Position numbers and translations under genes: made by a program. This document shows positions 1 to 64,000 of a stretch of DNA of 64,000 nt, piece after piece (position 1 is the first letter of the stretch; every line of letters starts with the position of its first letter). Origin of the DNA: Ignavibacteriota bacterium (GTDB lineage: Bacteria > Bacteroidota > Ignavibacteria > UBA10030 > SZUA-254); NCBI GenBank assembly GCA_025358305.1, contig JANYJZ010000003.1:186001-250000 (forward strand). The letters are read 5' to 3'. The notes beneath the pieces were generated by a model. The model was not told the DNA's origin. It searched no databases and worked only from the letters and a program-made list of their open reading frames with translations.

Positions 1-708
1 CGGGGGTCGTTCACCGGAGCGATGACCGACAAGGCTGGGTATTTCAAGGCCGCGGACGGCGGCACGCTCTTTCTCGACGAGATCAGCGAGATGCCGATCC
101 ACCTCCAGGTGAAGCTCCTGCGTGCCATCGAGCAGAAGGAGATCACGCCGGTGGGCATGTCGACCCCGATCGCGATCGACGTCCGGTTCCTCGCCTCGAC
201 GAACCGGGACCTCCAGCAGGAGATCGCGCAGGGGCGGTTCCGGCAGGACCTGTACTACCGTCTCAATGTGGTGGAGGTCCATCTGCCCGCGCTCGAGGAC
301 CGCAAGGCCGATATCCCGCTCCTCGTCGAGCACTTCGTCGCGAAGTACAAGGCGGAGATGCGGAAGAACATCAAGGGAGTCAACAACGAGGTCATGCGGC
401 TCCTCATGCAGCATGAGTGGAAGGGGCAGATTCGCGAGCTGGAAAATATCATCGAACGGGCGGTCATCTTCTGCTCCGGGGACTTCATCTCCCTCGATGA
501 CCTGCCGGAATTTCTCCACGCGCAGTCCGGAGTGACGATATCCTCGGAGAAGGCGTCCCTGGAAACGGCGATGAACGACTTTGAACGGCAGTACATCACG
601 ATGATCCTCCGGAAGAACAACCACAACAAAGAGCAGGCGGCGCTCGATCTCGGGATCAGTCTGCCGACGCTCTACCGGCGCATCAAGGACCTCGCGGTCC
701 CGCAATAA
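1..708 (+). CDS. sigma54-dependent transcriptional activator (5' truncated)
   Basis: The reading frame is open from base 1, so the gene starts outside the window; 235 residues remain. They begin at the sigma54-contacting loop GSFTGA (usual form GAFTGA), followed by Walker [11 protein letters not shown], the STNRDL sensor region, the arginine-finger region [10 protein letters not shown] and the AAA+ lid. The last 45 residues form a Fis-type helix-turn-helix ([22 protein letters not shown]). It is an ATP-driven enhancer-binding protein that remodels sigma54 RNA polymerase. The missing N terminus would show whether it is a response regulator or has another sensor. Its position just before two sigma54-type promoters (929, 2370) makes them plausible targets, which is inference. 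Confidence 0.93.
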
Positions 709-782
709 CGGTCTGCCGCCTTTTCCCAGCGGCAACGAGAGCTGAAACGACGGCAATTCGCTCCGACTTCGGCGCTGGATTC

Positions 783-843
783 TCACATTTGTGACGGTCC
801 GGCGCCGCTCTTTTCAATCGTGACAGTGCCCTCCCCCCGTGAC
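783..843 (+). promoter_or_regulatory. possible enhancer (UAS) for the 929 promoter
   Basis: TCACA-TT-TGTGA inverted repeat at 783-794 and three copies of GTGAC (791, 820, 839). The distance to the promoter fits where sigma54 activators bind, but no known activator site is matched, so this is only a candidate. Confidence 0.3.
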
Positions 844-928
844 GAATTCTGCAACACGCCATCCTTCGAAATCCCTCCATTTCCCTCCGTTGCTCCGGCA
901 CGAATGGTCCATTCCCTCCCCGGCGACT

Positions 929-943
929 CGGCACAACAATTGC
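929..943 (+). promoter_or_regulatory. sigma54 (RpoN) promoter, -24/-12
   Basis: CGGCACA-N4-TTGC: GG and GC are 10 bases apart as required. Predicted start of transcription is near 955, leaving a short leader with AGGAGGG ahead of the ATG at 984. Confidence 0.75.
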
Positions 944-944
944 A

Positions 945-956
945 ACAGATATCTGT
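945..956. promoter_or_regulatory. palindromic operator candidate at the transcription start
   Basis: ACAGATATCTGT is a perfect 12-base palindrome, extended by TTGC (940-943) and GCAA (958-961) into a nearly symmetric 22-base site. Its centre lies 7.5 bases past the -12 C, the same distance as at 2387-2396 and 40008-40019. Confidence 0.5.
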
Positions 957-983
957 GGCAACATCCAGGAGGGTCACGCCGCC

Positions 984-1253
984 ATGAAAACACCCAGACT
1001 CCACGAAGACAGCGGTCATGGGCAGGTGCAGTCGTATCGTTGGTCGAGCGGACATCTCGTGAACCAACGGGCGCGGCTCCGCGTGCTCATCTATACCATG
1101 GAACACGACCTGAGCGTCCAGCCTCAGCCATGGCAACTCTTGTCGCTGAAGAAGATCCTCGGCGACATCGACCGGCGCATCACACAGCCGATTGCGCACG
1201 GATCACACGAGGGAGCGAGGAATGCATATGACGAAAGTTCGACGATCAGCTGA
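984..1253 (+). CDS. small hypothetical protein (89 aa)
   Basis: First gene after the sigma54 promoter at 929. The ATG has a strong AGGAGGG ribosome site 10 bases upstream. The 89-residue product is soluble, rich in His, Arg and Ser, with a hydrophobic stretch RVLIYTMEHDLS and an amphipathic WQLLSLKKILGDIDRR segment; I recognise no family. It overlaps the next gene by 26 bases, typical of a co-transcribed pair, and codon use resembles its neighbours. It could be a small regulator or partner of the receiver protein downstream; the function is unknown. Confidence 0.55.
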   Translation: MKTPRLHEDSGHGQVQSYRWSSGHLVNQRARLRVLIYTMEHDLSVQPQPWQLLSLKKILGDIDRRITQPIAHGSHEGARNAYDESSTIS

Positions 1254-1653
1254 CCAACGGCCGGTGCCGCCGTCCCGAGGGGAGGAGCGGCAGTCGATCG
1301 TACTCTACAGTCCGGATATGGACTACTGCATGAGCCTCAGGCTCTTGTTCCAGGACCGGTACAATATGATCACCACGACCGACGCAAGCATGGTGGTGAC
1401 CATCGTGAATGCGTTCCAGCCCGACCTCGTCATCATCGATGCGCTGCCGACCCTGCGAATGCGCCGCCGCGTGGAGCTCATGAAACGGAACAACGCCGGT
1501 TTACGGGTCATGATCTTCTGTACGCAGCGGATCTCCGACCAGGAGGTCCATGAATTCCTCCGTATCTCCGTCGATGCGGTGTTTTCCAAGCCCGTCGACC
1601 TTGTCGAGATCACGGACAGGATCCACGAGCTCGTCGAACCGGTAATCGCTTAA
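1228..1653 (+). CDS. degenerate stand-alone receiver (REC) domain protein
   Basis: A 141-residue protein with a CheY-like fold and no output domain. The phosphoacceptor position is kept (DLVIIDA) and so is the conserved lysine (FSKPVD), but the acidic metal-binding pair that normally follows beta strand 1 reads Ser-Pro (LYSPDMD), so Mg-dependent phosphorylation may be impaired. Start chosen at 1228: gggagcgagg lies 8 bases upstream, while the ATG at 1222 is too close. It has a close paralogue at 3853-4266 with the same YSPDxDxCxSxRLL signature. It probably acts by protein contact in a signalling pathway; partner unknown. Confidence 0.8.
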   Translation: MTKVRRSADQRPVPPSRGEERQSIVLYSPDMDYCMSLRLLFQDRYNMITTTDASMVVTIVNAFQPDLVIIDALPTLRMRRRVELMKRNNAGLRVMIFCTQRISDQEVHEFLRISVDAVFSKPVDLVEITDRIHELVEPVIA

Positions 1654-1701
1654 GGGTTTTGATCATTCCTGAGCTGGATTCACTCTCGAAGGAGAACAGC
1701 C

Positions 1702-2205
1702 ATGAAAACCATCCAAAAGATACTCATCCCCACCGATTTCTCAGCCTTTTCGCTCGCAGCCACGTCGTTCCTGACATCAATGCCGATGTTCGGAGATGCG
1801 GAGCTCTTCCTCCTCCACGTGATCGACGACCCCGTCGTCATGGCGCCCTATCCGAACGTCGACTATAACGCCGAGACGATCTTCCGCGACAGCGAAGAGC
1901 GCGCACGCAAGGAACTCGAGCTTTGTATCCGAGAGAATTTCACGGCCGCGCGGCGGGTCACGCCTGTCGTTCGGCGCGGGGACGCCGCGCGTGAGATCAT
2001 CGCCTGTGCCTCGGCACAGCACGTCGACCTTATCGTGATCGCGACCCACGGCCGCACCGGATTGGCGCACATGCTCCTCGGCAGCGTCGCTGAAAAGGTC
2101 GTTCGGTCCTCCCATGTTCCCGTCCTAACGATCAAGCCAGAGGAGGTCCTGGACGCCATTACGGCCCGCGAGGTGGGGGAAGAGCACGCCGAACCGGCCT
2201 CGTAA
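1702..2205 (+). CDS. universal stress protein, UspA family
   Basis: A 167-residue single-domain UspA protein. It starts with the typical KTIQKILIPTDFSAFS strand and ends with the ATP-binding motif THGRTGLAHMLLGS followed by VAEKVVRSSHVPVL. The family binds ATP and supports survival under stress or anaerobic energy limitation. GAAGGAG lies ahead of the ATG. It sits 48 bases after the receiver gene and is probably read from the sigma54 promoter at 929. A second UspA gene (29015-29512), also behind a sigma54-like promoter, keeps the same motif. Confidence 0.92.
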   Translation: MKTIQKILIPTDFSAFSLAATSFLTSMPMFGDAELFLLHVIDDPVVMAPYPNVDYNAETIFRDSEERARKELELCIRENFTAARRVTPVVRRGDAAREIIACASAQHVDLIVIATHGRTGLAHMLLGSVAEKVVRSSHVPVLTIKPEEVLDAITAREVGEEHAEPAS

Positions 2206-2222
2206 CACGACCCGCAAGGTCC

Positions 2223-2256
2223 CTCTTCCCAGGGTCGGGAAGAGAGGGGGTCTTTT
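2223..2256 (+). terminator. probable rho-independent terminator after uspA
   Basis: CTCTTCCC pairs with GGGAAGAG around the loop AGGGTC, followed by a G-rich spacer and TCTTTT. It lies 18 bases past the UspA stop codon. Confidence 0.5.
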
Positions 2257-2369
2257 CCGGACTTGAAAAAATGGCCGAGCCTTTTTATCAATACTGCAAA
2301 ATTGCCTGGAAATCCGACCGGATCATCCTCAATAAATGCCTGAAATCGCCTTTTTTCTGCTGACCCGAA

Positions 2370-2384
2370 TGGCATAGGGTTTGC
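2370..2384 (+). promoter_or_regulatory. sigma54 (RpoN) promoter of hemN
   Basis: TGGCATA-N4-TTGC, a near-consensus -24/-12 element. The predicted start is near 2396, 70 bases before hemN. The half-sites CCTA and TAGG (2387-2396) form an imperfect palindrome centred 7.5 bases past the -12 C. Confidence 0.8.
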
Positions 2385-2465
2385 CACCTAAATAGGAGCG
2401 GGCCGCACGGAGTGGCCCCTCGGAATCGGTAAAAAAGGACCCATTTCTAAGGAGCGGAGCAGGCA

Positions 2466-3845
2466 ATGCAGAACGGATTGATGGAATTGGTCACCAAATA
2501 TGACGTGAGCGGACCGCGGTACACGAGCTATCCCCCCGCCCCGGTGTTCTCGCCAGAGTTCGGACCGGCGGAAATGCGACAGGCGATCGCCCTCACCGAG
2601 CAGATCCCGGAGAGCGACGGCATCTCTCTCTACCTCCACATCCCCTTCTGCGACACCCTCTGTTACTTCTGCGGCTGCACGACGATCATCACGCGCAACC
2701 AGTCGCATCTCGCAGAGTACCTGCGCTACCTCAAGAAGGAGATCGACCTCCTCGCGCCCCTCATGCACGGGCGGCGGAAGGTCGTCCAGATGCACTGGGG
2801 CGGCGGAACGCCGACCTATCTCTCCCCCGCGCAGATCGAAGACCTCGGCACGTACCTCCGGAAGTCGTTCCGGTTCGATGAGAACGCCGAGATCAGCGTC
2901 GAGATCGACCCGCGCGACCTCACGTATCACCACCTCAAGGCGCTGCGAAAGGTCGGATTCAACCGGGTGAGCATCGGCGTTCAGGACTTCAACAGCAAGG
3001 TCCAGCACGCGATCAACAGGAGCCAGAGCGAGTTCCTCACGCGCGAGGTCATCGGCTGGGCCCGCGAGCTCGGATTCAAGAGCACGAACGTGGACCTCAT
3101 CTACGGTCTCCCGCTCCAGACGGCCGATTCATTCCGGCAGACGCTCGACAAGATCATCGACATCTCCCCGGAGCGCATCGCGGTGTACAACTTCGCATTC
3201 GTACCGTGGATCAAGAAGCAGCAGAAGCTCATCTCCCGCGAGGATCTTCCCTCGCCCGAGACGAAGATCGAGATCTTGGCGATGACGATCGACCGGCTGC
3301 TCGCCGCAGGATACGAATACATCGGCATGGATCATTTCGCGAAGCCCGACGACGAACTCGCCGTCGCGCAGAAGACGAAGTCGCTCAACCGAAATTTTCA
3401 GGGATATTCAACGAAGGCAGGCTCCGACCTCTACGGGCTCGGAATGTCATCCATCAGCCACTTCGGTCCGTTCTATGCGCAGAACGCCAAGACGCTGCCG
3501 GAGTACTACAAGGCGATCGACGCCGGGAGCTTCGCGACGCACGTCGGCTATCACATGACCTTTGACGACGAGGTGCGGAAGTTCGTCATCCTCAGACTCA
3601 TGTGCGATCTCGAGATCCGGTTCGCGGACATCGAGGAGATGTTCCACATAAACGTTCCGCACTACCTCGGAACGTCCCTCGCCGCGCTCCAGCCCCTCAT
3701 CACCGACGGCTTCATCGTGGCAACGGAGAGTTCGCTCGTCGTGACGATCCTCGGGCGGCGGTTCCTGCGCAACATCGCGATGTGTTTCGATGCCCACTTG
3801 CCCCAGGCAGCGGGGAAAACGCCGCTGTATTCCAAGACGGTGTAA
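2466..3845 (+). CDS. hemN: oxygen-independent coproporphyrinogen III oxidase
   Basis: Radical SAM enzyme that decarboxylates two propionates of coproporphyrinogen III to give protoporphyrinogen IX without oxygen, in the cytoplasm. At 459 residues it matches full-length HemN. The cluster motif is CDTLCYFCGC (CxxxCxxCxC), preceded by the HemN-typical YLHIPF; GGGTP and the conserved N-terminal substrate region YDVSGPRYTSYPPAP are present. GGAG lies upstream of the chosen ATG. A sigma54 promoter at 2370 suggests induction under anaerobic or redox stress. The gene fits the huge heme demand of the cytochromes encoded downstream. Confidence 0.95.
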   Translation: MQNGLMELVTKYDVSGPRYTSYPPAPVFSPEFGPAEMRQAIALTEQIPESDGISLYLHIPFCDTLCYFCGCTTIITRNQSHLAEYLRYLKKEIDLLAPLMHGRRKVVQMHWGGGTPTYLSPAQIEDLGTYLRKSFRFDENAEISVEIDPRDLTYHHLKALRKVGFNRVSIGVQDFNSKVQHAINRSQSEFLTREVIGWARELGFKSTNVDLIYGLPLQTADSFRQTLDKIIDISPERIAVYNFAFVPWIKKQQKLISREDLPSPETKIEILAMTIDRLLAAGYEYIGMDHFAKPDDELAVAQKTKSLNRNFQGYSTKAGSDLYGLGMSSISHFGPFYAQNAKTLPEYYKAIDAGSFATHVGYHMTFDDEVRKFVILRLMCDLEIRFADIEEMFHINVPHYLGTSLAALQPLITDGFIVATESSLVVTILGRRFLRNIAMCFDAHLPQAAGKTPLYSKTV

Positions 3846-3852
3846 GCTGGCC

Positions 3853-4266
3853 ATGAAATCAAAGCCGAAGAAGAAGACAAGAGCAGCAACGGAACCGAAA
3901 CTCCGGCCGACGGTCGTTTTCTACAGTCCCGACGTCGACTTTTGCGTCAGCATGCGGCTGCTCTATCAGGACCGGTACGACGTCGTGACCGTGAGCGATC
4001 CGGACTTGGTCTTGGACGCGGTCCGGGAGTTCCGTCCATCCCTCATGATCGTCGACAGCGCACCGACGAAGACGATGCAGAACCGATTTGAAGTGATCAA
4101 GCAGGAGAATCCGCGCATTCATATCATGTCGTTTTACGCGCCGCAGTTCAAATCCGGGATAAGCGCACGGAACAGTTTTCGCTGCGTCGACGCGGCATTC
4201 TCCAAGCCGATCGATCTGGCGGAAGTCACCAAAAGCATGAGCGAGATGATGGCCGATAGCGGGTAG
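3853..4266 (+). CDS. degenerate stand-alone receiver domain protein (paralogue)
   Basis: A 137-residue lone receiver with a basic N-terminal tail (KSKPKKKTRA). The central Asp is kept (SLMIVDS), as is the lysine (FSKPID), but the acidic pair is replaced by Ser-Pro (FYSPDVD) and the usual Thr/Ser switch residue is not evident (SFYAPQ). The ATG at 3853 is 7 bases after the hemN stop, so it is co-transcribed with hemN. It is clearly related to the protein at 1228-1653 and probably arose by duplication. Function is inferred to be protein-protein signalling, perhaps without phosphorylation. Confidence 0.8.
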   Translation: MKSKPKKKTRAATEPKLRPTVVFYSPDVDFCVSMRLLYQDRYDVVTVSDPDLVLDAVREFRPSLMIVDSAPTKTMQNRFEVIKQENPRIHIMSFYAPQFKSGISARNSFRCVDAAFSKPIDLAEVTKSMSEMMADSG

Positions 4267-4271
4267 AGACC

Positions 4272-5030
4272 ATGGCACAGGCCGCAACCAGAGGACGAGC
4301 TGCACTGATGATCGGGACCTCCGAACGATCGGAGATCAGGCGGTCGCTGCAGAAGAATATCTGGATAGGCCTGGCAGTCTCAGTCGTGCTGCACCTCATG
4401 GCGGTCGGCGGCTACTACGCCGGGGAGTATTTCAGCAGGGAGGAGGAGGCGCCGTTCGTCAGCGTCCGCATCATGAAGTACAGCGAACTCGGCCCCCCGC
4501 CGTCGATGATGAACACGGACGAGCTCCCGGTCGTCGCGGTATCGGTCGCCGCCGCGCGGCCTTCCGTCGGCATCCCCGTTCCCGTCCCCGATGTCGAAGT
4601 GAACCCCGAACAGACCATCGCCACCCAGCAGGAACTCTCGCAGGTCCCCAGCCCCGCCCTCCAGGACGGGTCGAAGGGGGAGAATGTGGTGGTGCAGCAG
4701 GAGCAACTGAAGATTGAGGATGAGCCGTCCCCCGACGCGTTCATCCCAGTGGAAAAACTTCCTGTGCCGGTGCGCCAAGTGCGGCCGGACTATCCCGACA
4801 TCGCCCGGAGGGCCGGCATCGAAGGAACGGTCTGGGTGAAGATCCTCGTGGACAAGGAGGGGAAGCCGAAGAAGGTGATCATCTTGAAGAGCGACTCCGA
4901 GATCTTCGACGAACCCGCCACGAAGGCCGCGATGCAGTGGGCCTTTACACCCGCCATCATGAACAGCGGTCCCGTCGCCGTCTGGGTGGCGATTCCGTTC
5001 CGGTTCCAGCTCAATAAGCCGATCCTCTGA
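4272..5030 (+). CDS. energy transducer TonB family protein
   Basis: 252 residues: a short cytoplasmic part, one membrane anchor (about residues 36-54, IWIGLAVSVVLHLMAVGGYY), a periplasmic Pro/Val/Glu-rich linker and a C-terminal TonB domain (YPDIARRAGIEGTVWVKILV, then EPATKAAMQWAFTPA). It couples proton-motive force to outer-membrane transport. No exbB or exbD lies nearby. It begins 5 bases after the receiver gene, so it may be part of the hemN operon and serve iron or heme uptake; that link is inference. An alternative start is the ATG at 4308. Confidence 0.88.
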   Translation: MAQAATRGRAALMIGTSERSEIRRSLQKNIWIGLAVSVVLHLMAVGGYYAGEYFSREEEAPFVSVRIMKYSELGPPPSMMNTDELPVVAVSVAAARPSVGIPVPVPDVEVNPEQTIATQQELSQVPSPALQDGSKGENVVVQQEQLKIEDEPSPDAFIPVEKLPVPVRQVRPDYPDIARRAGIEGTVWVKILVDKEGKPKKVIILKSDSEIFDEPATKAAMQWAFTPAIMNSGPVAVWVAIPFRFQLNKPIL

Positions 5031-5068
5031 CCGCAGTTTCCCATCTCCGTCCGAATTCCCTGCCGACC

Positions 5069-5100
5069 AAAATGTCTCATTTTTGAGACTTTTTGTTTTT
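5069..5100 (+). terminator. rho-independent terminator after tonB
   Basis: GTCTCA (5074-5079), a TTTT loop, TGAGAC (5084-5089), then a T-rich run to about 5100. Upstream A residues can extend the stem. Confidence 0.7.
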
Positions 5101-5189
5101 CAACTTCTTGATTTTGAGAATTATCCATCGGTATACGCCGAATCCGCGCGATTTTTACGCCGGATCTTCGGCATACACTTTGAGTCTTA

Positions 5190-5219
5190 TTGGACAGAAT
5201 GAAAATTCTCGTATATTTG
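5190..5219 (+). promoter_or_regulatory. Bacteroidota-type vegetative promoter
   Basis: TTG (5190-5192), 19-base spacer, TATATTTG (5212-5219): a full match to TTG-N19-TAnnTTTG used by the primary sigma factor of Bacteroidota. It lies about 65 bases before the first cytochrome gene and probably drives the cytochrome operon. Confidence 0.75.
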
Positions 5220-5285
5220 CTCGTTCGAACATCAAAGGGCTTTTCAGCCTCGCACCAACACCACAATAATGTAAAGGTAGAACCT

Positions 5286-5837
5286 ATGAAGAACATCCGT
5301 TTCGTACTGGTCGCACTGATCTGTTCCACCATCCTGACCATGTTCGTTGCCGGTCAGGCGATGTCCGACAATAAGTACGTCGGCGTCAAGGCATGCGCGC
5401 CCTGCCATAAATCCGAAAAGGGCGGCAATCAGTTCGGCGTCTGGCAGAAAACAAAGCACGCGGACGCGTTCAACGTTCTGACGACACCGAAGGCCGCTGA
5501 AGTCGCAAAGGCGAAGGGTTTGAAGAAGCCCGCCTCGGAATCACCGGAGTGTCTCGAGTGCCACACCATCACCGGAGATGCCGCGAAGTTCGAGAAGACC
5601 TTCGATCCGAAGGACGGCGTACAGTGCGAGACCTGCCACGGCGCAGGTTCGGCGTTCAAATCGATGGCAACAATGAAGGATAAGGCGAAGGCGGTCGCAG
5701 CGGGTCTGGCAGAGTTCAAGGACGACGCAGCGATCGAAGCGAAGTGCGTGACATGCCACAACGAGAAGAGCCCGACACACAAGGCGTTCATCTTCAAGGA
5801 AATGTGGCCGAAGATCAAACATGCAAAGAAAGCATAA
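5286..5837 (+). CDS. periplasmic tetraheme cytochrome c (c554-like)
   Basis: 183 residues with a cleavable signal peptide (MKNIRFVLVALICSTIL, cleavage near GQAMS) and four CXXCH heme sites: CAPCH, CLECH, CETCH and CVTCH. The order and the GVKACAPCHKSEKGGNQFGVW start resemble cytochrome c554-type proteins. It likely carries electrons in the periplasm from the membrane quinol-oxidising modules encoded after it. AGGTAG precedes the ATG at 5286, downstream of the promoter at 5190. It is the first gene of the 5286-15626 operon, with only 95 bases to the next gene. Confidence 0.88.
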   Translation: MKNIRFVLVALICSTILTMFVAGQAMSDNKYVGVKACAPCHKSEKGGNQFGVWQKTKHADAFNVLTTPKAAEVAKAKGLKKPASESPECLECHTITGDAAKFEKTFDPKDGVQCETCHGAGSAFKSMATMKDKAKAVAAGLAEFKDDAAIEAKCVTCHNEKSPTHKAFIFKEMWPKIKHAKKA

Positions 5838-5932
5838 GGAGGCTGCTTATCGCCTCCGGCATCATCGTGCGGGAATCCGCCGGGTGACACTCCGGCGGAT
5901 TCCCTGAGCAGAAAGAACTCTACAGAAGGTAT

Positions 5933-8119
5933 ATGACACGAAATACGGTGATGGCATTTGGGTGGTTGTGCGCTTTGGTTCTAGCATGGCCACCCATTCT
6001 TTATGCCCAGACGAATGCCGACTGCCTTACCTGCCACAGCGACGCAACGCTGACGAAGGACCATGAGGGCAAGGCCATCTCGCTCTTCGTGGACGAGGCC
6101 GTCCTCGGGAAGTCGCCCCATAAGAAGCTCGTTTGCGTCGCCTGCCATACCGGCTTCAGCGCGGAGGATGTCCCGCACAAGAAAAACATCACGCCGGTCG
6201 CCTGCCTGACCTGCCACCAGACCGATCCCGCAAAGCACACGTTTCACCCCCAGCTGGCCCAGGCCATCATCGCCCACCAGGAGCCGGACGTCAACTGCAA
6301 GGACTGCCACGGGAAGCACGACATCGTCTCCCCGAAGGTGCCGGGCTCAAAGTTCTCTTCCGAACACCTTGCCGCAGCCTGCGGCGAGTGCCACGGGGAC
6401 GTCGTCGAGCTCTACGCTGCTAGCGCGCACGGGAAAGCGACGGCTGCCGGTGTGACCGGTGCCCCAAATTGCCTCACTTGCCACCGGAACGCCATCACCG
6501 GCGTTGACGGCGGCCAGGGCGAGCAGTCGCACAAGGTGACGCAGGAAAAGCTCTGCCTCTCGTGCCATCTCGACAATCCCGACGTGCGGTCCAGGACCTC
6601 TCCGACCGCCGGCTTCATCGCATCGTACGAACAGAGCGTCCACGGCTCCGCTCTCCTCAAGGGAAACGTCAAGGCGGCGAACTGCGTCGACTGCCACGGC
6701 AGCCACGAAATGAATAAGGCCTCGAGCGAGAGCGCAAAGATGAACAAGATGCACGTTGCGGAAACGTGCTCGAAATGTCACGCATCGGAGTTCGCGGAGT
6801 TCTCGCAGAGCATCCACGGCACCGCGCTCGCCAAGGGCAATCCTGATGCACCAGCCTGCACGAACTGCCACGGCGAACACAATATTCTCAGCCACACCGA
6901 TCCGCAGTCCCGGGTGGCAGCAAAGAACGTCTCCTCGCAGGTCTGCTCCCCGTGCCACAGTTCGGTCGCCCTCTCGGCGAAGTACGGTCTCGCGAACGAC
7001 CGGTTCAAGACATTTTCTGACAGCTACCACGGACTCGCGCTCCGCGGCGGGTCCCTCGAAGCGGCGAACTGCGCGAGCTGCCACGGTTCCCACAACATCA
7101 AGCCCTCCTCCGACTCCACCTCGTCGACCTACAAGGCGAATCTCGCGGTGACCTGCGGCAAGTGCCACCCCGGGGCGAACGCCCGGTTCGGCATGGGCGC
7201 GGTCCACGTTGCGATCGAAACGAAGGAAGAGCCAGCCCTGTATTGGATCGCAAATACGTACCTGATTCTCATCGTGGTCACCATCGGCATGATGCTGCTC
7301 CACAACCTTCTTGACTTCTATCGCAAATCGAAGACGGTTCTCATGACCCGGAGGGGATTGATCCCCCGCAAGATGCACGGCCACAGCCTGTATCTCCGCA
7401 TGACGCTCGGCGAACGATTGCAGCACGGCTCGCTGCTCATCAGCTTCATCGTTCTCGTCATCACCGGATTCATGCTGCGCTTCCCGGAGGTCTGGTGGGT
7501 GCGCGGCATACGTCAGGTCAACGACCAGGTCTTTGACGCCCGCAACATCATTCACCGCTGTGCCGCCGTCGCGATGCTTGCGGCGAGTTTCATCCATCTC
7601 TGGTACATCCTGTTCACCGTGCGCGGGAAGGAGCTTATCAGGGACCTTCTCCCGAAGCTCCAGGATGGACGCGATGCCCGCGACGTGTTCAAATATAACA
7701 TCGGCCTCTCGAAGACCAAGCCGAAGTTCGGACGGTTCAGTTATATCGAAAAGAGCGAGTATTGGGCCCTGGTGTGGGGAACGCTCGTTATGGCTGCCAC
7801 AGGCTTCGTGATGTGGTTCGACAACACCTTCATCGGCATCTTCACGAAGCTCGGCTACGACATCTCCCGCACCGTTCATTATTATGAGGCCTGGCTCGCA
7901 ACGCTCGCCATCATCGTCTGGCATTTCTACTTCGTCATGTTCAACCCCGACATCTATCCGATCAACCTCGCGTTCTGGAAAGGCACGATCAGCGAGGAAG
8001 AGATGGAGGACGAGCATCCGCTGGAGCTCGAAGAGCTCGGGAGAGCGGAGCTGGCGAAAGCAACCGCTGATCCCGCGAAGAACATCGCGCCGGGACCCTC
8101 CGATTCTCCCCCGAAATAG
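5933..8119 (+). CDS. CbcL-like fusion: 13-heme cytochrome c with C-terminal cytochrome b
   Basis: 728 residues. Signal peptide (to about YAQTNA), then a periplasmic region with 13 CXXCH sites (first CLTCH, last CGKCH), then from about residue 435 a membrane domain with about five helices and histidines (HNLLDFY, RLQHG, IHRCAAVAMLAASFIHLW, VHYYEAW, VWHFYFVMF) like the diheme b subunits of formate dehydrogenase or hydrogenase. The architecture matches Geobacter CbcL, an inner-membrane quinol oxidase feeding multiheme cytochromes. The C-terminal tail is cytoplasmic and acidic. AAGG lies 6 bases before the ATG. Role in quinol oxidation is inferred from architecture. Confidence 0.85.
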   Translation: MTRNTVMAFGWLCALVLAWPPILYAQTNADCLTCHSDATLTKDHEGKAISLFVDEAVLGKSPHKKLVCVACHTGFSAEDVPHKKNITPVACLTCHQTDPAKHTFHPQLAQAIIAHQEPDVNCKDCHGKHDIVSPKVPGSKFSSEHLAAACGECHGDVVELYAASAHGKATAAGVTGAPNCLTCHRNAITGVDGGQGEQSHKVTQEKLCLSCHLDNPDVRSRTSPTAGFIASYEQSVHGSALLKGNVKAANCVDCHGSHEMNKASSESAKMNKMHVAETCSKCHASEFAEFSQSIHGTALAKGNPDAPACTNCHGEHNILSHTDPQSRVAAKNVSSQVCSPCHSSVALSAKYGLANDRFKTFSDSYHGLALRGGSLEAANCASCHGSHNIKPSSDSTSSTYKANLAVTCGKCHPGANARFGMGAVHVAIETKEEPALYWIANTYLILIVVTIGMMLLHNLLDFYRKSKTVLMTRRGLIPRKMHGHSLYLRMTLGERLQHGSLLISFIVLVITGFMLRFPEVWWVRGIRQVNDQVFDARNIIHRCAAVAMLAASFIHLWYILFTVRGKELIRDLLPKLQDGRDARDVFKYNIGLSKTKPKFGRFSYIEKSEYWALVWGTLVMAATGFVMWFDNTFIGIFTKLGYDISRTVHYYEAWLATLAIIVWHFYFVMFNPDIYPINLAFWKGTISEEEMEDEHPLELEELGRAELAKATADPAKNIAPGPSDSPPK

Positions 8120-8128
8120 GATCCAGCC

Positions 8129-10222
8129 GTGCGTTCCGTTCCCGTCGACCCGAACCTGTTACGCCTCCCGACCCCGCGGGGTGGCGTGGGGATCTCACAG
8201 TTCTTCGGCGTACTCTCGCTCCTCATCGTCATGGCCGGCGTGATCCTCCCGGGTCGGGCGCAAGCACAGGAGAACAGCGACTGTCTCACCTGCCACGAAG
8301 ACAGATCGCAGCAGGGGCATCGGAAGGGGAAGGTGATCTCGGTGTTTGTCGACGCCGTGAAGTTTGCCGGCTCCGCGCATGCCTCTCTCAGCTGCGTCTC
8401 GTGCCACGCCGACCTGGAAGGGAAGGAGCTTCCCCATGAGGAAGATCTGAAACCCGTCGATTGCGGAACGTGCCACGCAACGGAACAAGCACTGCACGCG
8501 AAGTCGCTCCACGGAATGGCGATCGCACGCGGGGACGAGCTTGCCCCCCACTGCAGCGATTGCCACGGCAAACACGACATCCTCCCGGTGAAGAACAAGA
8601 ACTCCCCGGTGTATCCCCTCAACATTCCATTTCTCTGCGGCAAGTGCCACCAGGAGGGGACACCTGTCCAGAAGGCAAGGGTCATCCATCAGGACCATAT
8701 CCTTGAGAACTTCTCGGAGAGCATCCACGGTGAGGGTCTCCTGAAGAAAGGGCTCATCGTCGCGCCGAACTGCGCGTCATGCCACACCGCCCATTCGATC
8801 CTTCCGCATACCGATCCGGCCTCCTCCATCGCACGGAAGAACATCGCGAAGACCTGCACCGCCTGTCACGCGATGATCGAAGTCGTCCACCGGAAAGTGA
8901 TCAAGGGCGCGTTGTGGGAGAAGGAGGCACATGTCCTTCCTGCGTGCGTAGACTGTCACCAGCCCCACAAGATCCGCAAAGTGTTCTATGATCAGGGAAT
9001 GGCGGACAAGGACTGCATGCGGTGCCATGCGAACGAGGGTCTGAAGGCATCTTCCGACGGCCGGCCACTCTTCGTCCTCGCGGACGACGTTGCTCATTCC
9101 CGCCATGCGAAGATCGCGTGCAGTCAGTGTCACGCAGGCGTCAACGCCTCTCATGTCCGTCCTTGCGAAACGATCACGCAGAAGGTCGACTGTTCGTCGT
9201 GCCATGCGGAGGTCGGCCAACAGTACCAGAAGAGCAAGCACGGGCAGCTCCAGGCGGCGAACGATGCGAATGCGCCGACCTGCAAGGAATGCCACGGCAC
9301 GCATACGGTAAAAGGAAAGACGGACCCCCTCTCGGCGACATTTCCGACGAAGGTCCCCCTACTCTGTGCCCGGTGTCACCGCGAGGGAAACAAGGCGGCG
9401 GTGCGATACACGGGATCACAGCATCAGATCATCGAACGTTATGCCGAGAGCATTCACGGTCAGGGACTGACGAAGAGCGGCCTCACCGTCACAGCGATGT
9501 GCACAAGCTGTCACACAGCACATAGCATCCTGCCGACGAGCGACAGCCTTTCAAGCGTCAATCCCCGCAACCTTCCGTCGACATGCGGCCGGTGCCATCA
9601 CGGCGTCGAAGAGCAATTCGAAAAGAGCGTCCACTCCGTCAACATGACAAAGACGGACAAGCCGTTACCGGTCTGCAACGACTGTCATACAGCCCATACG
9701 ATCACACGCGCCGACGCGCAGGGGTTCAAATTGAAGCTCATGCAGCAGTGCGGACGCTGCCATGAGGAGATCGCAAAGACCTATTTCGACACCTATCACG
9801 GGAAGGTCTCGCAGCTCGGGTACACGAAGACGGCAAAATGCTATGATTGTCACGGTGCGCACGACATTCTTAAAGTGACCGATCCCCAGTCCCATCTCAG
9901 CCGCGAGAATGTCGTACAGACCTGCCAGAAGTGCCATGAGGGCGCGACACGCCGGTTCGCCGGCTACCTGACGCACGCGACGCACCACGACCCGGCAAAG
10001 TACCCGTTCCTTTTCTGGACGTTCTGGGGAATGACCTCGCTCTTGATCGGGACCTTCATCTTTGGCGGCATCCATACTCTTCTGTGGCTTCCCCGAGCGC
10101 TCCAGATGCGCCGGGAGCACCGCCTCAAAGCGTTACAGCCGCCACCCGCGGAAGAAGAGACCGCACCGTCGAATGACGAAACGAGCGCAACGAGCGATAC
10201 ACCAGGAGATCCAGATGCCTGA
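8129..10222 (+). CDS. 19-heme cytochrome c with C-terminal membrane anchor
   Basis: 697 residues from a GTG start with AGGAT upstream; the nearest in-frame ATG at 8231 would cut into the signal peptide (FFGVLSLLIVMAGVILP, cleavage near AQAQE). I count 19 CXXCH sites from CLTCH to CQKCH, with repeats of the unit CxxCHTAHSILPxxD, so it grew by internal duplication. One helix near the C terminus (FLFWTFWGMTSLLIGTFIF) anchors it to the inner membrane. It overlaps the following cytochrome b gene by 8 bases; the two look like a split version of the fused protein at 5933. Confidence 0.88.
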   Translation: MRSVPVDPNLLRLPTPRGGVGISQFFGVLSLLIVMAGVILPGRAQAQENSDCLTCHEDRSQQGHRKGKVISVFVDAVKFAGSAHASLSCVSCHADLEGKELPHEEDLKPVDCGTCHATEQALHAKSLHGMAIARGDELAPHCSDCHGKHDILPVKNKNSPVYPLNIPFLCGKCHQEGTPVQKARVIHQDHILENFSESIHGEGLLKKGLIVAPNCASCHTAHSILPHTDPASSIARKNIAKTCTACHAMIEVVHRKVIKGALWEKEAHVLPACVDCHQPHKIRKVFYDQGMADKDCMRCHANEGLKASSDGRPLFVLADDVAHSRHAKIACSQCHAGVNASHVRPCETITQKVDCSSCHAEVGQQYQKSKHGQLQAANDANAPTCKECHGTHTVKGKTDPLSATFPTKVPLLCARCHREGNKAAVRYTGSQHQIIERYAESIHGQGLTKSGLTVTAMCTSCHTAHSILPTSDSLSSVNPRNLPSTCGRCHHGVEEQFEKSVHSVNMTKTDKPLPVCNDCHTAHTITRADAQGFKLKLMQQCGRCHEEIAKTYFDTYHGKVSQLGYTKTAKCYDCHGAHDILKVTDPQSHLSRENVVQTCQKCHEGATRRFAGYLTHATHHDPAKYPFLFWTFWGMTSLLIGTFIFGGIHTLLWLPRALQMRREHRLKALQPPPAEEETAPSNDETSATSDTPGDPDA

Positions 10223-11060
10223 CGCAGAAGCCACACCAAAGCAATACTTGCGATTTTCACGGCTGAACAGGGTTCTTCACATCATCATGATCGTGAGCTT
10301 TATGAGTCTCGCGCTCACCGGCATGACGCTGAAATTCTCCTACACCGCCTGGGCCGGGATCCTCTCCCGCATCTTCGGAGGGTATGAATCGGCCGGATAC
10401 ATCCACCGGTTCGCGGCGGTTCTCATGTTCGGGATCTTCACCGCACACATCACGGACGTCGTCCGGATGAAGCGGAGGGAAAAACGCACGTGGCGTTCGA
10501 TCATCTTCGGCCCCGACTCGATGATGTTCAACAAGAAGGATCTCCACGACTTTACGGGATCGATAAAGTGGTTCTTTCACCAGGGTCCGCGGCCCAAGTT
10601 CGGGCGCTGGACCTACTGGGAGAAGTTCGACTATTTTGCCGTCTTCTGGGGGATCGCCGTGATCGGCTTCACGGGCCTCATGCTCTGGTTTCCCGAGATC
10701 TTCACGCTCGTCATCCCGGGCTGGTTCCTGAATGTCGCGACGATCATTCATAGCGATGAGGCGCTGCTTGCCGTCGGGTTCATCTTTACCGTGCACTTCT
10801 TCAACACCCATCTCCGGCCGGAGAAGTTTCCGATGGATATCGTCGTTTTTACCGGGCGCATGGATATCGAGGAGTTGAAGGAGGACAAGCCCGTCGAGTA
10901 CGAGACGCATCAACAGAATGGGACCCTCGGCCAGCATCTAGTGGAGCCGTACCAGCCCATTGTCATCCGGGCGGTCAAAGTGTTCGGATGGACCGCGCTG
11001 ACGCTCGGCTTCAGCATCGTGGTATGGATCATCTATGCGATGCTTTTCGCGTATCGTTGA
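10215..11060 (+). CDS. membrane cytochrome b subunit (FdnI/HydC type)
   Basis: 281 residues with about five helices. Candidate heme b ligands are in [51 protein letters not shown]. The central region ([19 protein letters not shown]) is clearly homologous to the C-terminal half of the protein at 5933 (KFGRFSYIEKSEYWALVWG). It probably oxidises menaquinol and passes electrons to the 19-heme protein encoded just upstream. ATG at 10215 follows CAGGAG and overlaps the upstream stop codon by 8 bases, so translation is coupled. Confidence 0.87.
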
Positions 11061-11121
11061 TTTTTGCATCACAAATTTGTTTATTGTGCCGACGAACTTT
11101 GCATAGATATCAGCTGAAGCC

Positions 11122-12618
11122 ATGAGACGGATCTTCCCAAATTCCTTCTACAATGTCATCACCCTCATCGGCGTGGTGATCGCGGGCATCAGCGTCGGGG
11201 TGATCGCGTTCATGGTCCTCCTCGAGGCAACCTCCGAGAACGCCAACCCGTACATGGGGATCTTCGCCTTCACGATCATGCCGATCTTCCTCGTCGCGGG
11301 TCTTGTCATGATCCCCATCGGCGTCCGCCGCGAGCACCGCCGGGAGCGCCAGGGGAAACCCCATGGGCTCCACCTCCCGGTGATCGATTTCAATAATTCG
11401 CGTCACCGGACCGCGGCGACGTTCGTCATGATCGGTTCGCTCCTCGTGGTCTCCATCATCGGCTTCACGAGCTTTAAGGCGTACGAACACACCGAATCCG
11501 ACCAGTTCTGCGGAGAAACGTGCCATTCGGTCATGGAACCCGAGTACACTGCATACCAGTTCTCTCCGCACGCGAGAGTGGGCTGCGTCCAGTGCCACAT
11601 CGGCTCCGGCGCGAGCTACTTCGTGAAGTCCAAACTCTCCGGCAGTTACCAGGTGTATGCGGTCCTCCTCAACAAGTATCCGAAGCCGATTCCGACGCCG
11701 ATCGAGAATTTGCGTCCGGCCCAGCAGACGTGCGAACAATGCCACTGGCCTAAACACTTCTTCAGCGAGAAAGAGCACACGAACAACTATTTCCTCTCGG
11801 ATGAGCAGAATACGAAATGGACGCTCAATCTCCTCATGAAGATCGGCGGCGGCAATGTGGAGGCCGGCCCCACTTCGGGTATCCATTGGCACATGAATAT
11901 CGCGCACGAGGTCACCTATGCGGCGTTGGACCGCGAACGGCAGATCATACCCTGGGTCCGGTCCCGGACGCCTGACGGGAAAGAAACGGTCTACCGGAGC
12001 ACGGAAATGGAAGTCTCCGAGGATTCGCTAAAGAAGGCCTTCACCCGGCGCATGGACTGCCTTGACTGCCATAACCGGCCGTCGCACAATTATCACCCGC
12101 CGGCACCCAGCGTGGACCACATCATGGACCTCGGGTGGATCGACCCGAAACTCCCCAGCGTCAAGAGCATCGCCGTGAAGGCGCTCGAAGGCTCGTACAC
12201 GACGAAGCAGAACGGCCTCGACAGCATCCGGCTCGTCATGGAGGCGTTCTACCGTGAGAGCTATCCCGAGGTCGCGTCGTCCAAGAAGGTCCAGATCGAC
12301 AGCGCCGTCGCGGAGGTGCAGAAGATCTTCAGCCGCAACTATTTTCCCGAAATGGGCGTCAACTGGAAGCGCTTTCCCGACAACCTCGGACACTTGTATT
12401 ATAAAGGGTGCTTCCGCTGCCACGACGGGAAGCATGTCAGCGCTGAAGGCAAAGTACTTTCCCGGGACTGCAACACATGCCACACGATCCTAGCGCAAAA
12501 ATTTGAAAAGGATACCTTGCGGATCTCGCTCGGCGGCATCGACTACAAGCATCCGGTCGATATCGGCGACGCGTGGAAAGAGATGAACTGCAGCGATTGT
12601 CATAACCCAACTGAATAA
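11122..12618 (+). CDS. NapC/NirT-family heptaheme cytochrome c (ImcH-like)
   Basis: 498 residues: three N-terminal helices (about residues 11-33, 46-67, 95-115) then a periplasmic region with seven heme sites. The first is CX3CH (CGETCHSVM), a form common in this NapC-like group; the others are CVQCH, CEQCH, CLDCH, CFRCH, CNTCH and CSDCH. The layout of three helices plus seven hemes is like Geobacter ImcH, an inner-membrane quinol oxidase used with high-potential acceptors. It is therefore a third likely quinol exit in the same operon. No good ribosome site is visible. Confidence 0.82.
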   Translation: MRRIFPNSFYNVITLIGVVIAGISVGVIAFMVLLEATSENANPYMGIFAFTIMPIFLVAGLVMIPIGVRREHRRERQGKPHGLHLPVIDFNNSRHRTAATFVMIGSLLVVSIIGFTSFKAYEHTESDQFCGETCHSVMEPEYTAYQFSPHARVGCVQCHIGSGASYFVKSKLSGSYQVYAVLLNKYPKPIPTPIENLRPAQQTCEQCHWPKHFFSEKEHTNNYFLSDEQNTKWTLNLLMKIGGGNVEAGPTSGIHWHMNIAHEVTYAALDRERQIIPWVRSRTPDGKETVYRSTEMEVSEDSLKKAFTRRMDCLDCHNRPSHNYHPPAPSVDHIMDLGWIDPKLPSVKSIAVKALEGSYTTKQNGLDSIRLVMEAFYRESYPEVASSKKVQIDSAVAEVQKIFSRNYFPEMGVNWKRFPDNLGHLYYKGCFRCHDGKHVSAEGKVLSRDCNTCHTILAQKFEKDTLRISLGGIDYKHPVDIGDAWKEMNCSDCHNPTE

Positions 12619-12628
12619 GGGATACTCC

Positions 12629-13090
12629 ATGGTAGAGACGCGGAACGCCGGCGGGCCGGAACAGCCGGGAAAGAGGGATTTTCTGAAATATGTACTGTCG
12701 GGAGGGCTTGTCGCGCTCGTCGGCTCGATCCTCTATCCGATTCTTGCATATCTCAAGCCCCCCATCCAGGCGGAGGTCGCCGTCTCGAGCGTCAAGGCGG
12801 GGAAGGTTGACGCGATGGAGAAGGACTCCGGGCAGATCGTGAAATTCGGGTCGAAACCGGTCATCCTCATCAAAACGGCGAACGATGAACTGCGTGCGTT
12901 CTCTGCGACTTGCACGCATCTTGACTGCACCGTGCAGTATAAGAAGGAGATGGGGCTCATCTGGTGCGCCTGCCACAACGGGAAGTACGATCTCAACGGC
13001 CGGAACGTCTCAGGTCCGCCGCCGCGACCGCTCGATGAATACCGCGTCACCGTCCAGGGAGGCGAGATCATGATCTCGAAGAAGTCATGA
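12629..13090 (+). CDS. Rieske [2Fe-2S] protein of a cytochrome bc-type complex
   Basis: 153 residues: an N-terminal anchor helix ([20 protein letters not shown]) and a Rieske domain with ligands in CTHLDC and CACHNG; the hinge and the [11 protein letters not shown] end are typical. It takes one electron from quinol bound at cytochrome b and passes it to a c-type heme. Its stop codon overlaps the start of the cytochrome b gene (ATGA). RDFLKY near the N terminus resembles a Tat-like signal without a clear twin Arg (KRD). Confidence 0.92.
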
Positions 13091-14166
13091 ACGGGCGGAT
13101 GAAGAAGGCCTACGACTGGGTCGATGAACGCGTTCATCTCGAGGACCTCGTCAAGTTCATGGGAAAGAAGTACGTGCCCGTTCACCGGCATTCGATCTGG
13201 TACTACTTCGGCGGCGTCTCGCTCTTCCTGTTCATCATCCAGGTGCTCACGGGGATCCTCCTGCTCCTCTACTACAAGAGCGGCGAGGAGCTCGCATTCG
13301 AGAGCATCGGGTACATCATGTCGAAGGTGCAGTTCGGCTGGCTCATCCGTTCGATCCACAGCTGGGCGGCAAATCTGTTCATTCTCTCCTCGATGGTGCA
13401 TATGTTCAGCGTCTACTTCGAGAAGTCGTACCGTAAGCCCAGAGAGATTACATGGCTCACCGGCATGCTCATGTTCTTTCTGGCCCTCGCTTTCGGGTTC
13501 AGCGGGTATCTCCTCCCCTGGAACGAGCTCGCGTACTTCGCGACGAAGGTCGGCACGGACATCGCCGGCGTCGTCCCCATCATCGGGAAGCCGATGATGC
13601 AGTTCCTCCGAAGCGGGGAGGAGGTCTCCGGCGCGACGCTCTCCCGGTTCTTCGGGTTCCATGTCGCGGTCTTTCCCGGGATCTTCACCGTGCTTCTCGG
13701 GATCCACCTGGTTCTCGTCCAGCGCCAGGGCATGAGCGAACCAATCGGGATGGAACTCCATGAGGGAAAACCCCTTAAAACGATGCCGTTCTTCCCGAAT
13801 TTTCTCCTGCGCGACCTTCTCCTGTGGCTCATCGTCCTGAACCTACTGGCCATCCTCGCGGTCTTCTTCCCCTGGGAGCTCGGAAAGAAGGCGGACGCGT
13901 TCGCCTCGGCTCCCGCGGGGATCAAGCCGGAATGGTATTTCCTTTTCATGTTCCAAACACTGAAGTATATTCCCGGCAAGATGCTCTTCATTGACGGCGA
14001 GGTCTTCGGCATCATGATCTTCGGACTCGCCGGCCTTCTCTGGATGCTCGTCCCGTTCTGGGACCTGAAGAGTTCGCGGGGGCAGCAGAACCGCCTTGTG
14101 AATTATCTCGGGCTCTTCGCGGTATTCTATATCATTATTCTCACAATCGTTGGGTGGCTGCTATGA
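13087..14166 (+). CDS. cytochrome b of a Rieske/cyt b complex (b6 and subunit IV fused)
   Basis: 359 residues. The two heme-b histidine pairs are in [15 protein letters not shown] and [17 protein letters not shown], and the Qo-site signature PEWY is present ([11 protein letters not shown]). The N-terminal half matches cytochrome b6 and the C-terminal half subunit IV, ending in a helix ([16 protein letters not shown]). It performs the Q cycle with the Rieske protein. Both borders are 4-base ATGA overlaps, so Rieske, cytochrome b and the following multiheme cytochrome are made in step, as expected for one complex. Confidence 0.93.
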
Positions 14167-15626
14167 AGACACTGAGGATGTTAGCGGCGCTCATCACCAT
14201 CATTGTTGCCCTCTCCGGCCGCGCCCTGAGCGAGGATCAGTGCCTCACCTGCCACGCCGGCCTTGGCGATAAGGAGTCGCAAGGGTACGCCCACGATATC
14301 CACAAAGCGAAAGGGATCTCGTGCGCCGGTTGCCACGGCGGCAATGCGCAGGCCGACGACATGGACAAGGGCATGGACAAGGCCGCGGGGTTCATGGGCG
14401 TTCCGCACGGCGACGACATCTCCAAGGCGTGCGCGTCGTGCCACTCGAGCCCGGAGAAGATGAAGTCATTCGGCTCAAACCTGCCGACGAACCAGTGGGA
14501 AATGCTGCAGACGAGCGTGCACGCGAAGCTCTCGACCAACGGTAATGAGCACATCGCGCAGTGCATCACGTGCCACGGCGTCCACGGCATCGTTTCGGTG
14601 AAAGATCCTCGTTCACCGGTCTACCCGCTCAATGTGGTGAAGACGTGCGCGCAGTGCCACTCGAACGCCTCGTTCATGCGGGACTACAACCCTGCCATGC
14701 CGGTGGACCAGGTGGAAAAGTACCGCACGAGCGTCCACGGTACATTGAATGCGAAGGGTGACCCGAAGACCGCCGAATGCGCCAGCTGCCACGGCAGCCA
14801 CGATATCCGTGCCGCAAAAGATGCGAAATCGCGCGTGTACGGCGTGAATATTCCGGCGACCTGCTCCGGCTGCCATTCGGACGCGGAGCGGATGAAGGAG
14901 TACAAGATCCCGACCGACCAGTTCGCGAAGTTCTCCCGCAGCGTCCACGGCGCGGCCCTTCTCCAGAAGCACGACCTTGGGGCGCCCGCGTGCAATGACT
15001 GTCACGGCAATCACGGTGCCGCTCCTCCGGGCGTCGAATCGGTTTCGAAGGTGTGCGGCACGTGCCACGCCCTGAATGCAGATCTCTTTTCCGCGAGTCC
15101 GCACAAGAAAGCCTTCGACGACCGGAAGCTTCCGGAGTGCGAGACATGCCACGGGAACCATGAGATCGTCGCGGCGACCGACAAGCTCCTCGGCGTCTCG
15201 AACGACGCAGTCTGCAGCAAGTGCCACCGCCCGGACGAGAACCCGAAGGGATACGCCGTCGCGAAGACGATGAAGTCGCTCATCGACAGCCTCGAGACGG
15301 CATCCGACACTGCCGCGAGCATCGTCAATGACGCGGAACAGAAGGGGATGGAGGTCTCCGAAGCGCGGTTCAAGCTCAGGGACGCACACCAGGCGCGTCT
15401 GCAGTCCCGGACGGCGGTCCACTCGTTTGATGAACAGAAGTTCCGGGACGTCGTCAGCGGGGGCATCGCTGTCGCCGCCGTCGTCGCGAAGGAAGGCAAG
15501 ACAGCCGTCGACGAATACTACTTCCGCCGGTGGGGACTCGGGATCGCGACCCTTATCATCTCGCTCGTCCTCGTTTCGCTCTACTTCACAATCCGCCGCA
15601 TTGAACGAAGGCAGGCTGAGAAGTAG
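14163..15626 (+). CDS. membrane-anchored undecaheme cytochrome c, partner of the Rieske/cyt b complex
   Basis: 487 residues with a signal peptide (to about GRALSE), eleven CXXCH sites (CLTCH first, CSKCH last), an alpha-helical heme-free stretch (about residues 365-455) and a C-terminal helix ([19 protein letters not shown]). Repeats of the form SVHGxLxxKGDxxxxxCxxCHGxH point to internal duplication. Its gene overlaps cytochrome b by 4 bases and stands where cytochrome c1 or f would be expected, so it is the probable electron acceptor of the complex. It is the last gene of the operon; a strong hairpin follows. Confidence 0.87.
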
Positions 15627-15646
15627 GGGTACCGCCAATGTTCATG

Positions 15647-15690
15647 CGCCGCGCCGGGGGTTGGTGACCCGGCGCGGCGCGGTGCTTTCT
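15647..15690 (+). terminator. terminator of the quinol-oxidase operon
   Basis: Perfect 12-base stem CGCCGCGCCGGG (15647-15658) and CCCGGCGCGGCG (15668-15679) with a 9-base loop, followed by CTTTCT. Confidence 0.65.
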
Positions 15691-15910
15691 ACTCGTCCCC
15701 CGCATCCATGCCCGTTCGCCCATGCTCCATCCTCCCCCTTCTCTGCCCGCGGAGAATCGTTCAGTTCTGAAAAAATACCCCTTTGGCGTTTCAGAAATGA
15801 TAAAAAGCATTCAAATTAATACCAAAAGGGCGGATTTCTCGCAAAGAAAAAGTTGGAACGATTGTTGAACATACTGAAGGCGTCATCTCATTCATTAGAG
15901 AAAGCAGACC
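15691..15910. other. non-coding leader of ccmF
   Basis: No gene seen. The region becomes AT-rich from 15765. A weak sigma54-like match TGGAACG-N4-TTGA (15854-15868) has GA in place of GC, so the promoter is uncertain. Confidence 0.4.
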
Positions 15911-18130
15911 ATGAATTTCGGCCAGATCCTTGTCTATGCGGCATTCGTACTCGCGCTTCTCACAGCGTTTTCATTCTACCGGGAGGGCCGGAACAGGGCG
16001 CCCCTCATTGCTCTTCTCTCTCCAGTCCGACTGTTCGGCACGCTGCTGGGTCTCGGGGTACTCGCATCCGGATACTTCTGGTTCCTCATCTTCAGCCACC
16101 AGTTCCAGTATTCGTATGTTGCAGAATTCAGTTCGCTGACGCAGCCGCTCCTTTATCAGGTTTCGGCGTTCTGGGCGGGTCAGGAGGGGACATTCCTTCT
16201 CTGGGCGATGCTGACGACCGTGATGGGGCTGGTGTTCCTCCGGACTACGAAGGAGCGCGACGGTTACGCGATGAGCATCGTCTCGGCCTACGTGGCATTC
16301 CTCTATCTCCTTATGATCGTCAAGAGTCCGTTCGCAACGACCGCTGCGGTCCCGCCGGACGGAGCCGGGATGAACCCGCTTCTCCAGGACCCTTGGATGG
16401 CGATCCATCCCCCGATCCTGTTCGTCGGCTACGCGGCGACGATCTTCCCGTTTGCGCTCGTCGTCTCCGGGCTGGCCCGCCGGAAGTATGACCACTGGTC
16501 GGCGTCGGGCTTCTCCTGGACGCTCTTCGCAACGCTCATGCTCGGCGCCGGTATCATCATCGGCGGGTTCTGGGCGTATGAAGTGCTGGGGTGGGGGGGA
16601 TACTGGGGATGGGATCCCGTTGAGAACTCATCGCTTGTCCCCTGGCTCATGCTCCTGGTGCTCGTTCACGGCCTGCTCATCCAGAAGGCGAAGGGCGCTC
16701 TCGCCCGAACGAACATGTTCTTCGCGATCCTCACGTTCCTCCTGGTGCTGTATGCGACATTCCTCACCCGCAGCGGTGTGCTCTCTAATTTTTCGGTCCA
16801 CTCGTTCGTAGACCTCGGTATCAACAACTACCTTGTCGGTATCCTCGTAGCGGGTATCGTTGTCGGATTCGGGACGTTTGCCATGCGGTTCCGGGAGATT
16901 CGCTCCCCGGCGATCAGCATCGCGCACCTGAACCGCGAGGTAGCGCTCCTCCTGTCGATGTTCGTTCTTTCGGCAGCCGCGCTCTTCACCTTCGTCGGCA
17001 TGTCCTCGCCGATCCTCACGGGACTTGTTGGCCAGGCGTCGCAGGTCGACCCATCGTTCTACAACAAAGTGAACCTTCCTGTCGCTATCGCGATGGCGAT
17101 GCTCCTTGGCGTGACGCCGTTCCTTGGCTGGATCGAAGATCGGTCAATTACGATCCTGAAGCGGCTCTCGATGCCTCTCGCGCTCACCGCGCTCGCGTGC
17201 GTCATCGCCTATGTCGCAGGTGTCACCTCGTGGACGCTCCTCGTGTTCGTGGGATCCGCGACGTTCGGCGTTATCAGCAATGCCGTCGTCGCATTTCGCC
17301 AGTACCGGTCCGGCTGGGTCGGTCTCGGAGGGCCGGTCGCCCACATCGGCGTCGGGCTTCTCCTCATCGGGATCATTGGCTCGGGCTCGTTCGGCTCGAC
17401 GTCCCAGGTCGTCCTCAAGGCCGGCGAGCCGCACCAGGCATACGGGTATCAATTCCTGTTCAAGGGGATCGACGGACAGGGCGGAGCAAAGCCGCGCGTG
17501 CAGATCGAAGTGTCGGACGGCAGAAACGTCTTTATGGCCACGCCGAGCCTCTATTTCAGCCAGCAAACCCAAGCGATGATGCGGGAGCCGTCGATCAAGA
17601 TCTTCCCGCTCACGGACCTTTACATCTCGCCGCTCGAGATCCATTCGCCCGACGAACATGCCCAGAATCCCACTATCGAGATCGCGAAAGGGGAGACGAA
17701 GAAGATCGGAGGTTACGACGTCACCTTCGCCCGATTTGAGATGGGCGGACACGAATCAGAGACCATATCGGTCGGTGCGGTCCTCAGCGTGTCGGTCGAC
17801 GGCAAGGCGCACGAGCTGACCCCGCAGCTCATCTTCGACAGGCAGGGAAAGCAGACGATGCAGCCTGTCAACCTTCCCCCGCAGAGCGCGGCGGCGGCCG
17901 GGACACCGGCGTCGCAGCTCGCCCTGAACGCCATCAGCGTCGAACAGAAGATGGCCCTCCTTGAATTCATCGATCCCAGCGCGCAGCACGGGGGCGAGCC
18001 TCCGCAGGTCCTCGTCGAGATAAGCACGAAGCCGCTCATGATGGTCGTGTGGACCGGCGTCGTGCTCATCATTATCGGCACGGCAGTTGCCCTGCGCCGC
18101 CGGGTCTCGGCCATTCCGGAGAACGTGTGA
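15911..18130 (+). CDS. ccmF: cytochrome c-type biogenesis protein CcmF
   Basis: 739 residues with many membrane helices. The heme-handling WWD motif is WGGYWGWDPVEN, and the conserved periplasmic HPP segment (MAIHPPILFVGY) and TRSGVLSNFSVHSF are present; a periplasmic domain of about 180 residues lies before the last helix, as in long CcmF proteins. It ligates heme to CXXCH apocytochromes. The position between two multiheme clusters and next to hemA fits the maturation demand. ccmD-like gene lies at 28841; other ccm genes are not in the window. Confidence 0.93.
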   Translation: MNFGQILVYAAFVLALLTAFSFYREGRNRAPLIALLSPVRLFGTLLGLGVLASGYFWFLIFSHQFQYSYVAEFSSLTQPLLYQVSAFWAGQEGTFLLWAMLTTVMGLVFLRTTKERDGYAMSIVSAYVAFLYLLMIVKSPFATTAAVPPDGAGMNPLLQDPWMAIHPPILFVGYAATIFPFALVVSGLARRKYDHWSASGFSWTLFATLMLGAGIIIGGFWAYEVLGWGGYWGWDPVENSSLVPWLMLLVLVHGLLIQKAKGALARTNMFFAILTFLLVLYATFLTRSGVLSNFSVHSFVDLGINNYLVGILVAGIVVGFGTFAMRFREIRSPAISIAHLNREVALLLSMFVLSAAALFTFVGMSSPILTGLVGQASQVDPSFYNKVNLPVAIAMAMLLGVTPFLGWIEDRSITILKRLSMPLALTALACVIAYVAGVTSWTLLVFVGSATFGVISNAVVAFRQYRSGWVGLGGPVAHIGVGLLLIGIIGSGSFGSTSQVVLKAGEPHQAYGYQFLFKGIDGQGGAKPRVQIEVSDGRNVFMATPSLYFSQQTQAMMREPSIKIFPLTDLYISPLEIHSPDEHAQNPTIEIAKGETKKIGGYDVTFARFEMGGHESETISVGAVLSVSVDGKAHELTPQLIFDRQGKQTMQPVNLPPQSAAAAGTPASQLALNAISVEQKMALLEFIDPSAQHGGEPPQVLVEISTKPLMMVVWTGVVLIIIGTAVALRRRVSAIPENV

Positions 18131-18142
18131 GAGAATGACAGC

Positions 18143-19402
18143 ATGATGAACATCGTCTGCCTCGGCCTGAATCACCGGGTGGCCCCGGTGAGTGTCCGCG
18201 AGAAGCTCTGGTTCTCGGAGGACGACGTCCGCGCGATCCTTTTGCGCCTCAAAGCGTCCGGCGTCGAGGAATCGGTGCTCATTTCGACATGTAACCGGAC
18301 GGAACTCTACTACGTGCCGCCGGCTTCAGGGATGGATGAACGTGCTGTCTGGCATGTGCTCACATCGTACAAGAACGCGGGCGATGGGGAGTGTTCGGAC
18401 GCCCTCTATGCCGTCCACTCGCTCCACGCTGTCCAGCACCTGTTCAAACTCGCCTCAGGCATCGATTCGATGGTCCTCGGCGACGTGCAGATCCTCAACC
18501 AGATCAAATCGTCGTACGCGATCGCGCAGGCATGCCGCAGCACGGGACAAGTTTTGAACAAGATGTTCTCCGCAGCGCTCCACACGGGTAAGCGTGCCCG
18601 TACCGAAACGGAGATCGGCGACGGCGCAGTCTCGGTCGGATATGCGGCGGCGGAGCTCGCCTCGAAAATCTTTCATGATCTGAGCAGGAAGACGGCACTC
18701 CTCATCGGCGCCGGAGAAACGGGGGAGTTGACCGCCCAGCATCTGCGGAGCCACGGACTGGGGCAGCTCCTTGTGGCGAACCGGACGCGCGAACGCGCCG
18801 AGCAGCTCTCTGCGCGGATGAACGGCCGCGTGGTCGAGTTCTCAGAATTGGTGTCGGCGTTGCCGGAGGTGGATATCATCATCAGCTCTGTCAGCGCACC
18901 GGACTATGTCCTGAACAGGGCCGCGATGGACGGCGTGATGAAGCGGCGTGGCCCGTCGCCCCTCTTCGTCATCGACATCGGCGTACCGCGCAACGTCGAT
19001 CCCGCGGTCGGGTCGGTCGCCAACATCTTCCTCCACGACGTCGATTCGCTCCAGCTGATCATCGACAAGAACGTCGAACGCCGCAAAGCGGAACTTCCAC
19101 ACGTGCGCGACATCGTCTTCGAAGAGCTCCTCCAGTTCGATCACTGGCATGCGTCGCTGGAACTCACCCCGACGATCCAGCAGTTGCGCGACCAGTTTGA
19201 ACAGATCCGGCAATCCGAACTCGAGAGATTCTCCCATCATATCACCGCCGATCTGCAGGATGACGTTTCGATCCTCACGAAACGCATCATCAACAAGATC
19301 CTCCATACGCCGATGGTCACGCTCAAGGGCGAGCTTGGCAAGAGCCATGAAGTGAAGAAGGATATCCAGCTCGTCCGGGCGATTTTCGGTCTCGACCCTT
19401 AG
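18143..19402 (+). CDS. hemA: glutamyl-tRNA reductase
   Basis: 419 residues, full length for the family. It reduces glutamyl-tRNA with NADPH to glutamate-1-semialdehyde, the first step of C5 heme synthesis. The catalytic Cys is in STCNRTELYY, the start GLNHRVAPVSVREKLWF and the SMVLGDVQILNQIK block are diagnostic, and the Rossmann motif is LLIGAGETGE. Two ATGs (18143, 18146) are possible starts. It follows ccmF by 12 bases and is co-transcribed with it, joining heme supply to cytochrome maturation. Confidence 0.95.
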   Translation: MMNIVCLGLNHRVAPVSVREKLWFSEDDVRAILLRLKASGVEESVLISTCNRTELYYVPPASGMDERAVWHVLTSYKNAGDGECSDALYAVHSLHAVQHLFKLASGIDSMVLGDVQILNQIKSSYAIAQACRSTGQVLNKMFSAALHTGKRARTETEIGDGAVSVGYAAAELASKIFHDLSRKTALLIGAGETGELTAQHLRSHGLGQLLVANRTRERAEQLSARMNGRVVEFSELVSALPEVDIIISSVSAPDYVLNRAAMDGVMKRRGPSPLFVIDIGVPRNVDPAVGSVANIFLHDVDSLQLIIDKNVERRKAELPHVRDIVFEELLQFDHWHASLELTPTIQQLRDQFEQIRQSELERFSHHITADLQDDVSILTKRIINKILHTPMVTLKGELGKSHEVKKDIQLVRAIFGLDP

Positions 19403-19493
19403 GAGGACAATTTCAGGCTGACACGAAGCGTTGAACTAGACGGTAAGGTCCGATTTTTGATCAATTTCGACATAGAAATTGAGAAAATGGGGA

Positions 19494-19550
19494 AGCATCC
19501 CGGTCGGAAATGAGAAGATTTCTTGTATATTTTCTCAACAGCGGGATGCT
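19494..19550. promoter_or_regulatory. nested inverted repeat enclosing a promoter-like core
   Basis: Outer arms AGCATCCCG (19494-19502) and CGGGATGCT (19542-19550); inner arms TGAGAA (19511-19516) and TTCTCA (19532-19537). Between them lie TCG (19504-19506), 19 bases and TATATTTT (19526-19533), close to the Bacteroidota promoter form. A repressor site or RNA hairpin is possible. Confidence 0.45.
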
Positions 19551-19616
19551 AATTCTCTCATTCTTTAGCGAATTTTAGGGTGTTAATTACTACATTGGTC
19601 GGAGAGTTCCTCCTCA

Positions 19617-19653
19617 TGAGAGAATAAACCCGGAACCTTCTCATTGTTGAAAA
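19617..19653 (+). repeat. 37-base conserved intergenic element, copy 1
   Basis: 30 of 37 positions match the copy at 28615-28651. Constant blocks are TGAGAGAAT, CCCGGA, CCTTC and GTTGAAAA. A CTGTTTTT block follows at 19691, as at 28700 in copy 2. Confidence 0.6.
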
Positions 19654-19754
19654 TGCTTGACAATTACCCCCTCTAATCCGCCCGTAATCGCTGTTTTTTC
19701 TGGCATTACAAATGTAGTATAACTCAACAGTAGTGACTCATTAAATCAGGATTT

Positions 19755-20972
19755 ATGACCTTTCGAGAACGGATCCTTTTGATCATGATAGCTGCTGCCG
19801 GGATCATATTTTGTGGAGACACCTCGGCTCCCGCGATTTCGATCCTGACGCCGGCGCCGGCGGATTCCGTTTCCTACGACCAGTCAAAACTCCTTATCCT
19901 CTCCGTTGAAGAACAAGCCGTCCCGAATCTCCTCGTCTCTACCCAGTGGAACATCCTGCGCTACATGGATGTTTCCCCGCTCCCCGCAAAGAAGTCCTTT
20001 CCGAAGGATTTCTATAAGTTGTTCGATTCAAAGGCGACGATCGGCCGGTTCATCTACAACTTCAAGCTTAGCACCGGCTACACGAGCCCCGAGACCCTTT
20101 CGTACTCCTACAGCGACACCATGACGATCCGGAGTCTTTGGTCGACCCCCGCCCTGAGCAAGTTTGCTCAGGCCGTGCAACCGCCGGGAGTGTTGGGCGT
20201 TGTGCTTTCGGTGACTGGATGGAAAGACAGCCTGTACGAAGCGGTGTACGACGACCCCAACGCCGATGGCCGCGCGCTCTACAAACTTCACATCCAGCTC
20301 CTCCCCGGTGTGAACCGGATCTATTTCGGGGCGGCAGCGACGAAGAATGTATCCGTCGAGTACTACGCGGAATTCAAACAGGAATTCAAACCGATCGAAG
20401 ATCGGACACGGCATTTCCATAACTCCGCGCTGGAACAGAGCTGCACGACGTGCCATGAGGGTCTTCCGAGTGCCGACAGCGGCGCGACGATGAAGGCGGA
20501 CTGCGCATCGTGTCACAAGACGTTCGCGGGTGCCGAGTTCCTGCACGCACCGGTTGAGATGAAGGAATGCGAATCGTGCCACGCCTGGTCGGCGGAGAAG
20601 AAAATGATCGTCGGCGTGAAGGCGCCCCCCGAACTCTGCTACGACTGCCACCAGGAGAAGAAGGAAGCGGTGGAGAACTCAGCATTCCCGCATCCGGTCG
20701 CGAGCGACTGCCTCACCTGCCACTCGGCCCACGGCACGAATACGAAACATCAGCTCAAAGCGGATGTCTACACCCTCTGCTCAAGCTGCCATCCGGATAT
20801 GACGGTGAACCACCCGGTCGGCAAGCATCCCGTACGGTTTGCAAAGAACGAAGTGAACGGCGAAGAGGTCTCGTGCGTGAGCTGCCATAACCCCCACGGC
20901 TCCGCCAACGAACATCTGCTGAAGGTGGGCGGCGGACGAATGATGATCTGTCTCGAATGCCATCAAAAGTGA
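19755..20972 (+). CDS. secreted octaheme cytochrome c
   Basis: 405 residues. An N-terminal signal (ERILLIMIAAAGIIFCGD, possibly a lipoprotein through the Cys) leads to about 200 heme-free residues, predicted beta-rich, then eight CXXCH sites (CTTCH, CASCH, CESCH, CYDCH, CLTCH, CSSCH, CVSCH, CLECH). The last heme site is five residues from the C terminus. The SAHGTNTKHQL and SCHNPHGSANEH blocks are typical of doubled-CXXCH cytochromes. It opens the outer-membrane conduit cluster and overlaps the next gene by 16 bases. The N-terminal domain may contact a barrel or substrate; its function is unknown. Confidence 0.85.
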   Translation: MTFRERILLIMIAAAGIIFCGDTSAPAISILTPAPADSVSYDQSKLLILSVEEQAVPNLLVSTQWNILRYMDVSPLPAKKSFPKDFYKLFDSKATIGRFIYNFKLSTGYTSPETLSYSYSDTMTIRSLWSTPALSKFAQAVQPPGVLGVVLSVTGWKDSLYEAVYDDPNADGRALYKLHIQLLPGVNRIYFGAAATKNVSVEYYAEFKQEFKPIEDRTRHFHNSALEQSCTTCHEGLPSADSGATMKADCASCHKTFAGAEFLHAPVEMKECESCHAWSAEKKMIVGVKAPPELCYDCHQEKKEAVENSAFPHPVASDCLTCHSAHGTNTKHQLKADVYTLCSSCHPDMTVNHPVGKHPVRFAKNEVNGEEVSCVSCHNPHGSANEHLLKVGGGRMMICLECHQK

Positions 20973-21817
20973 CCATACTGACACTCCTCGCAGCGCTCCT
21001 TCTGCTCGCCTCCGCCTGCAGCGCCCAGAACTATTACGAGCAGGGGATGATGAGCGGATCAGGCGTCGCGTTCATGCCGACAAGCTCCAACTCGCCGGCT
21101 GCGCAATTTCGACTGGAGATCGGCCGCATCGGATTCGCGAAGCAGAGCGGCCAAGGGCTCAATCTTTACTCGCTCAGCGCCGGTCTCTCTCCGTTCCTCG
21201 AGGCCTACGTGAAGGTGACCAGCGAACAGACCGGCATGATCCAGTCAATGAGCATCACGGGTATCGGAGGGAAGTTCACGATCCCTGTCGTGTTCCCCGT
21301 GGTGAAGATCATCTCGCTCTGGGGGGAAACGTCGGTCACGCAGACCGAGGATTTCGGCCAGCTTTATCCCGCGAACATCAGCCGCGGCGCCGTGGTGGTC
21401 ACGCCGTTCACGAATGGCTTCCGCCCCTCATTCCTCTTAGGCGCGACGAAACATGGCGACGAGGGCGTGGCGCCTATGGCGGGCGGCAGTCTCGTCGTCT
21501 CCGCGTCGCACTCCGCGCAGATCGGGCTCGAGTATCTTGCCGGATATACCGGAAAGCATTCGCATCACACGATGCTGGTCGCGAACGTCCGCGCGTTCTC
21601 GCACATCAGCCTCCATGGCGGACCGGGCTACTGGTCGACGCCGAACGTCTCCGGACTCCTTTGGTCGCTTGGTATCTCGTTCAATTCGACGGACATCGAT
21701 TTTCAACCTGCGCGGAGCGCGGAGCTCAAGCAGGGCTACAAACTTCCGTCTCTCGACGAGATCGAAAAGGAGACACCGGAAGACAAAGGCAATTCAAGCG
21801 AGGGGAAAGAGCAATGA
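20957..21817 (+). CDS. predicted outer-membrane beta-barrel or associated protein
   Basis: 286 residues with a signal peptide (VTILTLLAALLLLASACSA). The mature part is rich in alternating hydrophobic strands with Gly/Ser/Thr turns and no long helix, as in outer-membrane proteins; a charged tail (DEIEKETPEDKGNSSEGKEQ) ends it. I recognise no family. It overlaps the octaheme gene by 16 bases and the NHL gene by 4 bases, so the three are co-expressed. It may be a small barrel of the electron conduit; this rests on context. Confidence 0.65.
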   Translation: MPSKVTILTLLAALLLLASACSAQNYYEQGMMSGSGVAFMPTSSNSPAAQFRLEIGRIGFAKQSGQGLNLYSLSAGLSPFLEAYVKVTSEQTGMIQSMSITGIGGKFTIPVVFPVVKIISLWGETSVTQTEDFGQLYPANISRGAVVVTPFTNGFRPSFLLGATKHGDEGVAPMAGGSLVVSASHSAQIGLEYLAGYTGKHSHHTMLVANVRAFSHISLHGGPGYWSTPNVSGLLWSLGISFNSTDIDFQPARSAELKQGYKLPSLDEIEKETPEDKGNSSEGKEQ

Positions 21818-22824
21818 AGAAGTTTTCGATCATCGTGTTGTGCGCCGTAAGCTTGGCGTTCCTGTTCGGGGGATGCGGCGGGTCAAAGCAGTCCGAAAAG
21901 GCGATCGTGTGGCCCGATCCGCCCGATACCGCGCGGATCAAGTATATCGGGACGTACAGGAGCGAGGACCAGTTCAAGTCCTCCGTCGGTAAGAGCCTCG
22001 AGGGGCTCGGCGGAAAGAACTCGTGGTTCAGTTTCTCGCGGCCGTTCGACGTCACCGGCGATAATCACGGGCACATCTTTGTCACCGACGCGGCGCAGGG
22101 CATTTTCATGATCGACGAGAACAAGAGCGAGTTCTCGAAGATCGAATGCAAGACCTGTACGTTCAAGACGAACAACCCCCGCGGCATCGCCGCCGATTCG
22201 AACAGGATCTTCGTCGGTCTTCCGGATCTTGGCCAGGTCGTGGTCCTCTCCCATACGGGAGAACTTCTCGATACGATCGGCCGGAGAGGCACGTTCCCGA
22301 ACCCGCTCGACATCGTGCTCGACACCGTCCGGCACAGACTGTTCGTCGTGGACAACCGTCTCCATCAGGTACGGGTCTTTACCGACCACGGTGACTCGCT
22401 CTTCTCGATCGGCACCCGCGGCTACGGCGACGGCGAGTTCAATTTTCCGCAGAGCCTTGCCGTCGACAAGTTCGGCACCATTTACGTTGTTGATGCGTTC
22501 AATTTCAGAGTGGAGATATTCGATACCAACGGGACGTTTGTCCGGAAGTTTGGGAAGCAGGGGGACCGTTGGGGCGATTTCGCGATGCCGAAGGGCATTG
22601 CCGTCACCGCCGACACGAACATCTACCTCCTCGATGCACAGCACCATCATTTTCAGATCTTTAACAACCAGGGCGAACTCCTCCTGTTTGTCGGCAAGTA
22701 TTCCGCACAGAATGACGGGTTTATCAACCCGGTCTCGATGTTCATCGACAATAGGAACAGAGTGTACGTCACCGATCAGCTCAATGCTCGCGTACAGATT
22801 TTTCAGATCTTGCAAACGCAATAA
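21814..22824 (+). CDS. NHL-repeat beta-propeller lipoprotein
   Basis: 336 residues with a lipoprotein signal (LAFLFGGC, lipobox Cys at about residue 22) then WPDPPDTARIKYIGTY and a run of NHL repeats, six-bladed propeller style (repeated GxxPxGIAVxxxxxIYVxDxxxxRVQIF). NHL propellers are protein-binding or surface-scaffold domains and often lie beside multiheme cytochrome genes. The start overlaps the upstream stop codon (ATGA). It has a paralogue at 25685-26671 with the same WPxPPxxxR entry motif. Confidence 0.85.
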   Translation: MKKFSIIVLCAVSLAFLFGGCGGSKQSEKAIVWPDPPDTARIKYIGTYRSEDQFKSSVGKSLEGLGGKNSWFSFSRPFDVTGDNHGHIFVTDAAQGIFMIDENKSEFSKIECKTCTFKTNNPRGIAADSNRIFVGLPDLGQVVVLSHTGELLDTIGRRGTFPNPLDIVLDTVRHRLFVVDNRLHQVRVFTDHGDSLFSIGTRGYGDGEFNFPQSLAVDKFGTIYVVDAFNFRVEIFDTNGTFVRKFGKQGDRWGDFAMPKGIAVTADTNIYLLDAQHHHFQIFNNQGELLLFVGKYSAQNDGFINPVSMFIDNRNRVYVTDQLNARVQIFQILQTQ

Positions 22825-22908
22825 AATCCAAACGTTCTCAGTCGCCTCATGAGAGTGGGTGGATCTAAAGAAATAACGAGGCATTACAATACGAAAAAGG
22901 AGATACAT

Positions 22909-23709
22909 ATGAAACGCGCATTTACACTCCTGGCTCTTGTTCTGATCGTCGCAGTAGCGGCATTCGGTCAGGCCCAGCCGAATGGTCCCAGTCCTAATGG
23001 TACCGTTCAAGGTTCGAAATCGTTGATGATAGGCGGAGCGCATGACTTTGGTCCCGGCGGCGTCGCTGCTCCTGGAAAAGGTCAGCCGAAAGGCGTTTGC
23101 GACTATTGCCATCGCCCGCATATCATGGGCGCGGACGGACAGGCAGCCCCCCTGTGGGCCCGCAAGTCGGTCAGCAGCGGTCTGACGTACGGCGTGTACT
23201 CATCGGTCTCGATGGATGCGAACGTTGGTAACGGTCATCAGGCTCCGATCAACAACGACGATAACTACAGTGCGATGTGCCTCAGCTGCCACGATGGAAG
23301 CCAGTTCCTTTCGTCGACTGCCTACGGCAGCAACGGTACCCCGTACAATCTCGGCAATCCCTGGCCGTTTGACGGCGCTGGCGCGATCGCGATGGACAGC
23401 ACGTTCGTGTTCCGCGATGCAGGTGGCATCAATCCGAATGGCAACCTCCAGCTTTCCCACACCCATCCGGTCCACATCGACTATGACTATGCTCAGGCGA
23501 ACGACGGTCAGCTCTACGCAAAAGCCGCCGCTGGGTACGTCTATCTCGAGACCAGCCCTGCGACAAAGGCGATCGGCCGCTTGTTCAACGGCAAAATGGA
23601 ATGCTCCTCCTGCCATAACCCACACTTCAAGACGGGTATTGGTCTCCAGTCGCCCGCTTCCGCGAACGATCTGGGTGGTGCACTCTGCGTTGCTTGCCAC
23701 AAGAAGTAA
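22909..23709 (+). CDS. small secreted tetraheme cytochrome c (doubled CXXCH type)
   Basis: 266 residues with a signal peptide (FTLLALVLIVAVAAFGQA). Four heme sites: CDYCHRPH, CLSCHDGS, CSSCHNPH and CVACH at the very C terminus. Extra histidines (GGAHDFG, NGHQAP, LSHTHPVH) could serve as distal ligands. It has the best ribosome site of the cluster (AAGGAG, 8 bases before ATG) and is followed by a 14-base-stem hairpin, which suggests high expression. Its small size, four hemes and setting between propellers and barrels resemble extracellular OmcE-type cytochromes; filament formation is only a hypothesis. Confidence 0.86.
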   Translation: MKRAFTLLALVLIVAVAAFGQAQPNGPSPNGTVQGSKSLMIGGAHDFGPGGVAAPGKGQPKGVCDYCHRPHIMGADGQAAPLWARKSVSSGLTYGVYSSVSMDANVGNGHQAPINNDDNYSAMCLSCHDGSQFLSSTAYGSNGTPYNLGNPWPFDGAGAIAMDSTFVFRDAGGINPNGNLQLSHTHPVHIDYDYAQANDGQLYAKAAAGYVYLETSPATKAIGRLFNGKMECSSCHNPHFKTGIGLQSPASANDLGGALCVACHKK

Positions 23710-23734
23710 CTGCTGAATCCTGATGTAGATGCGC

Positions 23735-23771
23735 TTAATGTGCCCCGCAGCTTTTTGGCGGGGCACATTAA
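23735..23771 (+). terminator. strong hairpin after the tetraheme gene
   Basis: Perfect 14-base stem 23735-23748 with 23758-23771 (core TGTGCCCCGC and GCGGGGCACA), 9-base loop with five T. No T run follows, so it may be a partial terminator or an RNA 3' end stabiliser before the barrel gene. Confidence 0.6.
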
Positions 23772-23810
23772 GGTTATAAGGTGGAACCACTTTCGACTTG
23801 GCAAGGGGAA

Positions 23811-25469
23811 ATGAAGAGAGTCTTCACCATCGTCGCGCTGGCCGTGCTGTCGGTCTGTCCGCTCTTCGGACAACTGGGTTCGTTTGGTGGCAATGTGAGC
23901 TATGTCCACCAGTACTCAGAGGACTCCTACCACGGATCACTGTCGACCACGCAAAGCCGCAACCCGACCATTGACCTTCAGGCGTCGGGGATCATCCTCA
24001 CGCATGAACTTGCCGAATTCGAGTTTCAGTCCTACTTCACCCAGAACTCCTTCACGTCTAAATCCTTCGGCCCGACGCTTGATTTTGAGACGCAGAACTG
24101 GACGATCTACCGCTTCAACCTTTCCCTGATCCAATACAGCCCCTGCTGGATCCTCCTGCGTGCGAACGACGGATACGTCAAATCCCGAGGCGAATACGGG
24201 GATGCATCCAGCACTGTCGGACGCGTGCGCTCCCAGAGCCAGGAGATGACCGTTTCGCTCCGAAAGATCGAGTTTCTCCCGACGATCACGCTCGACTATA
24301 ACCGGTCGCATGCGTGGGCCACCGAAGGGTTTATCACGAACAACAAGATCGAGTCATACACGGCCTCCGCAGCATCCTCGAACGGGAGCACAACGTTCAA
24401 CATCACCGGTCAGAACACGCGGACCGAGGACCTCGTCTCGGGGTCTGTGAACAAATTCTCGTCGGCCGGCGTCAACGGCACGAAATCCTTTGATGACGCC
24501 CATTTCGTGAACATCCATTCGGAGTATACGTGGTTTGAAACCACCGGTTTGCTCTACGGCGACCTTTCCTACACCGGCTCCTTGAGCAGCAGCGCGGTCC
24601 TCATGACGGGGCTGAACCTGTCCCAAGCCACATCCCCCCATGCGACCACGACGAACCTTTCCGTCTCTGCGAACGTCAACCAGACCCTCAGCCCGGAGTG
24701 GAGATACACCGCCATGCTCGGGGAACAGTATAACAAGCAGGTCATGCCGCTTGCGTTGCCGCCGGTCGAGTCCCGGAACACGTGGAGATCGGGAGGGACG
24801 GTTTCACACCAGCAGACGTTTGGGGTGAGCTCGATGTCGAACTCCCTCTCCGTGAACGGCGAATGGGCGAACAACTCCGAGCAGTCAGGCGCGTATGGGT
24901 TCGGATTCGGCAACGGCTATTCTACCAAGTTTGAGGCCGTCACGCTGCGGATCAACCAATCCTCCTCCTTCGCCGACCAGCGGCGCGCGCGCGCGCATCA
25001 ATTCCGGGCGGTACACCGGATCAATCTCGGAGTGGACGCCAAGCTCGCAGACCGGATCTCGAACATGACCAATGTCGCGTTCACAAGCAACAGGAGTCAG
25101 GGAGAACTGGAGGGGAGCTATTCGACCCGGACGGTCAGTCTCCTCGATGCGCTCTATGGAAGCTTCAATTATGTCATCCCGTTCACCATCGGCGCAGGAT
25201 TTTCCTCCACATGGTACCAAGGCGATGTGAACGGTACAGCCTACGGCTGGAACGGAACGTTCAACAGCGCCAGGTTCTTCACCGATCGCCTTTCTGCTCG
25301 CTACCGGTATTCGAGGACTTATGACGTGAACTACCGCATGGAGACGATTGAACATCTCGCCCAGTTCCACTACGGCTGGCGGGTCGTCGACCTGTCGCTC
25401 TCATTGTATGAACGAAGATTGGGCACCCGGCAGCGGACGATTACATTTGCCGTCTCTCGTCCGTTCTAG
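23811..25469 (+). CDS. outer-membrane beta-barrel protein (porin-like, conduit candidate)
   Basis: 552 residues from the ATG preceded by AAGGGGAA; signal peptide FTIVALAVLSVCPLFGQ. The whole mature protein consists of amphipathic strands with aromatic belts, and it ends in Phe (FAVSRPF), the BAM recognition form for outer-membrane barrels. The length suits a barrel of 20 or more strands, like MtrB/PioB or porin-cytochrome conduits, but I do not see a clear family signature or CXXC. Lying between the tetraheme and an NHL protein, it likely lets a cytochrome cross the outer membrane. Confidence 0.75.
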   Translation: MKRVFTIVALAVLSVCPLFGQLGSFGGNVSYVHQYSEDSYHGSLSTTQSRNPTIDLQASGIILTHELAEFEFQSYFTQNSFTSKSFGPTLDFETQNWTIYRFNLSLIQYSPCWILLRANDGYVKSRGEYGDASSTVGRVRSQSQEMTVSLRKIEFLPTITLDYNRSHAWATEGFITNNKIESYTASAASSNGSTTFNITGQNTRTEDLVSGSVNKFSSAGVNGTKSFDDAHFVNIHSEYTWFETTGLLYGDLSYTGSLSSSAVLMTGLNLSQATSPHATTTNLSVSANVNQTLSPEWRYTAMLGEQYNKQVMPLALPPVESRNTWRSGGTVSHQQTFGVSSMSNSLSVNGEWANNSEQSGAYGFGFGNGYSTKFEAVTLRINQSSSFADQRRARAHQFRAVHRINLGVDAKLADRISNMTNVAFTSNRSQGELEGSYSTRTVSLLDALYGSFNYVIPFTIGAGFSSTWYQGDVNGTAYGWNGTFNSARFFTDRLSARYRYSRTYDVNYRMETIEHLAQFHYGWRVVDLSLSLYERRLGTRQRTITFAVSRPF

Positions 25470-25684
25470 CCGCCGCGAATGACAGAGCGCATGGAAACAA
25501 AACATCATACCGATTGCAACACTCTCTGCAATCCCCTTGCCAGAGAGAATCGGGCTGGAGCCGCCCGGAGTGTTCGGGCGCTCCAGTTCCGATTGATCGC
25601 GCCGGGGAATCGGGGATATGCCGTTCTTCGGCTTGATTGGCAGAGATTTTCTTTGTATCGTTCGTTTGTTCTTTTGCGGTCACA
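25470..25684. other. structured intergenic region
   Basis: No gene seen. It holds an inverted repeat CTCTCTG/CAGAGAG (25522-25528, 25541-25547) and a strong hairpin (25555-25586) without a T run. Confidence 0.5.
25555..25586 (+). terminator. GC-rich hairpin between barrel and NHL genes
   Basis: CTGGAG, bulged C, CGCCCG pairs with CGGGCG, CTCCAG around a 7-base loop. The lack of a T tract leaves open a terminator, an attenuator or an mRNA processing role. Confidence 0.45.
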
Positions 25685-26671
25685 ATGATGCGTACTGCTC
25701 TTATTATCATCTTGTTCTGTCTGGTCTCCCAAGCCTCCGCCGGAGATCACCCCGATTCGCTGGTTTGGCCCGGGCCTCCCGCACGTCCGCGGCTGCGGCA
25801 CATCGTGACGCTCTCCTCAGCCGAGAGTTTTCAGCAGGAGGGCGGCACACTCTCAAAGATATTCAAATTCTTCTTCGGTGGAGAACGGTCGACCCCCTGG
25901 CTCGTGCAGCCGGTCGGGATCGCCGTCTCCGGGAATGGGATCATCTACGTCGCCGACCCCGGCGCGAAGGGGGTTCACCGCATTGATGAGCGTGAGAAGA
26001 AGCATGCCTTTGTCATGGCGGCGAAAAACGGCGACTACCGGTCGCCGGTCGGCATCGCCTGCGCCCAGAACGGAACGGTCTACATCTCCGATTCGGAGGC
26101 GGGGATCGTCGTCATTGCTGACGAGGATCTCGATGCCAAGGGCGTCATCAAGGAGCACCTCGTCCGACCGACGGGCATGTGCATCGTGCATGACACGCTC
26201 TACGTCGTCGATACCGGAAAACATAAGGTCGTCCGGTTCGACCTGGAAGGGAAGTATCTGGGAGAATTCGGCGAGCGGGGGGTGGGAGAGGGACAGTTCA
26301 ATTATCCGGTGCAGATCGTCGGCAGAGACGAGCTCTGCGTCGTCGATGCGCTGAACTACCGGGTGGAGCTGTTCAGCCTCGGCGGGACGTTCCAGCGTTT
26401 ATTCGGCAGGCAGGGCAACGCCATCGGACGGTTCGCCAGTCCGAAAGGCATCGCACTCGATTCCGAAAATAACATCTACGTCACCGACGCGCTCCTCAAT
26501 AATCTACAGATCTTCAACCTTCGGGGGGAGCTTCTCCTTTCCGTCGGCCAGGAAGGTACGCACAACGGTCAGTTCGAGACGCCGAACGGCATCGCCATCG
26601 ACGTGAACGATCGGGTCTATATCGTCGACACACTCAACAAACGGGTCCAAATCTTCCAATACCTCAAATGA
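25685..26671 (+). CDS. secreted NHL-repeat beta-propeller protein
   Basis: 328 residues with signal peptide (TALIIILFCLVSQASAG), then WPGPPARPRLRHIVTL and NHL repeats with YVADPGAKGVHRID, YVVDTGKHKVVRFD, YVTDALLNNLQIF and YIVDTLNKRVQIF. It is a paralogue of the lipoprotein at 21814 but lacks the lipobox Cys. Start may be 25685 or 25688. The stop codon overlaps the start of the next cytochrome gene (ATGA), so the propeller and the dodecaheme are made together and may bind each other. Confidence 0.85.
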   Translation: MMRTALIIILFCLVSQASAGDHPDSLVWPGPPARPRLRHIVTLSSAESFQQEGGTLSKIFKFFFGGERSTPWLVQPVGIAVSGNGIIYVADPGAKGVHRIDEREKKHAFVMAAKNGDYRSPVGIACAQNGTVYISDSEAGIVVIADEDLDAKGVIKEHLVRPTGMCIVHDTLYVVDTGKHKVVRFDLEGKYLGEFGERGVGEGQFNYPVQIVGRDELCVVDALNYRVELFSLGGTFQRLFGRQGNAIGRFASPKGIALDSENNIYVTDALLNNLQIFNLRGELLLSVGQEGTHNGQFETPNGIAIDVNDRVYIVDTLNKRVQIFQYLK

Positions 26672-28587
26672 CAATGTATCCGCATCGTGGTGCACGCATG
26701 CTGTTCCCGCTCCTCCTCCTCGCGGCGGTGATGCAGGGGTCGGCGGTGGCACAGACCTCCCCCGGATTTTCGACGATGACAAATACGAAGCACAATCTCA
26801 GCACCACCGGGCCCGGGCCGCTGAAAGCGGCGACGGAAACGAACCTCTGCGTCTTTTGCCACACCCCACACGTGCCTACTGGATATACGGCGGACCAGCT
26901 CTGGAATCATGAGCTCACCACTTCGACCTACGAACTGTATTCGAGCGACTATCTCACCAACCTAAATTACGCCGCGCCGAACCAACCGAATCCCCGGTCC
27001 AAACTCTGCCTCTCGTGCCACGACGGGACGATCGCCCTCGGTGCCGTCTACAACAACGGCGGGAGCGGCATGACGATCCAGATGGACAACAGCGTCACGG
27101 CGATCCCGGCGAGCGCTCCCGGCAATATTGGCACGTCCCTCGCGAATGACCACCCCGTCGGGTTTGTCTACGACAACGGCCGGGACCCTGAGCTCGTCGG
27201 ACGGCAGTGGCCCTGGAACACGCCGGTGAAGCTCGATCCCGACATCGCAAGCGGAACGATCGAATGCCAGACCTGCCACGACCCGCACGACAACACGAAC
27301 TCGAAGTTCCTGAGGATCTCGAACACGAATGCCGCGCTCTGCACCTTCTGCCACAACAAGTCGGGATGGTCGGACGCAGCGCACAAGACCTCGACGCAGG
27401 CGTATACGCCGACGGTCCAGGCGGGAACGACGGTTGGTGAATGGGCCTGCCGCAGTTGCCATACTTCGCACAACGGCGAGGGTGTCCCGTATCTCCTGAC
27501 GAAGGTCGAAGAGAAGACGTGCTATGAGTCCGGGTGCCACGGAAGCGCCAGCACCGGATTGAATACAAAGAACATCGAGACGGTGATGGAAAAGCAGTAC
27601 GCCCATCCGACGAACACTGTCGTCGGACAGCACAAGGATCCTGATGTCACCACAAGCCTCGACGTGTCCCACCGGCATGCCGAGTGCCAGGACTGCCATA
27701 ATTCCCATTGGGCAAAAAAGGGCCTTCATACGGTCGGATCGAATGCTGTCTCGGATGTCCTTCAGGGCGTCCAAGGCGTTGTGCCGACGTTCACCGGCAA
27801 CTGGCAGCAGCCGACGAGCTTTACGAACATCAAGCCGGCTGTTCAGGAGAGTCAGCTCTGCTTCAAATGCCATTCCTCGAATGCATTCGGCATCGTTGCC
27901 AATGGCGTGACCACCATTCTCACGTCGTCCGGGATCAAGAGCACCGATCAGGCGATGGAGTTCAGCCCCGCCAACCGCTCGGCACACCCCGTAGTGTCGG
28001 GTCTCGGCAGCCAGACCGGCTCTTTGTCGCCGAGGAACCTCGATCCGACGCAGATGACCGCAGAATGGGCCACAACTGGCAGCCAGACGATGTATTGCTC
28101 CGACTGTCACGGCAATGACGAAACGACGTCACAAGCGAGCCCGCAGGGGCCCCACGGTTCGACGAGCAGATATATGTTGACAGGGAAGGGCCAGTTCTGG
28201 CCGACGGGCCGGAACGGCGACCTCTGGTCCCTTGCCGACATTAAGAACAATACGACCGACTGGCAAAATGAGCTCCTCTGCGCAAACTGCCATCCGATGA
28301 TGAGTGGAGGGAAGTTTCTCAACGCCGCCCACGACGGCTCCCACCACCAGATCGCTGATGTCAAATGCATCACGTGTCACGTGGCCGTTCCCCACGGTGC
28401 ACAGCGTTCGCGCCTCATCGGGTACGGGTCCGACGTGGCGCCGTACAATTACAACGGTGCAGGCCTATACGAAAAACTCATCGTTAGCGGATTCCGCAAA
28501 GGCGCGACGCCGCTTGATTACGATAAAACGAGCTGCTCGGATAATGGCGTTTGCCATGGTCCCCAGCCGGGGCCGTTCGAGCCGTAG
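26668..28587 (+). CDS. large secreted multiheme cytochrome c (10 CXXCH plus CX4CH and CX5CH)
   Basis: 639 residues with a signal peptide (MLFPLLLLAAVMQGSAVAQ). Ten CXXCH sites (CVFCH, CLSCH, CQTCH, CTFCH, CRSCH, CQDCH, CFKCH, CSDCH, CANCH, CITCH), plus CYESGCHG (CX4CH) and, near the end, CSDNGVCHG (CX5CH), giving up to 12 hemes. The N-terminal CVFCHTPH, CLSCHDGT and HPVGFVYD order resembles the small tetraheme at 22909. It is the last gene of the conduit cluster and a candidate terminal, surface-exposed cytochrome. Whether the two odd motifs bind heme cannot be told from sequence. Confidence 0.86.
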   Translation: MTMYPHRGARMLFPLLLLAAVMQGSAVAQTSPGFSTMTNTKHNLSTTGPGPLKAATETNLCVFCHTPHVPTGYTADQLWNHELTTSTYELYSSDYLTNLNYAAPNQPNPRSKLCLSCHDGTIALGAVYNNGGSGMTIQMDNSVTAIPASAPGNIGTSLANDHPVGFVYDNGRDPELVGRQWPWNTPVKLDPDIASGTIECQTCHDPHDNTNSKFLRISNTNAALCTFCHNKSGWSDAAHKTSTQAYTPTVQAGTTVGEWACRSCHTSHNGEGVPYLLTKVEEKTCYESGCHGSASTGLNTKNIETVMEKQYAHPTNTVVGQHKDPDVTTSLDVSHRHAECQDCHNSHWAKKGLHTVGSNAVSDVLQGVQGVVPTFTGNWQQPTSFTNIKPAVQESQLCFKCHSSNAFGIVANGVTTILTSSGIKSTDQAMEFSPANRSAHPVVSGLGSQTGSLSPRNLDPTQMTAEWATTGSQTMYCSDCHGNDETTSQASPQGPHGSTSRYMLTGKGQFWPTGRNGDLWSLADIKNNTTDWQNELLCANCHPMMSGGKFLNAAHDGSHHQIADVKCITCHVAVPHGAQRSRLIGYGSDVAPYNYNGAGLYEKLIVSGFRKGATPLDYDKTSCSDNGVCHGPQPGPFEP

Positions 28588-28589
28588 CC

Positions 28590-28631
28590 CCGGGCCCGGC
28601 CATATTCTCATGGTTGAGAGAATGGGCCCGG
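28590..28631 (+). terminator. long hairpin directly after the conduit operon
   Basis: CCGGGCCC (28590-28597) pairs with GGGCCCGG (28624-28631) and ATTCTC (28604-28609) with GAGAAT (28618-28623), starting 3 bases after the stop codon. Confidence 0.55.
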
Positions 28632-28651
28632 ATCCTTCACAGAGTTGAAAA
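28615..28651 (+). repeat. 37-base conserved intergenic element, copy 2
   Basis: Second copy of the element at 19617-19653 (30 of 37 identical). Here it overlaps both hairpins and lies about 80 bases upstream of the sigma54-like promoter at 28730. Confidence 0.6.
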
Positions 28652-28664
28652 ACTCTGCCCTTTT
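28640..28664 (+). terminator. rho-independent terminator, GAAA tetraloop
   Basis: CAGAGTT (28640-28646), loop GAAA, AACTCTG (28651-28657), then CCCTTTT. A second, tandem stop signal for the conduit operon. Confidence 0.7.
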
Positions 28665-28729
28665 ATCCCCCCGACTCCCCTAAAATAACCCCAAACCCTC
28701 TGTTTTTACACCCCTGCCCGCTTCCATAG

Positions 28730-28744
28730 TGGCACGGAGGTTGT
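28730..28744 (+). promoter_or_regulatory. sigma54-like promoter of the ccmD-like/usp genes
   Basis: TGGCACG-N4-TTGT: perfect -24 block, -12 block with T instead of C. Predicted start near 28756, inside the palindrome at 28746-28761. Confidence 0.6.
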
Positions 28745-28745
28745 C

Positions 28746-28761
28746 CTTCTCTATAGAGAAG
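28746..28761. promoter_or_regulatory. 16-base perfect palindrome at the transcription start
   Basis: CTTCTCTATAGAGAAG, centred 9.5 bases past the last base of the -12 element. The core CTCTATAGAG resembles CTCTATATAGAG at 40008-40019. Possible operator for a dimeric regulator. Confidence 0.55.
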
Positions 28762-28840
28762 AGCGGACCGGCATGTCCTTGAACGGCCTCCGGTTCGCAT
28801 CAAATGATCGATCCACTGACGAGTACAAGGGGTTTCACCT

Positions 28841-28972
28841 ATGACAGAGTTCTTTTCGAAGCAGCCGCTCTATTCGGTCCTCCTCATCGTGATCATCTGC
28901 TGGATCGGCATCTTCGGATATCTCTTCCGTTTGGGCAGAAAGATCTCGTCCATGGAAAAGAAGGTCGGGTAG
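28841..28972 (+). CDS. CcmD-like small membrane protein (43 aa)
   Basis: A 43-residue protein: one membrane helix (YSVLLIVIICWIGIFGYLF), then basic and coiled RLGRKISSMEKKVG. This size, one helix followed by RLxRKIxxMEKK, is the pattern of CcmD-type heme-exporter subunits. AAGGGG lies upstream of the ATG. It is the first gene after the sigma54-like promoter at 28730 and precedes uspA. CcmD releases the heme chaperone CcmE from the CcmABC exporter, which fits the cytochrome context, although ccmABC and ccmE are not in the window. Another small single-helix protein is possible. Confidence 0.6.
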   Translation: MTEFFSKQPLYSVLLIVIICWIGIFGYLFRLGRKISSMEKKVG

Positions 28973-29014
28973 TTCACTGGTGCGGTCTCAAGGTGCAGGA
29001 AGGAGCATACTGAC

Positions 29015-29512
29015 ATGTTTACGATAAAGAAAATACTGGTGACGACGGATTTCTCGGATTTCTCCATCGCCGCGCTGGAGTACGCGTTCTCGCTCGCGAC
29101 GACCTACGATGCGTCGGTCCATCTCCTTCATGTTGTCGACGCGCGGCAGTGGCCGACGCTCCGGAAGTCGGGAAAGGTTTCCGCCGCGAGCCTCGAGAAG
29201 GCGGCGAAAACCAGCATGCAGGAGTTCATCAACGAAACGGTCGATGAGTACTCGGTGGTCACGCCTGTCATCCGGACGGGGATCCCCGCCGACGAGATCG
29301 CCCAGTATGCCCGCGAGGCGCAGGCCGATCTCATCGTCATGGCGACACACGGCAGAACGGGGCTCGCGCATGCCCTCATCGGTAGCATCGCAGAGAAGGT
29401 CATCCGGTGTTCGACCGTTCCGGTGTTCGTCGTGAAGCCGACGGCGGTGATCGAAAAGCTCATCACCGAGGACGACGTCACGCGCGATCTGCACCTGGAA
29501 AGCAACAGCTGA
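29015..29512 (+). CDS. universal stress protein, UspA family
   Basis: 165 residues, single UspA domain: FTIKKILVTTDFSDFS at the start and the nucleotide motif THGRTGLAHALIGS with IAEKVIRCSTVPVFVVKP at the end. AAGGAG lies 10 bases before the ATG. It follows the ccmD-like gene by 42 bases and shares its sigma54-like promoter. It is similar to the protein at 1702-2205, also encoded behind a sigma54 promoter, which suggests that both belong to one redox or starvation response. Confidence 0.92.
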   Translation: MFTIKKILVTTDFSDFSIAALEYAFSLATTYDASVHLLHVVDARQWPTLRKSGKVSAASLEKAAKTSMQEFINETVDEYSVVTPVIRTGIPADEIAQYAREAQADLIVMATHGRTGLAHALIGSIAEKVIRCSTVPVFVVKPTAVIEKLITEDDVTRDLHLESNS

Positions 29513-29600
29513 CGCGCGCGCGCCTGGTAGGAGCGCCGTTCTAGATGCGAACGAGGCACGACTATATCATTACTTTCATCACTCATCGAGGAGTAACGCC

Positions 29601-29843
29601 ATGGCACCAGAAGGAAAGAAGTTGAGCGATAACGAACAGGGAAAGTACTACGTCACGGATCTCTGCGACGGATGCGGGCTCTGTTTCAGCAAAGCGCTCC
29701 AGAACTTCATGTACAGCAACGATTCATCATACTACTTCGTGTACCAGCAGCCGACCGACGAACGCGAGGATGCCGATATTCGCGAAGCGATGTCAGTCTG
29801 CCCGCAGGACTGCATCAAAGACGACGGGGTGCTCGTCGCTTGA
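29601..29843 (+). CDS. small [4Fe-4S] ferredoxin
   Basis: 80 residues, single-cluster ferredoxin: CDGCGLC supplies three ligands and the Cys of SVCPQDC the fourth; the second Cys of that motif is spare. The region between is acidic (DEREDADIREAM), as usual for ferredoxins. AGGAG precedes the ATG. It lies 45 bases before nfnA and is a likely low-potential electron carrier between PFOR, hydrogenase and the Nfn complex. Confidence 0.9.
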   Translation: MAPEGKKLSDNEQGKYYVTDLCDGCGLCFSKALQNFMYSNDSSYYFVYQQPTDEREDADIREAMSVCPQDCIKDDGVLVA

Positions 29844-29888
29844 CATGCAGGCGGACCACTTATATTCACTACAATTGAACGACAACAC

Positions 29889-30752
29889 ATGTTTCCGATC
29901 ATAGATAAAGAGATCCTTTCTTCCACCGTCTCGAAGTTCATCGTGAAGGCGCCGTTCATTGCACGCAAGCGCAAGCCGGGCAACTTCGTCATCATTCGGG
30001 TGAGCGAGACCGGTGAACGCATTCCGCTGACGATCGTCGACGGCGACACGGCTGCCGGCACGATTACGCTCATTGTTCAAGGCGTCGGCAAGACGACGAA
30101 GCTCCTTCTGTCTAAAGATGTCGGCGACGAGATCGTCGACCTGGTCGGCCCCCTCGGGAACCCGACTCCCATTGAACGCCACGGCAAGGTCGCCTGCATC
30201 GGCGGCGGCGTCGGGACGGCCGAGCTCTTCCCGATCACCCGTGCTTTACAAGAGGCCGGCAATACGATCTACACGATCGTCGGAGCCCGCACCAAGGACC
30301 TCGTGATCTTGGAAGAGGAGATGCGGGGATGCTCGGATGAACTCTACGTGACGACCGACGACGGTTCGTACGGCCGCAAGGGATTCGTGACGGACCAGCT
30401 CAAGGAGCTCTTGGACCGTCCTCAAGGTGTCGACGCGGTGTACGCGATCGGGCCGCTCCCGATGATGAAGGCCGTCTCTCTCCTCACGAAAAAGTACGAC
30501 GTCAAGACGATCGTCAGCCTTAACACGATCATGGTGGACGGTACCGGCATGTGCGGCGGCTGCCGGGTGACCGTCAACAAGGAGATGAAGTTCGCCTGCG
30601 TCGACGGTCCGGAGTTCGATGCGCATACGGTCGACTTCGACGAACTCATGATGCGAAATAGGACCTACGTCGACATGGAGAAGGCGGCCGATCACGACTG
30701 CCGGCGGCTGAACGTGGAACTACAGGGAGGGGTGAACAATGAAGTACGTTAA
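29889..30752 (+). CDS. nfnA: NfnA: ferredoxin-NADP+ reductase-like subunit
   Basis: 287 residues: FAD-binding beta barrel, NAD-binding domain (ACIGGGVGTAELFP), and a C-terminal [2Fe-2S] site with the DGTGMCGGCRV and FACVDGPEFD motifs. This is the subunit that, with NfnB, couples exergonic and endergonic electron transfer between NADH, ferredoxin and NADP+ by flavin bifurcation. Related names are SudB or DHODH electron-transfer subunit. It overlaps nfnB by 14 bases. Length agrees with known NfnA (about 280). Confidence 0.85.
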   Translation: MFPIIDKEILSSTVSKFIVKAPFIARKRKPGNFVIIRVSETGERIPLTIVDGDTAAGTITLIVQGVGKTTKLLLSKDVGDEIVDLVGPLGNPTPIERHGKVACIGGGVGTAELFPITRALQEAGNTIYTIVGARTKDLVILEEEMRGCSDELYVTTDDGSYGRKGFVTDQLKELLDRPQGVDAVYAIGPLPMMKAVSLLTKKYDVKTIVSLNTIMVDGTGMCGGCRVTVNKEMKFACVDGPEFDAHTVDFDELMMRNRTYVDMEKAADHDCRRLNVELQGGVNNEVR

Positions 30753-32190
30753 TCCGAGGAAGCCTTCCGAACGGATGAAGATCCCGCGCCAACACGCCTT
30801 GGAGCAGGATGCGGAAGAACGCTCGAAGAACTTCATGGAAGTATCGATGGGGATGACGGAGGATTCCGCCGTCATCGAGGCGACGCGATGTCTCGAGTGC
30901 GCCAACCCCGTCTGCGTCGAGGGGTGCCCCGTGAACATCGACATCCGTGGATTCATCCAGCTCATCATGCAGGAGGACTACGTCGGCGCGGCAAACAAGA
31001 TCCGCGAGGCGAACTACCTCCCGTCCATCTGCGGACGCGTCTGCCCGCAAGAGTCGCAGTGCGAGTCGGTCTGCACGCTCGGCAAGAAGCACCCGTCCGT
31101 CGCGATCGGGAAGCTGGAACGCTTCGTTGCCGACTACGAGATCAAACACAATCTCTTCGTCGCCCCGACAATCAGCGCCTCGCTGCACCAGAAGGCGGCG
31201 GTCGTCGGATCCGGGCCCGCCGGGCTCACCTGCGCAGCGGAACTCGCGAAGCGCGGCTACCACGTGACGATCTTCGAGGCGCTCCACGCCGTCGGCGGCG
31301 TGCTGCGATACGGCATCCCGGAGTTCCGGCTCCCGCGGTACATCCTCGACCTCGAGACCGAGCGCATCAAGGCGCTCGGCGTCGAGATCGCGACGAACTT
31401 CGTCATCGGCCGCACGGCGACGATCGACGAGCTGTTCGACGAAATGGGATTCAGCGCGGTCTTTGTGGCGACAGGCGCGGGAACGCCGATCTTCATGGGG
31501 ATCCCCGGCGAGAACTACAGCGGCGTCTACTCCGCGAACGAGTTCCTCACGCGCATCAATCTCATGAAGGCGCACCAGTTCCCGGAATTCGACACGCCCA
31601 TCAAGGTCGGGAAGTCGGTCGCGGTCATCGGCGGCGGCAACACCGCGATGGACGCCGTCCGGACGGCAAAGCGCATCGGAGCCAAGAAGGCGTATCTCGT
31701 CTACCGCAGGTCGAAAGAGGAGATGCCGGCCCGCGAGGAGGAGATCCATCACGCCGAGGAAGAAGGGATCATCTTCATGCTCCTCACCAATCCGATCCGG
31801 ATCATCGACGACGGGAACAACTGGGTGAAGGGCATCGAATGTCAGAAGATGACGCTCGGTGAACCGGACGAATCGGGCCGCAGGAAGCCGATCCCGATCC
31901 CGGGGTCCGAGTATGTCATCCCGGTCCAGACCGTCATCGAGGCGATCGGCCAGCGGCCGAACCCGATCATACAGTCGACGACACCAGGACTTGAGACCAC
32001 GAAACGCGGAACGGTGACCATCGGCAAGATGCAGGAAACGAGCCGCGAAGGCGTGTTTGCCGGGGGGGACGTGACACGCGGGGGCGCGACGGTCATCCTG
32101 GCGATGCGGGACGGCAAGATCGCGGCAGACGCGATCCATACGTACCTCTCGTCGAAGCGCAACGGCCATTCGCCCGCAGCGAAGGCCTGA
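30739..32190 (+). CDS. nfnB: NfnB: NADPH-binding, electron-bifurcating subunit
   Basis: 483 residues. N-terminal Fe-S domain with CLECANPVC, EGCPVNIDIRGF and CGRVCPQESQCESVC; FAD motif VVGSGPAGLTCAAELAKRGY; NADPH motif AVIGGGNTAMDAVRTAKRIGA; final FAD motif EGVFAGGDVTRGGATVILAMRDG. The domain order is that of the GltD-like family; overlap with NfnA and the adjacent ferredoxin favour the bifurcating transhydrogenase over a stand-alone glutamate synthase small chain (no gltB here). It would balance NADPH against NADH and ferredoxin. Confidence 0.87.
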   Translation: MKYVNPRKPSERMKIPRQHALEQDAEERSKNFMEVSMGMTEDSAVIEATRCLECANPVCVEGCPVNIDIRGFIQLIMQEDYVGAANKIREANYLPSICGRVCPQESQCESVCTLGKKHPSVAIGKLERFVADYEIKHNLFVAPTISASLHQKAAVVGSGPAGLTCAAELAKRGYHVTIFEALHAVGGVLRYGIPEFRLPRYILDLETERIKALGVEIATNFVIGRTATIDELFDEMGFSAVFVATGAGTPIFMGIPGENYSGVYSANEFLTRINLMKAHQFPEFDTPIKVGKSVAVIGGGNTAMDAVRTAKRIGAKKAYLVYRRSKEEMPAREEEIHHAEEEGIIFMLLTNPIRIIDDGNNWVKGIECQKMTLGEPDESGRRKPIPIPGSEYVIPVQTVIEAIGQRPNPIIQSTTPGLETTKRGTVTIGKMQETSREGVFAGGDVTRGGATVILAMRDGKIAADAIHTYLSSKRNGHSPAAKA

Positions 32191-32196
32191 AGACCG

Positions 32197-33249
32197 TTGA
32201 AAACGGTCCTCGTCATAAATCCCGGTTCGACATCAACGAAGCTTGCGGAATCGCACGATGGCATCATCGTCCGGTCCGAGACCGTCGCGCTCAGTGCGGC
32301 CGCCGTAGGAAGACCGGGTCAGCTCTGGGAGCAGCTGCAGGAACGCCTCTCACACTGCCGCCCCTGGATCGCGGAGCACATTCGTCTCTGTGACGGCGTC
32401 GTCTCCGTCGGAGGACTCTTGCGGCCGCTTCCCGGGGGAACGTACCGCGTCAATCGGAAGATGCTTGCCGACGCCCGTGCGGGAGTCCAGGGGCAGCACG
32501 CCTCGAACCTCGGCTGCGCCATGGCGGAGACCATCGCCGGGGAGTTCGGCTGCCCGGCGTTCGTCGTCGACCCCGTCTCGGTCGATGAGTTCGAACCGGT
32601 AGCGTACTATTCCGGACATCCGAAGATCCGGAGGAAAAGTCTCTCCCATGCGGTCAGCATCCACGCAGCAGCTCGGCGCGCCGCAACGGCGGTGGGCACG
32701 CTCCTGGAAGAATCGTCGTTCGTCGTGGCGCACCTCGGCGGCGGCATCTCCGTCGCCGCCGTGCGCGGGGGCAGGATCATCGACGTGAACGATGCCGCAA
32801 GCGACGGTCCCTTTTCGCCAGAACGGACCGGAGGCCTGCCGCTCCAGGAGTTCATCAGCCTCTGCCGTTCCGAGGGAATGACCGAAGCGGAACTGCGGTC
32901 CCTCGTCATGGGAAAAGGGGGCCTCGTCGCCTATCTCGGCACGAATTCCGTCGTGGATGCCGAGTCGCAGGCGATGAGCGGCGACGCGGAAGCGAGGAAC
33001 GTGCTCGAGGCGATGGCCTATCAGATCGCGAAGGAGATCGGGGCCATGTCGACGGTCCTCGAAGGGAAGGTCGACGCGGTCGTCATCACCGGCGGCGTCG
33101 CCCGGTCGGCGCTCGTGACCTCCGCAATCGGAGAGCGGGTTCGCACGATCGGGGCCGTCCTGCTCTATCCGGGAGACGACGAAATGACGGCGCTGGCGCA
33201 GAGTGCGTTCAGGGCCCTCGAAGGTACAGAAACCGCATTGGAGTACTGA
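32197..33249 (+). CDS. buk: butyrate kinase (acyl kinase)
   Basis: 350 residues, acetate/butyrate kinase fold: phosphate-binding VLVINPGSTSTKLA, later HLGGGISVAAVRGGRIIDVNDA, DGPFSPERTGGLP and VVITGGVARSALV. It makes ATP from butyryl- or branched acyl-phosphate. The start is a TTG at 32197, because the sequence KTVLVINPG needs it and no ATG is nearer. It begins 6 bases after nfnB and precedes ptb by 3 bases. Substrate (butyrate, isobutyrate or isovalerate) cannot be fixed from sequence. Confidence 0.93.
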   Translation: MKTVLVINPGSTSTKLAESHDGIIVRSETVALSAAAVGRPGQLWEQLQERLSHCRPWIAEHIRLCDGVVSVGGLLRPLPGGTYRVNRKMLADARAGVQGQHASNLGCAMAETIAGEFGCPAFVVDPVSVDEFEPVAYYSGHPKIRRKSLSHAVSIHAAARRAATAVGTLLEESSFVVAHLGGGISVAAVRGGRIIDVNDAASDGPFSPERTGGLPLQEFISLCRSEGMTEAELRSLVMGKGGLVAYLGTNSVVDAESQAMSGDAEARNVLEAMAYQIAKEIGAMSTVLEGKVDAVVITGGVARSALVTSAIGERVRTIGAVLLYPGDDEMTALAQSAFRALEGTETALEY

Positions 33250-33252
33250 ACC

Positions 33253-34176
33253 GTGATCCGAAACTTTGACGAACTTCTCGAGAGTGCCCGGCAGCTGCGC
33301 GGCAAGCGCGTCGTCGTCGTATTTCCCAACAACGATGAGACCTTCGACGCGATCGAGGAGGCTGCGAAGATGGGCCTGTCGACGTTCGTCCTCGTCGGCG
33401 ACGAGAAGATCATCTGCGCCCAGCTCTCCCGGCGCACGTACCCGGAACATGCCGTCCGCGTGATCCCCCAATCGACGATGCAGGACGCGCTTCGGTCCTC
33501 GATCAAACTCGTGAGCGAGGGGCACGGTGACATCCTCATGAAGGGCGGCGTCGATACGTCGACCATGATGAAAGCCGTCCTCAAGGAGGACGCCGGCATT
33601 CGGACGGACCGGCTCCTGTCGGACATCTTCGTCATGGAGTTCCCACAGCGGGAGGAGAACAAGTTCGTCATGATCACCGACGGCGGCATGACCATGGCTC
33701 CCGACCTCCGGAACAAGGTAGAGCTCATCAACAACGCCGTGGAAGTGGCGCATGCGCTTGGCAACCCGAACCCGAAGGTCGCCGTCCTTTCCGCGACCGA
33801 GATGGTCCTCCCAAACCTCCAGTCGACGCTCGACGCGGCCGCGCTCTCGAAGATGAACGAGCGGGGACAGATCACCGGCTGCATCGTCGACGGTCCGTTC
33901 GGCCTCGACAACGCAGTGTCGATGGAAGCCGCGGAGGAAAAGCATATCAAGTCCCCCGTCGCGGGCAGGGCGGAGATCCTCATCGCCGCGAATATCGAGT
34001 CGGCGAACAGCCTCGCAAAGAGCACGACGTATTTCGCCGGGCTGCGGCTCGCGCATGTCATCGTGGGCGGGAGAGTGCCTGTCTTGATCCCGTCGCGGGC
34101 CGACAAATCCGAAGCAAAATTGTATTCCATCGCGCTCGGCGTCCTCATGTCCGAGCATCACAGCCGTCAACGATAA
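33253..34176 (+). CDS. ptb: phosphate butyryltransferase (phosphotransacylase)
   Basis: 307 residues of the Ptb/Pta family, GTG start. Conserved blocks include HGDILMKGGVDTSTMMKAVL, the GPFGLDNAVS region and AGRAEILIAANIESANSLAKS. It swaps CoA for phosphate on butyryl- or branched acyl-CoA, providing acyl-phosphate for the kinase encoded just before. Together Ptb-Buk conserve energy at substrate level. It is transcribed with nfnAB, which links this step to NAD(P)H and ferredoxin balance. Confidence 0.93.
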   Translation: MIRNFDELLESARQLRGKRVVVVFPNNDETFDAIEEAAKMGLSTFVLVGDEKIICAQLSRRTYPEHAVRVIPQSTMQDALRSSIKLVSEGHGDILMKGGVDTSTMMKAVLKEDAGIRTDRLLSDIFVMEFPQREENKFVMITDGGMTMAPDLRNKVELINNAVEVAHALGNPNPKVAVLSATEMVLPNLQSTLDAAALSKMNERGQITGCIVDGPFGLDNAVSMEAAEEKHIKSPVAGRAEILIAANIESANSLAKSTTYFAGLRLAHVIVGGRVPVLIPSRADKSEAKLYSIALGVLMSEHHSRQR

Positions 34177-34199
34177 CACGCTACCATTCAGAGAGGAAA

Positions 34200-35429
34200 A
34201 TGATGCAGGCAGCAACAACCCTTGACCACCGCCAGCTCTACCGGCTCCCATGGACGCTTCCGGACAATGCGATCTCATGGCTGGAACCCACCTCCGCGTG
34301 CAATCTCGCCTGCGACGGGTGCTACCGGGAGAACATCCCGAGCAGCCACAAGTCGCTCGACGTCGTCAGAACGGAGCTCGAGACCTTTAAACGCCTCAGG
34401 AACTCCGACGGGATCTCCATCGCCGGCGGCGATCCGCTCATGCACCCCAAGATCGTCGACATCGTCAAGATCGTAGCGGAGCTGGGGATGAAGCCGATCA
34501 TCAACACGAACGGCGGGCTCCTCACCGAAGAACTCCTGAGGGATCTCAAGCGGGCCGGCGTCTACGGGTTCACCTTCCACATCGACAGCAAGCAGGGGCG
34601 CCCGAAGTGGAAGGATTCGAACGAGGTCGAGCTCAACGATCTTCGGCTCCACTACGCCGAGATGCTCGCGCGCGTCGGCGGAATCTCCTGCGCGTTCAAT
34701 TCCACCGTGTACGACGACACGCTGAAGTACATCCCCGAGCTCGTCGAGTGGGCGGGGAAGCACATCGACATCGTCCACGTCATGGTCTTCATCCTCTACC
34801 GGGCGGCGGTCCCCCAGCTCCCGTTCGACTGGTACGCCGGCGGCAAGAAAGTCGACATGGACCCCCTCGTCTATTCGGAGGACAGGGAGCGCAAGGTGGA
34901 CCTCAAGGCGCCGGATGCGGTCGCCGAGATCCGCAAGCGCTATCCCGACTTCATGCCCGCGGCATACCTCAACGGCACCGAGAAGGCCGATTCGTTCAAG
35001 TGGCTCCTCACCGGCAAGATCGGAACGAAGAAGCGGACGTACGGATATGTCGGCGCGAAGTTCCTCGAGGCGATGCAGACCGCACACCACTTGTTCAAGG
35101 GCCGGTACCTCGCGTACGCCAAGCCGTCCTTGACGAGCCTCGGCAGGAGCATGATGCTTTTTGGATTCATCGATCCGCCGATGCGCAAAGTGGCGAAGGA
35201 ATACCTCAAATCGATCTTCTTCCGTCCCTCGGAGGCATTCCGCTCCATCCACTACCAGTCGATCATGATCATCCAGCCGGTCGACTTCCTCCCGAACGGC
35301 GCACAGAACATGTGCGACGGCTGCCCGGACATCACGCTCTGGAACGGCGAGCTCGTCTGGTCCTGCAGGATGGAAGAACTCAAACAATTTGGCTGCTGGG
35401 TCAGGACCGTTCCCTGTTCCGGCCGATAG
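34200..35429 (+). CDS. radical SAM protein with C-terminal cysteine cluster
   Basis: 409 residues. The radical SAM motif is CNLACDGCY, followed by SIAGGDPLMHP (GGE-like) and the INTNGGLL strand. A C-terminal set of cysteines (MCDGCPDITLW, VWSCRMEE, FGCWVRTVPC) could hold an auxiliary cluster as in SPASM-like enzymes. No close family is recognised. AGAGGAAA precedes the ATG and the gene lies 23 bases after ptb, so it ends the nfn-buk-ptb operon, closed by the terminator at 35495. The product modified is unknown. Confidence 0.75.
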   Translation: MMQAATTLDHRQLYRLPWTLPDNAISWLEPTSACNLACDGCYRENIPSSHKSLDVVRTELETFKRLRNSDGISIAGGDPLMHPKIVDIVKIVAELGMKPIINTNGGLLTEELLRDLKRAGVYGFTFHIDSKQGRPKWKDSNEVELNDLRLHYAEMLARVGGISCAFNSTVYDDTLKYIPELVEWAGKHIDIVHVMVFILYRAAVPQLPFDWYAGGKKVDMDPLVYSEDRERKVDLKAPDAVAEIRKRYPDFMPAAYLNGTEKADSFKWLLTGKIGTKKRTYGYVGAKFLEAMQTAHHLFKGRYLAYAKPSLTSLGRSMMLFGFIDPPMRKVAKEYLKSIFFRPSEAFRSIHYQSIMIIQPVDFLPNGAQNMCDGCPDITLWNGELVWSCRMEELKQFGCWVRTVPCSGR

Positions 35430-35494
35430 ATTCGTTTCACCCGATCCACCCTCACATAGACGCCACGTAACACTCCAACCGCACGAGAACTAAG

Positions 35495-35529
35495 GCGCCC
35501 CGGCTCTCTACAGCCGGGGCGCTTTTTTT
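35495..35529 (+). terminator. strong rho-independent terminator
   Basis: Stem GCGCCCCGGCT (35495-35505) with AGCCGGGGCGC (35512-35522), 6-base loop, then TTTTTTT. Closes the operon 29601-35429. Confidence 0.9.
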
Positions 35530-35558
35530 GAAAATACCCCCACCGTTTCGTATATTCG
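35528..35558 (+). promoter_or_regulatory. Bacteroidota-type promoter of the MFS gene
   Basis: TTG (35528-35530), 20-base spacer, TATATTCG (35551-35558). It begins in the T run of the preceding terminator. Confidence 0.55.
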
Positions 35559-35581
35559 TGCATGATCGTTTCATTCCTTGC

Positions 35582-36919
35582 ATGACGGCCGGACCGACAC
35601 CGCCTGGCGAACGAAAGGGCCTCGCGCTCATCTTCCGGACCCTGCGTTACCGGAACTTCCGCCTGTTCTTCGGCGGCCAGATGCTCTCTCTCATCGGAAC
35701 CTGGATGCAGCAGATCGCCATCACCTGGCTCGTCTACCGCCTGACGGGGTCGGCGCTGCTCCTCGGGATCGTCGGTTTCGCCACACAGCTCCCCACGTTC
35801 CTCCTCAGCCCGTTCGCCGGGGTGATCGCGGATCGGTACAACCGCCATCGGATACTCGTCCTCACCCAGAGCGTCGCGATGGCGCAGGCGTTCCTCCTCG
35901 CGATCCTGACGCTCACCGGTCACATCGAGGTCTGGAGCATCATCGCCTTGAGCGCGGTCCTCGGCCTTATCAATGCGTTCGACATCCCGACGAGGCAGTC
36001 CTTCGTCCTTGATATGATCGAGAACCGGGAGGACCTCCCGAACGCGATCGCCCTCAATTCATCGATGTTCAACGCCGCTCGGCTCATCGGGCCTTCGATC
36101 GCGGGGGTCCTGCTGGCGGCCATCGGCGAGGGGATGTGCTTCCTCGTCAACGCGGTGAGCTTCATCGCCGTCATCGCCGCGCTCCTTGCCATGAAACTCC
36201 CGCCGCAAAAGCCGTCGCAGCAGACCGGCGGGGTCCTCCAAGGGTTCAAGGAAGGCCTCGCGTATGTGAAAGGGTTTGCCCCCATACGGCACATCCTTCT
36301 CCTGGTGGCGATGGTGAGCGGGCTTGGGCTGCCCGCGTTCGTCCTCATGCCGGTCTACGCGAAGGACATCTTCGGCGGAGGGCCGCATACGCTCGGGTTT
36401 CTCATGGGCGCCATCGGCGTCGGAGCGCTTTCGGGAGCCATCACCCTCGCATCACGCAAGAGCGTTCTCGGACTGGCGCGGTGGATCTCTCTCGGGACGA
36501 CGATCTTCGCGTCCGGCCTCATCGCCTTCGCTTACTCGAAGATCCTCCTTCTGTCGGTCGTGCTCCTCTTCGCGATCGGCTTCGGGATGATGGTGCTCCT
36601 CGCCTCGTGCAATACCATCCTCCAGACCGTCACGGACGACGATAAGCGGGGCCGCGTCATGAGCTTCTACACGATGGCATTCATGGGGATGATGCCGTTC
36701 GGCAGCCTCCTGGCCGGATCGGCCGCGAGCGTCATCGGCACTCCTATGACGGTGATGATCAGCGGCATCGTCTGCGCACTGGGTGCGCTCCTGTTCGCGA
36801 TACAGCTCCCCGCGCTCCGCGCGAAGATACGACCAGTGTATCAGCAGAAAGGGATCATACGTGAAGTGTCGACGGGCATTCAATCGGCCGCGGAGCTCAC
36901 TGCAACGGAAAATACGTAG
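35582..36919 (+). CDS. MFS transporter (EntS/MFS_3-like exporter)
   Basis: 445 residues, about 12 helices. The N-terminal FRTLRYRNFRLFFGGQMLSL and WMQQIAITWLVYRLTGSALLLG blocks and the A motif ADRYNRHRI are typical of MFS_3 proteins such as EntS that export siderophores or drugs. The ATG at 35582 is chosen because the promoter at 35528-35558 lies inside any longer reading. No clear ribosome site precedes it. The GNAT gene starts 9 bases after it. Substrate unknown. Confidence 0.85.
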   Translation: MTAGPTPPGERKGLALIFRTLRYRNFRLFFGGQMLSLIGTWMQQIAITWLVYRLTGSALLLGIVGFATQLPTFLLSPFAGVIADRYNRHRILVLTQSVAMAQAFLLAILTLTGHIEVWSIIALSAVLGLINAFDIPTRQSFVLDMIENREDLPNAIALNSSMFNAARLIGPSIAGVLLAAIGEGMCFLVNAVSFIAVIAALLAMKLPPQKPSQQTGGVLQGFKEGLAYVKGFAPIRHILLLVAMVSGLGLPAFVLMPVYAKDIFGGGPHTLGFLMGAIGVGALSGAITLASRKSVLGLARWISLGTTIFASGLIAFAYSKILLLSVVLLFAIGFGMMVLLASCNTILQTVTDDDKRGRVMSFYTMAFMGMMPFGSLLAGSAASVIGTPMTVMISGIVCALGALLFAIQLPALRAKIRPVYQQKGIIREVSTGIQSAAELTATENT

Positions 36920-36928
36920 ACCCGCCCT

Positions 36929-37369
36929 ATGGACGCGTCCGGAGTGACATTACGCCCAGCCCGCACGGGAGATGCCGGTGACCTTGCACGCCTCGCGTCA
37001 CAGCTCGGGTATCCTGCTTCGCCGGATGACGTCCTGGAGCGCCTCCAGCTCATCGGCACGAGGTCCGGCCACGAGGTCATCGTGGCGGCGGACCGGGACG
37101 TCGTCGTCGGATGGATTCATCTTCTCTGCGACATCCATCTGGAGTCGGGGGAGTTCGTCGAGATCGTGGGACTTGTCGTGGATGAAGCGCGCCGGGGGAA
37201 AGGGGTGGGGGGAGCGCTCCTTGCGGCTGCAGAGGAGTGGGCGCGGCTCCGAGGATTTGCGTCCATCCGGCTCAGAACGAACGTCGTGAGGAACGAGGCG
37301 CACGCGTTCTACGAGCGTGCCGGTTACACCGTCCGGAAAGAACAAAAGGTCTTCATGAAGTCGTTCTGA
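36929..37369 (+). CDS. GNAT family N-acetyltransferase
   Basis: 146 residues. The acetyl-CoA binding motif is VDEARRGKGVGGALLAAAEE, with the usual preceding strand EIVGLVV and a closing HAFYERAGYTV block. It would acetylate an amine of a small molecule or protein; the substrate is not predictable. It follows the MFS gene by 9 bases, so it may share its function, for example modifying the exported compound. Confidence 0.85.
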   Translation: MDASGVTLRPARTGDAGDLARLASQLGYPASPDDVLERLQLIGTRSGHEVIVAADRDVVVGWIHLLCDIHLESGEFVEIVGLVVDEARRGKGVGGALLAAAEEWARLRGFASIRLRTNVVRNEAHAFYERAGYTVRKEQKVFMKSF

Positions 37370-37460
37370 TTCACCTCTCCGGCAACTCCGCGGTCGTCGC
37401 ATACATAGGCGTCCAGCAACGACCGGAGGAATTATTCCCGAAAAAGTCGTATCTTTTCCT

Positions 37461-38108
37461 ATGAGAATCTCCATCGCAGTACTTCTTTTCGGCCTTGCCG
37501 GACTGGGTCTCTACGAGATGCAGTCGCGGCCTCCGCATCCTTCCACGACCGGAACAACCTCAATGACCACAGCAACACTCGACACTGCAACGCTCGCCTC
37601 CGGATGCTTCTGGTGCGTCGAAGCGGTATTCCAGAACCTACGCGGCGTGACGAGCGTCGTTTCCGGCTACTCCGGCGGCGCTGTCGAGAACCCGTCGTAC
37701 GCGGCGGTTTGCACCGGGACCACGGGGCATGCAGAAGCGTGCCAGATCATCTACGACCCGAGTGTGGTGCCGTTCACCGAATTGTTGGAGGTGTTCTGGA
37801 AGACCCACGACCCGACGACGCTCGACCGGCAGGGGACTGACGTTGGCACGCAGTACCGGTCGGCCATCTTCTATCACAGCGAGGAGCAGCGGAAGGAAGC
37901 GGAGGCGTACAAGAAGCAGCTCAATGCGTCGGGGACGTTCGCCGCGCCGATCGTCACGGAGATCGCCCCGTTCAAAAACTTCTACGCGGCGGAGGACTAT
38001 CACCAGAATTACTTCAACGAGAACGGTGCCCAGCCGTATTGTCAGTTCGTCATCCGGCCGAAGGTGGAAAAATTCAAGAAGCTCTTCGGGGACAAGCTGA
38101 AGAAGTAG
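37461..38108 (+). CDS. msrA: exported peptide-methionine (S)-S-oxide reductase
   Basis: 215 residues. Catalytic motif GCFWCVEAVFQ, then GVTSVVSGYSGG, FWKTHDPTTLDRQGTDVGTQYRS and EDYHQNYF are the MsrA hallmarks. An N-terminal hydrophobic segment (ISIAVLLFGLAGLGLYEM) precedes the domain, so the enzyme is probably exported or membrane-anchored and repairs oxidised Met in envelope proteins. A weak TATCTTTT box lies just before the ATG. It converges with the hemerythrin gene, with a 38-base palindrome between the two coding cores. Confidence 0.93.
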   Translation: MRISIAVLLFGLAGLGLYEMQSRPPHPSTTGTTSMTTATLDTATLASGCFWCVEAVFQNLRGVTSVVSGYSGGAVENPSYAAVCTGTTGHAEACQIIYDPSVVPFTELLEVFWKTHDPTTLDRQGTDVGTQYRSAIFYHSEEQRKEAEAYKKQLNASGTFAAPIVTEIAPFKNFYAAEDYHQNYFNENGAQPYCQFVIRPKVEKFKKLFGDKLKK

Positions 38109-38114
38109 GCCCGA

Positions 38115-38663
38115 TCACTTGCATCGGCACAGCAGCGCCCCTCGGCGATCGCCGAGGGGCGCTGCTGCGGCCTTCCCATACGTGCCGGCGATCGTCGGCG
38201 GAGTATCCATGTACCTCTCCTCGGCGAGCTGTTCCATGCTCTTGAACACGTGGCTCATCTCGTCCCCTCCGAGGCTCAGGTCGATCGCCGGGTAGAGGAT
38301 CTCTTCCTCTCTTCTGTTGTGCGCGGAGAGCGCTTCAAGGAGCTTCTTCTCCGCCTCGTTCGTCTCGGCGTTCCGAAGCTGCACCTGGTCGTACATCTCC
38401 TCGAGATACGCCTTGATGACCCGGTGCTCCATCCGCATCACCTGCGTCGGGCCTCCGGCCGTCGTTCCGGTCTTCCGCTCAAAAAGCGGGAAGAGAATCT
38501 CCTCCTCCCAGATGATGTGCCGCAGCAGCCCCGACTTGAACTGCCGGAAATAGTTCCCCGCCATCGTGTAGTCTGACCCCTTGAACCTCATGTACGTCCG
38601 AAAGAGCTCGTCGAGCCTATCGTGGTCGCTCTCGTAGAAGTGTGTGATCGTATCCTGTGCCAT
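38115..38663 (-). CDS. hemerythrin HHE-domain protein
   Basis: 182 residues. A four-helix hemerythrin-like domain with the ligand blocks HFYESDHDRLDELF, HIIWEEEILFP, MRMEHRVIKAYLEE and SAHNRREEEILYP binds a di-iron site; such proteins handle oxygen, NO or iron repair. The C-terminal tail (about 20 residues, GKAAAAPLGDRRGALLCRCK) is encoded by the palindrome at 38130 and is probably not functional. ATG at 38663 has GGGGGGA upstream; a TTG at 38672 is an alternative. It is the second gene of the operon with the NapH-like ferredoxin. Confidence 0.88.
   Translation of the reverse strand: MAQDTITHFYESDHDRLDELFRTYMRFKGSDYTMAGNYFRQFKSGLLRHIIWEEEILFPLFERKTGTTAGGPTQVMRMEHRVIKAYLEEMYDQVQLRNAETNEAEKKLLEALSAHNRREEEILYPAIDLSLGGDEMSHVFKSMEQLAEERYMDTPPTIAGTYGKAAAAPLGDRRGALLCRCK
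38130..38167. repeat. 38-base perfect palindrome
   Basis: CAGCAGCGCCCCTCGGCGA followed at once by its exact reverse complement, with no spacer. It lies 22 bases past the msrA stop and inside the 3' end of the convergent hemerythrin gene. Likely a two-way terminator, though no T run follows. Confidence 0.7.
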
Positions 38664-38687
38664 GGTCGTCAATCCCCCCTGATGCTC

Positions 38688-39932
38688 TTACGGCTGCGCG
38701 CCGGGCTCTCCGGCGTCATATTTCGGTACCGATCCCCGGTTGTGCTGGTACAACGGGGAATCGAGCTGCTGGAAGTGCTGGAGATACTCCTTCTGCGAAA
38801 TGGCGTTCTGCCAGTGTCCTGTGAGGACCGCGAGGCCGGTGATACCGACGAAGATGCCGACGACGAGGCTCCCCACGACCCAGTTCGGAACTCGCGTGTT
38901 CGTGACGGCCACGCGGATGTCGAGCGTGTCCTTTACTGGGCAGGCTTCGACGCACTGGAGGCAGTTCATGCACTCGTCGCTCCAGACCCTCGTCGCCGTA
39001 TGGACCTTGATGTTTGACGGGCAGGCCTTCGTGCAGAGCTCACAGTCGATGCAAGTCGAGGCGTTGCGGGTCACCTTGAGCGGGCTGAGCCAGCTCGCCG
39101 CGCCGAGGAGCGCGCCGTAGGGACAGAGGTAGCGGCACCAGAAGTTCTTCACGAATACCGAGAGGAGCATGAAAATGATGATCGTCCAAAGGGCGAACGT
39201 ACCGATGTTCGCGAAGAAGAGGAACATCTTGATGTCCGCCACCTTGTTGTACGGGCTGTAGATGAAGGCCTTCAGGTCCGGGACGTCCATCTGCAAAATG
39301 GAAAGGCCAAAGAAAAGGAAGAGGAGGTACTTCAGCGACCGAAGCGGGTAGTCGAGCCACCGCGAAGGCGTGAGGTTCCTTCCGAAGACCTTCTTCCCGA
39401 ACATCCAGAGCGCCTCGCTCAGGGTGCCGACCGGACAGAGCCAGCTGCAGAATGCCTTCTTCAGCAGTACGCTCATCGCGAGCACGCCGACGAGGATGAA
39501 GAGTCCCGATGGGTGGACGGTGTTGATGACGCCGGTGAGAAGCCAGTACTTGAGGCTCATGAGGGCGCTGATGGGGAGAAATCCTTCTGCGCCGGGCGGG
39601 CGCGGAACGAATGCTGCTTGGCCTTCTGACGATCCCCAGCGTGCGAAGAGGGAGAACTCGATGCCGATCCAGATGCAGAGGAGGACGAATGCGCTCTGGA
39701 CCGTCGAGCGGAAGAACTGGGAGTCCTCCTTCAAGCGCAGGAGGAGCCGCCGGTACCACGACGTTTTCTGAGGGTAGACCGGCCTTGGCTTGCGAAGCCG
39801 CGGATCGAGCTTTTTAACCGTCAGCCGGCGCCCTGCGGCAGCAGCAGGCGCCCGTCCGGTCACCTCCGGAAGCTCTTCTTTCGGAAGGAGGTCATTCTCA
39901 CAATTAAGACAATCCGCGTCTGAGTTTTTCAT
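38688..39932 (-). CDS. NapH/CcoG-like polyferredoxin membrane protein
   Basis: 414 residues. About five helices carry the CxxxCP motifs FCSWLCPVG and FWCRYLCPYG, followed by two cytoplasmic [4Fe-4S] sites (CIDCELCTKACP and CMNCLQCVEACP) and a last helix. N-terminal CLNCEN may form a further metal site. Members pass electrons between quinol and Fe-S partners (NapH, CcoG, NosR groups). A sigma54-like promoter and a palindrome lie upstream (40008-40035). The partner is unknown; the hemerythrin encoded 24 bases later may be one. Confidence 0.85.
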   Translation of the reverse strand: MKNSDADCLNCENDLLPKEELPEVTGRAPAAAAGRRLTVKKLDPRLRKPRPVYPQKTSWYRRLLLRLKEDSQFFRSTVQSAFVLLCIWIGIEFSLFARWGSSEGQAAFVPRPPGAEGFLPISALMSLKYWLLTGVINTVHPSGLFILVGVLAMSVLLKKAFCSWLCPVGTLSEALWMFGKKVFGRNLTPSRWLDYPLRSLKYLLFLFFGLSILQMDVPDLKAFIYSPYNKVADIKMFLFFANIGTFALWTIIIFMLLSVFVKNFWCRYLCPYGALLGAASWLSPLKVTRNASTCIDCELCTKACPSNIKVHTATRVWSDECMNCLQCVEACPVKDTLDIRVAVTNTRVPNWVVGSLVVGIFVGITGLAVLTGHWQNAISQKEYLQHFQQLDSPLYQHNRGSVPKYDAGEPGAQP

Positions 39933-40007
39933 GGCTGATACGATCTGGTCCTGGTGTCCGTTCGTTTGGCTCCGTTTTCACTCTTTTCAAGGAGTTGACG
40001 CTCCTTC

Positions 40008-40019
40008 CTCTATATAGAG
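40008..40019. promoter_or_regulatory. palindromic operator candidate
   Basis: CTCTATATAGAG, perfect 12-base palindrome, centred 7.5 bases past the -12 element of the minus-strand promoter. Outer arms GGAGTTGA (39991-39998) and TCAACTCC (40021-40028) form a second inverted repeat. A possible site for the Rrf2 regulator encoded next door. Confidence 0.55.
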
Positions 40020-40020
40020 T

Positions 40021-40035
40021 TCAACTCCCGTGCCA
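40021..40035 (-). promoter_or_regulatory. sigma54-like promoter of the NapH-like/hemerythrin operon
   Basis: On the minus strand: TGGCACG-N4-TTGA. Perfect -24 block; the -12 block ends in A rather than C. Predicted start near 40009, 77 bases before the gene. Confidence 0.6.
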
Positions 40036-40071
40036 AATCGGACTAGAACATCTGCAAATCAGCCCGTATTC

Positions 40072-40503
40072 CTACAGAATAAACTGCGGTTTCTTCGTTT
40101 CACGGGCCATTTGACCGATGCTCTTCGATGCGAGCATGTTTACCGTCGTATCGCGGAAGACCTTCCAGTGGTCGTGGAGGACGCAGGGGTTGTTCTCATC
40201 GCACTTTTCAAATCCGAGAACGCAGTTGTGGATAAAACCGTCGCCGTCGACCGCCTCAATGATCTGGAGAAGGGTGATCTCGTGGGGTGCGCGGGTGAGC
40301 GTGAACCCTCCCTTGACCCCCTTCTGCGATTCGAGAAGGCCTTTCCGGGTGAGGTCCTGGAGGATCTTCGCGAGGAACGGATGCGGGATCGACAGCTGCT
40401 GCGTCAATTCCCGGATCGAGAGCTTCGCGTGGTCGTCGTTGAGAGAGAGGTACATGACCGCCTGGATGGCGTACTCGCAACGTCTGCTGAAGAGGATGCT
40501 CAT
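40072..40503 (-). CDS. Rrf2-family Fe-S transcriptional regulator (IscR/NsrR-like)
   Basis: 143 residues. N-terminal winged helix (SRRCEYAIQAVMYLS, KLSIRELTQQLSIPHPFLAKILQDLTRKGLL, GVKGGFTL) then the cluster loop with C94, C101, C107 and H110 (spacing C-x6-C-x5-C-xx-H), the ligand set of Fe-S Rrf2 proteins. Such regulators sense NO, oxygen or Fe-S status. ATG 40503 has GGAG upstream and overlaps the archaemetzincin stop (ATGA). The adjacent hemerythrin operon, with a palindrome in its promoter, is the natural target; NsrR controls hemerythrin-like genes in other bacteria. Confidence 0.88.
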   Translation of the reverse strand: MSILFSRRCEYAIQAVMYLSLNDDHAKLSIRELTQQLSIPHPFLAKILQDLTRKGLLESQKGVKGGFTLTRAPHEITLLQIIEAVDGDGFIHNCVLGFEKCDENNPCVLHDHWKVFRDTTVNMLASKSIGQMARETKKPQFIL

Positions 40504-41072
40504 AATGATGCTCCTATGTGTGAAGTGATGGTGTTGTCTGCTGCATTTCGTTGCGCAAGGAGCCCCCTGCACTCAGGGCAGGGTTCCGCGCGTTTGAGGT
40601 CGATTTCCCCGACGTACGTCGAGGACCGCATGACGCATTCGAACTGGCGGCAATGGTAGAGCCCGAACGTATGTCCCAGTTCATGGACGATCTCCTTTTC
40701 CAACCGCCGGTGCAACGCCGTGTCGTCCGACGGCATCCCGTAGAACTCGTTCGACAGCCGCCGGAGCGACACGATGGACACGGTTCCGTCGAACTGCGCC
40801 TCCCCGAAGACGAACGTGAGGACCGGGATGAACAGGTCGACGTCCACGACGGCGATGCACTTCTCCTCCGGCGAGGAGCGCTCGAGAAGCTGCGCCAGGA
40901 GCGCCGTCGAATGGTGCTGGCCGCGCGACGCGTCGAACGCGGACGGGAGGTCGATATCGGCCGCATCGCACCTCACCGGCAGCTGGAAGATTTCCCGGAC
41001 GACCGCCGAGATCCTGGCGAGATCCTGCGGCTGGAGCGACGACGCATTGAGAATATGGACGCCTTTCGTCAC
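40500..41072 (-). CDS. amzA: archaemetzincin-family zinc metalloprotease
   Basis: 190 residues. The signature HELGHTFGLYHC is followed by x4-C-x-M and PCPEC, that is HExxHxxGxxHC-x4-C-x-M-x16-CxxC, diagnostic of archaemetzincins with a catalytic and a structural zinc. No signal peptide, so it acts in the cytoplasm. Physiological substrates of the family are unknown. It is wedged between a sigma54 response regulator and an Rrf2 regulator with 4-base ATGA overlaps on both sides, which suggests a role in the same signalling pathway, perhaps regulated proteolysis. That link is inference. Confidence 0.9.
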   Translation of the reverse strand: MTKGVHILNASSLQPQDLARISAVVREIFQLPVRCDAADIDLPSAFDASRGQHHSTALLAQLLERSSPEEKCIAVVDVDLFIPVLTFVFGEAQFDGTVSIVSLRRLSNEFYGMPSDDTALHRRLEKEIVHELGHTFGLYHCRQFECVMRSSTYVGEIDLKRAEPCPECRGLLAQRNAADNTITSHIGASL

Positions 41073-42412
41073 GCCGGCTTCTGGAGGCCATACTTCTCTA
41101 TTTTATGGTAGAGGGTCACACGGTCGATCCCGAGGACCTCCGCCGATCGCGATATGTTCCAGTGATGTTCCTCGAGCGTCTCCTCGATGCATGCCCTCTC
41201 CGTCGCCGCGAGCGAGCCGCCGTTGTGCTTCTTCTTCTCGCCGAGTTGGAATGGGAGGTCGCCGAGCTTGATGACGGGGGGAGAGCCGACGACGGTCGCC
41301 CGCTCGATGGCGTTCTCCAGTTCCCGGACGTTCCCGGGCCAGTTGTGCCGGATGAGCGCGTCCATCGCTTCGGCCGCGATGCCGGTCATCTTCTTCCCCA
41401 TGGCGAGAGCGTACTTCCGCATGAAGTAGTTCGCGATGAGGGGGATGTCCGATTTGCGCTCCCGCAATGGCGGGATCGAGACGGTGAAGACGTTGATGCG
41501 GTAGTAGAGGTCCTCCCGGAACGTCCCGTCGACGATCGCCTTCTCGAGGTCCTTGTTCGTCGCGCAGATGACTCGGAAGTCGACGGTGATCGTCTCGTTC
41601 CCCCCGACGCGCGTGAACTGCTTCGTGTCGAGGGCGCGCAGGAGGTCGATCTGGGTCTTCATGGCGATGGTGCCGATCTCGTCGAGGAAGAGCGTCCCGC
41701 CGTCGGCAAGTTCGAGCTTTCCCTTGCGGCGGTACTGGGCGCCGGTGAACGAGCCCCGCTCGTGCCCGAAGAGCTCGCTCTCGAGAAGACCCTCCGGCAA
41801 CGCGCCGCAGTTGACGGTGACGATGGGGAAGAACCGTCGCTGGCTGTTCCCGTGGATCGCCCGCGCGATGAGCTCCTTCCCCGTGCCGCTCTCGCCCCGG
41901 ATCATGACGGTCGTGTCGGTCGGGGCGACGGTCTGGATGAGATCGTACACCTTCTTCATCTGCGGGGAATCGCCGATGATGTCGTCGACCTTGAAGAACT
42001 CCGTGATGGACTCCTTGAGTTTCACGTTCTCGCCGAGGAGCGATCGGTGCTTCAGAGCGTTCTGGACGAGATGCGACAGGTGGTCGGGGTCGACCGGCTT
42101 GGTGACGTAATCGAACGCGCCGCGCTTCAGGGCTTGGACGGCGGTTTCGATGGTGGCGTGGGCGGTGATGAAGATGATCGTCGCGCTCGGGTCGATCTCC
42201 ATGATGCGCTGCTGGAGCTCGATGCCGTCCATGCCGGGCATCTTCATGTCGAGGAGAATGATGTCCCACTTGCACGCCTGAAGCTGCCTGAGCGCCTCGG
42301 CGGCGTTCTCCGCCGTGCCCGTGATCATGCCGTCCTCGTGGAACCATTTCGAGAGGGAGTCCCGGACGATCAGTTCGTCGTCGACGATCAAGAGTGAATG
42401 CTGTGCGTTCAT
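41069..42412 (-). CDS. sigma54-dependent response regulator (NtrC family)
   Basis: 447 residues: receiver (LLIVDDE, phosphoacceptor in DIILLDMKMPG, KPVD), AAA+ domain (Walker A GESGTGKE, sigma54 loop GSFTGA, Walker [11 protein letters not shown], arginine finger region REDLYYRINV) and a Fis-type helix-turn-helix (HHWNISRSAEVLGIDRVTLYHKI). It activates sigma54 promoters when phosphorylated by the kinase encoded just upstream (4-base overlap). Candidate targets are the sigma54-type promoters in this window, including its own at 44068-44082. Confidence 0.95.
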   Translation of the reverse strand: MNAQHSLLIVDDELIVRDSLSKWFHEDGMITGTAENAAEALRQLQACKWDIILLDMKMPGMDGIELQQRIMEIDPSATIIFITAHATIETAVQALKRGAFDYVTKPVDPDHLSHLVQNALKHRSLLGENVKLKESITEFFKVDDIIGDSPQMKKVYDLIQTVAPTDTTVMIRGESGTGKELIARAIHGNSQRRFFPIVTVNCGALPEGLLESELFGHERGSFTGAQYRRKGKLELADGGTLFLDEIGTIAMKTQIDLLRALDTKQFTRVGGNETITVDFRVICATNKDLEKAIVDGTFREDLYYRINVFTVSIPPLRERKSDIPLIANYFMRKYALAMGKKMTGIAAEAMDALIRHNWPGNVRELENAIERATVVGSPPVIKLGDLPFQLGEKKKHNGGSLAATERACIEETLEEHHWNISRSAEVLGIDRVTLYHKIEKYGLQKPA

Positions 42413-44028
42413 ACTATTGCCCCAACGGTGGTTGAACCTGATTCTTCTGTGAACCGCTTCCTGACGGGCAGGCGCGGAAACGCGAGGGTGAACGTCGTGC
42501 CCGCACCCGGAGCGGACCGAGCGGCGATCGTGCCGCCGTGGCGTTCCACGATGCCGTAGACGACGGAAAGGCCGAGCCCGACGCCTTTCCCCCCTTTTTT
42601 CGTCGTGTAGAACGGCTCGAAGATGTGCGGGAGGTCCTCTGCGAGGATGCCCGTGCCGGTGTCGGCGACGGTGATGATGACGGTGTCGTCGGTCTCCTGT
42701 CGGGCCGCGATCGAGATGGACCCGCCCCCCGGCATGGCCTCGACCGCGTTGACGAAGAGCGCGACGAGGGCCTGTTCGATCTGATTCTGGTCGCAGGTGA
42801 GGAGGATGCCGGGCTCGATGTTCGCCGGTTCGAGCCGGACGTTCGACATCTGGCAGTGGTGCCGGACGAGGTTCGCCGCCTTGTCGATGATCACGCCGAC
42901 GGGGGCCATCGCGAACTCTCCGACGTTCTTCCGGGAGAAGAGGAGGAGGTTCTTGACGATCGTCCCGCAGCGGTCCGTCTCGCGGGCGATAAGGCGTATC
43001 TCCTCGAGGGTCTCGGCGTACTGCGGAAGCGTTACAACGTCCTTCTTCAGCCTTCGTTCGATGAGCTTCGCGTAGGTGAGGATCGCCTCGAGGGGGTTAT
43101 TGAGCTCGTGGGCGACCGTCGCGGAGAGTTTTCCGAGGGATGCCATCTTCTCGATGTGGACGATCTGCCCGTGGATCGCCTTGAGTTCCTCGGTCTTCTC
43201 CTGGACGCGCTCCTGGAGCGTCTCCGCCCAACGTCGGTTCTCCTCCTTCTCATGTTTCAGGGAGGCCGTCATCTCGTTGAACGCGTCGGCGAGCCTGCCA
43301 AGCTCGTTGCGGTGAGAGATATGGATCTCGTGGTCGAGATTCCCGCCCGAGATCGCCTGCGCGCCTTTCATGAGCCTGCGCACCGGCTTCAGCACGGTGG
43401 TGGAGAGGAACACAACGACGATCGCCGTGACCACGGCGACCATGCCGATCGCGTAGTAGATCATCGATCGCTGCGTTTCCGCGGCGTTCGCGTCGAGCTC
43501 CTTGAGGGACATCCGCACGTCGAGGACCCCGAGGACGGACTGTTCGGCCCCATGCGCGTGGCACGCGCCGTTGGTGCAGGCGGGCTCGTTTCGGATCGGA
43601 TTGATCACGCCGAGGACCCGGTATCCTCCGGGCGCGCCGTAGATGCGGACCCTGTTCGTCGAGGGGAGGGATTCCAGCGGCTTCTCCTGGCTGTGGCAGG
43701 CGAAGCAGGCCTCGGCGTGCATGTCGACGATCGTGTTCTTCTCCTTTTCGTCGGTGGAAAAGATGATCTCGCCGCGCTTGTTGTAGATGCGGATGCCCTC
43801 CACCCCGGGCTCGCGTCCGATGGTCGTGATGATCTCGTAGACGTCCTCGTTCCGGTTGAGAAGCATGCTGTACCGCGTCGACTGCTTGATGATGTCGCTG
43901 ACCCGGTTGGCGCTGTTCCGGATCTGGTGCGTCATCTGGTCGTTCGTGTAGGAGATCGTGATGTAGAGGTAGGTGCAGAGCAGCAGCAGGAGGAGGATCA
44001 CGGAGCCCGCAATGACGCGGACGCTCAT
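42409..44028 (-). CDS. membrane histidine kinase with periplasmic c-type heme sensor
   Basis: 539 residues: helix 1 (VIAGSVILLLLLLCTYLYI), a periplasmic sensor with CFACH and CTNGACH (CX2CH and CX4CH), helix 2 (MIYYAIGMVAVVTAIVVVFL), HAMP (ISHRNELGRLADAFNEM), coiled coil, H box (SATVAHELNNPLEAI) and an ATPase domain with G boxes (DTGTGI, KGVGLGLSVVYGIV). A heme-binding sensor suits redox or gas sensing. Start: longer readings begin at 44061 or 44052, but the sigma54 promoter at 44068-44082 predicts transcription from about 44056, so the ATG at 44028 is preferred. Confidence 0.9.
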   Translation of the reverse strand: MSVRVIAGSVILLLLLLCTYLYITISYTNDQMTHQIRNSANRVSDIIKQSTRYSMLLNRNEDVYEIITTIGREPGVEGIRIYNKRGEIIFSTDEKEKNTIVDMHAEACFACHSQEKPLESLPSTNRVRIYGAPGGYRVLGVINPIRNEPACTNGACHAHGAEQSVLGVLDVRMSLKELDANAAETQRSMIYYAIGMVAVVTAIVVVFLSTTVLKPVRRLMKGAQAISGGNLDHEIHISHRNELGRLADAFNEMTASLKHEKEENRRWAETLQERVQEKTEELKAIHGQIVHIEKMASLGKLSATVAHELNNPLEAILTYAKLIERRLKKDVVTLPQYAETLEEIRLIARETDRCGTIVKNLLLFSRKNVGEFAMAPVGVIIDKAANLVRHHCQMSNVRLEPANIEPGILLTCDQNQIEQALVALFVNAVEAMPGGGSISIAARQETDDTVIITVADTGTGILAEDLPHIFEPFYTTKKGGKGVGLGLSVVYGIVERHGGTIAARSAPGAGTTFTLAFPRLPVRKRFTEESGSTTVGAIV

Positions 44029-44067
44029 TCTATGGAAAAATGGTAGACTCATCCATACCATAAAAGG

Positions 44068-44082
44068 GCAACTGCCGTGCCA
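44068..44082 (-). promoter_or_regulatory. consensus sigma54 promoter of the two-component operon
   Basis: On the minus strand: TGGCACG-N4-TTGC, a perfect consensus. Predicted start near 44056. Since the operon encodes a sigma54 activator, autoregulation is likely. Confidence 0.85.
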
Positions 44083-44154
44083 TGCTGGGGGGGTCAGGGG
44101 GGCGTAATCAACGCATCTTTTTGTCGGAGATTATCAAGCATGCGAACAAACCGG

Positions 44155-44185
44155 GGGGGCGTTCTCAACTCTAAGAACGTCCCCC
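44155..44185 (-). terminator. terminator of the HybAB-like operon
   Basis: On the minus strand GGGGG, bulged A, CGTTCT pairs with AGAACG, CCCCC; GGTTTGTTC follows. It lies 11 bases past the stop of the gene ending at 44196. Confidence 0.6.
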
Positions 44186-44195
44186 AGGCCGCGTT

Positions 44196-44942
44196 TCAGG
44201 ACCCCGATTCGCCGCTGCCGTACACCGCGTTCACGAGCTCGAAGTACTTCTTCTGTCCGAGCATCGCAGCGACGTCCCGGAGCATCTCCCCGCCGTCGGG
44301 AAGCGTCGCGCCGATGGCCGCGCGGTCGCGGCCGATGGCGGCCCGGGCCAGGCCCGCGAACCGGTCGCGGTCCGACCGGTAGTGAGCGTCCGCGTCCGTC
44401 TTCGAGAGGAGGGAGGGCTCCGACGTCAGGTCGGAGCGCATCCGGACCTCGAAGAGCCATCCGTTCACGAGCGGAGAATTGCTCAGAACGAACGGGTCGA
44501 GGGCGAGCGAAGGGTTCACCGCGGTCACCGAACCACTCACGGGCGATGCGATGTGAAGCGTCCCGCCTTCCATGATGATCCAGCAGCAGTACTGGTCGAG
44601 CGTGACGATGTCCCCCACGCCTGGAAGGACGAGCTCCTTCGGGGCGAGGAGGTTCGCGAGGGTCGGCTCGATGCCTATCCGGACGACCGCGGCGCTTCTC
44701 CGTGCGATCCAGCAGTGATTCTGGCTGTACCGATAGTCGTGCGAGACCTCCCTCGATGGGGCCTTCACGGGCTGAGCGTCCTTACGGCTGAAGTGCATGC
44801 GCATCGCCGCATCCAAGGGGCAGGTGTCGCAGTCGAAGGAGCGGTCGCACAGCTGGTACGAGAGGATCCCCGCCGCCATCCAGACGCAACGGTGTTGCGG
44901 CGGAAAGTTTGGATGAAAGGAACTCTCAGGTGCAAATCTCAT
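44196..44942 (-). CDS. GcvH-like protein without lipoyl lysine (Cys-rich N terminus)
   Basis: 248 residues. An N-terminal cysteine motif (CVWMAAGILSYQLCDRSFDCDTCPLD) precedes a GcvH/lipoyl fold (HCWIARRSAAVVRIGIEPTL, then ASPVSGSVTAVN). At the place of the lipoylated Lys, seven residues before SPVSG, there is Gly (EGGTLHIASPVSG), so lipoylation there is not expected. Such Cys-containing GcvH-like proteins occur with respiratory Fe-S/NrfD genes. Its start overlaps the NrfD-like gene stop (ATGA). It is cytoplasmic by sequence; the role is unknown, perhaps a structural adaptor. Confidence 0.75.
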   Translation of the reverse strand: MRFAPESSFHPNFPPQHRCVWMAAGILSYQLCDRSFDCDTCPLDAAMRMHFSRKDAQPVKAPSREVSHDYRYSQNHCWIARRSAAVVRIGIEPTLANLLAPKELVLPGVGDIVTLDQYCCWIIMEGGTLHIASPVSGSVTAVNPSLALDPFVLSNSPLVNGWLFEVRMRSDLTSEPSLLSKTDADAHYRSDRDRFAGLARAAIGRDRAAIGATLPDGGEMLRDVAAMLGQKKYFELVNAVYGSGESGS

Positions 44943-46132
44943 ACAACCTCCACATGTCGGGACTGTGAGAGATAGAGGAGCTCTTCTTCAAATCCGTGAG
45001 GTCTCGCCGCCTTCGGGTCGGCGCCGTGCTTGAAGACGGGCAGATAGCGCGCCGCGAGCGAGAAGACCACGAAGCCGGTCGTGACGATCATGAGCGTGAT
45101 GGCGATCTCCATCCACGAGGGGAAGTAGGAGACCTTCGCCCATGCCTCCATCCCCGTGATGCTGATGTTGAGACGGTTGACGACGAACCCGATGATGACC
45201 AGGAGCGCCCCGGCGAAGAGGCCGGTGCTGTTCTGCCGGACCTTCGGGATGCTCAGGAGGACCAGCGGCGCGATGATCCCCACACCGATCTCCAGCCAGT
45301 ACATGTACGTCTCCCAGCGCGGAAGGAGGAGGAGCGGGAACGCTTCGCGGTTCGAGAGGTCCATGAGCTTCATCGTCAATAGCACGGCGAGCATGACGAC
45401 GATGATGCGCCCGATCTCCGTCAGGAGGTTCATTTCGAGCCCCTTCTTGAACGCCTTACTGCTGAGGAACGACTCCATGATCACCATCGCGCACCCGACC
45501 GAGATCGCCGAGACATAGAAGAACACCGGCAGGTATGGGGTGTACCAGAGCGCGTAGAGCTTCTCCGGGACGATGAGGTAGAGCGACCCCAGGGACGACT
45601 GGTGGAGCGTCGAGAGGAGCACTCCGAGGATGATGAGAGGCGCCGTCATGCGCTTGATGATCTTCAGGGGGCGCGTCAGGTTGAACTTCTCGAGGACGAC
45701 CGGCGAGAACTCCAAGGCCAGGACCGTCGTATAGAGCATGACGCACCAGGCGACCTCGAACATGACCGAGTGCGGGTTCCACATGATGATGGCGTGCCAG
45801 ATCTGCAAGGGACGCCCGAGGTCGAACAGAAGCGCCACGATGACGAGGACGTACCCGAGGAACGCCGTCAGGATCGTCGGCCGGAGGATCGGCTCGAAGC
45901 GCTTGATGTTGAAGATGTGGACGATCGCGGCGAGCGTGAACCCGCCGGCTGCGAGGCCGACGCCGCAGAGGATGTCAAATCCGATCCAGAGCCCCCAGGG
46001 GAACTGGTCGCTCAGGTGCGTCGATGCGCCCAAGCCCTGGGTGAACCGGATGTAGGTCGCGTAGAGACCCGAGGCGATGATGATCCCCGCAACGATCTTC
46101 CAGAAAGTGAGAGATTGCAATTTCCGTTTCAT
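44939..46132 (-). CDS. NrfD/HybB-like integral membrane quinone-interacting subunit
   Basis: 397 residues with about ten helices. The start FWKIVAGIIIASGLYATYIRF, GLGASTHLSDQFPWGLWIGFD and GVGLAAGGFTLAAIVHIF are the signature of HybB within the NrfD/PsrC family, which exchanges electrons or protons with quinone. It lies 18 bases after the HybA-like gene and overlaps the GcvH-like gene. No hydrogenase catalytic subunits of the HybOC type are near, so the catalytic partner of this HybA/HybB-like pair is unknown. Confidence 0.9.
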   Translation of the reverse strand: MKRKLQSLTFWKIVAGIIIASGLYATYIRFTQGLGASTHLSDQFPWGLWIGFDILCGVGLAAGGFTLAAIVHIFNIKRFEPILRPTILTAFLGYVLVIVALLFDLGRPLQIWHAIIMWNPHSVMFEVAWCVMLYTTVLALEFSPVVLEKFNLTRPLKIIKRMTAPLIILGVLLSTLHQSSLGSLYLIVPEKLYALWYTPYLPVFFYVSAISVGCAMVIMESFLSSKAFKKGLEMNLLTEIGRIIVVMLAVLLTMKLMDLSNREAFPLLLLPRWETYMYWLEIGVGIIAPLVLLSIPKVRQNSTGLFAGALLVIIGFVVNRLNISITGMEAWAKVSYFPSWMEIAITLMIVTTGFVVFSLAARYLPVFKHGADPKAARPHGFEEELLYLSQSRHVEVV

Positions 46133-46150
46133 AGTGGTTCTCTGCGGTAA

Positions 46151-46927
46151 TTAATTGTCGTTGTGATTTGTGTTCTTCTTGTCGAGATTCTCAAGAGAGC
46201 GTTCGAGGCGTTGCACTTCGGTCCGGCGGTTGGTGATCCACCAGATGCCGTAGAGGAACACGCCGCCGACGCTGACCACCGAGGGGATCTTCGACAGTGC
46301 GTTCCAGGTGTACATCGGCATGACCATGTTCTCGAGCTTCGTCGTGAACCCGAGCTGCTCGAACGGCACGCTGGAGAGGTAGAGGATCGAGGTGCCGCCG
46401 ACTTCCTGCACGCCGTAGATCTTGTCGATGTATTTGCCCGGTTCGGCTGCGATGCGCTTGTGGGCTTCGCGGATGAGATCGTCGCGATCGCCGAACGTCG
46501 TCGCCCCGGTGGGGCAGGCCTCCGCACACGCGGTCGGCAGACCCTGGGCGAGGCGCTCCGCGCAGAACCGGCACTTCTGGATGCGCGGGTAGTTGTTGCT
46601 CCACTCGTACTTTGGGACCTGGAAGGGGCATGCCTGGATGCAGTACCGGCAGCCGATGCACTTGGACTCGTCGTAGAGCACCGGGCCTTCGGGGGTCTTC
46701 GTGAAGGCGCCGACGGGGCAGACGGAGGCGCATGTCGGCGTCACGCAGTGCTGGCACATCCTGCGCACGAAGACGCCGTCATGCTCCTCGAGGGCCGTGT
46801 AGGCGGTCGCGGTGAGCTTCTTTTCCTCCCCGACGGGAAGGTGGTTCTGCGCCTTGCATGCGTCCTGACAGGCATTGCATCCGATGCAGAGTGTCGTGTC
46901 GATCAATAGTGCTCGCTGAGATTTCAT
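46151..46927 (-). CDS. HybA/DmsB-like four-cluster ferredoxin subunit
   Basis: 258 residues with four [4Fe-4S] motifs: CIGCNACQDACK, CQHCVTPTCASVCP, CIGCRYCIQACP and CRFCAERLAQGLPTACAEACP. A helix near the C terminus (VVSVGGVFLYGIWWI) and a charged tail follow, as in HybA. There is no Tat or Sec signal, in contrast to periplasmic HybA, so orientation is uncertain. AAGG lies 8 bases before the ATG at 46927. It passes electrons between an unknown partner and the HybB-like membrane subunit. Confidence 0.9.
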   Translation of the reverse strand: MKSQRALLIDTTLCIGCNACQDACKAQNHLPVGEEKKLTATAYTALEEHDGVFVRRMCQHCVTPTCASVCPVGAFTKTPEGPVLYDESKCIGCRYCIQACPFQVPKYEWSNNYPRIQKCRFCAERLAQGLPTACAEACPTGATTFGDRDDLIREAHKRIAAEPGKYIDKIYGVQEVGGTSILYLSSVPFEQLGFTTKLENMVMPMYTWNALSKIPSVVSVGGVFLYGIWWITNRRTEVQRLERSLENLDKKNTNHNDN

Positions 46928-46946
46928 TGCTGTCATCCTTCTTCGG

Positions 46947-47621
46947 TTAATGGACCTGTAAGAACTCTTGCTCGAAGCCCCGCCACGCGCGCTCGTCCAT
47001 CGTGCCGAGCACCCCGGGCGCCGGAGCGCCTCCATCCTGGAGGTACGCAGGCTGGAGTTGGCCGTTGGTGTTCAGCGACGCGAAGTAGTTCCGCAGACGC
47101 CCGAACTCATCGCGCACCCAGCTTCTGCTTTCGCTGCCGAGCATCATCTCCTTCAGGTCGCACATCGACACGGGCCGGATGGCATACCCCCACCCGTCGC
47201 CGAAGAGCCGTTCCCGCAAGTACGAGGGGTTTCTTGGAAGCTCATCGTTCACTTCGAGGATCTCCCCGGACAGAGGCGACCGGACCGTGAGGAGACGGTC
47301 GTGTTCCTTCAGGAGGATGATCGGTTCGCCCTTGGCGACCTGGTCGCCCGCGTTCTTCAGAAGGATGATCTCCGGGCGGCCGACGAGCCGTGCGATGAAG
47401 TCGTCGATCCCCAGCCGCAGGGTGCCGGAAGGGTAGAGGTTCAGCCACGTGTGCGACGGCGCGAAGAAAATGCCGTCGGGGACGCGGACCGGGTAGGGGT
47501 CCGCGGCGGTACGTATTACCGGGATAGCCGCCGCCTTCCCCTGGCGCGCCTTCCTCCGCTCCAGGATCCAGTCGGCGGAGAGGAAGAGGATGATGGTTGC
47601 TATGACAAAGAGGACTGTCAT
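46947..47621 (-). CDS. membrane-anchored GcvH-like protein without lipoyl lysine
   Basis: 224 residues. An N-terminal helix (VLFVIATIILFLSADWIL) is followed by a basic stretch and a GcvH-like fold (FFAPSHTWLNLYPSGTLRLGID, later RSPLSGEILEVNDEL). Seven residues before SPLSG, where GcvH carries lipoyl-Lys, there is Asp (HDRLLTVR). AAAGGAA precedes the ATG. It is the first gene of the four-gene operon 47621-44196, whose last gene is also GcvH-like. A scaffold or docking role for the HybAB-like complex is the most cautious guess. Confidence 0.75.
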   Translation of the reverse strand: MTVLFVIATIILFLSADWILERRKARQGKAAAIPVIRTAADPYPVRVPDGIFFAPSHTWLNLYPSGTLRLGIDDFIARLVGRPEIILLKNAGDQVAKGEPIILLKEHDRLLTVRSPLSGEILEVNDELPRNPSYLRERLFGDGWGYAIRPVSMCDLKEMMLGSESRSWVRDEFGRLRNYFASLNTNGQLQPAYLQDGGAPAPGVLGTMDERAWRGFEQEFLQVH

Positions 47622-47683
47622 GATCGTGATTCCTTTCTATTCAAATGTGCTGGTTGTGGTTTTCCACGCTGCCAATAGATGAT

Positions 47684-47698
47684 GTAAGAATCGTGCCA
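47684..47698 (-). promoter_or_regulatory. possible sigma54 promoter (weak -12)
   Basis: On the minus strand TGGCACG-N4-TTAC: perfect -24 block but AC in place of the usual GC. 63 bases before the gene at 47621. Confidence 0.35.
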
Positions 47699-47877
47699 GA
47701 TCGAGCGACCCGGCGTGCACATTTTCCAAACGCTAAAGACCTCAGGGAGAACAAGTTACAAATGGGGACTCCCCGGTGTGAATCTCCGGTATGTTCGGGC
47801 GCGTAGAGAAGCGCAACACTCGCCGGCCCGGACAGGCGAAAATGTGTTTTAAAATGCTACAGGCCTGATTTAATGGG

Positions 47878-47905
47878 TGTTGAGAAATGCAACAGGAGGG
47901 TGTTG
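47878..47905. promoter_or_regulatory. alternating TGTTG/CAACA half-sites
   Basis: TGTTG (47878-47882), 7 bases, CAACA (47890-47894), 6 bases, TGTTG (47901-47905). Seen from the minus strand, CTCAACACCC is repeated with a 23-base-pair period. About 190 bases upstream of the weak promoter, a distance suited to an enhancer. Confidence 0.4.
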
Positions 47906-47935
47906 AGGAACCTTACACATCGGGAGGAAATAGAA

Positions 47936-47962
47936 GTGGCGCGCCACAGTTCGGCGCGCCAC
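47936..47962 (-). terminator. terminator hairpin of the PFOR operon
   Basis: GTGGCGCGCC and GGCGCGCCAC form a perfect 10-base stem with a 7-base loop, 28 bases past the stop of the DHODH-like gene. Confidence 0.6.
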
Positions 47963-47990
47963 GCAACGTGCACGTAGGGGGGTAACGCGG

Positions 47991-48980
47991 TTATTTGAAG
48001 CTGTTCAATGCCTTCATATAGTTCGCCCGCTCGAACGCCGACGGATCGGCCACAGAGCGCTGGCTCATGCTCCCCTTCATCTGCGTGATCGAAACGTACT
48101 CATGCTCGAGCATCCAGCGCTCCAGGTCCGAGAGGACCTTTCCCAAGTGCGCCGGCCCGTTCTTCAATAGGGCCGAACACATCATCGTCACGTCCGCCCC
48201 CGCCATGAGCATCTTCAGAACGTCCTCGACGTTGTGGATCCCGCTCGTGGCCGCGAGGCTCGCCTTGACCTGTCCGTGGAGGATGGCGATCCAGCGCATC
48301 GGGAGCCGCATCGCGAACGAAGAGCTCAACGTCACGCCCGGACGGACGTCAAGCGTGTGGAGGTCGATGTCGGGCTGATAAAACCTATTAAAAAGAACGA
48401 GCCCGTTCGCTCCGGCGGCCACGAAGCGCTGCGCGACGTGCGCGAACGAGCTGAAGTACGGACTGAGCTTCATCGCGATGGGGATGGAGACGCTTTGGCG
48501 GACGGCATGGAGGATCTCGGCATAGCGGTCCTCGACGTCGGCACTCGTGAGGAACGGATCGGTCGGAATGTAATAGACGTTAAGCTCCAGCGCGTCGGCC
48601 CCCGCCTGCTCCATCTTACTGGCATACTTCATCCAGCCGCCGACCGTGATGCCGTTGAGACTCGCGATGATGGGGATGTCGAGGCTCGCCTTCGCCCTCC
48701 GGATAAGTTCGATGTATTCGTCGGGGCCGAGGTTGTACTCGGTCGTCCCGGGAAAGTACGTGAGCGACTCTGCAAAGCTCTCCGATCCGTAGGAGAGGTA
48801 GAAGTCGATCTCGGCGACCTCGTGCGCGATCTGCTCCTCGAACAGCGAATACATGACGATCGCCGACGCACCAGCGTCCTCGAGGGCCTTCATGCCGTCG
48901 AGGGTGTGGGAGAGCGGGCTCGCCGAAGGGACGAGGGGGTTCTTCAGTTTGAGGCCGAGATACGTCGTTGAGAGATCCAT
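47991..48980 (-). CDS. dihydroorotate dehydrogenase-like flavoprotein
   Basis: 329 residues, TIM-barrel DHODH-like: [20 protein letters not shown] at the start, later [46 protein letters not shown]. Proteins of this group are common next to pyruvate:ferredoxin oxidoreductase genes and are not thought to be the pyrimidine enzyme itself. It lies 8 bases after the PFOR stop. The ATG at 48980 begins the conserved domain; longer readings run into PFOR. An Fe-S or NAD(P)H partner is not encoded here. Confidence 0.85.
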
Positions 48981-48988
48981 GGCTGATC

Positions 48989-51900
48989 TTACGGTTGTTT
49001 TGGTTGGGAAGTGGGTGATTCGGGAGCGCTCTTGATCGCCCCGGGAGCAGAGCCGTTGCCGGACGCGGCGAGATGTTCGTAGACCTTCCACCGGACCGTC
49101 ACGTCCTCCTGGGCGAGAATGGCGAGCTCCTTCGCGCGGTCCGGCTGGCTCTTTTCCAGCATCTTAAAGCGCGTCTCGAGCTGCGTGAAGTCGCGCAAGG
49201 GGAGCTTCGGTGCCTTGCAGTCGAGCTTGAACGGGTTCTCTCCCGTCTTCACGTGGGCGGGGTTGTACCGGAAGATTGGCCAGTAGCCCGTGTCGACGGC
49301 GATCTTCTGGTTCGTCATCCCTTTCGCCATGTTGATGCCGTGGGCGATGCAGTGACTGTAGGCGATGATGATCGACGGCCCGTCGTGCGCCTCGGCTTCG
49401 AGGAACGCGCGGATGCACTGTGTGTCGTTCGCACCCATGGCGACCTTCGCGACGTAGACGTTCCCGTACGTCATGGCGAGCAGGGCGAGGTCCTTCTTCG
49501 CGGTCGGCTTGCCGGCCGCCGAGAACTTCGCGACCGCGGAGCGCGGCGTCGATTTCGAGGTCTGGCCGCCGGTGTTGGAGTAGACCTCCGTGTCGAGGAC
49601 AAGGATGTTCACGTTCCGGCCCGAGGCGAGGACATGGTCCAAGCCGCCGTACCCGATGTCGTACGCCCAACCGTCGCCGCCCATGATCCAGACGCTGCGC
49701 TTGACGAGATTGTCGGCCAGCGAGCTCAGGTTCTGCGCTTCCGGCGTCCCGAGCTTCCGCAGGCTCTCCTTGAGCGACGCGACGCGCTGCCGCTGCTCGT
49801 AGATGCCGGCCTCGTCGGACTGGTCGGCGCTGAGAAGGGAGTCGGCGAGATGGTTGCCGATCGACGTTCTGAGGAGCTCGACGCCTTCGCGCGCCATCTC
49901 CGTATGCTTGTCGACGGTGAGGCGCATGCCGAGGCCGAACTCCGCGTTGTCCTCGAAGAGCGAATTGGACCATGCCGGTCCGCGGCCCTGGCCGTTCGTC
50001 GTCCAAGGGGTGGTGGGGAGGTTCCCGCCGTAGATGGAGGAACACCCCGTAGCGTTCGCGATGATCGTCCGGTCGCCGAAAAGCTGGCTCACGAGCTTGA
50101 CATACGGCGTTTCGCCGCAGCCCGAGCAGGCGCCTGAGTATTCAAAGAGGGGCTGCAGGAACTGCGAGTCCTTGACGCTGCCGAGATTGATGAGCCGTCG
50201 GTCGGTCTCGGGGACCTGGAGGAAGAACTCGTAGTTCGCCCGCTCCGCCTCGCGCAGGGGAGGCTGGGGCTTCATGTTTATCGCCTTGATGCGGGTTTCG
50301 CTCTTGCTCTTCGCCGGGCAGACCTCGACGCAGAGACCGCACCCGGTGCAGTCCTCGACGCCGACCTGAAGGGTGTACTTCGCCCCCTTGTGTTCGGAGC
50401 CCTTGTAATCCATCGACTTGAACGTCGCCGGCTTTCCGGCGAGCTGACCCGGTTCAAAGACCTTCGCCCGGATCGTCGCATGCGGGCAGACAAAGACGCA
50501 CTTGTTGCACTGGATGCAGATCTCCGGTTCCCAGACGGGGACCTCGAGTGCGATGTTCCGCTTCTCCCACTGCGCCGTTCCCATGGAGAACGTGCCGTCC
50601 ACCGGCATGGCGCTCACCGGGAGGCGGTCGCCGAAGCCGGCGATCATCTCGGCGGTCACACTCCGAACGAACTCCGGCGCCTTGGCGGAGACGGCCGGGG
50701 CCATTGCGAGCGTGCTCGACACGGCCGACGGGATTTTCACTTCGTGGAGGTTCGCGAGGGTCTCATCGACGGCCTTGAAGTTCTGACGGATGATCTCGTC
50801 CCCCTTCTTCCCGTAGGTCTTTTCGATCGACTTCTTGATGGCGGCGATCGCCTCATCGCGAGGGAGGACGCCTGAGATCGCGAAGAAGCAGGTCTGCATG
50901 ATCGTGTTGATGCGGCCGCCCATGCCGGTCTGCCGTGCCACATTCGTCGCGTCAATCACGAAGAGCTTCAGCTTCCGGTCGATGATCTCCTGCTGGATCT
51001 GGCGCGGGAGCTTGCCCCAGACCTCGTCGGGACCGTACATGCTGTTGAGAAGGAACGTCCCCCCTTTGGCCGCGGTGAGAAGGACCTCGTATTTTTCCAG
51101 GAAGAACCACTGGTGACAGGCGATGAAGTTCGCCTGCTCGATGAGGTAGGGGGCGTGGATTGGGTGCGGGCCGAAGCGCAGGTGAGAGGTCGTCGTCGAG
51201 CCCGACTTCTTCGAATCGTACACAAAATACCCTTGCGCGAAGTTCTCCGTGTCCTCGCCGATGACCTTGATGGAGTTCTTGTTCGCGCTCACCGTGCCGT
51301 CCGCACCGAGGCCGTAGAAGATGGCTCTGACCACGTCGTCCGGCTCGATCGCGAACTGCGGATCGTACTCGAGACTCGTGTGCGAGACGTCGTCGTTGAT
51401 GCCGACGGTGAAGTGGTTACGAGGGACCGGCTTGCGCTGTTCGTCGTAGACGGCCTTCACCATCGCGGGGGTGAATTCCTTCGAGGAGAGCCCGTAGCGC
51501 CCTCCGATGACGCGGGGGAACGTCTTGAGCGCCGGGGCGCCGCTTGCGAACGATTCCGAGAGGGCGGTGATGACGTCCTGGTAGAGAGGTTCGCCGGTCG
51601 CTCCCGGTTCCTTCGTCCGGTCGAGGACGGCGATCGACCGCACCGTCGCCGGGATGGCCTTGAGGAAGTGCTCCACGGAGAAGGGCCGGAAAAGCCGGAC
51701 CTTAAGGAGTCCGATCTTTTCCCCCTTCGCATTGAGATAGGCGGCGGTCTCTTCGACCGTTTCCGCGCCGGAACCCATCATGATGATGATCCTGTCCGCG
51801 TCCGGGGCGCCGACGTACTGGAAGAGGGAGTAGGAGCGTCCGACGACCGAGGCGAACCGGTCCATGGCTTTTTGGACGATCTGCGGGCAGGCGGCGTAGA

Positions 51901-52633
51901 ACGGATTCCCCGTCTCGCGCGCCTGGAAGAAGACATCGGGATTCTGCGCCGTTCCTCTGAGGACCGGATGGTCCGGGGTGAGCGCGCGAAGGCGGTGGTT
52001 TCGGACGAACTGGTCGTCGATCATTGCGCGCAGGTCCGCGTCGGCGAGCTGCTCGATCTTCATGACCTCATGGGAGGTCCGGAACCCGTCGAAGAAATGG
52101 ATGAACGGCAGCCGGGCCTCGAGCGACGCAGCCTGTGCGATCAAGGCGAAGTCCATCACTTCCTGGACCGAGTTGGACGACAGCATGCCCCACCCCGTGG
52201 ACCGCGCCGCCATGACGTCGCTGTGGTCCCCGAAGATCGAAAGCGCGTGCGTCGCCACCGTCCGGGCGGCGACGTGGAAGACGGTGGAGGTGAGCTCTCC
52301 GGCGATCTTGAACATGTTGGGGATCATGAGGAGGAGCCCCTGGGAGGAGGTGAACGTCGTCGAGAGCGCGCCGGTCTGGAGCGCTCCGTGGACCGCGCCC
52401 GCCGCTCCGCCTTCGCTTTGCATCTCCACCACTTGGGGGACCGTTCCCCAGAGGTTCTTCCTCCCCTGGGCGGACCATTCATCCGACCATTCGCCCATCG
52501 AGGAGGAGGGGGTGATCGGGTAGATGGCGATGACCTCGTTGAGCTTGTGGGCGATGTAGGCCGCTGCTTCGTTGCCGTCGATGGTCACCATCGTTCGGGG
52601 CGTGCGCTTCGTGTCTTTCGTTCCGGCTGCCAT
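48989..52633 (-). CDS. nifJ: pyruvate:ferredoxin (flavodoxin) oxidoreductase
   Basis: 1214 residues, the single-chain form. Order: pyruvate-binding domain I ([12 protein letters not shown]), domain II, gamma-like domain III, two-cluster ferredoxin domain ([12 protein letters not shown] and [12 protein letters not shown]), and the TPP domain with the proximal cluster ([11 protein letters not shown]), [16 protein letters not shown] and NTGGQ. It converts pyruvate and CoA to acetyl-CoA, CO2 and reduced ferredoxin. It feeds ferredoxin to the Nfn system. The chosen start may be later (Met about 15 codons in, [12 protein letters not shown]). Confidence 0.96.
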
Positions 52634-52692
52634 GGGAGATTCTTCGAGTATGGAGAAAGTGGTCTTCGGAAAATGGTTATTCTGGGATCAAA

Positions 52693-52705
52693 GGATACAA
52701 TATCC
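52693..52705. promoter_or_regulatory. inverted repeat upstream of PFOR
   Basis: GGATA and TATCC around 3 bases. It overlaps a sigma54-like match on the minus strand, TGGAATG-N4-TTGT, whose -12 is imperfect. Low certainty. Confidence 0.3.
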
Positions 52706-52797
52706 ATTCCAAACGAAAGCGGGCATCGCGGGGTGAATAAGGCGGTTCAGGGAGCGATTTCAGGCCTCGATTCTCAGGCTTGAGAGGATTGCAGAAG

Positions 52798-52833
52798 CGT
52801 CTCGCAGAATTGAAAAACCGTTCCCCTAGCCGG
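52798..52833 (-). terminator. weak terminator of the hydrogenase/hyp operon
   Basis: On the minus strand TAGCC-CC-GGCTA followed by a GGTTTTTC stretch, starting 3 bases after the stop at 52836. Confidence 0.4.
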
Positions 52834-52835
52834 GG

Positions 52836-53795
52836 CTACGCGCCTGTGCGCAGCGCAAAGTACTCCTCATGGCCGAAGAGCCGCCGGACGACCGACCCAT
52901 CGGCGACGAGCCGGTCAAGGAGAGGCCGCAGCACATCGTCGTCGGCGTGGTAGGCGTCGCGCAGCTCCACCGCTTTCATCGGCCTGCGCAAGAGCAGCTG
53001 ACGGATCGTTTCCGGTGTCAATTCGGTCGACGCCCGCTTCCGCGACGGTTCAGCGTCGGCGATGATCCCGCAGCCGGATCCGATCATTGCGGCGATCTCT
53101 TGCATGCGCCGGGCGTTGACCGGGGCCGCCCATGCTTCCGCGGGCGGGCGGACGACGGTATTGAGATGGACCTTGTCGGGACGGATCTCGCCGACGGCCT
53201 TCTTCAGCGCAAGCACTTCCTCGTCGCCGTCGTTTATCCCCTGCACGAAAAGGATCTCCAGCAACAAGATGCCGCGGTACTCCTTCCGGAACGCCTTCAG
53301 GCCGTCGATGACGACCGACACATCCAAACGCGGATCGGGTTTGTTGATCTGCCGGAACACCGACTGCGTCGCCGCGTCGAGCGAAGGGAGCACGGCGTCG
53401 GCCTCCATAAGCATGCGGCGGACCTCCTCCATCCACAGCAATGTGCCGTTCGTGATCACGGCGACGGGCGTCGCTGTTCGGGTGCGGACCTCGCGGATCA
53501 TATCGCCGAGCCGCGCGTTGAGCGTCGGCTCGCCCGAACCGGAGAAGGTGACCCATTCGATGTCCGGCCGGAGGGCGAGCGCGGCCTCGATCTCGGAGGC
53601 GACTTCCGCCACGCCGTAATGCGGTTCGGGCGTCACGGCATAGCGCGTTGTGCGCCCGACCTCGCAGTAGACGCAGTCGAGGCTGCAGACCTTTCGCGGT
53701 ATGACGTCGACGCCGAGCGACATGCCGAGCCGACGGGACAGCAAAGGGCCGAAGAGATGCGGATGGACCGTCTCCGGCGTGACCAGGGCGCTCAT
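52836..53795 (-). CDS. radical SAM protein in the hyp operon (COG0731-like)
   Basis: 319 residues. The radical SAM motif is CSLDCVYCEVG, with FSGSGEPTLN and VITNGTLL strands; the C-terminal third (about residues 245-319) looks like a winged-helix domain (LTPETIRQLLLRRPMKAVELRDAY). The family resembles the wyosine-type COG0731 group. Its ATG overlaps the hypE stop by one base (TGATG), so it is part of the hydrogenase maturation operon. A role in maturation is suggested by position only; the reaction is unknown. Confidence 0.85.
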   Translation of the reverse strand: MSALVTPETVHPHLFGPLLSRRLGMSLGVDVIPRKVCSLDCVYCEVGRTTRYAVTPEPHYGVAEVASEIEAALALRPDIEWVTFSGSGEPTLNARLGDMIREVRTRTATPVAVITNGTLLWMEEVRRMLMEADAVLPSLDAATQSVFRQINKPDPRLDVSVVIDGLKAFRKEYRGILLLEILFVQGINDGDEEVLALKKAVGEIRPDKVHLNTVVRPPAEAWAAPVNARRMQEIAAMIGSGCGIIADAEPSRKRASTELTPETIRQLLLRRPMKAVELRDAYHADDDVLRPLLDRLVADGSVVRRLFGHEEYFALRTGA

Positions 53796-54858
53796 CAGCA
53801 GATCCTCGGGAGTTGTTCCCCGGAGGGCATGTCGACGATGCGTTCGCCGCCGATGCTCGTCTTCATGACGACGAGCCCGGGATGGTCGGACACCGCTTCG
53901 CCGATAATCGCAGCGTCTCGTCCGAGCGGGTGGTTCTGCATCTTTCTCAATACGCCGACGGCGTGCGCTGGCGAGACGAATGCGAGGAGCCGCCCTTCGT
54001 TGGCGAGATAGAGGGGGTCAAAACCGAGAATCTCGCAGGCAGAGAGCACTTCTTCACTGACGGGGATCTCGTCCTCGTTGAGGGCGATGCCGAGATGGGC
54101 GGACAGGGCGATCTCATTAAGAGCGGCAGCGACCCCGCCGCGGGTGGGATCCCTTAGCACATGAAGTGTCGGGTCCTCCCGCAAAAGATCTGCGACGAGG
54201 CCGTGAAGCGGTGCTGAGTCGCTCCTGACCCCGCACGTGAACCCGACGTCTTCACGAACCGACATGATCGCGATGCCGTGCATGCCGATCTTGCCGCTGA
54301 CGAGGATCTTGTCGCCGGCGCGTGCGCGTTGTGGGCTGATGTTGCAGCTCTGCGCAACGATGCCGATGCCGGACGTATTGATAAAGATCTGGTCCCCCTT
54401 GCCGCGGTCGACGACCTTCGTGTCGCCGGTGACGACGAGGACGCCGGCGTTCCGGGCGGCCTCGCCGATGGAGGCGGCGATGCGGCGCAAGGAGTCGAGG
54501 GAGAATCCTTCCTCGAGGATGACCGCGACGGAGATGTAGAGCGGCGTGGCGCCGCACATGGCGAGATCATTGATCGTACCGTGGACCGCGAGGCTGCCGA
54601 TGTCGCCGCCGGGGAAGAAGATCGGGTTGACGACGTAGGAGTCGGTGCTGAACGCGAATCGCGTCCCGCGTATCGAGAACATGGCGCCGTCGTGGAGCGG
54701 CTTCAGGATATTATTCTGAAACTCGGGCAGGAAGATCTGTTGTATGATGTCCTGGGTCAGTCTTCCGCCGCCGCCGTGGGCGAGGAGGACCTCCTTGTGC
54801 TGGCTCGTGGGCACGGGACAGGAGAACGCGTCAAGCACTGGCTGCTTCGTGGTTGTGG

Positions 54859-54862
<4 letters not shown>
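53795..54862 (-). CDS. hypE: hydrogenase maturation protein HypE
   Basis: 355 residues. It dehydrates the carbamoyl group on its C-terminal Cys to cyanide for the NiFe(CN)2CO centre; the terminal motif PRIC is intact. AIR-synthase-like fold with [42 protein letters not shown] and [21 protein letters not shown] 54862 overlaps the hypD stop (ATGA) and has GGAG upstream. Confidence 0.96.
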
Positions 54863-55973
<1,111 letters not shown>

Positions 55974-55977
<4 letters not shown>

Positions 55978-56216
55978 AGTTCGGCCTGCGATGTTTCGAA
56001 CATCTCGCGCTGCAGCCGGAGGGTGCGCTGGGCGTCCTCTTCATCCAAGGCCGCGATCGCGAACCCCACGTGGACGATGACGTAGCTGCCGACGCGGGCC
56101 TCGGGGAGCCAGTCGAGGCAGATCTGCTTTTCCACGCCGCCGAAACTCACCGTCCCCATGCGCGGGACGGCGCCGTCATCGATCGTAATCACTTTGCCGG
56201 GTATGGCGAGGCACAT
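55974..56216 (-). CDS. hypC: hydrogenase assembly chaperone HypC
   Basis: 80 residues starting MCLAIPGKV, with the essential Cys directly after the initiator Met. The gene starts within the 3' end of hypF (28-base overlap) and its stop overlaps hypD. HypC carries the iron unit between HypD and the large subunit. Confidence 0.96.
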
Positions 56217-58549
56217 GGCGCATTCTCCTTGATGGGTTCGTTCTCTTCGCACAGGCAGGCGTAGAGCTGCCCGAGCGCGATGCCGCCGTCATTCGGCGGC
56301 ACTTCATGATGCCAGTACGGCAAAAACCCTCCCTTTCGGAGCCGGCGGATCGCTAGTTCCAGGAGGCGGACGTTCTGGAAGCATCCGCCGGTCAGGACCA
56401 CGCGCTTCTCGCCGATCTCCGTGGCCGTCTCGACGATGATACCGGCGAGCGTGCTGTGGAACTTCCCGGAGACGATGCCGACGGCGGTCCCGTCCGCGAG
56501 ATCACCGAGCATGCCCGCGATCATCGGGGCCCAGTCGATGACGATGCAACCGCCGTAGGGCCGCGCTGCGATCCGGAAGGGATACATCTCGTCGGTCGGT
56601 TCTTCCCCGGCGGCACTCTCGAGCATCATCGCCGCTTGGCCCTCGAATCCGGCTGTCTGCGCGATGCCGAGAAGCGAGGCGGCCGCGTCAAAGAGTCGGC
56701 CGACGCTCGACGTGCGCGGAGACTGGATTGATCGCGTGACCGCCTGCTGCAGAAGATGCAGCTCGGGGTCCGTGAATGAGCGCAACGGGGCAAGTTCGGT
56801 CCTGCGGAAGGCCTCGTCCCCGTACATTTCATAGAGGAGACCCAATGCCGACCGTCGCGGTTCACGGATGGCCGTCTCGCCTCCGGGGAGCGGGAACGTC
56901 CTGAACGTCGCCGCCCGGCGATAGGTCCCGCCGCCCGTAAGAAGGAATTCCCCTCCCCAGACGGTCCCGTCGGGCCCGTATCCCGTGCCGTCCCAGGCGA
57001 CGCCGAGCACTGTCCCCGTCAGCTGGTGCTCCGCCATGCAGGAGGCGACATGGGCGTAATGGTGCTGCACCGTCCTGACCCGGACGCCGTGCTGCCGAGC
57101 GTAGGCCGTGGAGAGATATCCGGGATGGAGGTCGCACGCGATCTCGCCGTTCTTCCCGGGGTAGAGATTCTGTACGCTTTCAACGGCGTCCTCGAACGCA
57201 GCGTAGGCTTGCGGCGTGCTGAGGTCGCCGATATGCTGGCTGAGGACGGCGCCTGCGGCGGTGAGAAGCGCCACGGTGTTCTTCTGGTGGGCTCCCACAG
57301 CCAGGATCCGCCTCTCCGAGGGTGACGCCAGCCGGATGGGAACGGGCGCGTATCCGCGTGCGCGCCGAAGCAGCATCACCGAATCATCGACGATCCTCGC
57401 GACCGAGTCGTCGCAGTGCCGCCGGACCGGACGGTCGTGGACGAGGAACATATCGGCGATGCCGGACAACCGTCTGACGGCCTCACGCTCGTCCGTGCAG
57501 ATCGGCTCCTCGCTCAGGTTGCCGCTCGTCGCGATCACCGGGAAGCCGAGCTCGCGCATGAGGAGGTGATGGAGCGGCGTGTACGGCAGGAGAGCGCCGA
57601 GGGTGGGATTTCCCGGGGCCGCCGCCGCGCAGACGCCGCTTGCCGCCGGGTCCGTTGCCGCGCGCCGCCGGAGGAGAACGATGGGCGCCGCGCTGGAGAC
57701 AAGGAGTGCCTCTTCCGCGATCGAGAGGCGGCACGCGAGGCGCACCGAGGCGACGTCTGGGAAGAGGACGGCGAACGGCTTCTCTTCGCGCCGCTTATTA
57801 CGGCGGAGCCTTAGGACCGCCTCCTCCTTTCGCGCGTCCGCGAGAAGATGGAAGCCGCCGAGGCCCTTCACGGCGACGATCCTCCCCGAGCGGAGTTCAG
57901 CGGCGGCCGCAAGGAGCGCCTCGTCTCCCCGTCCGACGGCGGCCCCGGCGTGCGTCCAGAGTTCGAGCTGCGGACCGCATTCCGGGCAGGCGATGGGCTG
58001 GGCATGGAACCTTCGGTTGGACGGGTCTTCGAACTCCTCGCGGCAGCGCCGGCACATCGGGAACGTTTTCATCGTCGTCCGGAGCCGGTCGTACGGGAGC
58101 GATTCAATGATCGTGAACCGGGGCCCGCAGTAGGTGCAGTTGGTGAACGGGTAGCGGTAGCGCCGGTTGGAGGGATCGAGCACGTCGTTCATGCACTCCG
58201 GGCAGACGGCGAGGTCCGGGGAGACCTCCGCGGTCGCCGCGCCACCGCAGCTGCTCGGAACGATAGTGAACCCGGCGGACCCTTCCGCCGCACGGCTTGT
58301 GCTCTCAAAGCTGCGGATCGACGCGTGCGCGGGCTTGTCCTCCCGGAGCCGGTGGAGGAAGGCGCCGAGATGCCCGGCTTCCCCCTCGGCCTCGATGAGG
58401 ACGCCGGCCGGCGTGTTCGAGACCCAGCCGGAAAGCTCCAATTCCCGGGCGAGGCGGTAGACGAAGGGACGGAAGCCAACGCCCTGGACGGCGCCCCGGA
58501 GGGTGATCGCAACGCGCTCGATCCGGGGCGCCGATGGAGGCACGTTCAT
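56189..58549 (-). CDS. hypF: carbamoyltransferase HypF
   Basis: 786 residues, full length. N-terminal acylphosphatase domain (ITLRGAVQGVGFRPFVYRLA), two Cys4 zinc fingers (CPECMNDVLD to CTYCGP; CRRCREEF to CPECGP), YrdC-like domain (VAVKGLGGFHLLADA, ATSGNLSEEPI) and the Kae1-like domain (VQHHYAHVASCMAEH, GVAWDGTGYGPDG). It makes the carbamoyl-thioester on HypE from carbamoyl phosphate and ATP. Overlaps hypA (4 bases) and hypC (28 bases). Confidence 0.96.
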   Translation of the reverse strand: MNVPPSAPRIERVAITLRGAVQGVGFRPFVYRLARELELSGWVSNTPAGVLIEAEGEAGHLGAFLHRLREDKPAHASIRSFESTSRAAEGSAGFTIVPSSCGGAATAEVSPDLAVCPECMNDVLDPSNRRYRYPFTNCTYCGPRFTIIESLPYDRLRTTMKTFPMCRRCREEFEDPSNRRFHAQPIACPECGPQLELWTHAGAAVGRGDEALLAAAAELRSGRIVAVKGLGGFHLLADARKEEAVLRLRRNKRREEKPFAVLFPDVASVRLACRLSIAEEALLVSSAAPIVLLRRRAATDPAASGVCAAAAPGNPTLGALLPYTPLHHLLMRELGFPVIATSGNLSEEPICTDEREAVRRLSGIADMFLVHDRPVRRHCDDSVARIVDDSVMLLRRARGYAPVPIRLASPSERRILAVGAHQKNTVALLTAAGAVLSQHIGDLSTPQAYAAFEDAVESVQNLYPGKNGEIACDLHPGYLSTAYARQHGVRVRTVQHHYAHVASCMAEHQLTGTVLGVAWDGTGYGPDGTVWGGEFLLTGGGTYRRAATFRTFPLPGGETAIREPRRSALGLLYEMYGDEAFRRTELAPLRSFTDPELHLLQQAVTRSIQSPRTSSVGRLFDAAASLLGIAQTAGFEGQAAMMLESAAGEEPTDEMYPFRIAARPYGGCIVIDWAPMIAGMLGDLADGTAVGIVSGKFHSTLAGIIVETATEIGEKRVVLTGGCFQNVRLLELAIRRLRKGGFLPYWHHEVPPNDGGIALGQLYACLCEENEPIKENAPCASPYPAK

Positions 58550-58809
58550 TCCTCGAATTCCACGCTTTCCAACATGATGTGCTGTGCGTTGGCGTCCATG
58601 ATGTCGCTTTCCACATGGATGTTGATGAGCGCGTCTTCGGCGACCGTGCCCGCTGCGGCCGTGACAAAATGTTCGCGGAAGTGTTCCGGCGAGATGTTCG
58701 AGAGCGCACCCAGCGCCACGTTGACGGCGACCGCCCGGTGTGCGCCGTGCTCCTGGGCCAGGGAGGTGATCTTTTTAATAAGACCGGAGGTGAGTGAGTG
58801 CTCGTGCAT
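58546..58809 (-). CDS. hypA: HypA-like nickel chaperone lacking the zinc-finger domain
   Basis: 87 residues. The N terminus [14 protein letters not shown] keeps the nickel-binding Met-His-Glu start, and VAVNVALGALSNISPEHFREHF is typical HypA. Ordinary HypA has about 113-118 residues with two CxxC pairs holding zinc; here the protein passes from HVESDIMDANAQ straight to IMLESVEFEE and has no Cys at all. The ending matches the usual last strand, so this looks like a clean deletion, not a frameshift. Overlaps the protease stop (TGATG) and the hypF start (ATGA). Confidence 0.8.
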   Translation of the reverse strand: MHEHSLTSGLIKKITSLAQEHGAHRAVAVNVALGALSNISPEHFREHFVTAAAGTVAEDALINIHVESDIMDANAQHIMLESVEFEE

Positions 58810-59306
58810 CAGTCTGTTCCTTGAAGTGAGGGTGTGCACTGCGACTGGAGTTCAGCGAGGATATGACGGGCCACCTCCGGCGCCGAACGCGCCACAGCGG
58901 CGGAAAGGCCCTCTCCCGGTGAGAAGCACCCGCCTTCGAGCCCGTACACGATGAGCCGCGGAGGAAGGAGGTTCAAGGCCCGCGCCAGTTCGATCGCCTC
59001 CGCCACACTGAACGCGTGCGTAGAATAGTGGAAGTATCCCACAGGCATCGTATCTCCCGGGAGCTCGAACCGGCGGACCGTCCCGGCCGCCGCGCCCGAC
59101 GATACGGCGTCGATGATGATGACCGTTTCGGCCGTCTGCCACGACTCGAGGAGCGCCGCCCCCTCCCCGCTCTCTTCTCGGACGTCGACGCCCGGGATGC
59201 CCGCTTGGCGGACGAGACGCGCGACGTCGAGCCCGACCCGGTCGTCGCTCCGGTAGGCGTTGCCGACGCCGATGACGAGCGTACGCGCGGTCGCGGGGGC
59301 GTTCAC
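58809..59306 (-). CDS. hydrogenase maturation protease (peptidase M52 family)
   Basis: 165 residues, GTG start overlapping the stop of the large subunit (GTGA). [18 protein letters not shown] holds the nickel-binding acidic residue, IIIDAVSSG the second, and HYSTHAFSV the His. It cleaves the C-terminal peptide of the large subunit after nickel insertion. A longer in-frame reading upstream is the shadow of the large-subunit gene. Confidence 0.9.
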
Positions 59307-60601
59307 ACCTGCTCCCGGGTCAGCGTCAGAAAGTGCGTCGCACAGGAGATGCACGGGTCGTAGTTTCGCACCGCCTGCTCGCACTGCCAGGTGAGCTGTT
59401 CGTCGTTGAGGTGGAGGTGCTTTTCCGCAAAATGCCGCAGGTCGTTCTCGATCGTCTTCTGGTTCTGCGACGTCGGAGGGACGATCTTGGCGTCGAGGAT
59501 GATCCCCTTCGCGTCGAGCATGTAGCGGTGGTAGAGGATGCCGCGCGGCGCCTCGGTGCAGCCGTACCCGGTCCCCGCCTTCGGTTCGGTGGCGACGGCG
59601 GGTTTCGCCGGCGGCTCGTACTCCCGGATGATCCGAAGCGCCTCTTCGCAGGCGTAGAGGGTCTCCACGGCCCGGACGATGATGCTCTTGAACGGGTTCG
59701 TGCATTTTCCCGTCAACCCGGCCGCGCGGGCCGCTTTGTCGATCGCCGAGGGAAGGCGGTCCCGGTTGAGGTTGAACCGGGCGAGAGGGCCGACGAAGTA
59801 TGACCCGCGTTCCTTGATGGCCGAGTGGAGCGCGTTGGAGTGCTCGACGTGCTCCTCGGCGAAGTGCTGGTCGTACTGCGCCACCGAAATGTTGAGCCCT
59901 TTGCTCGAGACGATGCGCCCTTCGTTCATGGGATACTCCGGACGCGCATCATCGGTCCGAAGGGCGACGAACTCGTAATCTTGGTCGAACTCCGGGAACG
60001 TGAGCGACGCGGTCAAGGTGATCGTTTCCCGGGCGGCGTCCCGGGCCCAGGTGAGTTCCTCGGTGAGCGCGCCCAATTCCGCACGCGAGGGGAGCTTGTA
60101 GAATCCCCCGACCTTGACGTTGATGGGGTGGATCTCGCGGCCCCCGACGAGCGTCACGATCGCGTTGCCGAGCTTCTTCATCCGCAAGCCCCGCTTCACG
60201 ACGTCCGGGAACTCTTTCGCCATGCGTATCGCGTCCTGATGTCCCAGGAAGTCCGGGGCGTGGAGGAGGTAGATGTGGAGGACGTGGCTTTCGATCCATT
60301 CCCCGCAGTAGAGAAGCCGGCGCAGGGAGCGCAGCTGGCCGTCGACGGTGATCCCGAGCGCGTTCTCCATGGCGTGGACGGCGCTCATCTGGTACGCGAC
60401 AGGGCAGATGCCGCAGATCCGGGCGGTGATGTCGGGCGCCTCGGTGAACGCGCGTCCCCGCAAGAACGCCTCGAAGAACCGCGGGGGTTCGAAGATCTTG
60501 AGCTTCGCATCGACGACGGCCCCGTTCTTCGTCTTGAGGTAGAGGGACCCTTCGCCCTCTACGCGGGCGAGGTAGTCGACCTTGATGGTTCTATTTTTCA
60601 T
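59303..60601 (-). CDS. hydA: [NiFe] hydrogenase large (alpha) subunit, group 3b
   Basis: 432 residues. Nickel ligands are in RICGICP and [10 protein letters not shown]; cleavage after the His of CATH would remove about nine residues (FLTLTREQV), so the protein is made as a precursor. The small size and the partner subunits (HydB, HydG, HydD) identify the bidirectional, cytoplasmic NADP-linked group 3b enzyme (sulfhydrogenase). ATG at 60601 has AAGGAA upstream and overlaps the small subunit by 11 bases; a GTG at 60610 is an alternative. Confidence 0.95.
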
Positions 60602-61364
60602 GGGATTCACTTTCCTTCCGGAATGCGTCGGCGTAAGCGTTGAAGTTGCGGAAGAGCCGCAAGAGCTCGTCGTCCTTCATCCCCGATTGTTTCCACCACG
60701 AGGTCAACGAGCCGGTATTCGGCGTCTCCTTCGGACCGTAGCACCCGAAGCAGCCGCGGTGGTACGACGGGCAGAGCGCGTCGCAGCCCGCGTGGGTGAC
60801 GGGACCGAGACAGGGCGGGCCGGCCGCTACGAGGCCGCAGACGATCCCGCGCCGCTTGCATTCCACGCAGACGCTGTAGGCCGGGATATTCGGCTTGCGG
60901 CCGTTGAGGTACGCGTTGACGACCTCGAGGAGCTGGTTCTTGTTGATCGGGCACCCGTGGAGCTCGAAGTCGACGTAGACGTGGTTCGCGATCGGCGTCG
61001 ACTTGCTCAAGGTCTCGATGTAGGCGGGGGTGGAGTAGACGATCGAAACGAACTCCTTGACGTCCTTGAAGTTCCTGAGGGCCTGGATGCCCCCGGCGGT
61101 CGCGCAGGCGCCGATCGTGATGAGCGTCTTGGAGATTCTCCGGATCTTGTGGATGCGCTCCGCGTCGTGCGCCGTCGTGATCGAGCCTTCGACGAGCGAC
61201 AGGTCGTAGGGGCCCTTGAGGACCTCGCGCGACGCCTCCACGAAGTTTGCGATGGTGAGCCGTTCGGTGACCGCCAGGAGCTCGGCTTCGCAGTCGAGGA
61301 GGCTCAGCTGGCATCCGTCGCACGATGCGAATTTCCAGACAGCGAGTGTCGGTGTGCGTTTCAT
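60591..61364 (-). CDS. hydD: [NiFe] hydrogenase small (delta) subunit
   Basis: 257 residues. Proximal cluster motif [12 protein letters not shown] near the N terminus, then [32 protein letters not shown] and a Cys-rich C-terminal half ([38 protein letters not shown]) for two more [4Fe-4S] clusters. It relays electrons between the Ni-Fe site and HydBG. ATG 61364 follows GGGAG, 2 bases past the hydG stop. Confidence 0.94.
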
Positions 61365-61366
61365 GG

Positions 61367-62206
61367 CTAGATCTCCCTGATGGCGAAGTAGTCCTTGATC
61401 CGGTTGAAGGGATACACCGGCCCGTCCTTGCAGACGAACGTCGGGCCGTACTGGCAGTGGCCGCAGAGTCCCAGGCCGCACTTCATGTTCCGCTCCATCG
61501 AGACGTAGATGCGATCGCCGCCGATGCCGCGCTTCTGCAATTCCATGACGGTGAACCGCATCATGACCTCGGGCCCGCAGACCATGGCGACGCTGTTCTG
61601 GGGATCGACCGGCGCTCTGGAAATGAGCGTCGTGACGACGCCGACATTCCCTTTCCAGCCGCTCATGGCCCGGTCGACCGTCGTAAAGAGGTCGACGTCG
61701 AACCGCGAGCGCCACTGCTCCATCTCCTTCCGGAAGAGGATGTCCGCCGGCGTCCGCGTGCCGGAGAGGATGACGACCTTGCCGAACTTCTCGCGCTGGG
61801 AGAGGATCTGGTAGACGGCGGGCCGGAGCGGCGCGAGGCCGATCCCGCCGGCGATGATCATGATGTCGCTGCCGTACGCCTTCTCCACCGGCCACGGGGT
61901 CCCGAAGGGACCGCGCACGCCGAGGGAGTCGCTCGGCTTGAGGGTGTGCATCGCCCTCGTCACCGTCCCGACGACGCGCGTGGTGTGGACGATCCGTTCG
62001 GGATGCGACGGATCGCCGCTGATCGAAATGGGCACTTCGCCGACGCCGAACATGTAGAGCATGTTGAACTGCCCCGGGGCGAAGGGGAGGGTGCGGGATC
62101 CATCGGGGGGGCGCAGTTCCAGGGTGAACGTGTCGTGCGTCTCGCGGCGTACGCGCTGGACCCGGAACGGCGTGGGGACCATCGTGCTGTTCAGGCTGTC
62201 GTTCAT
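61367..62206 (-). CDS. hydG: hydrogenase gamma subunit, FAD/NAD(P)-binding
   Basis: 279 residues of the ferredoxin-NADP reductase type: FAD-binding barrel ([16 protein letters not shown]), NAD(P) site ([26 protein letters not shown]) and a C-terminal [2Fe-2S] motif [12 protein letters not shown] with FVCKDGPVY. It links the hydrogenase to NADP(H). Lies 12 bases after the cNMP-domain gene. Confidence 0.94.
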
Positions 62207-62218
62207 GGGCGTCTCCCG

Positions 62219-62680
62219 TCAGGAACTGACGCTGTAGAGGTCCAGGAGCTGGATCCGCGTCGCCTGGAGACGGTCCTCGATGATCTGCGCGAAGCGCTTG
62301 AGGAGCTCGTAGCCGAGGTCGTGGTCCTCCTCGCACTTCGTCCGGAGGCAGCGCGCGTCGAGCGCAACGGCGCGGGTGAGCTCCACCGCCTTCGCGTCGA
62401 AGTGCCAGTTGTACGGCGGGATGAGCCACGACCACCCGAGGATGTCGCCGTCGTTCAGGGTGTCGATGATGATCGAGCCCCGCTCGGCGGCGAACGCCTC
62501 AACGGCGATCTTGCCGCGGCGGAGAATGAAGAACGCGTTCGCTTCTTCGCCTTCCTTAAAGAGAAACTCCCCGGCCTCGAACTTGACGTTCGATCCGCAG
62601 CCGGCCACGAGTTTTATGTGCTTCGGCTCGAGGCCCTTGAAGAAAGGATGGTGTTCGAGTAGCTGTTCCAGGTTTTCCAT
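62219..62680 (-). CDS. cyclic nucleotide-binding domain protein in the hydrogenase operon
   Basis: 153 residues: a lone CRP-type cNMP-binding domain ([56 protein letters not shown]) with no DNA-binding helix-turn-helix, followed by a helix ([20 protein letters not shown]). It therefore does not look like a transcription factor. Such genes are found between hydB and hydG in group 3b operons; an allosteric or assembly role is possible. AAGGAG precedes the ATG at 62680. Confidence 0.88.
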
Positions 62681-62694
62681 GGTCGTCTCCTTCG

Positions 62695-63837
62695 TTAGGA
62701 ATGCATGAGCTGTTCTTGCCGTTTCGTGCCGCGGATGGCGCGGACCTCTTCGGTGATGTCGATGCCGACGGGGCACCAGGTGATGCACCGCCCGCATCCG
62801 ACGCAGCCGGAGGACCCGAACTGGTCGTTCCAACTTGCAAGCTTATGCGTCATCCACTGGCGGAAGCGCGATTTCCCGGAGGAGCGGATGCAGCCCCCGT
62901 GGATGTACGAAAAATCGAGCGTGAAGCAGGAATCCCACCGTCGCCATCGCTCCGCCGTCTTGCCGGCGAGGTCGGTCGTGTCCTCAACCGATGAACAGAA
63001 GCAGGTCGGGCAAACGAGCGTGCAGTTCGCGCAGTTCAGGCAGCGCTGCGAGACCTCCTCCCAGCGGGGGTGTTCCGGGTTCTTCAGGAGAAGGTCCCTC
63101 ACACCCGCCGTATCCAACTGCCGGCCCATCTGGTCCGTCGCCTTTTGCACGCGCCTGGCCGCCTCGTCGAGTTCCTGCTGGCTGGATTTGCGGTGCGGAA
63201 GTTCGAGCAGGATCTCTGTCCCTTTCTTACTTCCCGCGTCGATCACGAAGTAATGCTGTTTTCCGGCGACCTCGGTGATCGCGAGGTCGAACCCGCGTTG
63301 GGCCCGGGGCCCGGCATCCATCGAGGCGCAGAAGCACGTCCCCGACGCCTGGGTGCAGTTCGCCGCGACGATGAAGAGCCGCTCCCGGGCCGCCTTGTAG
63401 AACGGATCGACCGTGCCAGAGCCGAGGAAGACCTTGTCCTGGATGAGGATCGCGTTGAGCTCGCACGGTTTGACGCCGATGAACGCGTACTTCTTCAGAG
63501 GTGTGCCCTGGCTCGCGCTGTCCGGCGAAGGGGAGGTACAATCCATGGACCTGCCCTGGCGGCGGGCGTCGACGAGTTTGACGGCGGGAGGGAAGAGATA
63601 GCGTTTCCAGGAATGAGCCCCGACGCTATACCCGAACAGGCTCGCGTCGTCGCGCCGCCGAAGCCGGTAGTGGGCGGGACCCTGGTCGTCCGTCCAGCCT
63701 ACGGGGAGGTCCGACGCGGACGAGATGGCATCGAGAATGAGCGCGCCATCGCGGACGGTCGGGCCGATGAGGGTGTATCCTTTTTGCTGTAACAGGCGGA
63801 AGAGCTGATCAACATTCGTGCGGTCAACGGTGAACAT
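62695..63837 (-). CDS. hydB: hydrogenase beta subunit, two [4Fe-4S] (4Fe-4S dicluster)
   Basis: 380 residues. After an alpha/beta N-terminal region, the C-terminal half has [16 protein letters not shown] and [16 protein letters not shown], ligands for two [4Fe-4S] clusters; [12 protein letters not shown] and [10 protein letters not shown] are typical of sulfhydrogenase beta (HydB/AsrA) proteins. It passes electrons to an external acceptor, possibly ferredoxin or polysulfide, in group 3b enzymes. GGAGG lies 9 bases before the ATG. Confidence 0.93.
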
Positions 63838-63865
63838 GCGACCAACCTCCTTCTCTTGAGTGGCG

Positions 63866-64000
63866 TTATGTCGTGAGTTGCGTCTTCTCCATCATGGTGG
63901 CATAGGCAAGGATGGAGGAAAATTGTCCTTCGGCGTGCAGCCCGGCCTCCTCCAGGACCTTCGAAGCAGACCCGCTGCCGAGATAGTGTCCGCCGCGGAA
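63866..64000 (-). CDS. partial gene, 3' end only (44 codons)
   Basis: Open from the window edge to TAA at 63866-63868. The fragment (GSGSASKVLEEAGLHAEG, then SILAYATMMEKTQL) is helix-forming with normal codon use and lies 28 bases before hydB, so it is probably the preceding gene of the operon. Too short to assign. Confidence 0.55.
   Translation of the reverse strand, partial: FRGGHYLGSGSASKVLEEAGLHAEGQFSSILAYATMMEKTQLTT

Follow-up and report, generated by a model that had tools for sequence, protein, structure and literature searches.

A Uet-like operon encoding an OmcE-homologous tetraheme cytochrome, a predicted wide outer-membrane barrel and NHL propellers from an uncultured member of the Bacteroidota line

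Background

A pathway of undecaheme electron transfer (Uet) has reportedly been described by Eddie et al. in 2022. According to the gene list published for Ca. Tenderia electrophaga and Gallionella (PMC10734462), it comprises an undecaheme cytochrome (UetJ), an extracellular tetraheme cytochrome (UetA), a dedicated beta-barrel (UetC), two NHL proteins (UetHI), a peptidyl-prolyl isomerase (PPIase; UetB) and periplasmic trihemes (UetDEG). Judged by sequence, this pathway is the system closest to the operon described here, a relationship that a preliminary description of the locus did not identify. Porin-cytochrome (Pcc) clusters, found in Geobacter (OmbB-OmaB-OmcB) and Ignavibacterium, follow the same logic of a barrel combined with a periplasmic octaheme and an outer multiheme cytochrome of about 12 hemes; unlike the operon, the portion of their description that was compared (by description, not by sequence) makes no mention of NHL genes. 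The cytochrome-NHL clusters of Desulfovibrio ferrophilus (DFE_0448-0464; PMC9769857) and an ANME-partner operon with propeller, PPIase and cytochrome genes (PMC5539420) place outer-membrane-associated or secreted multihemes beside NHL or six-bladed propellers, as here, yet no conduit porin is recognised in their descriptions, on which, rather than on sequences, this comparison is based.

The secretion and assembly of cytochrome nanowires, and their electrical coupling to the respiratory chain, have been described as unresolved (PMC12307469). In the parts of the literature compared that name both OmcE and an undecaheme, no passage joins the two, with sources on Uet (PMC9599434), an archaeal nanowire (PMC10330847) and the OmcE structure (PMC9357133) lying outside this comparison.

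Organization and conservation of the operon

The operon lies in the window, that is, the whole stretch of 64,000 nucleotides that was analysed. All seven genes claimed for it in the preliminary description were found, and its features are as follows.

19613-19698, plus strand: 5′ copy of a direct repeat (core 19618-19640; recurs at 28607-28707)
19701-19715, plus strand: sigma-54-type (-24/-12) promoter, TGGCATTACAAATGT, with TGGCAY-N5-WTGY conserved 5′ of A8
19755-28587, plus strand: operon of seven co-directional genes, A8-B1-N1-C4-B2-N2-C12
19755-20972, plus strand: A8, octaheme c-type cytochrome, 405 aa (8 CXXCH; Paired_CXXCH_1 match)
20957-21817, plus strand: B1, small outer-membrane beta-barrel, 286 aa, 12 strands (AlphaFold2 model)
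21814-22824, plus strand: N1, NHL beta-propeller, probable lipoprotein (PF01436, E 2e-17)
22909-23709, plus strand: C4, tetraheme cytochrome, OmcE homologue (UetA-like), candidate nanowire subunit (profile against 7tfs)
23811-25469, plus strand: B2, large outer-membrane beta-barrel, 552 aa, 28 strands, UetC-like family (AlphaFold2; profiles)
25685-26671, plus strand: N2, second NHL beta-propeller, secreted (PF01436, E 5e-24)
26668-28587, plus strand: C12, undecaheme cytochrome, UetJ-like (10 CXXCH and one conserved CX4CH; start may be 26698)
28590-28657, plus strand: tandem hairpins, probable terminator or 3′ processing element (-34.1 kcal/mol, z -4.2)

The gene overlaps noted earlier exist, measuring 16 nt for A8/B1 and 4 nt (ATGA) each for B1/N1 and N2/C12, the last presuming the first ATG of C12, for which the start at 26698 is equally compatible with a signal peptide. 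Gaps of 84, 101 and 215 nt separate N1/C4, C4/B2 and B2/N2. Relatives from the same family and order keep the arrangement A8-B1-N1-C4-B2-(N-C4b)-N2-C12, and wherever a relative's contig spans the position of B2, B2 is present in its operon. The operon is therefore real and not a chance arrangement, since independent genomes show the same gene order. The two propellers are related to each other in sequence, as had been proposed; 'paired' describes them correctly at this locus and understates the case in five relatives, which have a third NHL gene (four of the five also have a second tetraheme gene, C4b). The N1 protein is a probable lipoprotein by its sequence, with a cysteine at the end of the signal peptide that is shared by homologues, some of which have a canonical lipobox.

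In each of the eight loci compared, the sigma-54-type promoter precedes A8 at an equivalent position (in one, L025, the second element is GTGC), and the window contains 5 matches to the motif against 0.56 expected. An NtrC regulator and a histidine kinase with one CXXCH are encoded beside the operon in relatives, and a sigma-54/NtrC system probably switches the operon on. At its other end the tandem hairpins of the preliminary description were recovered; they overlap the direct repeat's 3′ copy, and the second hairpin was also picked up by a terminator scan. Exact copies of the repeat core, GAGAGAATNNNCCCGGANCCTTC, occur only at 19618-19640 and 28616-28638 in the 3.2-Mb genome. This flanking repeat may point to a recent insertion of the operon, against which stand a base composition the same as that of the neighbouring DNA and the lack of a comparable direct repeat in the five relatives checked.

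The OmcE-like cytochrome and the undecaheme

The C4 profile aligns at full length (profile positions 8-243) with OmcE of Geobacter sulfurreducens (PDB 7TFS) at E 2.4e-45, and the single sequence matches at E 2e-11; by these alignments C4 is a full-length OmcE homologue. Its four CXXCH motifs bear out the tetraheme assignment made earlier and, together with four further histidines, provide eight candidate heme ligands that are conserved in all homologues spanning them. These histidines align with those of OmcE, the four further ones being candidate distal ligands. An OmcS-type filament was considered and rejected, the C4 profile reaching only E 0.23 against OmcS, and so of the 'OmcS/OmcE-type' likeness first suggested the OmcE half holds, for C4 and for the N-terminus of C12, and the OmcS half is negligible. 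C4 is thus a candidate for polymerisation into filaments; unlike OmcE, it is co-encoded with a barrel, propellers and an undecaheme that itself contains an OmcE module.

This module occupies residues ~17-226 of C12 (E 4.7e-37 against 7tfs) and is followed by seven more heme sites. The histidine set shared with OmcE, including the candidate residues for inter-subunit ligation, is kept both in C4 and in this first module of C12. The whole of C12 has 24 invariant histidines. The CX4CH site (CYESGCH) is invariant in nine homologues. A candidate twelfth site, CX5CH (CSDNGVCH), has no CH in L011, L028 and L030 and is thus not conserved, so that twelve hemes are not supported and the 'up to 12' of the earlier count is best replaced by 11 for what is indeed a multiheme protein. 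The C12 clade falls with undecahemes of Nitrospirota/Campylobacterota.

The octaheme cytochrome and the two barrels

Eight CXXCH motifs were counted in A8, in agreement with the octaheme first proposed. Its N-terminal domain of ~200 aa matches no known family, and its C-terminal hemes are MtrA/DmsE-like: the profile matches chain A (MtrA) of the Mtr complex 6r2q at E 2.3e-17. With 8 hemes instead of 10, and scoring 71 bits on the DmsE family model TIGR03508, whose cut-off is 192, A8 falls outside the MtrA/DmsE decahemes. In MtrA-like, presumably periplasmic hemes, a barrel predicted to be wide and a putative outer multiheme cytochrome the operon is alike to the Mtr system (MtrA-MtrB-MtrC), from which it also differs in that C12 is not an MtrC/OmcA-family match.

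Both barrels that had been predicted (at 21.0 and 23.8 kb) are supported by AlphaFold2. The B2 model has 28 strands (pLDDT 90.1, pTM 0.67), giving a calculated C-alpha diameter of 49-56 Å as compared with 45-52 Å for the 26 strands of MtrB, and thus supports a barrel wide enough for a heme chain. In the top row of the VIA-align comparison MtrB (6r2q_B, Z 18.5) is tied with FhuA, a TonB-dependent receptor. Membership in the MtrB family is not supported by sequence models, as neither B2 nor its relatives matched any NCBIfam or Pfam model, those of MtrB type included. The earlier statement that the barrels match no family holds for these collections, where B1 too is without a match, and for sequence searches of the PDB; it does not hold at the level of profiles, where B2 is homologous to barrels of other phyla (hhalign 99.1%, with controls of 4.2% for the reversed profile and 1.8% for B1). 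The barrel-family profile matches the barrel of locus L091 (9e-25) and barrels of B2's own family (to 3e-14), and the window's B2 on its own matches the family at E 5e-6. These comparisons place B2, as a divergent member, in a barrel family that no catalogue lists and that is encoded alongside undecaheme, NHL and tetraheme genes.

The B1 model (pLDDT 69, pTM 0.64) is predicted to have 12 strands and is therefore, at a calculated C-alpha diameter of about 21-24 Å, too narrow for a heme chain; B1 was rejected as a second heme conduit on this ground, leaving B2 from the pair of conduit barrels first envisaged. The nearest structural neighbours of B1 are KdgM/NanC/FapF, and it may be an accessory barrel.

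Alternatively, B2 (or B1) might be an export pore through which C4 is secreted to polymerise outside, where C12 would anchor the wire; the NHL proteins would be chaperones of export. The barrel usually adjoins the OmcE-like gene, B2 exceeds the strand number of MtrB, the amyloid exporter FapF is among B1's likenesses, PPIases accompany related clusters, and nanowire secretion is described as unsolved (PMC12307469). FapF is, however, just one of several equal matches, so FapF-like export by B1 was set aside, and in most clusters the barrel retains a neighbouring cytochrome of periplasmic type (MtrA-like, pentaheme or triheme), as a conduit predicts; we consider export unlikely.

Related loci and comparison with Uet

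Related gene sets with the barrel family and undecaheme homologues occur in at least 13 phyla; a Geomonas strain is among the carriers (L065). Among 79 undecaheme loci, a B2-family barrel was found in 64, NHL genes in 70 (directly 5′ of the undecaheme gene in 65), OmcE-like tetrahemes in 49 and all three parts in 47. NHL propellers can have enzyme activity, and the operon might accordingly encode a periplasmic propeller-cytochrome respiratory enzyme, with the barrels, of which B1 is similar to small sugar porins, as unrelated neighbours. The recurrence of B2-family barrels with the same partners, and of B2 itself in the relatives, makes this highly improbable.

The Uet layout (PMC10734462) is seen in L091, where tetraheme, PPIase, barrel, trihemes, two NHL and undecaheme genes are present, and the link to Uet rests on the published gene list and on this locus. 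The C12 profile, with 11 heme sites, matches the L091 undecaheme at 241 bits (E 7e-72), as UetJ; the C4 profile matches its tetraheme at E 1e-39, as UetA, for which an extracellular location is presumed; the L091 barrel stands in for UetC; and N1 and N2 correspond to UetHI. A PPIase (UetB), present in L091, L036 and L041, was not found among the operon's seven genes, nor were trihemes (UetDEG), in place of which the operon has A8 with its unassigned N-terminal domain. The additional 12-strand barrel B1 is a further difference from Uet.

Proposed mechanism

The reading we favour, and hold to be fairly probable, is that the operon encodes a Uet-like conduit across the outer membrane to which an OmcE-type wire belongs. 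The outer-membrane electron conduit of the preliminary description is supported by gene composition, the wide predicted B2, the MtrA-like A8 and the co-occurrence of the parts across phyla, with B1 no longer included. A heme chain within B2 would carry electrons between periplasm and outside, with A8 as the likely periplasmic side and plug and C12 as the outer terminus. A C4 filament may prolong the chain outward, starting at the OmcE-like module in the N-terminal part of C12, the joint being made by inter-subunit histidine ligation as in OmcE filaments. The NHL propellers could serve as extracytoplasmic scaffold or assembly proteins, one per OmcE-like module. Set against the conduit-plus-wire reading are the missing PPIase and Uet trihemes, the pTM of B2 and its tie between MtrB and TonB-dependent receptors; C4 may also stay monomeric.

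A porin-cytochrome conduit without a wire, in which electrons would traverse the outer membrane by way of A8, B2 and C12, and C4, as a monomer, would be a shuttle or surface cytochrome, is a serious though less probable alternative. It fits the MtrA-like A8 and the predicted width of B2, and OmcE homology alone is no proof of polymerisation; the retained candidate set for inter-subunit ligation in C4 and C12 argues against it, and the duplication of C4 beside an extra NHL gene in four relatives fits a structural subunit. The system might also serve electron uptake from Fe(II) oxidation, cathodes or a partner cell instead of output, a possibility to which we give similar, limited weight. Uet has been found in bacteria that oxidise cathodes or iron (PMC10734462; PMC13386937). 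Sequence cannot tell direction, and the inner-membrane multiheme cytochrome, cytochrome b and Rieske genes immediately upstream of the operon fit quinol oxidation at least equally.

Significance

The operon brings together genes for an OmcE homologue, a barrel predicted to be wide, propellers and an undecaheme that has its own OmcE module, and this ties the literatures on OmcE filaments and Uet conduits together by sequence. It also draws attention to a barrel family that no catalogue lists, offers a defined group of proteins to structural biology and, with related sets in so many phyla, makes the attachment of wires to cells testable. We tentatively suggest a widespread 'wire socket', in which the OmcE module of C12, seated on a heme-filled 28-strand barrel, would nucleate an OmcE-type nanowire by giving or taking the inter-subunit histidine, with one NHL propeller per OmcE module as assembly factor. 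If true, the question of how OmcE-type nanowires connect to the cell would have a general answer.

Organization and regulation of the operon

The operon very probably encodes an electron conduit of some kind. The seven genes named in the preliminary description were all found in place and in one direction, preceded by a -24/-12 element.

Features of the operon
19701-19715: -24/-12 element, upstream of A8
19755-20972, + strand: A8, octaheme cytochrome, first gene
20957-21817, + strand: B1, small barrel; 16-nt overlap with A8
21814-22824, + strand: N1, NHL protein, probable lipoprotein; ATGA overlap with B1
22909-23709, + strand: C4, tetraheme cytochrome; 84-nt gap after N1
23811-25469, + strand: B2, large barrel; 101-nt gap after C4
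25685-26671, + strand: N2, NHL protein; 215-nt gap after B2
26668-28587, + strand: C12, undecaheme cytochrome; ATGA overlap with N2 (26698 is an equally good start)

The tandem hairpins described at its end are present as two stable hairpins 3′ of the operon (z -4.2). The operon is flanked by a direct repeat (19613-19698 and 28607-28707) that is missing from relatives. Nowhere else in the 3.2-Mb genome does its 23-nt core recur exactly; the repeat may be the scar of an insertion or have a regulatory role.

All eight loci compared have the -24/-12 element (TGGCAY-N5-WTGY) ahead of A8, with a GTGC variant in L025. The window holds five such sites against 0.56 expected; one (2370-2384) precedes a HemN-like gene (2466), and another (28730-28744) lies beyond the operon. 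Among relatives, a histidine kinase with one CXXCH, possibly a heme-based redox sensor, and an NtrC-type regulator adjoin the operon; the kinase is upstream of A8 in L011, L012, L024, L026, L027 and L029, beside the regulator in most. No such kinase occurs at the corresponding place in the window, and the genome has an NtrC/PAS-kinase pair about 19 kb upstream of the operon. Genes in between encode multiheme-cytochrome b fusions, a NapC/NirT-type cytochrome, a Rieske protein, cytochrome b, CcmF and HemA, plausibly an inner-membrane partner set. Here, the run at 5190-15626 probably specifies quinone-linked partner complexes for the conduit; it comprises multiheme cytochromes that have cytochrome b portions or partners, along with the NapC/NirT-type cytochrome, cytochrome b and the Rieske protein.

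The cytochromes

A8 and C4 carry eight and four CXXCH motifs, as first counted. Of the up to twelve hemes proposed for C12, eleven sites are supported (ten CXXCH and one CX4CH); because the CX4CH is invariant in nine homologues and the twelfth, CX5CH, is not conserved, C12 is best counted as an undecaheme, and its 24 invariant histidines suffice for 11 bis-His hemes.

A profile built from C4 and its homologues matches the nanowire cytochrome OmcE (PDB 7tfs) over its full length (E 2.4e-45) and another solved multiheme cytochrome, 9yuq, at 7e-40; the single C4 sequence matches both at about 1e-11 to 1e-12. Kinship with OmcS was considered and rejected (profile E 0.23). C4 has eight histidines that are kept in every homologue spanning them, four within CXXCH motifs and four elsewhere; they align with histidines of OmcE, one heme of which is described in two reports as ligated by a neighbouring subunit (PMC12954529; PMC12203936). 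C12 opens with a second OmcE module of ~210 residues (E 4.7e-37), and its other seven heme sites come after it.

Among solved structures, A8 best matches chain A of the Mtr complex 6r2q (E 2.3e-17); we take this chain to be MtrA, the molecule name tabulated for it being evidently a mislabel. A8 scores below the DmsE-family cut-off, and its conserved N-terminal domain of ~200 residues (~25-215), ahead of the eight hemes, has no Pfam or NCBIfam match.

The barrels

AlphaFold2 predicts 12 strands for B1 (pLDDT 69, pTM 0.64), closest in fold to KdgM, NanC and FapF, and 28 strands for B2 (pLDDT 90.1, pTM 0.67). Simple barrel geometry gives C-alpha diameters of 21-24 Å for 12 strands, 45-52 Å for 26 and 49-56 Å for 28. 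Of the two barrels first proposed as conduits, B2 could accommodate a heme chain provided that it closes as one barrel; B1 is too narrow. MtrB ranks first in structural comparison of B2 (VIA-align, Z 18.5, 406 residues), tied with FhuA and others, and therefore the fold supports no family claim. A barrel-family profile built from undecaheme loci matches B2 of the window group at up to 3e-14 (5e-6 for the window's own B2). When the two are compared profile to profile the result is 99.1%, against 4.2% for a reversed profile and 1.8% for B1. No Pfam or NCBIfam model matched the seven barrels of this family that were scanned.

Conservation in relatives

Eleven of 60 close genomes encode B1; across the order, B2 turned up in 11 of 98 genomes, one of these matches being weak and partial. 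The order A8-B1-N1-C4-B2-N2-C12 is kept at the fetched loci wherever the contig is long enough. The barrels evolve fast (21-35% identity between relatives and the window proteins), A8 and C12 more slowly (40-60%). An extra NHL gene follows B2 in L011, L026, L028, L029 and L030, and in all of these except L026 a second tetraheme gene follows it; each OmcE-like module thus tends to own an NHL neighbour. At the same site L031 has a gene for a TPR-repeat protein (4079-6187, between B2 and N2).

Comparison with the Uet pathway

The published Uet pathway comprises UetA (tetraheme), UetB (PPIase), UetC (barrel), UetDEG (trihemes), UetHI (NHL) and UetJ (undecaheme) (PMC10734462). A Chromatiales MAG locus (L091) has the same gene order.

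Features of L091
148-1053: tetraheme
1169-2227: PPIase
2255-4000: barrel
between barrel and first NHL gene: trihemes
7867-8886 and 8715-9962: NHL genes
9959-12304: undecaheme

Its tetraheme, barrel, NHL and undecaheme proteins were all matched by our profiles or queries, and therefore the window operon has the Uet core. It lacks UetB and UetDEG, however, and has A8 and B1 in their stead. Judged by sequence, it appears Uet-like rather than a Uet member, a reading we consider probable for the system as a whole; from the searches it follows that UetA-type proteins are OmcE homologues.

Proposed mechanism

A8 would most likely feed or drain a heme chain inside B2, of which C12 would be the outer end. 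C4 would prolong the chain by forming an OmcE-like filament that docks on C12's OmcE module, and the NHL propellers may be scaffold or assembly factors. That C4 itself polymerises has about an even chance; a nucleating role for C12 is a more doubtful proposal. The sequence appears compatible with electron flow in either direction.

Distribution of the module

A C12 profile scan of 84,980 species genomes, which is no census, gave at least the 79 loci that were retained. In these, the undecaheme gene has an NHL gene immediately before it in at least 65 and nearby in at least 70; at least 49 show an OmcE-like tetraheme, at least 64 a barrel belonging to one common family, and at least 47 all three partners together. 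These counts are lower bounds, and many contigs are short. Record titles and the tree place these loci in at least Pseudomonadota, Nitrospirota, Campylobacterota, Aquificota, Acidobacteriota, Myxococcota, Planctomycetota, Thermodesulfobacteriota, Verrucomicrobiota, Bacteroidota, Ignavibacteriota, Chlorobiota and Calditrichota. Thiobacillus and Sulfurimicrobium MAGs have, immediately ahead of the undecaheme gene, a gene for a 24-heme protein that shows an OmcE-like match (L046, 5235-8705; L047, 5523-8585).

In the undecaheme tree, whose root is not fixed, the window group joins Nitrospirota, Campylobacterota and Aquificota sequences (99/93). Because it stands apart from other Bacteroidota, Ignavibacteriota and Chlorobiota sequences, the unrooted tree suggests that the undecaheme was transferred between phyla.

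Two Geobacteraceae loci (L065 and L050) hold a full module of 13-heme, tetraheme, NHL, pentaheme, barrel, NHL and undecaheme genes. Geomonas paludis strain Red736 carries this full module and is a potential strain for experiments.
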